NCBI GenBank assembly: GCA_014728075.1
Contig: WJMG01000063.1
Location: 1-38,005 of the forward strand
Direction: 5' to 3'
DNA length: 38,005 bases
DNA from: Candidatus Omnitrophota bacterium
GTDB lineage: Bacteria; Omnitrophota; Gorgyraeia; Tantalellales; Tantalellaceae
In this document: positions 1 through 38,005 of the stretch, piece by piece
How the letters are laid out: each line of letters begins with the position of its first letter
Numbering within the stretch: position 1 is the stretch's first letter
Translations under genes and position numbers: made by a program
The notes under the pieces: generated by a model
The model's input: the letters and a program-made list of their open reading frames with translations, nothing else
The model's database searches: none
What the model was told of the DNA's origin: nothing

Positions 1-28
1 CGCGGGCGCTTTAAAGCGCCCGCGTTTG
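1..28 (+). terminator. Intrinsic terminator (of a gene upstream of the window)
   Basis: Perfect 24-nt palindrome CGCGGGCGCTTT/AAAGCGCCCGCG followed by TTTGTTT. Confidence 0.7.
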
Positions 29-158
29 TTTAATGACGGAGCGTATGGTATATTTTTAAGAGGGCAAAAAACCCCTTACAATGCCTGAGGGGTATAGGGG
101 CCCGGCGTGTTGCAGAGGTCAGTAATATTTTCTTTCCTATATAAGAACGGAGGTATGG

Positions 159-515
159 ATGAAAGTGCCTTTACAGATGAGTTTCAGAAAGGTCCGTCGC
201 GACGCGGAGATAGAAAAGCTCATAAGAGAGAAAGCCGCGAAGCTGGAGGAGGTCTGCGACCATATTTCCAGCTGCAGGGTCGCGGTCGAGAATACACAGA
301 AATCGCAGGAAAGGGGATGCCCTTTCAGGGTAAGGCTTGATATAACCGTTCCCCCCGGACACGAGATCGTGGTAAAAAGGGAAGAAAGCCAGGGGGACCT
401 TCACGAAACCCTTCCCATGGAGATACGCGAGGTGTTCAAGGCCGCCGGTATAAAGCTGCGTAAGCTCGTGGATAAGCAGCACGGTAAGAACAAGAAGAAT
501 TCCCGTAAGCAATAA
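159..515 (+). CDS. HPF/RaiA-like ribosome hibernation factor (sigma-54 modulation/S30EA family), short form
   Basis: 118 aa; alternating pattern AEIEKLIREKAAKLEE..ISSCRVAVE..PFRVRLDITVPPGHEIVVKRE; SD-like GGAGG just upstream of ATG. Confidence 0.75.
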   Translation: MKVPLQMSFRKVRRDAEIEKLIREKAAKLEEVCDHISSCRVAVENTQKSQERGCPFRVRLDITVPPGHEIVVKREESQGDLHETLPMEIREVFKAAGIKLRKLVDKQHGKNKKNSRKQ

Positions 516-708
516 ACGACCACTTTCTTCCTTTAATAACCGGAGTCCCGCATATCTTTTCAGGACATCGAGAAAAAATGCCCCGAACCGCCGATCTGGT
601 GGAAAAAAGTCAATATAAAGGCGAAAAATCACCTGGTTTCCCGCCCCTTTTTAAGTTAAAGTAATAATAGTACCTTATACATATCGGTTTTACCGCAAAG
701 GAGGCGTC

Positions 709-1662
709 GTGAACAATAAGCCCAAGATAGCCATAATAGGGGCGGGGAATGTCGGCAGCACCTTCGCCTACGCGCTTATGATCCGCGGAATAGCGAGAGA
801 AATAGTGATAATTGACAAGGACCGGGAAAGGGCCAGGGGGCATTGTATGGACCTTAACCACGGGATGAGCTTTACGCGGCCCACGGAGGTGGTCGATTCC
901 GGTTACGAAGGATGCGAAGGAGCCGATATCGTCGTTATTACAGCCGGAGCGAAACAGCAGCCGGGCCAGACCAGGACGGACCTGGTCAGAACAAATACGG
1001 AAATATTCAAAAAGATCGTTCCTGAGGTGCTTGAACACGCCGGGGGCGCCATTCTCCTGGTCGTTACGAACCCGGTGGATATTTTGACATACATTACGAT
1101 GAAACTTTCGGGCCTGCCGCGAAACAGGGTGCTGGGGTCGGGGACCGTGCTCGACACATCAAGATTCCGGTACCTTATAAGCGAACATTGCGATGTCGAT
1201 CCCAGGAATGTACACGCTTACATAATAGGCGAACACGGAGATACGGAGCTTCCCGTCTGGAGCGGGGCTTCTATAGGCGGGATCCGGATCGACAGGTATT
1301 GCCCCACTTGCCGGAACTTTCGGAACTGTGATCGCGAAAAAGCGCTTCAGGGTATTTTCGATAATGTGAAGAACTCGGCTTACAAGGTGATCGAATCCAA
1401 GGGGGCGACTTATTACGCCATAGGACTTTCCCTGGTAAGGATAGTGGAGACTATCCTGGGGGATGAAAAGTCCGTTCTACCGGTATCGACCCTCATTGAG
1501 GATTATTACGGTGTCGAAGATGTCTGCCTGAGCCTTCCCTGCAAGTTAGGTTCGCGCGGTATAGAACAGTTCCTTAAACTGGAACTTTCCCCGGAAGAAC
1601 AGGGGCTTTTCAAAAAGTCAGCTCAATCGCTCAAGAAGATACTAGAGGAGCTGGAGCTTTGA
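709..1662 (+). CDS. ldh: L-lactate dehydrogenase
   Basis: IAIIGAGNVGSTFAYAL Rossmann start, MDLNHG, AGAKQQPGQTR substrate loop with Gln at the LDH-discriminating position, IIGEHGDTELPVWS active site. GTG start with SD AAAGGAGG. Confidence 0.88.
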   Translation: MNNKPKIAIIGAGNVGSTFAYALMIRGIAREIVIIDKDRERARGHCMDLNHGMSFTRPTEVVDSGYEGCEGADIVVITAGAKQQPGQTRTDLVRTNTEIFKKIVPEVLEHAGGAILLVVTNPVDILTYITMKLSGLPRNRVLGSGTVLDTSRFRYLISEHCDVDPRNVHAYIIGEHGDTELPVWSGASIGGIRIDRYCPTCRNFRNCDREKALQGIFDNVKNSAYKVIESKGATYYAIGLSLVRIVETILGDEKSVLPVSTLIEDYYGVEDVCLSLPCKLGSRGIEQFLKLELSPEEQGLFKKSAQSLKKILEELEL

Positions 1663-1673
1663 AAGGGGGAGCG

Positions 1674-2837
1674 ATGAAAGACCCGGTCTGCGGCATGCAG
1701 GTAAGCGAAAAGGACGCGCTTAAACTGCGCTACAAGGGGGAGGAATATTATTTCTGCGGGCGGCGATGCCTAGATAAATTCAGGGAAGAGCACGACATTC
1801 CCGACAACGAATGTCCTTCCTGCGGCGCCGGCGACGGCAAGCCGTTCTACCGTAACAGGACTTTCATAGTCTTTTCTGTCCTGGCGTTCCTTTCGATCCT
1901 CTCTTACGCCGTACCACAGCTGGAAGCGTTCAGGGAGTCCCTCTGGGCTTATTTTAAAAGGATCTGGTGGGCTATCCTGCTCGGGCTGGTCCTGGGAGGC
2001 TTCATAGATCATTTTGTGCCCAGGAAATACATAACCGGAGTACTGGCAAAACCCCGCAAAAGGACGATCTTATATTCGGTGGTCCTGGGATTTCTTATGA
2101 GCGCCTGTTCACACGGTATACTTGCTTTGTCCATAGAGCTTCACAGGAAAGGGGCTTCGCCGCCGGCGGTCGTGGCGTTCCTGCTGGCCGCGCCCTGGGC
2201 GAACCTGACAATAACCATAATGCTCATAGGTTTTTTCGGACTCAAAGCGCTGTATATGATACTCGCGGCCATCTTCATAGCGCTGGTCACCGGTTTCGTT
2301 TTCCAGTTCCTGCAGAGCAAGGGCCTCATCGAGAAGAACCCCAACGAGGCGGGTCTCGAAGAAGGCTTTTCCGTAACGGAAGATATCAGGGCCAGGGTAC
2401 GGGATTACGAATTTTCGTTAAGTAACCTCAAGAAAGATATTAAAGGAGTATACGACGGAGCGGTTTCCCTGGGGAACATGGTCCTCTGGTGGATACTGAT
2501 AGGAATGGGGATAGCCAGCCTGGCGGGGGCGTATGTCCCGGAAGATGTTTTCCGGCAGTACATGGGCCCGACCATGGCGGGTCTTATGATCACGCTGCTG
2601 GTCGCCACGGTCATCGAGGTCTGTTCAGAAGGTTCCGCGCCGATGGCTTTTGAGATATTCCGGAGCACCGGGGCTTTCGGGAACAGTTTTGTTTTTCTGA
2701 TGGCCGGGGTGGCCACGGATTATACAGAAATAGGACTTCTCTGGAGCAATGTCGGGAAAAAGACCGCCATTTGGCTTCCGGTAGTTACCGTTCCCCAGGT
2801 CATCGTTTTCGGTATGATCGCGAATATGTTATTTTAA
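1674..2837 (+). CDS. Permease of the ArsP/UPF0718 (DUF318) type with N-terminal YHS metal-binding domain
   Basis: N-term DPVCGMQV...YYFCGRRCLDKF (YHS); multiple TM helices with SACSHGILAL and CSEGSAPMAFEIF motifs. ATG at 1674 preferred over TTG at 1659. Confidence 0.78.
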   Translation: MKDPVCGMQVSEKDALKLRYKGEEYYFCGRRCLDKFREEHDIPDNECPSCGAGDGKPFYRNRTFIVFSVLAFLSILSYAVPQLEAFRESLWAYFKRIWWAILLGLVLGGFIDHFVPRKYITGVLAKPRKRTILYSVVLGFLMSACSHGILALSIELHRKGASPPAVVAFLLAAPWANLTITIMLIGFFGLKALYMILAAIFIALVTGFVFQFLQSKGLIEKNPNEAGLEEGFSVTEDIRARVRDYEFSLSNLKKDIKGVYDGAVSLGNMVLWWILIGMGIASLAGAYVPEDVFRQYMGPTMAGLMITLLVATVIEVCSEGSAPMAFEIFRSTGAFGNSFVFLMAGVATDYTEIGLLWSNVGKKTAIWLPVVTVPQVIVFGMIANMLF

Positions 2838-2851
2838 AAAAGGAGGAGAAC

Positions 2852-3085
2852 ATGTCTGAAGTCAAAGTTTACAGCAGCCCTACCTGCCCTCATTGCCGGC
2901 AGGCCAAGAAGTTCCTCGAGGATAATAACATCCCCTTCGAGGATTACGATGTGACTTCCGATCAGGAAAAAGCGGAGGAGATGAAAAAGAAGTCGGGCGC
3001 GATGAGCGTTCCCGTGCTGGATATCGACGGGGACATCATCGTAGGGTTCAACGAGAGCGAGATAAAGCAGAAACTGAACCTTTAA
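2852..3085 (+). CDS. Glutaredoxin-like protein (NrdH-type)
   Basis: VYSSPTCPHCRQAKKFLEDNNIPFEDYDV...SVPVLDIDG; CPHC redox motif; SD AGGAGGAG before ATG 2852. Confidence 0.85.
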   Translation: MSEVKVYSSPTCPHCRQAKKFLEDNNIPFEDYDVTSDQEKAEEMKKKSGAMSVPVLDIDGDIIVGFNESEIKQKLNL

Positions 3086-3122
3086 GCGCGGAGTGAATAT
3101 CTTAACTATAAAGGAGGAAGCT

Positions 3123-3410
3123 ATGGGAGCCAGAGAAGAATACAGGGAGAAAGTAGAAGCCAGGATGAAGGAATGGGACGCGAAAATGGATCAGCTCAGG
3201 GCAAAGGCCGAACAGGCCGGGGCGGAAGCGAAGATAAAGTACATGGAGCAGGTAGAGGACCTTAAGGCCAAAAGGGAGGCTTTAAAGAAAGAACTCGAGC
3301 AGATGAAGTCGGCGGGGGAAGAGGCGTGGCAGGAGGCCAGGTCCAGGATAGACCCGCTGGTAGAGCAGGCTTCCGGTATTTTCGACGCTCTTTCCGAAAA
3401 ACTGAAATAG
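3123..3410 (+). CDS. Small coiled-coil protein of unknown function
   Basis: Highly charged heptad-like sequence EEYREKVEARMKEWDAKMDQLRAKAEQ...; SD AAAGGAGG before ATG 3123. Confidence 0.65.
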   Translation: MGAREEYREKVEARMKEWDAKMDQLRAKAEQAGAEAKIKYMEQVEDLKAKREALKKELEQMKSAGEEAWQEARSRIDPLVEQASGIFDALSEKLK

Positions 3411-3428
3411 GTCCCCGGGAGGTGGAAT

Positions 3429-4184
3429 ATGCTCAGGAGTATCAGGGAAATACAGGGATACAGGATAAACGCCTCGGACGGGGAGATAGGGAAAGCGGCG
3501 GATTTTTTCTTTGAAGAGAACGAATGGTCCGTGCGCTATCTGGTCGTCAAGACGGGGAACTGGCTGTTCGGAAAGGAGGTCCTCGTTTCCCCATCCGCTT
3601 TCGGCGAAAAAGCGGAGCCGGAAAAGGGTGTCTTTCCGGTGGATATCAGCAGAGAAAAGGTCAGGGAAAGCCCCGAGGTGGATGCCCATAAGCCTGTCTC
3701 CCGCGAAGAGGAGCTGGAGATGATGAAGCATTACAGCTGGCCGGTCTACTGGAATTACGAGGCCGCCCGGGGTACGGCCGCCGGGATGCCGCCCGTCATG
3801 GTCAAAGAGATAGAGGAAGCCATAAGGAAAGGAGAGTTCAGCCCCAGGGAGAACGACCTCAGAAGCGCTAAAGAGGTCACGGGCTACGCTCTTGAAGCAG
3901 AGGACGGGCGTATAGGGCATGTAACGGACCTTATCGTTGACGATACATCCTGGCGCATAAGGTATATGGTGGTGGATACCAACGACTGGTTGCCCGGGGG
4001 GAAAGTGCTTGTGGGTGTGGACTGGGCCGACAGCATCGACTGGGCGGAATCCAGGGTGAAGGTGGCGCGGCTTACCCGGGAACAGGTGAAGGCCTGTCCG
4101 GAATATGACCCTTCGCGCCCGGTCAACAGGGATTACGAGGAAAAGCTCCACGACCATTTCGGCAGGCCCAAATACTGGGAATGA
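3429..4184 (+). CDS. PRC-barrel domain protein (two tandem PRC-barrels)
   Basis: Repeated pattern GYRINASDGEIGKAADFFFEENEWSVRYLVV...GKEVLVSP and GYALEAEDGRIGHVTDLIVDDTSWRIRYMVV...GGKVLVGV. Confidence 0.85.
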   Translation: MLRSIREIQGYRINASDGEIGKAADFFFEENEWSVRYLVVKTGNWLFGKEVLVSPSAFGEKAEPEKGVFPVDISREKVRESPEVDAHKPVSREEELEMMKHYSWPVYWNYEAARGTAAGMPPVMVKEIEEAIRKGEFSPRENDLRSAKEVTGYALEAEDGRIGHVTDLIVDDTSWRIRYMVVDTNDWLPGGKVLVGVDWADSIDWAESRVKVARLTREQVKACPEYDPSRPVNRDYEEKLHDHFGRPKYWE

Positions 4185-4230
4185 ACGCCTGTTCCGGGTT
4201 TTAATTAAAGTCTAAATACGGGAGGAACGA

Positions 4231-4419
4231 ATGAAAGCTTTTGTAGATCAGGAAAAATGCGTAGGTTGCGGCGCTTGTGCCGAGATATGCCCGGAAGTTT
4301 TCAAGATGGAGGGGGATAAGGCGGTGGTCCACGCTACACCGGTCCCGGAAGGCGCGGAAGAGAAGTGCAGAGAAGCGGAGGAAGCCTGTGCTCCGGACGC
4401 GATAAGCGTTCAGGAATGA
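4231..4419 (+). CDS. Ferredoxin, 4Fe-4S
   Basis: VDQEKCVGCGACAEICPEVF ... ACAPDAISV; 62 aa; SD GGGAGG. Confidence 0.9.
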   Translation: MKAFVDQEKCVGCGACAEICPEVFKMEGDKAVVHATPVPEGAEEKCREAEEACAPDAISVQE

Positions 4420-4443
4420 CCGCGGAAACGGAAAGGGGGAGAA

Positions 4444-5085
4444 GTGCCTAAAGAACGGGTTGATACCATACTGTTCGACCTGGACGGAACTTTAGTGGAT
4501 TCCAGAAAGGATATAGTCGCCGCGGTTAACCACACATTGAGGGAGATGGGGCGAGAAGAAAAGCCCTTTGAGCTGGTGGTCTCTTACATCGGGACGGGTT
4601 CCACCGATCTTGTGCGTAAGGCGCTGGAAGACGATAGTGACGAGGCGGTAAGCGAGGGCCTGAGCATATTCACGCGGTATTTCGGGGAACACTTCGCTGA
4701 TAATACGCGCCTTTTCCCTAATGTAAGGGAAACGCTTTCCCACTTCGGGGACAAGCGCATGATGCTCGTTACCAACAGGAGGACCGAATTGACCAGAAGC
4801 ACGCTTGATAAGTTCGGGCTTTCCGGTTTTTTCAGCGAGATACGGGGAGGGGATGACGACGCGTGCCTGAAACCGACCGGTTGTCCCATAACAAAGGTCC
4901 TGTCCGGGGCCGGTGAAAAGGCCATAATGGTAGGCGACATGGACCTGGACATATTGTCGGGAAAAGAAGCGGGGACCCTCACCTGCGGGGTTACCTACGG
5001 CCTGGGGTCCCGTAAGGACCTGCGGAAAGCCGGTGCCGATTTTGTTATAGATGATATTCTCGAACTTAAGGATATCATAGAATGA
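4444..5085 (+). CDS. HAD-superfamily hydrolase, phosphoglycolate phosphatase-like
   Basis: LFDLDGTLVDSRKDI motif I, VTNR motif II, KPTGCPI and MVGDMDLDI motifs. GTG start with GGGGGAG upstream. Confidence 0.82.
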   Translation: MPKERVDTILFDLDGTLVDSRKDIVAAVNHTLREMGREEKPFELVVSYIGTGSTDLVRKALEDDSDEAVSEGLSIFTRYFGEHFADNTRLFPNVRETLSHFGDKRMMLVTNRRTELTRSTLDKFGLSGFFSEIRGGDDDACLKPTGCPITKVLSGAGEKAIMVGDMDLDILSGKEAGTLTCGVTYGLGSRKDLRKAGADFVIDDILELKDIIE

Positions 5086-5095
5086 AAGGACGGTT

Positions 5096-5725
5096 ATGCG
5101 TAAAAAAGCGGGAACCACGATAGGCGCGCGCCTGCGGAAATATCTTTTTACGGGCCTGGCGACCCTGCTGCCTCTTTTTATAACCTTCTACATTATAGTC
5201 TTCATCTTCGAATTCACCAACAGGTTCGCCGGCAGGCACATTAACGACCTGCTGATGCGGGAATACGGGTTCGCCATCCCCGGGCTGGGGCTGATACTGC
5301 TCACGGCTTTCGTGATCCTGGCGGGGGCCCTTGTAAGCAATTTCCTCGGCAGGAAGCTTTTCGAGCTCGCGGAGAGGTTTTTCTATAAGGCTCCGCTTGT
5401 GGCTAACATATACCCCTCGGCCAAAAAACTGTCGGATTTCCTCTTCAGGGAAGAAGAGAAGAAAAAATTCCGGAAAGTGGTCCTCGTCGAATATCCTTCC
5501 CCCGGGTCCTACTCGGTGGGATTCGTGACGAACGAGGGCGTAGAGGATTTCGACAAAAAAACGGGAGAAGAACTCGTGACCGTCCTGGTTCCCCTGTCGC
5601 CGATGCCTTATTCGGGGCTTTTGATGGTCCTGCCCCGGGAAAAACTTTTCGAAATAGATATGACCGTGAACGAAGCGATACAGCTGGTCCTTTCGGGCGG
5701 TGTTGTAACGCCCGATAAAAAATAA
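5096..5725 (+). CDS. DUF502 family membrane protein
   Basis: LRKYLFTGLATLLPLFITFYIIVFIFEFTNRF..., PGLGLILLTAFVILAGALVSNFLGRKL, PLVANIYPSAKKLSDF, VLVPLSPMPYSGLLMVLPRE. Confidence 0.82.
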   Translation: MRKKAGTTIGARLRKYLFTGLATLLPLFITFYIIVFIFEFTNRFAGRHINDLLMREYGFAIPGLGLILLTAFVILAGALVSNFLGRKLFELAERFFYKAPLVANIYPSAKKLSDFLFREEEKKKFRKVVLVEYPSPGSYSVGFVTNEGVEDFDKKTGEELVTVLVPLSPMPYSGLLMVLPREKLFEIDMTVNEAIQLVLSGGVVTPDKK

Positions 5726-5784
5726 AGAAAAGGCGCCGCCGGGTCTGCCGCGGCTGTTCAGTCTTTACGGAAGGAGTTATATAA

Positions 5785-8037
5785 ATGTGGACAAAATGGT
5801 TTCCCTGGAGATTCATAATAAGCAACCTCGCGAAAAAACACGGCTTTATCGATCCCATACAGCTCGTCGCCAGCGTTAACCGCATGGCCCAGCCTTCCGA
5901 GGTCGCGGCCCCCGTGGAGCTTTTGAGGGTCGCGGCGGTGCTGCACGCCAGAGGACTTATAAACAGTCAGGTCATACAGAACAATCTCGACTGGATATGG
6001 CCTTACTGGGTCGAAAAGCAGTTCGACCCCAGAACGAATTCTTTCGTTCCGAGGGCTTTCTCTCTCACTCATATTAATCTTACGCACCGGAACTGGACGG
6101 CGGTAGGGCTTCCCGGCATAGACGCTTTCCCGATAGTGGATCCGCGCGGGCTGGTGACGCCCTTGTTCGACAGCTGGTCCCTCGACGCCTGGGTGATCTC
6201 CGAAAGCGGCAGGAAACTCTTTCCGTCCCGCTGTGAACCCGCGGCGCAGTCCCTTGAAATGGAGAAAGGGCTTGGTGTGAGGACCGAATTCTCGGGGGAA
6301 GGGATGTCTCTGGTTTCCATGGTCTCTGTCGGCGAATCCGGAGGTGAAGTTCTATGCAGGATGCGGTTGAAAGCAGAGTGCGGCCAAAAAGGCACGCTGG
6401 CGGTATCGCTCAGGCCCTTTAATCCGGAAGGGGTAAGTTTCGTTCACGAGGTGTCCGGTTCCGATAAGGGCTGGCTCGTCAACGGCAAGGATGAGGTGAG
6501 ATTCGACCGCAAAGGGAAGAGTCGCGTTTTTTCGGATTACAGAAAAGGGGATGTGGCCCACAGGCTCACGGAAAAAGAGAGCGCCGGAAGCGCTAAATGC
6601 GAAGTAGGCCTTGTCAGCGCGGCCGAAGTCTTTGATATCGAGCCAGGTTCCGGCACCGAAGTGGAGGTCACCGTGCCGCTCCGGGTAGAAAAGGCGTCCG
6701 CCGCCGGAAAAGAAAAAATAATAATGGGGAACTGGGACGCGGCCGTATCCGCCTGCGCCAGGCTCGAGGTGCCGGACAAGCGGATTGAATATATCTACGA
6801 CGCCGCGGTGAGGTCGCTTGTTCTTTTGAGTCCCGGGGAAGTATACCCGGGGCCGTATACATATAAGCATTTCTGGTTCAGGGACGCCGTTTACGCTCTG
6901 AACGCCATGCTCTCGGTGAACATGTCCCGTGAAGCGCGAAGGATACTGGACCTGTTCCCGCGTTCGCAGGGCCCGACGGGATATTTCAGGAGCCAGGAAG
7001 GAGAATGGGATTCCAACGGGCAGGTGCTCTGGATAATGAACAGGTATTCGGAACTTGCCGGAGAACCCCCGCCGGAGGCGTGGGAAAGGCCGATACGCTC
7101 AGCGGTCAGCTGGATAGAAAGGAAAAGGTCTTCCGGCAGGCGGCCGCCGGAATGCGAGGGGCTTTTCCCGGCGGGTTTCAGCGCCGAGCATTTCGGGCCT
7201 AACGATTTTTATTATTGGGACGATTTCTGGGGAGCCGCGGGGCTGGAAGCGGGAGAAAGGCTTGCCCGCATCACGGGAAAAGATAGACTGGCTTCCAGAT
7301 GCGGGGCCGGCAGGAATTCTTTCATGAACGCCATAAACTCGAGCATAGAGAGGGCCCGGGAACAAAAGAAGATCGCCGGTATGCCGGTCTCGCCTTACCG
7401 CAGGATGGACTCGAGCGCCGTGGGGTCGCTGGTCGCGGGATATCCCCTCAAGCTGTACGCTCCGGATAACCGCATGCTTCTGGCAACAGCCGAATACCTT
7501 ATGGAAAATAACTTCATCGACGGCCTTTTCTATCACGAGATAGCTCATTCGGGTATAAATATCTATCTGAGCCTGCAGATAGCGCAGGTGCTTCTCAGGG
7601 CCGGTGATCCCCGGTATCTGGGGATAGTGAAGGCGGCCGCGGATGTCGCCAGCTCCACGGCGCAGTGGCCGGAAGCCATACACCCCAAGACCAAAGGGGG
7701 GTGTATGGGCGACGGCCAGCATTTATGGGCGTCTTCCGAATGGATCCTGATCGTAAGGAACTGTTTTCTGAGAGAGGAAGGCGATACCCTTATTTTATGT
7801 TCCGGTATACCCGGAGAATGGCTGCGGGAAGGGGAAAGGGTCTTCTTCGGACCTGCCCCCACATCTTTCGGAACGGTAAGCGTGAGCGCGGAGTCTTCTG
7901 AAGGTAAAATATCCGTACAGATATCCTCTCACTGGCACGGCGCCGAACCCCGGCTGGAAGTCCGTCTGCCGGGAGAGCGTCCCGCCGTTCTCGAGCCGGG
8001 CAAGAACAGGGCCGTGATCGAAAGGGGAAAGAGATGA
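5785..8037 (+). CDS. Large six-hairpin glycosidase-like protein (amylo-alpha-1,6-glucosidase/glucoamylase-like)
   Basis: 750 aa; YPGPYTYKHFWFRDAVYALNAML..., GYFRSQEGEWDSNGQVLWIMNRY, FYYWDDFWGAAGL, consistent with an alpha/alpha-barrel glycosidase; SD GGAAGGAG. Confidence 0.6.
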   Translation: MWTKWFPWRFIISNLAKKHGFIDPIQLVASVNRMAQPSEVAAPVELLRVAAVLHARGLINSQVIQNNLDWIWPYWVEKQFDPRTNSFVPRAFSLTHINLTHRNWTAVGLPGIDAFPIVDPRGLVTPLFDSWSLDAWVISESGRKLFPSRCEPAAQSLEMEKGLGVRTEFSGEGMSLVSMVSVGESGGEVLCRMRLKAECGQKGTLAVSLRPFNPEGVSFVHEVSGSDKGWLVNGKDEVRFDRKGKSRVFSDYRKGDVAHRLTEKESAGSAKCEVGLVSAAEVFDIEPGSGTEVEVTVPLRVEKASAAGKEKIIMGNWDAAVSACARLEVPDKRIEYIYDAAVRSLVLLSPGEVYPGPYTYKHFWFRDAVYALNAMLSVNMSREARRILDLFPRSQGPTGYFRSQEGEWDSNGQVLWIMNRYSELAGEPPPEAWERPIRSAVSWIERKRSSGRRPPECEGLFPAGFSAEHFGPNDFYYWDDFWGAAGLEAGERLARITGKDRLASRCGAGRNSFMNAINSSIERAREQKKIAGMPVSPYRRMDSSAVGSLVAGYPLKLYAPDNRMLLATAEYLMENNFIDGLFYHEIAHSGINIYLSLQIAQVLLRAGDPRYLGIVKAAADVASSTAQWPEAIHPKTKGGCMGDGQHLWASSEWILIVRNCFLREEGDTLILCSGIPGEWLREGERVFFGPAPTSFGTVSVSAESSEGKISVQISSHWHGAEPRLEVRLPGERPAVLEPGKNRAVIERGKR

Positions 8038-9341
8038 ACATTCTGATGATGACCAATACATATATACCTATAGTGGGAGGTATAGAAAGGTCCATCGAGT
8101 GCTTTTCCCGTGAGTACCGCTCCCTGGGCCACGAAGCCCTGATAGTCGCGCCGGTCTTCAAGAATATGCCGGATAAGGAGGAAGATGTTTTCAGGATACC
8201 CGCTATACAGAACTTTAACGGGACCGATTTCTCGGTCGAGCTTCCGGTGCCCGGGATCCTTAAAGGCGCCCTGGACGGCTTCGGCCCCGAAATAGTCCAT
8301 TCACATCACCCTTTTCTCGTAGGCGATACCGCCCTGAGGGTATCCGCCAGGAGGGAGATACCGATAGTTTTCACTTACCACACTATGTACGAACTGAACA
8401 CTCATTATGTTCCGGGGGATTCCGAAGCGCTGAAAAAATTCGTCGTCCAGCTGGCCGCGGGCTATTGCGACCTCTGCGACAAGGTCATCGCTCCCAGCCG
8501 GAGCATAAAGGAATTACTGGAGAGCAGGGGGGTCAGGACCGAGATAGTCACGATACCGACCGGCATAGACGCTTCGGAGTTCGAAAAAGGCAGCGGAGCC
8601 AGTATAAGGCGGACGCTCGATATCCCTGAAGAAGCTTTCGTGGCCGGATATCTGGGAAGAATAGCCGAAGAAAAGAACATGGATTTTCTTTTTGAGGCCG
8701 TTATGTCCTTTCTGCGGGAAGAAAAAGACGCTCATTTCCTGGTAGTGGGGGACGGGGGAATGAAGAAAGAGCTTGAGAAAAAGGCTTCCTCCTCTTCGTT
8801 GGGGCAAAAGATACATTTTACCGGCGTCCTGAAAGGCGAGGACAAAGTTAACGCCTACCACGCCATGGACGCTTTTGTTTTTGCCTCGAAAAGCGAAACA
8901 CAGGGCCTCGTACTTGCCGAAGCGATGGCTTCGGGGGTACCGGTCATAGGGCTGGACGCTCCCGGGGCGCGCGAGGTGGTGCGTGACGGGAAGAACGGCT
9001 TTCTTGCGGATAAGGAGGATGTAAGCTTCTACGCCGGACTGATGCAAAGGATAGCGAAGGCGGAAAAGCCCCGGAGAGCGGAAATGTCGGATGAAGCCGT
9101 AAAGACCGCCCGTTCGTTCGATTACAGGAAAAGCGCGGAAAGGACCCTTGAACTGTACCGGGACACCATGAGCCGGAAGCGAGAAAGGAAGGAGAGGGAC
9201 AAAAGTATATGGTCGTACGCGAAAAGGTCCATAAACAAGGAGATGGAGATAATTTCCAATATGATGAGGTCCGCGGGAGCGGCCCTTAACAGGAACGGGG
9301 ATGAGCATGACGGGCGGAAAAAACAGACAGAAAATACTTAA
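8034..9341 (+). CDS. Glycosyltransferase family 4
   Basis: MTNTYIPIVGGIERSIECFSREYRSLGHE...VHSHHPFLVG...IPTGIDASEF...GRIAEEKN...KSETQGLVLAEAMASGVPVIGLDAPGAREVV. Confidence 0.88.
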   Translation: MNILMMTNTYIPIVGGIERSIECFSREYRSLGHEALIVAPVFKNMPDKEEDVFRIPAIQNFNGTDFSVELPVPGILKGALDGFGPEIVHSHHPFLVGDTALRVSARREIPIVFTYHTMYELNTHYVPGDSEALKKFVVQLAAGYCDLCDKVIAPSRSIKELLESRGVRTEIVTIPTGIDASEFEKGSGASIRRTLDIPEEAFVAGYLGRIAEEKNMDFLFEAVMSFLREEKDAHFLVVGDGGMKKELEKKASSSSLGQKIHFTGVLKGEDKVNAYHAMDAFVFASKSETQGLVLAEAMASGVPVIGLDAPGAREVVRDGKNGFLADKEDVSFYAGLMQRIAKAEKPRRAEMSDEAVKTARSFDYRKSAERTLELYRDTMSRKRERKERDKSIWSYAKRSINKEMEIISNMMRSAGAALNRNGDEHDGRKKQTENT

Positions 9342-10959
9342 GGGTAAGAGAATAAACCACGGATACGCCATAGGCCGGGCCTTTGTCTACGAGGATATTC
9401 TTTCCAGGGACCTCTATTATTACACCATACGCCCGGATGATGTGGAAAGGGAGCTGGGGCGCATAAGGACCGCGTTCGGCAAAGTGCTCGAAGATATCAG
9501 GAAACTGGAGAAGAATGTCAAGGCGGAACTGGGGAGGGAGGAGGCCGACATTTTCAAGGTGCACGCCGAGATGCTGAGGGACGAAGCTCTTCTCAAAGAC
9601 CTGGAAAAGGAGATCAAGGGCGAACTGGTCAACGCCGAACACGCCGTCAGGAATGTTTTCAGGAAATGGGCCAACAAGTTCAAGGTATCGGACAGTGAGG
9701 TCGTTAAAAGCAAGGCCGAGGATATCGAGGACCTCAGCAGGAGGATACTATGTTCCTTCATGAGGTGCGATATAAACATGCTCGAGAATGTTCCGCGCGG
9801 AAGCGTGATAGTCGCCAAAAGACTGCTTCCTTCGGATACCGCCAGGCTTAAAAGAAGTAATGTTAAGGGTATAATAGTGGAGCAGGGCAGCGATGTTTCT
9901 CACAGCGCTATAATAGCCAGGGCTTTGGGGATACCGGCTGTTACGGAACTTCAGAACGCTACAGGGATCATAGCCACGAAAAGCAAGATAATACTCGACG
10001 GGTACGAAAGCATAGTGATAAAGGAACCGACTTCCGGAGAGCTCAAAACTTACAGGAAAAAGATACGCGAGATCAGGAAAGAGGAAACGGCCCGCATAAA
10101 AAGGGCGCGGAAACCGGCCAGGACGGCTTCCGGTGACCGGGTGAGGGTCCTTGCCAATGTCGCCTCTAAAGACGATATAAAAGCCGCGGCCGAAAGGGGG
10201 TATGAAGGGATCGGCCTTTGGCGTATCGAACAGATATACATGTCGTCCAAGATACTCCCCGATGAAAAACACCTTATAAGAAAACTGTCAAAGATGCTGA
10301 AACCCGTGAAAAGGCAGGTCGTTACTCTGCGTCTGCTGGATATAGGCGCCGACAAGGACCTGCCGTACATAGACATTGAGGACGAACCAAGCCCGGCCCT
10401 GGGCATGAGGGGTGTGAGGGTGCTTTTGCGGTACAAGAACCTTCTAAGGACACAGTTAAAAGTGGCCAGTATACTGTCCAAAGATCACAATGTGCGCGTG
10501 CTGGTCCCGGTAGTGACCTTTCCGGAGGAAATGGAAGAGGTGAAGAGGATCGCTAAAGAATGTGTGAAAGAGCTCAAAGAAGAGTACGGCATAAGGGCCC
10601 GGAAAATAAGAACGGGCGCGATGATAGAAACCCCCGCCGCCGTTGAGAACATAGACAGGATATCCCTTGTGTCGGACTTCGTGAGCATAGGGACCAACGA
10701 CCTCATACAGTATTCGGTCGCGGCCGGAAGGGATAACCCCAGTGTGCTGGAATACTACGAAAAGGGGGCGGGCCTTGCCCTCAAGTACATAAAAAGGATC
10801 GTGAGGTCGGCGGAAAGGCACGGTATAGAATGCAGCGTCTGCGGCGAGATGGCCGCGGAAGATAAATGGATAAAACCCCTTGTAAAGGCCGGCGTAAGAG
10901 TGTTGAGCGCCTCACCCTACCTCATTCCCCGTATCAAAGAAAAGATCAGGGCTATATAA
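9301..10959 (+). CDS. ptsI: Phosphoenolpyruvate-protein phosphotransferase (PTS enzyme I)
   Basis: GSDVSHSAIIARALGIPAVTEL (phospho-His site), R-L-LDIGADKDLPY, GAMIETPAAVENI, SIGTNDLIQY, CSVCGEMAAED. Overlaps the GT4 gene by 41 nt. Confidence 0.88.
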   Translation: MSMTGGKNRQKILKGKRINHGYAIGRAFVYEDILSRDLYYYTIRPDDVERELGRIRTAFGKVLEDIRKLEKNVKAELGREEADIFKVHAEMLRDEALLKDLEKEIKGELVNAEHAVRNVFRKWANKFKVSDSEVVKSKAEDIEDLSRRILCSFMRCDINMLENVPRGSVIVAKRLLPSDTARLKRSNVKGIIVEQGSDVSHSAIIARALGIPAVTELQNATGIIATKSKIILDGYESIVIKEPTSGELKTYRKKIREIRKEETARIKRARKPARTASGDRVRVLANVASKDDIKAAAERGYEGIGLWRIEQIYMSSKILPDEKHLIRKLSKMLKPVKRQVVTLRLLDIGADKDLPYIDIEDEPSPALGMRGVRVLLRYKNLLRTQLKVASILSKDHNVRVLVPVVTFPEEMEEVKRIAKECVKELKEEYGIRARKIRTGAMIETPAAVENIDRISLVSDFVSIGTNDLIQYSVAAGRDNPSVLEYYEKGAGLALKYIKRIVRSAERHGIECSVCGEMAAEDKWIKPLVKAGVRVLSASPYLIPRIKEKIRAI

Positions 10960-11118
10960 GCGAAAAACACAAGGCTCTTCCTGAAAGCCCGATATGGTTT
11001 TAACCGCATACGGAGAACGCCTATCCCGAGGGCTTATTTGTAATTTTGAAAGGCGGGATGTATGCTTGTATAGTACGGACGGTTTTGTTTGAAAAATAAC
11101 GGAACAAGGGAGGCCAAA

Positions 11119-11595
11119 TTGGCAGATGAGATCAAGATACGCGAGATGGTAATAGACGATCTGGCCAGGGTGTTCCACCTGGGCGAAAAACTTTTCACTT
11201 CATCCGACCATCCCAATCTTTACAGAGTATGGGACGAATATACCGTAACCCATATCTTCGAGTTCGAGCCGGAATTGTCGCTGGTCGCCACCCGCCGCAA
11301 AAAAGTGGTGGGTTTCGCCCTGGGTTATGTCATAGAGAAACCCCGGACGGCCTGGAATTACGGCCATCTGGTCTGGCTGGGCGTGGACGAGGCCTGTCAG
11401 AGGATGAATGTAGGGGAAAAACTGCTGGACAGGTTCAGGGACATTTTGAGGTCGAAAGGCGTGCGCATCATACTTGTGGACACCCAGGCCGACAATAAAA
11501 GCGCCATCAGATTCTTTAAAAAGAACGGTTTCGGCAGCCCCACCAGGCATGTTTACCTGATGCAGAACCTCGACGAACCCGGAAAGGTGACATGA
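11119..11595 (+). CDS. GNAT family N-acetyltransferase (RimI-like)
   Basis: IKIREMVIDDLARVFHLGEKLF...LVWLGVDEACQRMNVGEKLLDRFRD...VDTQADNKSAIRFFKKNGF. TTG 11119 follows SD GGGAGG (ORF opens at 11089). Confidence 0.8.
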   Translation: MADEIKIREMVIDDLARVFHLGEKLFTSSDHPNLYRVWDEYTVTHIFEFEPELSLVATRRKKVVGFALGYVIEKPRTAWNYGHLVWLGVDEACQRMNVGEKLLDRFRDILRSKGVRIILVDTQADNKSAIRFFKKNGFGSPTRHVYLMQNLDEPGKVT

Positions 11596-12683
11596 AGGTC
11601 AACAGAAGCAGGTTGAAGACCCTGTTAAAGGAGATGACGGATATCTACAGCCCTTCGGGAAAAGAGGAAGCGCTTTTGCGCTTTCTTTGCGGGTACCTGG
11701 GAGAGCAGGGTTTTTCCTTTATACGCCAGCCGGTTTCCGGGAACAGGTTCAATATCATATTGAGATCCCCGGGAAGGGGCGGAGAGTTCCTTTTCGCGGG
11801 TCACCTCGACACGGTTTCCGCCTACGACATCGAAGAATACGGGTTCAGCGAGAGGAGAGGGACCGTGAAGGGCCTGGGCGTCGCCGACATGAAGGGGGGA
11901 TGCGCGGCAATGATAGAGGCTTTTCTCAGATACGCGGAGTCAGCGGGAGGGGCGTTTCCGGCAACGCTCGCGCTGGTCGTGGGGGAGGAAGAGAACAGCG
12001 ACGGAATGAGGAAGCTGCTCGAGGAGCACAGTTTTTCCAGGGCAATAGTGGGCGAACCTACCGACATGAGGCCCTGTACCGGGCATTACGGATACGCGGA
12101 GATAGAGCTTGTTCTTTCCGGGGAGAGAAGGCACGCTTCTCTTTCGTGCGTTAAGAACAACGCTACTTATTCCATGCTCAGGATGCTGCCGGAGATCATT
12201 TCCTATCTTGATACTTTTGAGGGCAAGGTCCGCTCCAACATAAGGGACCTTCACAGTTCCGAAGCGGGCTTCGCCGTCCCCGAAAGATGCAGCGCCTGGC
12301 TGGATGTACATGTGCATCCGAACATACCCATAAAGAGGATAATACCCCGCCTGAAGGGTAAAGCCGTAAGGTCCATAGAAGGTCTGGGGATAAGGAAGAA
12401 GGCCCTGGCCTTGAACTCCCAAGTGCATCCCGGATACGATCTAAGTCCTGCCTGGAAGGGTTTCAGCCGGATAAGGCTGGCCCTTGAGAATAACGGGATA
12501 CCATGGGAGCCTTCTCTTTTCGAGAGCCATTCGGACGCGGCCTACATGCGGCCCGCGGGGATCAAGCCCGTGGTGTTCGGACCCGGAAGGCTTTCCAGGG
12601 CGCATACCAGGAACGAATCGGTGCCCTTTTCCCAGGTCGCCCGCGCCGCTCAGGTATATCTTGATGTCTTGAGGCGGATTTGA
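11592..12683 (+). CDS. M20 family metallopeptidase (ArgE/DapE/LysK-like)
   Basis: IYSPSGKEEALLRFL, FLFAGHLDTV, GLGVADMKGGCAAMI, LVVGEEENSDG, VGEPTDMRP; overlaps upstream gene by 4 nt. Confidence 0.82.
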   Translation: MKVNRSRLKTLLKEMTDIYSPSGKEEALLRFLCGYLGEQGFSFIRQPVSGNRFNIILRSPGRGGEFLFAGHLDTVSAYDIEEYGFSERRGTVKGLGVADMKGGCAAMIEAFLRYAESAGGAFPATLALVVGEEENSDGMRKLLEEHSFSRAIVGEPTDMRPCTGHYGYAEIELVLSGERRHASLSCVKNNATYSMLRMLPEIISYLDTFEGKVRSNIRDLHSSEAGFAVPERCSAWLDVHVHPNIPIKRIIPRLKGKAVRSIEGLGIRKKALALNSQVHPGYDLSPAWKGFSRIRLALENNGIPWEPSLFESHSDAAYMRPAGIKPVVFGPGRLSRAHTRNESVPFSQVARAAQVYLDVLRRI

Positions 12684-12744
12684 CCTTTAAGTTGTTTTAT
12701 TTACAACACTTATGCCGAAAACCCCCTTCCCGGGTCAATTCGCC

Positions 12745-12772
12745 TTGACATAAAAATTATATATGTTAGCAT
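12745..12772 (+). promoter_or_regulatory. Sigma-70-type promoter driving the structured leader
   Basis: TTGACA (12745-12750), 16-nt spacer, extended -10 TGtTAGCAT (-10 at 12767-12772). Confidence 0.5.
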
Positions 12773-12782
12773 AAATTATAGC

Positions 12783-12960
12783 AAAAATATTCGTCGGGGC
12801 CTCAAAAGACCCGTAAAAAGAGCCTGAGCGGGGTCGCGGGGCTTCAGGGGAAACACCAAAAACACTTAAGCCGATATATCCGAGAGTATATAGAGCTGAA
12901 GTGGATTTTGGTTCTTGAGAAAGGGCCGGAGTTCGCTGAAAAACGACTTCGGCTTTTTTA
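12783..12960 (+). ncRNA. Structured 5' leader: candidate attenuator/riboswitch
   Basis: Stem ACCAAAA/TTTTGGT and CACTTAAGC/GCTGAAGTG (12855-12912), followed by terminator stem and T-run; AGCTGAAGT (12894-12902) can alternatively pair with ACTTCGGCT (12946-12954) of the terminator. Confidence 0.55.
12925..12960 (+). terminator. Intrinsic terminator within the leader, just before the SD of the TPR gene
   Basis: GCCGGAGTTCG-CTGAAAAA-CGACTTCGGC then TTTTTTATTT; next is CAGGAGGAGG and ATG 12977. Confidence 0.7.
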
Positions 12961-12976
12961 TTTCAGGAGGAGGAAA

Positions 12977-13342
12977 ATGGATATCAGAAAAAAGACTTTT
13001 GCCGGATCACGGGTTGCTTTGTTATTTCTCTCTCTACTGATGCTTTTTCCAGTTGTGTCTTTCGCCGAGATGACCATCAACGACGCGATAGAATATTACG
13101 ACAGGGGAAAGAGGGAATTTGAGAGGAACGATTACGACGACGCGATAGAATATTTCAATAAAGCCGTCAACGACGCCCCGGAAAACGCCATGACCAGGGT
13201 TGCCATGTATTATCTGGCGAAAAGTTACCAGAAGTCGGGCGAAACCGGCAAGGCCGAAGAGACATTCAAGTCCCTTATCGACAAATACGGTTCGGGCAAC
13301 TGGGTGGATTGGGCTAAAGAGGACCTCAGGCAAGTGCGGTAA
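12977..13342 (+). CDS. Secreted or membrane-anchored TPR protein
   Basis: N-terminal signal-like VALLFLSLLMLFPVVSFA; TPR-like DAIEYYDRGKREFERNDYDDAIEYFNKAV; SD AGGAGGAGG. Confidence 0.78.
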   Translation: MDIRKKTFAGSRVALLFLSLLMLFPVVSFAEMTINDAIEYYDRGKREFERNDYDDAIEYFNKAVNDAPENAMTRVAMYYLAKSYQKSGETGKAEETFKSLIDKYGSGNWVDWAKEDLRQVR

Positions 13343-13362
13343 AATGCCGGGAGAAAAACACC

Positions 13363-13752
13363 ATGTGGGAAGATATCCTCCGGAAAAAAGATGACCTGGA
13401 ATACCCTACGCAATATGTGCTTCTCGGACAGACCTATCTGCTGAAGGGTAATTTCAATAAAGCCATCAGGGCATACCAGAAAGCCCTGCGCCTGGAGCCC
13501 GAAAGGCCCAAGGCACAGCTTTTTCTGGCGAACGCCTGGTTCAAGAAAGCCGTGAACAGCAGGAACGCCACGAAAAAGGAGAGGGAGAAGTGTCTGTATA
13601 AAGCCCTCGTACATTACAATAAGGCGAATACCCTCTCCCCCAGGAGCATAATAGGGGAATGGGCCCGGAAGCAGATACGGGAAGTAGATAACAGCGTCAC
13701 TTCCCCCGGCCATGTAAAGTCGCTGAAAGAACTTTCCCGGACAGTAAAATAA
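13363..13752 (+). CDS. TPR repeat protein
   Basis: YVLLGQTYLLKGNFNKAIRAYQKALRLEPERPKAQLFLANAWF; no signal peptide; weak SD. Confidence 0.65.
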   Translation: MWEDILRKKDDLEYPTQYVLLGQTYLLKGNFNKAIRAYQKALRLEPERPKAQLFLANAWFKKAVNSRNATKKEREKCLYKALVHYNKANTLSPRSIIGEWARKQIREVDNSVTSPGHVKSLKELSRTVK

Positions 13753-13792
13753 GAATAATATATTTTGCCTTCGGGAGAGGCTATGATCCGTA

Positions 13793-13827
13793 AAAGGCCG
13801 AAGTTCATTGTAGACTTCGGCCTTTTT
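13793..13827 (+). terminator. Intrinsic terminator between TPR gene and kamA
   Basis: AAAGGCCGAAGT-TCATTGTAG-ACTTCGGCCTTTTT, perfect 12-bp stem with U-tract. Confidence 0.8.
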
Positions 13828-13878
13828 GGCCCCGTTGCTTAACGCCGTGAGCGGGACGGCACAACAAAAGGACCGAAA

Positions 13879-15192
13879 GTGAGAGAAAAGAACAAGAAAA
13901 GGATCAAGAAAAAGATATCTTCTTCCAGGAAGAACATGCTGGTGGAATGGGGCAACTACAAGTGGCAGCTCGAACACGCGGTAACCAGTATAGATGTCTT
14001 CGAGGAGATAACCGATATAAAGTTCAACGAAGAGGAAAGGGGCCGTCTCGAGGAAACGCTGGCAAAGTTCCCTCTTTCGGTGACCCCGTACTACGCCTCG
14101 CTTATAGACACCGAAAATTTCAGGAACGATCCTGTTTTTAAACAGGCTTTTCCCGATGTGCGGGAGCTGGATATAATGACCAACGACATGGCCGATCCGC
14201 TTTCCGAGGACAAGGACAGTCCGGTCCCCGGGATAACACACAGGTATCCGGACAGGGTGCTCTTCAATGTGACGAGCACCTGCTCCATGTATTGCCGGCA
14301 CTGTACCCGCAAAAGAAAGGTGGGGGACAGTGACGATATCCTCAGCAAAAAGGACATGCTCGAGGCCGTCAGATACATTAAAAGCACCAAAGGGGTAAGG
14401 GATGTGCTGATATCGGGAGGCGACCCTTTCATGCTCCCGGACGAGTTCATAGACTGGATACTCGAAAAGCTTTCCGCCATACCCCATGTCGAGGTTATAA
14501 GGATCGGTACAAGGATGCCCGTGGTGCTTCCTTACAGGATCACGGAAGATCTCGTGAAGGTCCTTTCGAAATATAAAAACCTCTGGATAAACACCCATTT
14601 CAACCATCCCAGGGAATTGTCCTCGACCGCCGAGAAGGCCCTTGCAAGGTTATCGGAGGCGGGGATACCGCTGGGCAACCAGACCGTGCTCCTGGCGGGG
14701 GTCAACGACTGCCCCAGGATAATCAAGAAACTCATGCACCGCCTGGTACAGAACAGGGTCAGGCCGTATTACCTTTACCAGTGCGACATGTCCGAAGGGC
14801 TTTCTCATTTCCGGACGCCCGTAGGCAAGGGAATGGAGATAATGGAGCACATGATAGGTCATACCAGCGGTTTCGCGGTCCCCAGGTATGTTATCGACGC
14901 CCCCGGAGGAGGAGGGAAAATACCCGTTATGCCCGAATACCTTATTTCATGGTCCACCAATAAGGTAATACTCCGTAACTACGAAGGAGTTATAACCACC
15001 TATAAAGAGCCCGATTCTTACGAGCCGACCTTTTGCGACAGGAACTGTGACGAGTGCGACCTGCAGCTGAACCTGGAAGCCGGGCACGAGGAGAAGCCCG
15101 TCGGCATAGTCAAGCTGTTGAGAGACCACGAAAGTCTCGTGTCGCTGACCCCTAGCGCGAACGAGAGGATAAGAAGAAGGAACGGAAAGTAG
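13879..15192 (+). CDS. ablA: Lysine 2,3-aminomutase (radical SAM, PLP-dependent)
   Basis: [14 protein letters not shown] radical-SAM CxxxCxx[73 protein letters not shown]. Confidence 0.92.
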
Positions 15193-15198
15193 CATACA

Positions 15199-16641
15199 GT
15201 GGCATTGATAGACTACGCGATATTCGGCCTGTACATGCTCGGCGTCCTGGGAATAGGATATTATCAGTTCGTCAGGAATAAGAACGCGGAGGATTATTAT
15301 CTGGGAAGCCGCAGGATGTCCGCTTTTCCGGTCGGTTTTTCCGTCGTGGCTACGGATGTAGGCGGGGGTTTTTCCATAGGTCTCGGGGGGCTCGGGTTCG
15401 CCATGGGGCTTTCCGGGAGCTGGCTGCTTTTCACGGGCCTCGTCGGGGCCTGGCTTTCGGCGGTTTTCGTGATACCCAGGATAAAGGCCCTTGACAGAAA
15501 ATTCGGGCTCTATACCTATCCGGACCTTCTGAGGCTCCGTTACGGCCCGGCGGTAGCGCTTTGCGCGGCGGTAATATCCGGACTCGGATACATGGGTTTT
15601 ACGGGCGCCCAGATACTCGCGGGGGCGAAGCTATGTTCCGCTACGGTCATAACGGAACCCGTATTCGGCCTTACGCCTCTCGAGTTCAGCCTTTACCTCA
15701 TAGCCGTTATCACCGTGACTTACACCGTCATCGGCGGCCTCAAGGCCGTAATATACACCGATGTGGCCCAATGGATCATCCTTCTGGGAGGCCTGGTGCT
15801 CGTGGCCGTTCCCGTGGCGTTGGCCAGGGCAGGCGGATGGTCTGCCCTCAGGGCGTCCCTGCCTCCGGAATTTTTCAGCATAACCGCCGTCAAGCCCGTG
15901 ACTTTCGTGAACTGGATGGTGTCTATAATACCGATATGGATCATAGGCATGACGCTTTATCAAAGGATGTACGCGTGCCGGGACGAAAAGACCGCGAAAA
16001 AAGCCTGGTACATCGCCGGGTTCCTGGAATATCCCGTTATGGCGTTTGCCGGCGTGGTCCTGGGGATGTGCGCCCGCGTTTTTTTTCCGGGTGCGGAATC
16101 CGAAACGGGGCTTCCGCTTCTCTTAAGGACATATCTTCCCACGGGTATCGCGGGGCTCGTGATAGCGGCTTATTTCTCTGCTATAATGTCCACGGCCGAC
16201 AGTTGCCTTATGGCTTCCTCGGGCAATGTTCTTAACGACCTTCTGCAGAAAACGGTTCTCCGGCGCGTGAGTGAAAGGGCGGTGATCCGGCTTTCCCAGC
16301 TCGTCACTCTTATCATCGGCATCTCAGCGATATTTATCGCCGTGCGCTTCGAAAAGGTCCTTGAAGCCATATTGTACGCCTACGGTTTCATGGTCTCGGG
16401 GCTCTTTGTCCCAACGCTGGGCGCGTATTTCTGGAAAAGGAGCAGCGGGACCGGAGCTTTGCTGGGGATGATATCCGGAGGGGCCGTCTTTCTGGCGCTT
16501 CAGGCAAAACCCGGCGCTTTTCCTTTTCTGGCGTCCGGACTGCATCCCAGCCTGTTCGGGATAACGGTCTCAGGCCTGGTTTTCGTTATTTTCTCTATCA
16601 TAAAGCCGGACGGTAAAGGAGTTGACTTTTATGCGCAATGA
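15199..16641 (+). CDS. Sodium:solute symporter (SSS/SLC5 family)
   Basis: [40 protein letters not shown]..., ~13 hydrophobic segments, [24 protein letters not shown]. Confidence 0.88.
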
Positions 16642-17485
16642 CAGGATCGAAAAGATAGGCTCCAGTGTCATACAGCACGGTAAGATGAACGACAGGATAT
16701 ATCTGATGAAACTCGATGAAAAGGACCTTCCCGGGATCATCGGCAGGCTTGACTCTCTCGCGGTCTCCCGGGGTTATTCCAAGATATTCGCGAAGGTGCC
16801 TTTTACCAGCTTGCCGTTTTTCCTGGACAACGGATACGCGGAAGAGGCACGGGTCCCGGGATTCTACGGCGGGTCCGTGGACGGTTCTTTCCTGGGTAAA
16901 TATTTTTCCGGAGAGCGGGAAAGGAACGATGACGCGTCCGAGGTGGAGGAAGTCCTGCGCCTTTGCAGGGAAAAGGCACAGGCTCCCGAGCCCGGATACG
17001 GAGGGGAGATTGTGTTCAGAAAGGCCGGTCCTTCGGATATCCCGGACATGGGACGGATATACAGCGAGGTTTTCAAATCGTACCCCTTTCCCATACACGA
17101 CCCCCGGTACCTTCTCGAGACCATGAAGACGCATGTCAACTATTTCGTTGCCTGTGATGGGGAAAAAGTGATAGGCGTTTCGTCCTCCGAGACGGACTCC
17201 GCTTCCGGGAACGCGGAGATGACGGATTTCGCTACGCTTCCCGAATACCGGGGCCGCGGTGTGGCCGGCGGGCTCCTGGCCTTTATGGATGAACGGGCGG
17301 GCGAAGAAGGTTTTTTTACGGCCTATACCATAGCCCGGGCCCTTTCCCGCGGGATGAACATCACTTTCGCCAGGAACGGCTACACTTTCGCGGGGACGCT
17401 CGTTAACAATACCAATATAGCCGGTTCGATAGAGAGTATGAATGTGTGGTATAAGAGGTTAAAGGGTGAAAGGGTTAAAGGGTGA
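16631..17485 (+). CDS. ablB: Putative beta-lysine N-acetyltransferase
   Basis: GNAT fold with [104 protein letters not shown]; adjacent to lysine 2,3-aminomutase. Confidence 0.85.
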
Positions 17486-17508
17486 AAAGGTGAAAGGGTT
17501 AAAAGGCC
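17457..17508 (+). repeat. Degenerate short tandem repeat (GGTTAAA / GGGTGAAA units)
   Basis: GGTTAAAGGGTGAAAGGGTTAAAGGGTGAAAAGGTGAAAGGGTTAAAAGG, covering the last codons of ablB and the 3' flank. Confidence 0.75.
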
Positions 17509-17603
17509 AGGGGTTGATGGCTAAAGGTATATCAGCTCCCGGGTCATGGCTCTAAGGTCACAGGCGCGGGGCTCGCGGCGAAAGGTGAAAGTAAAAAGAT
17601 CTC

Positions 17604-17688
17604 GTCCGCCAAAGATGTTCCGGCGCTCAGACACCCGAACTCGCGTGTGGCTCGTTCGGAAACTCGCGGCGGAACACCTTTAACGGAC
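17604..17688. repeat. Long imperfect palindrome / hairpin element
   Basis: Arms AAAGATGTTCCGGCGC (17611-17626) and GCGGCGGAACACCTTT (17666-17681) pair 14/16; outer GTCCG/CGGAC; inner CCGAAC/GTTCGG. Confidence 0.6.
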
Positions 17689-17762
17689 TCGTAAGAGGCC
17701 TTTCGCCTTAATAAAAAACAACCCGGGGGAGTTATGTCCCCCAAGCCCCCCTAAATTTGTTG

Positions 17763-17790
17763 TTCCGCCGACCCGTTAACGAAGGCGGAA
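17763..17790. repeat. Hairpin TTCCGCC...GGCGGAA in the same intergenic region
   Basis: 7-bp perfect inverted repeat with 14-nt loop. Confidence 0.4.
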
Positions 17791-17890
17791 GTTTATGCGG
17801 ACGACAGTGGTAAAGCGGAGAGTTTGTCGGCATCTGAGGAGCGGGGCTAGAGGCAATTCAGCTTTCAGATGTCAGAGCTAAAATGGGAAT

Positions 17891-17926
17891 AGATTGAGAT
17901 TAAGATTCAGATTGAGATTGAGAAAG
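17891..17926 (+). repeat. AGATTN hexamer tandem repeat
   Basis: AGATTG AGATTA AGATTC AGATTG AGATTG AGAAAG, six consecutive hexamers. Confidence 0.75.
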
Positions 17927-18112
17927 GTCTTTACAAGCCGAGGGCTTGCTAAATCTCAGTCTAGATCTGCGCTTCAGGCTACGGATCGCCGCCTTTGGCA
18001 GGCGCGGGCCCCTGGGGAAATAGACCATGGACAATTGCCCATTCGCGGTACCCGGTACAATAAATCCCATCAAAACTAGAAGATATCCCCTTTTTATTGT
18101 AAAATATCTGGC

Positions 18113-19480
18113 ATGAACATTATCATTACCGGAGCCGGGCATGTGGGGTTCAACCTGGCCGAATACTTTACGGCGCTGGGCCATCAGATAACCGTCATAG
18201 ACCACGATAAGGGACTTTGCGACCATATCAACAGCAAGCTGGATGTTTTCGTGGTGAACGGACCGGGAAGCAGTCCCGCGGTGCTTGCCGAGGCCAATAT
18301 CGACAGGGCAGACATGCTAATAGCCGTGACCTCCAATGACGAGGCGAACCTTCTGGCCTGTAATTTCGCCATGCAGAAAGGCGTGAAGAGGAGGATAGCG
18401 AGGGTCAGGTCTTCCGCCTACCTGGAAGTGGAAGGGGCCGGCGGCATCGACCTCGAATCGACCGGAGTTACCTGTCTTGTGGAGCCGGAAAGGGGCGTGG
18501 TGGACAGGATACTCCAGTATGTTGACCTTCCCGGGGTGCTTGAGACGGCCAATTTCCAGTCTAACCGGATATACCTGAGGGGTTACCGGGTAGAGGAAGG
18601 CATGCCCCTGGCCAATAAGAGCCTTCGTGATATAAGGGCCATGTCCTCGGAAAATCCAATGCTTTTCGTTGTCATAGTCAGGGAGGGCAAGACCATTCCC
18701 CCGGTGGGCGACGAGGTGCTTCTTCCGGGCGACGAGGTCGTGGCCATAATGCCGAAGGAATCCTTCCCTCATTTCAGGGCCCTGATAAACAGCGAGTCGC
18801 TGAAAAGGAGGAAGATAGTTGTCTCCGGAAGCTCCCTGACCGCCGTACATCTGGCGCAGGCGCTTAAACCCATGGCCGATACGGTCGTTCTCGCCGACCC
18901 GGACCTCGAACACGGTACATTCGCGGCCTCGACCCTTGAAGGTGTGGATGTTTTTCACGGTGATACCACCGACCCTTCCGTGCTTGAAGAGATAAACATC
19001 AGGGACGCCGACTGTTTTATAGCAGCCGGGGACCAGGAAGACAATATCATGGCCTGTCTGATCGCCAAGGCCGAGGGCGCGGGTATGGTCATAGCGATAA
19101 GGGACGACGAGCGCTACAGCGGGCTTTTCGATTCCATTGGCCTCGACCATGTGATAAATACCCGCGAAATAGTGCTTAATACGATAATCGAAAGGATACA
19201 GACCGTATCCATCGGGGTTTATCTTAAGCTCAGATCAAGCGATACCGAAGTGGTCAGGTTCAGCGCGGGCCGGAAAAGCCGCGTGGCGGGTAAGACCCTT
19301 ATACAGCTCGAGAAACAGTTCAGGAAAAAGGCCATAGTCGGTTGTCTGGTCCGCAACGGCGAGGTCGTTATACCGGGAGGGGAGACCAGGATAGAGGCTG
19401 ACGACGAGGCTATCATTTTCTGCGGAAAAGATTTCCTTCCCAGGGTCAAGAAACTGTTCAATCCTCCGGAGAAAGAATGA
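18113..19480 (+). CDS. trkA: Trk system potassium uptake protein TrkA (two RCK_N/RCK_C pairs)
   Basis: MNIIITGAGHVGFNLAEYFTALGHQITVIDHD..., second Rossmann unit KIVVSGSSLTAVHLAQAL, GDTTDPSVLEEINIRDADCFIAAGDQEDNIMACLIAKAEGA. Confidence 0.9.
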   Translation: MNIIITGAGHVGFNLAEYFTALGHQITVIDHDKGLCDHINSKLDVFVVNGPGSSPAVLAEANIDRADMLIAVTSNDEANLLACNFAMQKGVKRRIARVRSSAYLEVEGAGGIDLESTGVTCLVEPERGVVDRILQYVDLPGVLETANFQSNRIYLRGYRVEEGMPLANKSLRDIRAMSSENPMLFVVIVREGKTIPPVGDEVLLPGDEVVAIMPKESFPHFRALINSESLKRRKIVVSGSSLTAVHLAQALKPMADTVVLADPDLEHGTFAASTLEGVDVFHGDTTDPSVLEEINIRDADCFIAAGDQEDNIMACLIAKAEGAGMVIAIRDDERYSGLFDSIGLDHVINTREIVLNTIIERIQTVSIGVYLKLRSSDTEVVRFSAGRKSRVAGKTLIQLEKQFRKKAIVGCLVRNGEVVIPGGETRIEADDEAIIFCGKDFLPRVKKLFNPPEKE

Positions 19481-21081
19481 ACCCGAGATTTATCACTTAC
19501 TCAGTGGGTAAGCTTCTTGAGATCCTCGCCCTGGTCCTCTTTATCCCGGCGGGTATAGCTTTCTATAATCTCCTTCCCGAAGGGTATCCGGCGATGCTGC
19601 TGGATCACAGGCTTTCGGGTTTCATCATCGCCATCCTTTCGTCTTTTTTCTGCGGCATGATACTGAAGCTGGCGGGGGACAGGGAGATTTCCGGCAACGG
19701 TATAAGGGAAGGCTTCGCCATAGTCGCTTTCGGATGGATAGTGCTCACGCTCTTCGGCGCCATACCTTTCATAGTGTATTTTCTGGGAAAAGCCGCGGCC
19801 GTGGATGTGCATGTTTTCCTGCGGGCTTTTACCGATTCATATTTCGAGATAATGAGCGGGTTCACCACTACCGGGGCCACTATTTTCGAGGATGTGGAAA
19901 GCCTGCCCCGGGGCCTTCTTTTCTGGAGAAGCCTGACCCACTGGCTGGGCGGCATGGGTATAGTGACGCTCGCCCTGGCGATACTTCCAGCTTTCGGTAT
20001 AGCCAGCTACCAGATGTTCAGGGGAGAGGTGCCTGGTCCCACGGCCGAGAGGCTTCGCCCCAGGCTGGCTCAGACCGCGATAATACTCTGGGGGGTTTAC
20101 GCCCTCCTTACACTGGTAGAGGCGATACTTCTCAGGCTGGGGGGTATGAGCGTTTTCGACGCTCTCTGCCACGCTTTCGGGACGATGGCCACAGGAGGGT
20201 TCTCCACCAGGAACGCCTCAATAGGCGCGTATAACAGCAGTTTCATAGACTGGGTCGTGATAGTTTTCATGTTCTTCGCGGGCATGAACTTTATTATACA
20301 TTACCGCGTCTTTTTCGGAAGGAAGCTGGACCTTCTTAAAAGCAACAGGGAGTTCCATTTTTACGCCGGCGTGCTCGTCGTCGCCGTCCTTCTCGCCGTC
20401 ATAGCGCTAGGGACCCAGGGTATAGTCTCCCCGGAGGAGGCAGGCGCCAGTTTCCGGCCCGAGCCTCTTTCCGCAAGCGCCCTGACGGAGAAGATCTCGG
20501 TCGAAAAGGAAAAGGTCTCCTCTTTTTACGGCATTCTCCGGCACGCCGCGTTCCAGGTGGTGTCTATCACCACAACTACCGGTTACGCTACGGCGGATTC
20601 CGATATCTGGCCCAATTTCGTCCGGTTCATGCTCGTGGTCCTCATGTTCTTCGGCGGGTGCGCCGGATCGACCGGGGGCGGCATAAAGATGATCCGGGTC
20701 ATGGTATTCCTCAAGACGGCGCTCAGGGAGATAAAGACCATCATACAGCCCAGGATAATAGCGCCTATCAAGATAGCCCGGAAAGCGGTTGACGATAAGC
20801 AGGTGATGAACATACTCGGTTTCATCGCGCTTTTTATGGGATGTTTTGTCGTATTGTCCGCGGCGATGAGCTTCATAATACCCGATTTTACGACGGCGGT
20901 GGTTTCCGTTGTCGCCACTATGTGTAATATCGGACCCGGGCTTTCAGGCGTAGGCGCCACGGAGAACTATGCCTGGATACCCCTTTCCGGAAAATGGGTC
21001 CTTACCCTGTGCATGCTTCTGGGCAGGCTCGAGATATATACCGTGATAATAGCCCTTTCCCCGATCTCCTGGAGAAAATGA
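19477..21081 (+). CDS. trkH: Trk system potassium uptake protein TrkH
   Basis: DSYFEIMSGFTTTGATIFEDVESLPRGLLFWRSLTHWLGGMGIVTLALAILP, FGTMATGGFSTRNASI, GGCAGSTGGGIKMIRV, ATMCNIGPGLSGVG selectivity-filter repeats. Confidence 0.93.
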   Translation: MNPRFITYSVGKLLEILALVLFIPAGIAFYNLLPEGYPAMLLDHRLSGFIIAILSSFFCGMILKLAGDREISGNGIREGFAIVAFGWIVLTLFGAIPFIVYFLGKAAAVDVHVFLRAFTDSYFEIMSGFTTTGATIFEDVESLPRGLLFWRSLTHWLGGMGIVTLALAILPAFGIASYQMFRGEVPGPTAERLRPRLAQTAIILWGVYALLTLVEAILLRLGGMSVFDALCHAFGTMATGGFSTRNASIGAYNSSFIDWVVIVFMFFAGMNFIIHYRVFFGRKLDLLKSNREFHFYAGVLVVAVLLAVIALGTQGIVSPEEAGASFRPEPLSASALTEKISVEKEKVSSFYGILRHAAFQVVSITTTTGYATADSDIWPNFVRFMLVVLMFFGGCAGSTGGGIKMIRVMVFLKTALREIKTIIQPRIIAPIKIARKAVDDKQVMNILGFIALFMGCFVVLSAAMSFIIPDFTTAVVSVVATMCNIGPGLSGVGATENYAWIPLSGKWVLTLCMLLGRLEIYTVIIALSPISWRK

Positions 21082-21095
21082 CCTCAGAGAGGTCA
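21079..21095 (+). terminator. Weak hairpin at trkH stop, possible terminator
   Basis: TGACCTCAGAGAGGTCA palindrome followed by CCTTTCTTT. Confidence 0.35.
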
Positions 21096-21104
21096 CCTTT
21101 CTTT

Positions 21105-21142
21105 GATGTCTCCTGCAAAGATAGATGTATCCTGCAAAGATA
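21105..21142 (+). repeat. Two-copy 19-bp tandem repeat
   Basis: GATGTCTCCTGCAAAGATA followed directly by GATGTATCCTGCAAAGATA (one mismatch). Confidence 0.7.
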
Positions 21143-21360
21143 ATGGTAAAAACACTGCTGTTTGATGTAAAAGGAGCGCTTTCGCCCTGTTAGTCTAATA
21201 AAAACTTAAATTTTATAAATCATTATGATATATTATATTATAGGGGAAAGTGTGCCCGGGTAACCTAAATAACGGAAAATTTATTTTTTTGGAAAGTTAA
21301 TAAAAAGGTTTAATAAGTCGGGGGAAGTTTAATTGGACCCGGAAAAGCGGAGCAGTTAAG

Positions 21361-24300
21361 ATGAATAGCCGGTGGTTTAAAAAGAACAGGCTTATAAGAC
21401 GCGGTGTTTGTGTTCTTACGCTGCTGCTTTTTACCGCGGGTACAGTGGTACCCGTTAATGGCTTCAGCCAGGCCATGAGCTTCGCCCCGGCAGCTTCTTT
21501 GTCCTTAGCCGCTTCAGACATAACACTTCCCGAAGGGCTGGGTGAGATAAAAATGGCCCGGGACGGGACCAGCGGGAAGATAGTTATACATATACAGGAC
21601 GCGCATTGTAACAAGTTCGCCCAGAGAAAGATCCTATCCATTTTAAGGCATATCAGGAACCATTACGGAATAGGGCTTTTAAATCTGGAGGGGGGTGTGC
21701 GCGGCTACGATACCGGGAGTTTTACGGAAATAAAAGACCGTGAAATAAGGATGAGGGTCGCCGGGTATTTCATGGATAAAGGAGAGCTGAGCGCCGCCGA
21801 AATTTACGCGATAGAGCGGCCCGGCGATATAAGTCTGTGGGGAGTGGAAGATAAAGAGCTTTATCTGAAAAACCTGGATGTGTTCCGTTCCTCCCTGAAA
21901 GAAAAAAGCGAAATGGACGAATATCTACGCGCCGTACGGCAGGATCTGGAAGGCCTCAAAAAAGAAAGATTCAATAAAGAACTTCTCGAGATGGATTCGC
22001 TATATTCCCGATACAGGGACCGGAAGATCGATCTTGAAGAATATTTCCGTTTCGTCGCCGAAAAGGCCGTTGAAAAAAATATAGATTTCGGGAAGGAAGA
22101 GAATTTCTCCGGATTGCTCAAGCTTTTGGAGGATGAAAAGGAGATCGATTTCCGAAAAGCAAATAAAGAAAGGGACCTTTTGCTGGGTAAACTCGGGAAA
22201 ACGCTTTCTTCCGACGGTTCGAAACGCCTTCTCGAATACACTCTTCTTTTCAGGAATAAGAACATAGGGGCGGAAACCTATTACGCGTATCTCAAAGATA
22301 CGGCCGCCAGGATGGGGGTCAAGAGGGAGGAGTATCCCTCTTTCTTTTCTTACGCCGAGTACATACGGGATTTCGGGAAAATAGACAAGGTGTCCGCTAT
22401 TCACGAGGTCGAAACCGTAGAGGAAAAGATAAGAAGCGTTCTTTACGAGAACGGATCCCAGGAAGAGCTTGATACACTGTCCCGCCGCCTTTTTCTGCTT
22501 GAGGATATGTTCTCTTTCAAGCTCACCAGAAGAGATCACGCCAGGTATCTGGATCTTGAGCACGGACTGGACCCGGGCAGGATCTCTTCTTTTTTAAAGA
22601 AGGAAGGGGTTGAATACGATGCTGTTACCATGTCGGAGGAAAGCATACGCAGGGTCAACGCGTACAGGTCCGAAGTTTCCGCTTTCTTCAGGTTTTCATT
22701 TTTGCGGGATGACAGGTTCCTCGAGAATATCCGTTTCGACAGCATGAGTAACGGCCAGGAAGCGGCGCTGATAATAACCGGGGGATTCCATTCCGAGAAC
22801 CTTGCCGCTCTGTTCCGGGCGTCGGGTCACGGTTTCGTTTCTATAATGCCTTCTTTTTCGTGTGAGGAAGGGTACGAAAGCCCTTATTTCAGTCTTCTCG
22901 CGGGGGAAAAAGACGCTTTCGCCGCGGCCGTGGCCCCTTATTTGGCGGAAGCCAGCGCCCTGCAGAAAGCCAGCAGACTGTGCCCGGCCCTTTCCGGGGA
23001 AGTGTATACTCCCGATGAAACGGCTCTTTTCCGGGCCGAAAAAAAATTCGTGGAAAGAGCTGCCGTAGGATCCGTTGAAGTGGAACTGCTGGACAGACCG
23101 GGCGGACATACACTTTTTTCCGCCGGAAGCGGAGAACGGACGCAGATCACCGTAAACGACCTGCTGCTTCCTCTCGGATATCCCGTAAAGGGTTCTGAAG
23201 AGAGGATACGGGAAGAGGAACATCACGGCGCGAAGAAAAGCTTTTTTTCCGGTATCTTCGAAAAGGCGGTAAAGATTTCATCCTACATCAACACGGTGCC
23301 TTACGCTATCCGTAAGATATTTCTTTTACCGGTAAGGGAAGAGTTGATCTACAGAGGAGGGCCGTTACTGGTCCTTTATTCGGCGGCCCTTCTTGTGCCG
23401 GGAGGGATGGGGGCTCAGGGGGCGCTTTTAGCCGGTGTCGCGCTGCAGGCCATATCAGGCGCGTATTTCATCAAAAAGCACGCGATAGAAAGAGAAAGCG
23501 TGTACAAGTGGATGCCGGCGCCGGCTCTTGTGAGCTTTATAGCCACCGGTATTCTGACCCCTCTTTTTTTATGGAACCCCGTGGTGCTTCTCGCTGGATC
23601 TATAGCCGTTCATTCTACCGTGAACCTTATTGTTCTTATGGCTAACCGGATGATGGGCGAGGAAGCCGTTGGATACGCCGTAATACCGGAAAGTCCTGGA
23701 GCCGGGGCGGTTACCCCCGGCGCCCATCGCGGGGATCCGGATGAGGAGGTCTTTATAGACATTTTGAGCGAGGATAGCACGCTGAACGCTCTGCCCGAAG
23801 AGACCCTGCTGAAGACGCTTGAGACTTCAAACCCTTCAGCCCTGTCGAATCTGGGCCTTACGGAAAACGCCGCGCTCAGGATCGAAACGGCGAAGCTGGT
23901 CTATTTACAAATGAAAGGGTACGGTATAGAAGCGGAGATAAATGAGTTCGTAAGGGAGCGTATTGCCGGAGGAAAACAGAAAGAAGTTTTCGAGCTCATC
24001 GGTGAACTCGGCGCGGCCGGGGGAAAAATAGGCGCTGCCGCCTACGATGTTGCCGGGAGTATCCTGGGGGTCATGAGGGTAAAATACAAGCTGGAAGGCC
24101 AAGAGTTCGATGAATACATAAAACCGTATCTTTATACCGGAAGCGAAAAATACGATCTTATCCTGAAGGAGAAAGTAGACGAGGCCGCGGAAGGGAAGGT
24201 AAAACGGTTAAGGGACCTTGACCTGGATACCAGAAGGAAGATACTGGAAAGGCAGGTCGTCGAGAGGTTCAACAGGCTTTCCGCTTTTGACCAGGCCAGA

Positions 24301-27300
24301 TTGTTCTACAGGAACTGGGATTACAGGGAGACCGAGATAGCGGAGATCGCGAAGGTCGATGCGCTGGGTCCATCCAGGGGCGAAGAGGATGTGAGAAAAA
24401 AAGCGGTTATAGTTCTTCTGGTCCTGAACGCGGCCAGCCGCGCCGGTTACTCGGAAGAGCAGGATCTTTACGAATACCTCAAGGATTATTATTTCGGGAG
24501 TCCGGACGAAAGGCACGATTACGGGCTTACAGGCATGAACCTCCCCAGAGGGGAAGACTTTGACAGGTTTTTGAATTTTGTGAACGACAGGTATTTTGTC
24601 GAAGATGTTGCCCGTGAACAGGTGGATATAGGGGAAATGACCCTGCCGAGGGACAGGCTGATGGATTCAGTTTCAAGGATCCGTCTTGATTTCGGGATAT
24701 CTTCCAGGGATATAAGGCGGGATATCGAGGGTATGCCCGAATATCAGCTTACAGTGACAGGAGATCTTTTCTCGAGCCAAGAAATGGAGAGCGTACGATC
24801 TTTGTCCGGATATGAGAGCGCGGAATTCATCAAAGAGCTAGAAATGGCGATGAGCTCGCCCGTAACATCTTCCTCCTTTTTCGACGAGGAGAACAATATT
24901 CTTACCATAAGCCTCTACCCCGAAGGGATAAACGCTCTCAGGGCGCAGTACGGTCTTCCGGCGAGATCTTTTGAGGTAACCGTGCCCGATATAGATACAA
25001 CCGGAATGACCGAGGAACAGTTTGAAATGATCCGGACACTGATAGAAGAAGGCGCCAGAAGACGCATGCGGTCGAGCACGGAGCTTTCGGAGGCCACGAA
25101 ACAAATGTTCCTGGATTTTTCCAATGACGCATTTTGTTTACAATACGCCCGGAGAGAGGAAGGTGGCGTGACCGAAGTTTCCATGATGCCGAGTGAGCTC
25201 ATTTTATCCAAAGGAGAAAAAAGGAGCTACGAAGAGATAAGCTACATACCCGAGAGATGGCGCCCCAGCGAAAGGTTCCCGGCGCGAGATGAGAACCGGC
25301 TTCTGGAAGAGGTGGCGGAGAGCCTGGGCAAGACCGCCGAAGAGATAAGGAAAGAGATCGACGACATGATGCTCAAAAGGCATTACCAGATGTACAGGGC
25401 GAACGGCTTCGCGGAAAGGGACGATCCCCAGGCGCGGATAATTTACGGAATATTCGAGGACCTGAAGAAAGCTTATAACGAAACGGCCCGGATACGCGGG
25501 TATCCGGAATATTCGGGCAAACTTTTTATAGTTGATACTCCGGAAGTCAACGCTTTCGCGGACCCGGCCAGGGGTGATATCTTCCTTTTCCAGGGGTTGG
25601 TGAGAGGCATGGCAGACTACTTCAGCCCCGAGAACGCCAGCGGTATAGGAGGGAGCCATTTTTCGAAGGAACACATCGCTGCCGTACTCGCGCACGAAAT
25701 GGCCCATATCATGCAGGGAACATCTCCCCACGGTATACCTTTCGAGCAGCTGGTCAAGGAAGACGCGAAAAGGACGGAAATACTTGATATAAAACGGAAC
25801 CAGGAATATGACGCCGACGAGATGTCAATGCTGCTTATGGACGCCGCGGGGTATAATCCACGCGGGATCATAGAGCTGATAGACCTTCTCACGAGCATAA
25901 CTCCCAAAAGCACTCTCGAGACCACGGCCGAAGATCACCCGCATCCCAAGGAAAGAAAAAAGAACCTGCAGGACCTGTCCATGGACAAAAGCCTGGTAAC
26001 CCGGAATTTCGAAAAACCTTTTTCCGGGCTCGAACGGGAAGATTTCAGCAGGATGTACAGCAGGCACTCTCTTCATTTAACCCCTTATATAAGCTCGAGG
26101 GAAGAGCTTCTTGACGCGATAAGGAACTCCGGGCGTTTTGAGGAACTTGTGGGTTTGCTTCGAATGGCGCAAGCGACAGCAAGATTTCCCAAGGTAAAGG
26201 CCGCCGCTAAAGAGGGCTTCGCGCGATCTTGTTTTGCGAGATACATTTTCGGTAAGAACATCATTCAGGCCGTAAGAGCCTTGAGTAATTCCTATACCGG
26301 GGAAGACGGGACGGTTACCGGCGATCTGGTGGGCAACAGGCAGGCAGGAGCTTACATCGCCAATGTGTCGTCTTCCGGGGACGGACTTTCCCCGAGAGAC
26401 AGGTATTCGCTTGGCTGGCAACTTGAAAGAAATCTCGAAAGGAGCGCCAGGGAGGTCATAGCCGAGATCAACGGTGTAGCGTCCGACATAAGCCTTTCGG
26501 ATATATCTCTGGAAGAAAAGAAGGACGCGCTCTCTAAACTTGACAGGATCAAAAAATTCTTCATAGAGACGGTATCTTCCCTGAACGAGGAGGATTACGA
26601 AATTTTCTTGCGGGCCTCCCCCGGAGAACCGGGAACGGACGCCGCCGAGATCGCCGATGCTATCAGGACATCTGAGGAAACGGAACTTTCCGTGCTGAGG
26701 GAGGTGCCGGTGGCGGTCTTCGGCTCTTTCGGGAAGGACAGGCTCGATGAGAAAAAAGAGATCGAGCTGCCGACGGGTGAAAAGATACAGGCGGTGATGG
26801 AAAGAGAGGACCCCGGGATATATGTGAAAGATGTGCGGAGATGGCCTCTTGACGGGCCGCGCGAAAGAGAAAGCTTGTTCGAGGTCCTTCTGCTCAGCTG
26901 GATAAACAGTCATTGGGTCAATGGCGTAACGACTTTTGAGCGCGACGGCCTCGATACGGAATTGTACAGGGAGATCAGGGCAAAGCTGGGGGAGCCCGGG
27001 TTCATCAGGTTCCCGTCCGGAGTGGGAACGGAAGAGTTCGAAGGCGCGATGTTCAGGGAAAAACTCGCGCTGTACCTGGCGGAATTCGAATGGAATACCC
27101 CAAAGGGGTCGGAACTTGCCCGTTTCGCTTCGGAAGTTATGCCTTTCGAGGAAACCTGCTTTCTGCCGCGACTTTTTTCCGGGGAATTCGGAGGCGTAGG
27201 AAATTCCAGGAGAGTGTTCGAAGTAAGGAGCGCATACAGTAAAAGGGCTTCCGCTGTGCAGGAACAAAGGGCGGATTATGAGCGCGAAGGTGACTTCTCG

Positions 27301-30300
27301 ACCCCCGGCGACATAATTTCCCGGAAATTGTCCGCCGTGAAGACCGGCTCGGAGGTCCTTTCGGTCATCAGGGGCGAGACCGGTATCTATTCGCCTTCTT
27401 TCAGGGCAAAGATCTTAAGACAGCTGGCGCAGCAAAGCAGCCATTCGTTCTTTGTCGGCGGTTCCCTCGACGCCGTGGAGCTGTTCGCGCTGTTCAAGCA
27501 GATAATACCTTACGCCGACGCCGCGGAAATAATGCTGGAACTTTTATCGTACGATGTGTTCAAACAGTCTTACGCCCGGAATGCCGGCCTTGAGACCTAC
27601 AGGGCGGCCGCGGCGGTCATAGAGGAGATAATGGATAAAAGAAAACCCGGTGACAGGACAGTTCCCGGCGGCGCGATGAGCGTTTATATAAGATCTAAAA
27701 TAAAAGAAAGGAAGGCCGGAGGAAGATCGATAGATGCGGATTTCGTTTACCGTACGCTTGAACGCCTCAGCAGGCATTCGAACATTTCCCTGGCCGAAGG
27801 GCCCGAAGGCGGATTTGTCTTTACGGAGAACCCGGAAGATGAGGATATCCTTGCCGGAAAAGTGCACCTCCGGGAGCAGAAAGTCGGATCCCCCGATATG
27901 CCGGTCTGTCTTTTTAATAGATACATTGAAAAAGACGAGCAGGAATTCTTCAGAAAGATCTTCGATCTCGATACGGAACAGCTTCAGGAGATAGCTCTTA
28001 ACCAGGAACGGGTCGAATCGTTATCCCGTGAAACGACCGCCATGCAGACAGGCCGGCTTAAAGACACCGGCCTGACCAGGAACAGCGACTTCAAGCGTAT
28101 GCTGGACGGTATTATAATATTGAAACTGCTGGACGAGGCCAGGGAAGGAGCGGGCCTTAAACCCAAGCACACCATTAATTCACGCGATTTTGAAGAAGTG
28201 CTCAGTATGGATATAAGGGTTGTTTCTTCCGAAGATGAGCGGGCCGGGATTGAAAAGATATCTCAAACGACGCACATAATTCTTTTCAGTGACATGGCAA
28301 AAGAGTTCAATTCCCTGATCGAAAAGGAGATAGAAGGCTCCGGACAATATCCCGCCGGCGGGGATAAGGAGCAATTTGACGCCCGGACGCGGCTGGCGAG
28401 GGAGTTCATGCGGAAATTACGAAGAGGATTCGTGAAGCTCAAAGAGCGGGCTTATTCATCCTCGGATGAGTTCTTTACCCGATCATCGGGGGATACCTGG
28501 GGCTTTCGCAGCGCCAGGCGGGAAATAAGCCTCGCCGAAAAGGTAATGCTGGAGATATTTCCCGAATATTGCGATCTTATGGTGGATTACCAGATCCCCG
28601 GCCCGAAAAATATGGACTCTTTTACGAGAAAACACGAAGAAGGCCCCGTCGATTATAAAAAAGCGTTCCTGGACAGGATAGATATTGAAGGCCCTAAAGC
28701 CCGGCTTTTCAAGAAATACGATGAGGAGAAACTGGGCCTGGTCTCTCTGGATGAGTCTTTGCCGCAAAAACTCGATAAGCTGGAAGCTTTTCTGCCGGAG
28801 GCCTCGCTTTACAGGGACATATATATACACTCCATAGAGAAGACCCTGCCCCAGATCAGGCAGATACATCCGTTCCTGGAAGGGGAATCCCTTGACGACG
28901 ATATGCTCACGCTGATCGGTAAAGGGATAGTGAATCCTTTCGAGGAGTGGGAGAGGCTGAGGAATGCGGAATTCCATATAGAGCCCGATGTTTTCGAGAA
29001 CATGCACAGGCCCTTTTACAGGCGTGCCGTGCTGATGACAGCTGATCCTCAAAGGCAGATCAGGTACGGGTTGACGGCGCTGAAGATATATAAGTCTGTC
29101 TATCCAGATTCGACTTTCAGAGAAAGGTTCGAGGCGATCATGGAGTTCATGCCGAACCCTTCTAAGGTCCGGGACGACGAGATCGACGCGCTTCTTGAGG
29201 AGTACGACATACCTTTCACGGGAGATGATGTGCCCGAAAGGGAAGAGATCACTTTAGAGTATCTCAGCCGAGAGGTGCTGCACCAGTACAGCGATTACCA
29301 CAGGTATACCCTCGACAAGGAAATGAACAATATGGACATGATGATACAGTCGGTAAGGGCCATGCTTTCCTCGGCGGGGCGCGGACAGAAAAAAGATTTC
29401 GTTCTCTGGCTGCTGGATCCGCGGAGCTACCCTAAACCCGAGGTCTTGAAAAAGGACGAGGAACAGGGCCGGCTCTTCGACTCGATGCCGTCCGATATAA
29501 AGTTCCTTCCCCAGAAACTGAAAGACGCGGTGCTTAAGGATATTTTCCTTGGGGAGGGAGGCCTGCTCAATCCGAGGGAAGGGGTGGCTGAAGACAAGGC
29601 CGCGATGAACGCTTTCGCGGAGGCTTTGTTCAATAAGTACTTTAAGATAGACCCGAGCGGGAAAAAAGGTTTCAAGGCGGAGACGCACGGCGTATTGAGA
29701 TCGGTCTTCAATTCGGTCATAGAACACTATAATCCGGCCCGGAAGACAGAGATAGTGCTGGCGCTTCTGGCCATGGAAGGCAAGCTCGAAGAACTCGAAC
29801 CGGGAGACAGGCTGGTAAGCATGCTGCAGACATTGGGCGCCGTCGGCATCAAGGTCGGGCAATTCCTCTCTGAGAACGAAGGGATGATAACCGATTCCTC
29901 CATGCGAAGGAAACTGGGATATTTAAAGGACAGCGCCGAAGGTTTCGGCAAACTGGGAGTGCTGGAGACCCTGAGGGCCGAAGGCGTTGACCTCTCCAGG
30001 CTCAGGATCGGAAGGAGGCTCAAAGCGGCTTCCATGAAGCAGGTGCACGAAGCGTGGTACCTGAACGACCGGGGCGAGTGGGAACGGGTAGCGATAAAAG
30101 TCCTGCGGCCCGCCATAGCGAGGACCATAGAAGAGGACCTGTATGTTCTCGAAAAGGTCCTGGAGGATGTCCGGCGGGATTTCCCCGAATACGATGTAGG
30201 CAATATGGCCGGGACCGTAAGGTCCTGGATAGACGAAGAGAGGGATTTTTCACTGGAGATAAGGAACGCGGAAAATATAGCGGACATCGTAAGAGAATAC

Positions 30301-33132
30301 GAAACCGGCGGCCGTTCCGGGGGAGACCTTCTTTCTTTCGGTGTCCCGGGCCAGGTCCTTGTGGCGAAGGAAAAAGGCGCGTCAGTGATGATAGAGGAAT
30401 TCGTCAACGGTGTCTCCGCTACCGAACTTTTCGCGGAACCCTGGTATCTCAGGGAATCTTACGCGGAGGAAGAGGGTGACGATGGCCGTATTACCGCCCG
30501 GGAACTTTCGAAAAGGGGTTTCGGGCCCGATGAGATAAAAGAGATACTTTCTTTTACAAGTTACTCGAAGCGTAAGGCCATAAAGGCGCTTTTGAGAAAG
30601 CAGCTCCTGTACCAGATATTCGAAAAAGGCGTTTTTCACGCGGACCTTCACGGAGGAAATGTCATCTTTGACGCCGGTACGGCGCACATAATTGACCACG
30701 GTCTTATAGGCCGGCTGAACGAGGGCCAGATGGGAGCCGCCAAGGCGCTTATAAGGAACATTCTTTTGAAGGATGTAAAGGGTACGGTAAGGGCGATCAA
30801 TTCAATGATAATAGCGGGAGGCGGACTTCCGCTGGACCTTTCAAAAAAAGGCGAGGATGGATCTCCGGAGATCGAAACCGAGATAGCGGAGGTATTCAAA
30901 AAAGGCACCCTTAAACAGCGCCTTAACAACATTTCCACCAAAATACTTAAATACAGTGAGGGGGAAGCGTCCCGGGATGTGGGCACCTTTCTCAAGGCTT
31001 TTACCCAGGCCATATGGCTTTTTCCCACGGGCATCAACGGAGGGTTTTCTTCCCTGAAAGATATAGCTGAAGCCACTGAAATGCGCGGGGCGGAATTCCG
31101 CGATGTCCTGAGGAGGAATGTCCCGGAGATCGTGTTTAACAGCGCGAAGGGCTCACTGAGGTCGGGGTTAGTATTCGTCCGCAATATTTGCTTCTGGATC
31201 TACCGGAAAACGGTCCCGAGCAGGTTTATAAGGGAAATGTTGGAGAAGTTTGAGAGAATGAGAGCCGGTATGCGGTTAAGAAGATTAGCCGGAGAACAGG
31301 CGGAGAACATAATACGGTCGTTAACGCGTTTTTCCGGGTCGGAAGGCTCCGGTAAAGAAGAATACCGCAGCGACGGGCCCGGAAGACCCGTTTCTCTTGA
31401 AATAGAACCCGGAGCCGTGGTCTTGAGAAAGAAAGGTCTTCCCCCCGGGGTGGAATTGGTGGCGGAGACCTGGCCGCTGGAAGATGTCGGAGGAGGGCTG
31501 GAAATCTCCTGGAAGGACGAGGAGGACGGAAAAGTCACGGAAACATATTTCCGCTACATCGAGCTCTTGGGGCTTTCAGGAAGTTCCAGAGAGTTTGGAC
31601 TTCCTCCTTTTCTTAAGGAAAACTCGGAAGAGAGACCCCTTCTCAAAGAACTTTACGCCGCGGAGTTCGGAGAACCCGCGGAACGGCCCGAGGAGGATCT
31701 CATAGCCCGGGAACTGACCGCCCGGTATATCCTTTCGTCGGATTCGTCGACCCCGGGAGAAAGGTCTTTTGCCCGTAGGCTTCTCCCCCGGAATTTACGC
31801 CTGGCGGAAATGGCGCGCGAACTGACGGATGTTTATCTGATGCACCTTGATTTCGGCAAGAGAAGTGTCGGAGGGGATGTGTCGAATTCCAGGCTGGCCC
31901 TTACGCTGTTCGAAGGCCACGAATCGATACGGCCGGAATTTCATCGCGGGTATCGGAAAGGAAAGCTGAGGTTGATCGTTCAGGAACAACCCCGTGAGCC
32001 GGGAAATATCGTTTCCAGAGAAGTAATGGACATGGGTTTGCCTCCTGATTTTGCCGTGGACAGGAATGTCAGGGCCGTCCTGAGCGGTATGAAGCTTAAA
32101 GCCCCGGGAATATACGAAACGGGAAGATGTTATTATACGGGTCCGGAGGGTAACAAGAGGCAGATAATCGTGACGGCCATGCTTGTGGGATACGGTGAGG
32201 GGGGAAGGGTCAGGGTGAAGATAGCGGACCAGTTCTCTTCCGAAGAAGTCGATTTTGTCTTGAGAGGCGATGAGTTCGAAGAATATATCCGGAAGGGCCG
32301 GATCGAAAGGTTTTCATTGAAGAAATGGGAGATCAGCGAACCCGTACGCGGGTCTCCCGGCGAGCCGGAGGATAGTGATGGGGGATTTGCCGCAGGGGCC
32401 GGGCTGCCGGCGGAAGGGGAGGACCGGGAAGAGGCGAAAGAGCCTTTAACCCCCGCGGGCCGAAGAGAGCTTGATGTCTTGAACGCCCTGTCCGCCGTGG
32501 CAGGCAAGAATATACCCATCAGAAACATCGTGATCGTAGCCGTTGACGACGAGAAGGCCCTCGAGGAAATGGAGGAAGAGCTTAACGGGTGGATAAATTC
32601 CGCAGGGTTCGGGTCGGATCAGCCGGGCAGCAGAAGCGCGCGGAGCAGGAGGGAGATACTGCTAGTTCCCGGCAGGCGGGAGTTCGAGAGCGGGAAAGCG
32701 TTCCTTGACAGGCTCGAGAAGGAAATAGACAGGGCCGTGGCGAACCTCCCGGAAGAGGCGGCGAACAGGGACAGGATAGTCACGGTCTACGCTTCCGCCC
32801 AAATATCGGAGCCCCTGAAAAGATATTCGGGCCGTTACGGGAAAACCGTGAGCGTCATAAAGGACGAGTCCGAGGACAAGCCCGAAATGGACATAATGGC
32901 GAGGTACGCCATAGCGAGGCATGTTTTCGCCAGCACCATAAGCCCTGCTCTAAGGATATCTTCCCTCCGGGCCATAAACGAACTTCTGGAAAGGATAACC
33001 GAGGACGGGGCTTCCATAAGCGATATAGAGGACCTTTTCACGGATTTTGTATTGAAGATAGCGCCCATCGACTGGGGAGAAGAGATAACCGCGTGGCAGG
33101 AAGCCCAGGAAGCCGTTGCCAGGTCACTTTGA
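21361..33132 (+). CDS. Giant multidomain protein (3923 aa): signal peptide + TraB/TIKI/ChaN-like domain + CPBP intramembrane protease + M48-like zinc protease + UbiB/ADCK-like kinase + unassigned regions
   Basis: Single uninterrupted ORF of 11,772 nt; motifs IHIQDAH/LLNLEGG/ITGGFH, EELIYR/HSTVN, HEMAH/EYDAD, KVGQ/HADLHGGN/IDHG. Confidence 0.9.
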   Translation: MNSRWFKKNRLIRRGVCVLTLLLFTAGTVVPVNGFSQAMSFAPAASLSLAASDITLPEGLGEIKMARDGTSGKIVIHIQDAHCNKFAQRKILSILRHIRNHYGIGLLNLEGGVRGYDTGSFTEIKDREIRMRVAGYFMDKGELSAAEIYAIERPGDISLWGVEDKELYLKNLDVFRSSLKEKSEMDEYLRAVRQDLEGLKKERFNKELLEMDSLYSRYRDRKIDLEEYFRFVAEKAVEKNIDFGKEENFSGLLKLLEDEKEIDFRKANKERDLLLGKLGKTLSSDGSKRLLEYTLLFRNKNIGAETYYAYLKDTAARMGVKREEYPSFFSYAEYIRDFGKIDKVSAIHEVETVEEKIRSVLYENGSQEELDTLSRRLFLLEDMFSFKLTRRDHARYLDLEHGLDPGRISSFLKKEGVEYDAVTMSEESIRRVNAYRSEVSAFFRFSFLRDDRFLENIRFDSMSNGQEAALIITGGFHSENLAALFRASGHGFVSIMPSFSCEEGYESPYFSLLAGEKDAFAAAVAPYLAEASALQKASRLCPALSGEVYTPDETALFRAEKKFVERAAVGSVEVELLDRPGGHTLFSAGSGERTQITVNDLLLPLGYPVKGSEERIREEEHHGAKKSFFSGIFEKAVKISSYINTVPYAIRKIFLLPVREELIYRGGPLLVLYSAALLVPGGMGAQGALLAGVALQAISGAYFIKKHAIERESVYKWMPAPALVSFIATGILTPLFLWNPVVLLAGSIAVHSTVNLIVLMANRMMGEEAVGYAVIPESPGAGAVTPGAHRGDPDEEVFIDILSEDSTLNALPEETLLKTLETSNPSALSNLGLTENAALRIETAKLVYLQMKGYGIEAEINEFVRERIAGGKQKEVFELIGELGAAGGKIGAAAYDVAGSILGVMRVKYKLEGQEFDEYIKPYLYTGSEKYDLILKEKVDEAAEGKVKRLRDLDLDTRRKILERQVVERFNRLSAFDQARLFYRNWDYRETEIAEIAKVDALGPSRGEEDVRKKAVIVLLVLNAASRAGYSEEQDLYEYLKDYYFGSPDERHDYGLTGMNLPRGEDFDRFLNFVNDRYFVEDVAREQVDIGEMTLPRDRLMDSVSRIRLDFGISSRDIRRDIEGMPEYQLTVTGDLFSSQEMESVRSLSGYESAEFIKELEMAMSSPVTSSSFFDEENNILTISLYPEGINALRAQYGLPARSFEVTVPDIDTTGMTEEQFEMIRTLIEEGARRRMRSSTELSEATKQMFLDFSNDAFCLQYARREEGGVTEVSMMPSELILSKGEKRSYEEISYIPERWRPSERFPARDENRLLEEVAESLGKTAEEIRKEIDDMMLKRHYQMYRANGFAERDDPQARIIYGIFEDLKKAYNETARIRGYPEYSGKLFIVDTPEVNAFADPARGDIFLFQGLVRGMADYFSPENASGIGGSHFSKEHIAAVLAHEMAHIMQGTSPHGIPFEQLVKEDAKRTEILDIKRNQEYDADEMSMLLMDAAGYNPRGIIELIDLLTSITPKSTLETTAEDHPHPKERKKNLQDLSMDKSLVTRNFEKPFSGLEREDFSRMYSRHSLHLTPYISSREELLDAIRNSGRFEELVGLLRMAQATARFPKVKAAAKEGFARSCFARYIFGKNIIQAVRALSNSYTGEDGTVTGDLVGNRQAGAYIANVSSSGDGLSPRDRYSLGWQLERNLERSAREVIAEINGVASDISLSDISLEEKKDALSKLDRIKKFFIETVSSLNEEDYEIFLRASPGEPGTDAAEIADAIRTSEETELSVLREVPVAVFGSFGKDRLDEKKEIELPTGEKIQAVMEREDPGIYVKDVRRWPLDGPRERESLFEVLLLSWINSHWVNGVTTFERDGLDTELYREIRAKLGEPGFIRFPSGVGTEEFEGAMFREKLALYLAEFEWNTPKGSELARFASEVMPFEETCFLPRLFSGEFGGVGNSRRVFEVRSAYSKRASAVQEQRADYEREGDFSTPGDIISRKLSAVKTGSEVLSVIRGETGIYSPSFRAKILRQLAQQSSHSFFVGGSLDAVELFALFKQIIPYADAAEIMLELLSYDVFKQSYARNAGLETYRAAAAVIEEIMDKRKPGDRTVPGGAMSVYIRSKIKERKAGGRSIDADFVYRTLERLSRHSNISLAEGPEGGFVFTENPEDEDILAGKVHLREQKVGSPDMPVCLFNRYIEKDEQEFFRKIFDLDTEQLQEIALNQERVESLSRETTAMQTGRLKDTGLTRNSDFKRMLDGIIILKLLDEAREGAGLKPKHTINSRDFEEVLSMDIRVVSSEDERAGIEKISQTTHIILFSDMAKEFNSLIEKEIEGSGQYPAGGDKEQFDARTRLAREFMRKLRRGFVKLKERAYSSSDEFFTRSSGDTWGFRSARREISLAEKVMLEIFPEYCDLMVDYQIPGPKNMDSFTRKHEEGPVDYKKAFLDRIDIEGPKARLFKKYDEEKLGLVSLDESLPQKLDKLEAFLPEASLYRDIYIHSIEKTLPQIRQIHPFLEGESLDDDMLTLIGKGIVNPFEEWERLRNAEFHIEPDVFENMHRPFYRRAVLMTADPQRQIRYGLTALKIYKSVYPDSTFRERFEAIMEFMPNPSKVRDDEIDALLEEYDIPFTGDDVPEREEITLEYLSREVLHQYSDYHRYTLDKEMNNMDMMIQSVRAMLSSAGRGQKKDFVLWLLDPRSYPKPEVLKKDEEQGRLFDSMPSDIKFLPQKLKDAVLKDIFLGEGGLLNPREGVAEDKAAMNAFAEALFNKYFKIDPSGKKGFKAETHGVLRSVFNSVIEHYNPARKTEIVLALLAMEGKLEELEPGDRLVSMLQTLGAVGIKVGQFLSENEGMITDSSMRRKLGYLKDSAEGFGKLGVLETLRAEGVDLSRLRIGRRLKAASMKQVHEAWYLNDRGEWERVAIKVLRPAIARTIEEDLYVLEKVLEDVRRDFPEYDVGNMAGTVRSWIDEERDFSLEIRNAENIADIVREYETGGRSGGDLLSFGVPGQVLVAKEKGASVMIEEFVNGVSATELFAEPWYLRESYAEEEGDDGRITARELSKRGFGPDEIKEILSFTSYSKRKAIKALLRKQLLYQIFEKGVFHADLHGGNVIFDAGTAHIIDHGLIGRLNEGQMGAAKALIRNILLKDVKGTVRAINSMIIAGGGLPLDLSKKGEDGSPEIETEIAEVFKKGTLKQRLNNISTKILKYSEGEASRDVGTFLKAFTQAIWLFPTGINGGFSSLKDIAEATEMRGAEFRDVLRRNVPEIVFNSAKGSLRSGLVFVRNICFWIYRKTVPSRFIREMLEKFERMRAGMRLRRLAGEQAENIIRSLTRFSGSEGSGKEEYRSDGPGRPVSLEIEPGAVVLRKKGLPPGVELVAETWPLEDVGGGLEISWKDEEDGKVTETYFRYIELLGLSGSSREFGLPPFLKENSEERPLLKELYAAEFGEPAERPEEDLIARELTARYILSSDSSTPGERSFARRLLPRNLRLAEMARELTDVYLMHLDFGKRSVGGDVSNSRLALTLFEGHESIRPEFHRGYRKGKLRLIVQEQPREPGNIVSREVMDMGLPPDFAVDRNVRAVLSGMKLKAPGIYETGRCYYTGPEGNKRQIIVTAMLVGYGEGGRVRVKIADQFSSEEVDFVLRGDEFEEYIRKGRIERFSLKKWEISEPVRGSPGEPEDSDGGFAAGAGLPAEGEDREEAKEPLTPAGRRELDVLNALSAVAGKNIPIRNIVIVAVDDEKALEEMEEELNGWINSAGFGSDQPGSRSARSRREILLVPGRREFESGKAFLDRLEKEIDRAVANLPEEAANRDRIVTVYASAQISEPLKRYSGRYGKTVSVIKDESEDKPEMDIMARYAIARHVFASTISPALRISSLRAINELLERITEDGASISDIEDLFTDFVLKIAPIDWGEEITAWQEAQEAVARSL
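21580..22815 (+). other. Giant protein domain 1: TraB/TIKI/ChaN-like domain (tentative)
   Basis: IVIHIQDAH at aa 74-82, GLLNLEGG, C-terminal ITGGFHSENL with His at aa 477, resembling the GxxH and Glu layout of that superfamily. Confidence 0.45.
23272..23655 (+). other. Giant protein domain 2: CPBP (CAAX-type) intramembrane metalloprotease
   Basis: EELIYR (EExxxR) at aa 660-665, HSTVN (HxxxN) at aa 751-755, about four hydrophobic segments between and around. Confidence 0.7.
25474..25905 (+). other. Giant protein domain 3: M48-like zinc metallopeptidase
   Basis: LFIVDTPEVNAFADPARGDIFLFQGLV, VLAHEMAHIMQG (HExxH at aa 1445-1449), EYDADEMSMLLMDAAGYNPRG (third-ligand region at aa 1482). Confidence 0.82.
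29821..31000 (+). other. Giant protein domain 4: UbiB/ADCK (ABC1) atypical kinase-like domain
   Basis: LGAVGIKVGQFLSE (KxGQ at aa 2831), AASMKQVHEA...VAIKVLRP, VMIEEFVNG, GVFHADLHGGNVIFD (His aa 3093), IIDHGLIG (Asp aa 3112). Confidence 0.85.
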
Positions 33133-33242
33133 CGCCGCGGGAATTATATTATCTTCCCGTTCCTGAGAGCCCTTTTTAAAAAGGTCATGAAAGGCCGTTC
33201 ACTATTCCTTTTTCCCGCGTAAAATGCTAAAATACCCCCATT

Positions 33243-33533
33243 ATGCGCGAGCGGCTTATCAGATTTTTCCTTAAACGGCACCTTTTGGCCAACCTTATTT
33301 TCGTGGGTGTCCTTGCCGGCGGAATACTGGCCTGGAGGACGCTTCCAAAGGAAGAACTTCCCGATATAACTTTCGATACAGTGCGGATAACGACGAGTTA
33401 TCCCGGGGCTTCCGCCGAGGATGTGGAATATTATGTTACCGAACCCATGGAAGAGGCTATCCGTGAGATCGACGGGGTCTACCGGGTTTACAGCGCTACC
33501 GGCGTGGGAAGCTCGATCGTTACCGCGAGATAG
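33243..33533 (+). pseudogene. Truncated RND (AcrB-type) efflux transporter N-terminus
   Basis: FFLKRHLLANLIFVGVLAGGILAWRTLPKEELPDITFDTVRITTSYPGASAEDVEYYVTEPMEEAIREIDGVYRVYSATGVGSSIV then stop; the family is about 1000 aa. Confidence 0.8.
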
Positions 33534-33787
33534 AGAAAACGAGAGAGCTTATAAAGGTAGCGGATGAGAAAATAAGCACCGCCGCGGCCGTTGTGGAAGA
33601 TGACAGGGTAAATTATTCCTACGGGAAGATCGTGCTCAACAATTTCATAGACGAGGTCAACGAACTCGACGCGAACCGGTTCAGCCGTATACAGTACGGT
33701 ATAAAGCTTAAAAAACTTATTATTGACTGGCTGAGGCTGACCGACCGGCTGGTCGGAAAAGAGAACCGGGTTATTGACTGGCGGTAA
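33518..33787 (+). pseudogene. Out-of-frame C-terminal fragment of an unrelated protein joined to the RND remnant
   Basis: Frame shifted relative to the RND fragment: DRYREIEKTRELIKVADEKISTAAAVVEDDRVNYSYGKIVLNNFIDEVNELDANRFSRIQYGIKLKKLIIDWLRLTDRLVGKENRVIDWR; no start or SD of its own. Confidence 0.45.
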
Positions 33788-33904
33788 AGCCAGAAGAGGT
33801 CTTGCCGGGTTCGGCCCCGTCTCTCTGCGCTATACTTTCGTTCCTTTCTATGCTACAATTTAGTACATATCCGGTATCAATTAACATGAAAAAGGACGGT
33901 AATT

Positions 33905-34969
33905 TTGGCGACTATACTCGATCTTCACAGTCCTTCGGTGTTCATAGGCAAGCAGGGCAACGGTGTCATAAGTTTCGGTTCGGGTCAGCCTGACCTGCCG
34001 CCTCCCAGGGAAGCTGTGGAGGATATAGACATAAGGAAGGACCTCAGGTACGGGCTCATACAGGGCGAACCCGCGCTGAGGGAGAAGCTTTCGAAGGAGT
34101 ACCCGAACTCCACTGCCGATAATTTCGTAATAACGAACGGGGCATCGGAAGCGCTCGACCTGGTCTTCAGGTCCATTTCGCCGGGAAAGGTGCTGGTGCC
34201 GCGCCCTTACTACTACTCGTATCCCCCTATCATAAAGCTGGCGGGCATGGAGCCGGTCTATACCGATCTTGTCGGCGGGCGTATAGATATCGACGATTTC
34301 AAGAAAAAAGTAAAGGGATGCAAGGCGGTCCTTATCAATTCGCCTTCGAACCCAACGGGCTGTGTCGAGGCCATAGAAACCCTTAAGGAGATCGAGAAGG
34401 TCACCGCCGACCTCGGAGTTTATGTCATTTCGGACGAGGTGTACAAGGACCTTATTTACGAACGCGAGAATTATTATATAAAAGGCGAGCATGTCATTAC
34501 CGTGAACTCCTTCTCCAAGACTTACGCCATGTGCGGCGTAAGGGTCGGGTATCTCTGGAGCAGCGACCAGCGGGTAGCCGACGATGTGATAAAGATAAAG
34601 ACGCATACTTCCATGAATACCAATCTCGTCGGGCAGGACATGGCCCTCAGGGCGATGTCCGTTCCCAGATCCTACATAAGGGACCAGCAGGAGATATGGC
34701 GGCGGCGGCGGGATTTCATCTACAAGGGTTTCCGGGAACTCGGGTTCGAGCTGTGGAGGCCGGAAGGCGCGTTCTACATACTTCCAAGATGCGCGAACGC
34801 GCGCGAATTCGTTTCACTTCTTTACAACGAATATAAAGTGATAGTTTACCTCGGGGAGTGGTTCGGCGCCCCGGACCACATAAGGCTGAGCTACGCGCTG
34901 GACATGAGCGAGATAGAGGAAGGGCTCTCCAGGATAAAGGACGCCATGAAGAAAGTGCGCTGCTTCTGA
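33905..34969 (+). CDS. Class I/II PLP-dependent aminotransferase
   Basis: ISFGSGQPDLPPPREAVED, YGLIQGEPALREKLSKEY, ITNGASEALDLVF, NSPSNPTGCVE, SDEVYKDLIYE, NSFSKTYAMCGVRVGYLWS. TTG start. Confidence 0.9.
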   Translation: MATILDLHSPSVFIGKQGNGVISFGSGQPDLPPPREAVEDIDIRKDLRYGLIQGEPALREKLSKEYPNSTADNFVITNGASEALDLVFRSISPGKVLVPRPYYYSYPPIIKLAGMEPVYTDLVGGRIDIDDFKKKVKGCKAVLINSPSNPTGCVEAIETLKEIEKVTADLGVYVISDEVYKDLIYERENYYIKGEHVITVNSFSKTYAMCGVRVGYLWSSDQRVADDVIKIKTHTSMNTNLVGQDMALRAMSVPRSYIRDQQEIWRRRRDFIYKGFRELGFELWRPEGAFYILPRCANAREFVSLLYNEYKVIVYLGEWFGAPDHIRLSYALDMSEIEEGLSRIKDAMKKVRCF

Positions 34970-34992
34970 CCGCGAACAAAACAGTACCGATA

Positions 34993-35274
34993 ATGACAGT
35001 AGGAACCCTTTCCCTGGAGATCGTGTTTCCCGGCTGCCGCAGCCTCAAGCAAAAACGCGCGGTGGTCAAGAGCATTATTTCCAGGACCCGGAACAAGTTC
35101 AATGTATCGATAGCCGAAACCGGAGCCGCGGGCAGTTCGTCCCGCGGGAACATCACCATAGCGGCCGTGTCCAACGAAAGGCGGCATCTTAATTCCATGC
35201 TCGATAAAGCGCTGGTGTTCGTAGAGTCTTTGAGGCTGGCCGATATAACCGATGTGTCTCTGGAGATATTTTAA
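34993..35274 (+). CDS. DUF503 (YlxP-like) family protein
   Basis: VGTLSLEIVFPGCRSLKQKRAVVKSIISRTRNKFNVSIAETGA...ITIAAVSNERRHLNSMLDKALVFVE. Confidence 0.8.
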   Translation: MTVGTLSLEIVFPGCRSLKQKRAVVKSIISRTRNKFNVSIAETGAAGSSSRGNITIAAVSNERRHLNSMLDKALVFVESLRLADITDVSLEIF

Positions 35275-35281
35275 TGGGGGG

Positions 35282-35626
35282 ATGAAAAAGATGAGAGCCG
35301 TAAGAACAGCGATCCCTGTTGTTTTGATCTGTCTGTCCGTGGCGGTCCGCGCTTATTCTTTTACAGGTGACCTTAAGGACGGGACCTACGAAGGAGAGTA
35401 TTCTTTCGTCAAGGCGGAAGTTACGGTCGAGGGCGGCGAGGTTACGGGTATAAAAGTACTAAGGCACGGCGGGGGCGGCGAGAAGTACGCGGAAATGATA
35501 TATCCCCTGGCGGAGGAGATGGCGGAGAAAGGCACGACCGATGTCGACGCCGTTACCGGCGCTACCGTAAGCAGCGAGAACCTTAAACGGGCGGTAAAGG
35601 ATGCCCTGAGAAAGGCCTCGGAATAG
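35282..35626 (+). CDS. Secreted FMN-binding domain protein (candidate ApbE flavinylation target)
   Basis: Signal peptide AIPVVLICLSVAVRAYS; DGTYEGEYSFVKAEVTVEGGEVTGIKV; DAVTGATVSSENLKRAVKDAL (DxxTGATxS). Confidence 0.82.
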   Translation: MKKMRAVRTAIPVVLICLSVAVRAYSFTGDLKDGTYEGEYSFVKAEVTVEGGEVTGIKVLRHGGGGEKYAEMIYPLAEEMAEKGTTDVDAVTGATVSSENLKRAVKDALRKASE

Positions 35627-35632
35627 GGTCTC

Positions 35633-36052
35633 ATGAAGGAAACAAAAAAACAGAGGATAAGGAAGGTCCTCAAATATTACGCCCGGCTCCTTATGCTGAA
35701 GGACTACAGGGTCTATTCCCGTTTCAAGACCGCCGCCGAGGACCCCGAAGTCAAGGGCAACATGGCGGTCATACATATCGACGAGGACAGGAAAGTCCTT
35801 TACCTCAAGTTGAACCGATATCTTTTCAACCGCATGAAAATGAGGGAAGTGAAAAGGTACATCCTTCACGAACTTCTCCACAGCCTTTTCGGGGAACTCA
35901 GCATATTTTTCGAGTCCGTAGTCCGTGAGGGTCCTTATTCCGACAGGAAGAAAAAGGCCCTCGTGAACAAGTTCGACGAGCTTGAGCACAGGAAGATAAA
36001 TTACCTGATAAACCTGATGCTTTCCCTGGACGGCAGAAAAAGCCTACAGTAA
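35633..36052 (+). CDS. Small HExxH-containing putative metalloprotease-like protein
   Basis: VKRYILHELLHSLFGELSIFFES in a 139-aa protein. Confidence 0.6.
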   Translation: MKETKKQRIRKVLKYYARLLMLKDYRVYSRFKTAAEDPEVKGNMAVIHIDEDRKVLYLKLNRYLFNRMKMREVKRYILHELLHSLFGELSIFFESVVREGPYSDRKKKALVNKFDELEHRKINYLINLMLSLDGRKSLQ

Positions 36053-36085
36053 AATGTATGCCCGGGGGAAGCCACTTGCCATAAC

Positions 36086-36118
36086 AGTTCTTAAGAGTTA
36101 GAATTTACTCTTAAAACT
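36086..36118 (+). promoter_or_regulatory. Hairpin upstream of the EIIA-CBS gene
   Basis: AGTT-C-TTAAGAGT-TAGAATTT-ACTCTTAA-AACT: 12 bp with one bulged C. Confidence 0.45.
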
Positions 36119-36144
36119 TGCTCCCTGGCCATATCGACATAACA

Positions 36145-37071
36145 ATGATAGACATAAGCCGGTACATAAATTCCGAGACGGTGGTCGTAGACCTCGAGGC
36201 GTCATCGAGGGATGAGGCCATAAGGCTGTTGCTGGAGAATATCTACTCGAGAAAAGCTCCGAAGGAACCGAGAGTCCCCAAAGAAAAGGCTTACGAAGCC
36301 GTCATCAAAAGGGAGAACCTTCAGAGTACGGGTATAGGCAACGAGCTTGCTTTTCCCCACGCCAGGATCGAGGGATGGGGTGAATTTGCTCTGGCTATGG
36401 GGTTCGTGCGTGACGGGGTGGACTTCAAGAGCATGGACGGCAGGCCGGCCAGGTTCGTTTTTCTCATGATATCCTCCACGGAAGAGCCGTATATGATCCT
36501 TCAGGCGATGTCGGCGATAATAAGGTTTCTGGGCAACATGGGGCATACCGGCGGCATAATGGAAAGCCCGCTAAGTATCGAGGAGGTCCTTGAGCGTATA
36601 CAGCGCCAGGAGATAAAAGCCACCGAGCAGATACTCGCGCGCGACATAGCGCGCCCGGTAGCCGATTTCGTGACACTCGAGATGCCCATCGAGGAAGTTA
36701 CACGCAAGATGCACCTTGACAGACTGAGCGTGCTGCCGATAGTCAGGGAAGACGGGACTTTTTTCGGTGAGTTGACCTGTTACGATATTTTTATGTTCGG
36801 GATGCCTGATTTTTTCAAGCAGCTCAAGACCATTTCATTCGTAAGGCACATAGACCCCTTTGAAAAATATTTCAGCATCCGGAAAGGCCTCAAGGTGAGG
36901 GATATGAACCCCCGGGAAGAGAAAGGCTTAAGCAAGGACAGCACTCTTCTTGAGATAATTTTCGAGATGAGCGTGAAAAAAAGATCAAAATTGTTCATGG
37001 TAGAGGAAAACGGCGCCCTTGCCGGGGTGATCGACAGGTTCTGCGTGATAGACAGGATCCTTTTCTTTTAA
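36145..37071 (+). CDS. PTS EIIA (fructose/Ntr type) domain protein with C-terminal CBS domain pair
   Basis: KRENLQSTGIGNELAFPHARIEGW (phospho-His site), FVFLMISSTEEPYMILQAMSAIIRFL; then ARDIARPVADFVTLEMPIEEVTRKMHLDRLSVLPIVREDGTFFGELTCYDIF CBS pattern. ATG 36145 preferred over TTG 36118. Confidence 0.82.
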   Translation: MIDISRYINSETVVVDLEASSRDEAIRLLLENIYSRKAPKEPRVPKEKAYEAVIKRENLQSTGIGNELAFPHARIEGWGEFALAMGFVRDGVDFKSMDGRPARFVFLMISSTEEPYMILQAMSAIIRFLGNMGHTGGIMESPLSIEEVLERIQRQEIKATEQILARDIARPVADFVTLEMPIEEVTRKMHLDRLSVLPIVREDGTFFGELTCYDIFMFGMPDFFKQLKTISFVRHIDPFEKYFSIRKGLKVRDMNPREEKGLSKDSTLLEIIFEMSVKKRSKLFMVEENGALAGVIDRFCVIDRILFF

Positions 37072-37085
37072 AAGTAAGAGGGCAA

Positions 37086-38005
37086 ATGAAAGCAGTTCTT
37101 TCGTCCGTAATATTCGTTTCGGCGTACATTCTGATAGCTTCGGAAAAGCTTAATAAGACCGTTGTGGCCGTACTCGGCGCGACGCTCGTACTTTTTCTAA
37201 GGCTGGTTACTTTCGAACAGGCGATAGCTGAAGTGGACTTCAATGTCATTTTCCTTCTTGTGGGGATGATGACCAGCGTGTACATACTTTCCAGGACCGG
37301 TTTTTTCGAATGGGTGGCCGTGAGCATGGCGAAACTGGCCAAGGGTGACCCCAGGGTCATAATGCTTTTTCTTCTGGCGGCAACGGCAGCTCTTTCCGCT
37401 TGTCTCGACAATGTTACGACGATAATAATGATAGTACCGGTGACCATTCTTATCATGCAGATACTCGATATATCACCTGTACCTTTCGTTATTATGGAGG
37501 TCATAGCTTCCAATATAGGAGGAACGGCTACGCTTATAGGCGACCCTCCCAATATTCTCATAGGGTCACAGGCGGATCTTTCGTTCAACCAGTTCCTGGT
37601 GAATCTCGGTCCTATCGTACTGCTGGTATTCCTGGTCTTTATGCTGACGGCCTTTTTCTGGTTCAGGCACCATTTCAGGGTGGAAGAGAAGATCAAGGCC
37701 AGGCTGACAGGTGCCGTGCCTTCCCTGGCGATAGTCGACATGCCCAACATGAAAAAGTCCCTGATAGTCATGGGATTGATGTTTTTGGGATTTCTTACGC
37801 ACGATCTCATAGGGGTTAAACCCGGGATAGTGGCTTTGGGAGGAGGAATGCTGATGCTTCTCGTGTGCAAGTGCGAGAGCGAGGAAACGCTCATGGAGGT
37901 CGAGTGGAGCGTCATTTTCTTTTTCATCGGCATGTTCATGATGATAGCAGCGCTGGATGTGAACGGCGTGATAGCGTGGATGGGGGCGAGCGTACTGCAT
38001 CTGGC
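37086..38005 (+). CDS. ArsB/NhaD-type ion transporter (partial, runs off window end)
   Basis: Translation from ATG 37086: MKAVLSSVIFVSAYILIASEKLNKTVVAVLGATLVLFL...NVIFLLVGMMTSVYILSRTGFFEW...LSACLDNVTTIIMIVPVTI...IASNIGGTATLIGDPPNILIGS; no stop before 38005. Confidence 0.88.
   Translation, partial: MKAVLSSVIFVSAYILIASEKLNKTVVAVLGATLVLFLRLVTFEQAIAEVDFNVIFLLVGMMTSVYILSRTGFFEWVAVSMAKLAKGDPRVIMLFLLAATAALSACLDNVTTIIMIVPVTILIMQILDISPVPFVIMEVIASNIGGTATLIGDPPNILIGSQADLSFNQFLVNLGPIVLLVFLVFMLTAFFWFRHHFRVEEKIKARLTGAVPSLAIVDMPNMKKSLIVMGLMFLGFLTHDLIGVKPGIVALGGGMLMLLVCKCESEETLMEVEWSVIFFFIGMFMMIAALDVNGVIAWMGASVLHL

What the first reader, a model, noticed from the sequence alone, without database searches (positions are those of the whole stretch)
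21361..33132. 3923-aa single-ORF protein fusing a TraB/TIKI-like domain, CPBP intramembrane protease, M48-like protease and UbiB-type kinase
The 11.8-kb ORF is uninterrupted. It carries an N-terminal signal sequence and recognisable catalytic signatures of several enzyme families: EELIYR/HSTVN (CPBP), HEMAH/EYDAD (M48-like), KVGQ/HADLHGGN/IDHG (UbiB/ADCK). Giant genes are known in Omnitrophota-like bacteria, but I know of no described system with two protease types plus an atypical kinase on one chain. Possible roles, all inference: a membrane-associated processing and signalling machine, a lipid or quinone-linked envelope quality-control factor, or a large surface or predation effector.
Basis: partly seen in the sequence, partly recalled or inferred. 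Interest (0 to 1): 0.9.

Follow-up and report, generated by a model that had tools for sequence, protein, structure and literature searches.

The report
Exported giant protease-kinase protein family
An uncultured Omnitrophota bacterium encodes a 3,923-residue protein with an export signal that carries protease units and a UbiB-type kinase on one chain, and its 1,700-residue protease-to-kinase core recurs across the phylum, so it is a real protein family whose function is still unknown.

Summary
The ORF (21361-33132, 3923 aa) is real. M48 (E 3e-16) and UbiB/ABC1 kinase (E 2e-27) domains are significant, with full catalytic signatures. CPBP falls below the Pfam cut-off in this protein, but its three motifs are kept in most homologues. 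The first ~520 residues weakly match the Tiki/ChaN superfamily. The genome is Candidatus Omnitrophota. The combination is not a one-off fusion. M48, a ~1000-aa linker, an undescribed ~200-aa 'mid' domain and the UbiB kinase lie in that order in 28 single ORFs. A 29th is cut before its kinase, 3 loci split the order over adjacent ORFs, 4 are cut by contig ends, and none contradicts it. 'Mid' occurs in 26 of 384 phylum genomes. The linker is itself homologous between families, and one fully supported branch separates these kinases from stand-alone UbiB. The Tiki-like head begins at least 11 long ORFs in this genome (up to ~10,500 aa). Many head proteins end in a common C-terminal domain, and their tails are rich in HExxH motifs. 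Nearly all N-termini look like signal peptides, so a kinase outside the cytoplasm is the puzzle. Best reading: an exported, modular protease-kinase enzyme of the envelope or of cell-cell interaction. Architecture is shown; location, activity and target are inferred.

The parts
21361..33132 (+). the whole ORF, 3923 aa, with stop codon
   Evidence: coding statistics; a GGAG-like sequence lies upstream of the ATG (sequence printed)
21361..21468 (+). signal-peptide-like N-terminus, residues 1-36 (KKNRLIRR then hydrophobic stretch)
   Evidence: hydropathy; same kind of N-terminus in 96 of 102 related proteins. No dedicated signal-peptide predictor was run
21520..22932 (+). Tiki/ChaN-superfamily-like head, residues 54-524
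   Evidence: own profile; alignment of 31 relatives with invariant D80 H82 E110 E147 E163 R449 G474 G475 H477; ChaN/Tiki model hits; model pLDDT 80
23305..23652 (+). CPBP (Rce1-like) intramembrane protease-like segment, residues 649-764; EExxxR 660, FxxxH 703, HxxxN 751
   Evidence: homologues in L099, L100, L203, L076, L108, L130
25498..25971 (+). M48 metallopeptidase, residues 1380-1537; HEMAH 1445-1449, EYDAD 1482-1486, DHPHPKER near the end
   Evidence: Pfam E 3e-16; zinc-ligand motif kept in 14 of 14 aligned core proteins
25972..29061 (+). core linker, residues 1538-2567, no known domain, homologous to linkers of other core proteins
   Evidence: blastp E 8e-35 to L281 and 6e-29 to L282; length 833-1309 in 29 ORFs
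29062..29718 (+). 'mid' domain, residues 2568-2786, undescribed
   Evidence: profile from 15 sequences; 26 of 384 phylum genomes
29803..30801 (+). UbiB/ABC1K-type kinase, residues 2815-3147; KVGQ 2831, LKAAS 2887-2891 (Ala-rich loop), HADLHGGN 3093, IDHG 3111
   Evidence: Pfam E 2e-27, NCBIfam UbiB model E 9e-30 but far below the equivalog cut-off, motif alignment, tree
32503..33129 (+). C-terminal domain 'Ct', residues 3715-3923, ending in WQEAQEAVARSL
   Evidence: shared with the extreme C-terminus of many head proteins; model pLDDT 80, no significant PDB match

Best explanation
The gene encodes an exported modular enzyme of Omnitrophota. Shown by sequence: a signal-peptide-like N-terminus, a Tiki/ChaN-like head, a CPBP-like membrane segment, and a conserved ~1,700-residue core in which a complete M48 metallopeptidase is joined through a homologous ~1,000-residue linker and a 'mid' domain to a UbiB-type kinase with its catalytic and UbiB-specific residues, closed by a C-terminal domain shared with other head proteins. 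Inferred: the chain is exported by Sec and works in the envelope, on the surface, or inside a neighbouring cell. The head and end domain would handle trafficking or anchoring. The M48 unit would be the effector protease, and the nucleotide-binding UbiB unit would gate or direct it. Of the possible sites, I rate action on a host, prey or neighbour cell slightly ahead of processing of the bacterium's own envelope.
For: Order M48-linker-mid-kinase in 28 single ORFs with spacing 833-1309 aa and no exception; linker homologous; catalytic motifs kept in M48 and kinase; correlated distances of M48, mid and kinase; giant kinases and stand-alone UbiB on either side of one branch with SH-aLRT 100; signal-like N-termini in 96 of 102, also in core proteins without the head; head shared by many long ORFs and Ct at the extreme C-terminus; HExxH excess in tails. 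Host-dependent traits of the phylum: PMC10066038.
Against: A kinase outside the cytoplasm lacks an obvious source of ATP. No secretion system or partner gene lies next to it among the neighbours tested. No ATP/ADP translocase hit in this genome, so no support for an intracellular energy-parasite setting. Conservation of the core across families is more like a standing enzyme than a fast-changing effector. Export rests on a hydropathy test only. No activity is known.
Confidence: 0.5

Rival explanations
1. Own-envelope lipid or protein quality control: it works like the plastoglobule set, in which UbiB-type ABC1K kinases and an M48 protease (PGM48) occur on the same lipid particle. The UbiB unit would act on isoprenoid lipids and the proteases would clear or mature envelope proteins.
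For: CPBP, M48 and UbiB families are all tied to membranes or prenyl lipids (general knowledge of the families); ABC1K1, ABC1K3 and PGM48 are plastoglobule core proteins (PMC12587418); one UbiA-family gene is present in the genome; the core is conserved across families.
Against: CPBP is absent from all other core proteins found; most of the core proteins have no further strongly hydrophobic segments; the core is present in only 26 of 384 phylum genomes, few for a housekeeping role; UbiA-family genes are too general to show a quinone pathway.
Confidence: 0.27
2. Polyprotein: the chain is cut by its own protease units into separate enzymes, and no single giant machine exists.
For: Several protease-type domains lie on one chain. 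The M48 and kinase parts lie on two adjacent ORFs in three loci, L072, L200 and L283.
Against: No cleavage site is known. The M48-mid-kinase spacing is kept and the linker is homologous, as expected for one working unit. The split loci may be frameshifts in draft assemblies.
Confidence: 0.13
3. Assembly or annotation artefact: unrelated genes joined, or a non-coding open frame.
For: The genome is a draft of 93 contigs.
Against: Same order in many independent assemblies, uniform coding statistics, significant domains with catalytic residues.
Confidence: 0.02

Closest known systems
UbiB/ABC1K/ADCK (COQ8) atypical kinase family (PF03109; TIGR01982)
   Same: Pfam E 2e-27; KxGQ, Ala-rich loop, ExD and catalytic residues (features as in PMC4718504)
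   Different: Embedded in a signal-bearing giant chain behind an M48 unit and the mid domain; on the other side of a fully supported branch from 12 stand-alone UbiB proteins of the same class; far below the UbiB equivalog cut-off
M48 peptidases (PF01435; HtpX, BepA, Oma1, Ste24, PGM48)
   Same: HExxH, ExxAD-type third ligand and a following HP motif
   Different: Part of a giant chain; no hydrophobic segment next to it; no NCBIfam M48 equivalog reached its cut-off
CPBP / Rce1-like intramembrane proteases (PF02517)
   Same: Three motifs in a hydrophobic segment
   Different: Below the Pfam cut-off in this protein
Tiki/TraB/ChaN/EreA superfamily
   Same: Weak but recurrent ChaN/Tiki profile hits; D/H, E and GGxH-type invariant residues
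   Different: Long helical insertion in the model; no significant fold match
Giant ORFs of Omnitrophota (Seymour et al. 2023, PMC10066038)
   Same: Same phylum, long exported-looking proteins with few annotated domains
   Different: 11.8 kb, below the 20-kb limit used there; enzymatic core rather than the adhesion domains reported
Plastoglobule ABC1K kinases and PGM48 protease (PMC12587418)
   Same: A UbiB-type kinase and an M48 protease in one place
   Different: Separate proteins in plastids; no sequence test of relation was made here; analogy only

Membership tests
UbiB/ABC1K kinase family | ABC1 domain over the curated Pfam cut-off | tested here: met
   96.6 bits against 22.9
UbiB/ABC1K kinase family | KxGQ motif, Ala-rich loop and ExD motif specific to UbiB (PMC4718504) | tested here: met
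   KVGQ, LKAAS and ERD in this protein; KxGQ-type motif in 32 of 35 giant kinases
UbiB/ABC1K kinase family | kinase or ATPase activity; role in isoprenoid lipid metabolism | not testable with these tools
   catalytic residues present only
UbiB equivalog (ubiquinone biosynthesis) | NCBIfam equivalog cut-off 487.55 bits | tested here: not met
   103.6 bits
M48 peptidases | HExxH plus downstream Glu ligand, Pfam cut-off | tested here: met
   60 bits against 20.3; motif in 14 of 14 aligned
CPBP / Rce1-like | EExxxR, FxxxH and HxxxN motifs in a multi-helix membrane segment | tested here: met
CPBP / Rce1-like | curated Pfam cut-off | tested here: not met
   15.3 bits against 22.4; best homologue 22.3
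Tiki/TraB/ChaN superfamily | significant profile match | tested here: inconclusive
   no hit for this protein, 4 of 31 relatives weakly; 18 of 20 loci found with the ChaN model carry the head
Tiki/TraB/ChaN superfamily | fold | tested here: inconclusive
   no PDB match at E below 0.9; Ere-type structures among chance-level hits
Omnitrophota giant ORFs (PMC10066038) | length above 20 kb | tested here: not met
   11.8 kb; head frames reach ~10,500 aa in this genome, and a frame with 'mid' reaches 12,257 aa elsewhere
known anti-phage defence proteins | PADLOC model match | tested here: not met

The most novel reading that the evidence does not exclude
A phylum-wide family of exported protease-kinase machines in which a UbiB-type nucleotide-binding unit works outside the producing cell's cytoplasm, coupled to an M48 protease over a fixed distance and mounted on a shared trafficking frame (Tiki-like head and terminal domain) that also carries other enzyme cargo, and used on host, prey or neighbour cells.
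Probability: 0.35. Interest if true: 0.88.

Novelty: new variant of a known kind. Interest (0 to 1): 0.76.

Why it matters
Giant Omnitrophota ORFs have been described as having few annotated domains and being hard to interpret (PMC10066038). Here are conserved units to work with: a head, an end domain and a protease-kinase core with intact active-site motifs. I know of no exported UbiB-type kinase and found none in the papers searched; either reading, nucleotide use outside the cytoplasm or delivery into another cell, would be new. The domains are of ordinary size and can be expressed alone in laboratory strains.

Tried and rejected
Sequence search of the whole protein against solved structures: nothing. 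Fold searches with the head and Ct models: no significant match. Profile of the head against PDB sequences: nothing meaningful. PADLOC: no match, so no support for a known anti-phage defence protein. NCBIfam on the head: nothing consistent. Plasmid records: only the kinase part matches, to AarF/UbiB proteins. Intracellular energy parasitism: no ATP/ADP translocase hit in the own genome or its family. Erythromycin-esterase model over 145 phylum genomes: one true esterase and two weak hits, one of which lies on a head. Short repeat in the linker: the P..[ST]..RD motif is above chance (11 against 0.6) but occurs once or twice per protein, so no repeat array was shown. Rfam and tRNA scans of the window: nothing.

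Full report
Observation. The ORF at 21361-33132 (+) is 3923 codons long and uninterrupted. Codon-position GC is uniform along it and codon usage fits the neighbouring genes only in this frame. The window lies on contig C53 of a 2.10-Mb draft genome, 94% complete. The named related loci kept by the wide scan are all Candidatus Omnitrophota.

Domains. Sliced Pfam searches give M48 at E 3e-16 and ABC1 at E 2e-27; the CPBP slice reaches only E 0.14, and a tighter slice 0.026. CPBP is nevertheless likely: EExxxR, FxxxH and HxxxN are present and kept in most full-length homologues in other head proteins, one of which scores 22.3 bits against a cut-off of 22.4. The first ~520 residues match no Pfam family in this protein. 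An alignment of 31 relatives has invariant Asp, His, Glu and Arg residues and a terminal GGxH. Four of the 31 weakly match ChaN/Tiki. A search of 145 phylum genomes with the ChaN model at E up to 0.01 listed 21 matches; loci were given for 20 of them, and 18 of those carry this head by its own profile. The AlphaFold model is fair (pLDDT 80) but has no significant PDB match; Ere-type structures appear among the chance-level hits. I therefore call it Tiki/ChaN-superfamily-like, not a proven member.

The head is not special to this gene. The own genome has 12 head matches, eleven in frames of 1,494 to 10,567 aa and one in a 219-aa frame at a contig end. In 59 of 79 related genomes a query that begins with the head found a match; most, but not all, of those matches are to the head. 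Of 48 complete head ORFs counted, 28 end in the Ct domain, and where Ct was found it ends within one residue of the stop. Three of the 48 are second fetches of the same gene (L116, L136, L092), so the count of different genes is 45, with 26 ending in Ct. The last residues of Ct follow a pattern of the type IDxxEIxxWxxAQxxVxxSL.

The core. Profiles made from this protein were run over the fetched ORFs. In 28 ORFs M48, 'mid' and the UbiB-type kinase lie in this order in one frame. One more (L293) has M48 and mid but the stretch ends before the kinase. In three loci (L072, L200, L283) M48 is on the ORF just upstream of the mid-kinase ORF. In four (L066, L197, L291, L292) the frame is cut by the start of the contig or stretch and too short to show M48. 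None contradicts the order. The M48-to-mid distance is 833-1309 residues, median 1014. The linker is homologous too: E 8e-35 and 6e-29 to proteins from other families of the phylum. Distance matrices of M48, mid and kinase correlate, with no permutation of 5000 as high (relatedness of the genomes itself contributes to this). The mid profile finds 26 of 384 phylum genomes, in frames of 1,328 to 12,257 aa apart from one 168-aa frame. Some loci were fetched because they had a kinase or a mid domain, so the count says how constant the order is, not how common the core is; one search gives that.

The kinase. The UbiB hallmarks described in PMC4718504 are present: KxGQ, Ala-rich loop, ExD and the catalytic residues. 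Over 35 giant kinases the D.H..N catalytic loop is found in all and the KxGQ-type motif in 32 by simple patterns. A tree of 35 giant and 12 stand-alone kinases puts the two kinds on either side of one branch with SH-aLRT 100; it is unrooted, so a single origin is compatible but not proven. In 246 genomes of the class the 12 strongest ABC1 hits are in frames of ordinary UbiB size (555-597 aa), and most of the weaker ones that pass the cut-off lie in longer frames.

Export. A hydrophobic stretch after basic residues marks the N-terminus of 96 of 102 examined proteins. Core proteins without the Tiki-like head have it too. This was a hydropathy test, not a signal-peptide predictor, and the core protein L065 fails it. 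If it holds, M48 and the kinase of core proteins without further hydrophobic segments lie outside the cytoplasm. That is hard to square with ATP use in the periplasm, and it is the central open point. In the window protein the CPBP segment adds membrane passes, so the side on which its core lies is not settled.

Other cargo. HExxH occurs 58 times in 85 tails of head proteins, against 3.0 on average (at most 11) in shuffles and 3 in reversed sequences; other ORFs of the same loci have 21 in a similar number of residues. Some tails carry enzymes usually found in the cytosol: PPDK, Ser/Thr kinase, GGDEF, phosphoglucomutase, radical SAM.

Surroundings. The neighbouring genes tested are ordinary: lysine 2,3-aminomutase, a sodium symporter, a GNAT acetyltransferase, TrkA and TrkH upstream; an aminotransferase, DUF503, FMN-binding and PTS EIIA/CBS proteins downstream. 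They give no partner or secretion system. ORFs before 13879 were not searched.

Mechanism. Best reading: an exported protease-kinase enzyme on a shared trafficking frame, acting on a neighbour cell or on the own envelope, with the UbiB unit controlling the protease. For action on other cells speak export, several paralogues in one genome (six mid loci in G003), cytosol-type cargo in other head proteins, and the host-dependent traits reported for the phylum (PMC10066038). Against it speak the lack of a linked secretion system, the absence of an ATP/ADP translocase hit in this genome and the conservation of the core across families. The plastoglobule pairing of ABC1K kinases with the PGM48 protease (PMC12587418) is an analogy only.

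Novelty. The parts belong or come close to known families; the conserved exported combination was not found in the papers searched, which do not include preprints or most subscription journals. The core was searched only in Omnitrophota and plasmid records, so its absence elsewhere is not shown.

Noticed in passing
window 13879-21081: Lysine 2,3-aminomutase, sodium symporter, GNAT acetyltransferase, TrkA and TrkH in a row: perhaps an osmoadaptation island (acetyl-beta-lysine and potassium uptake); the function is inferred from the families.
   Followed up: no
G000: C76, C1, C6, C68, C32, C30, C3, C67, C17: Twelve matches to the same Tiki-like head in this one genome, counting the window, in frames up to ~10,500 aa: a family of long proteins with one kind of N-terminus.
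   Followed up: partly
tails of head proteins, e.g. L163, L079, L103, L159: Enzymes usually found in the cytosol (Ser/Thr kinase, GGDEF, PPDK, phosphoglucomutase, radical SAM) behind signal-like N-termini; unexplained.
   Followed up: no
85 tails of head proteins: Strong excess of HExxH motifs, 58 against 3.0 in shuffles, suggesting many metallopeptidase units.
   Followed up: partly
L195, L198, L276: Core proteins without the Tiki-like head begin with another domain after the signal-like segment; L195 and L198 share a stretch containing IPEDDLWVNLSPYEKDR.
   Followed up: no
L128:10086-10844, L087, L092: Ct domain on the ORF just downstream of a head ORF rather than on the same chain; natural split or draft-assembly frameshift.
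   Followed up: no
window 23248-23700: Weak ICMT (isoprenylcysteine methyltransferase) match, E 0.0046, below cut-off, over the CPBP segment.
   Followed up: no
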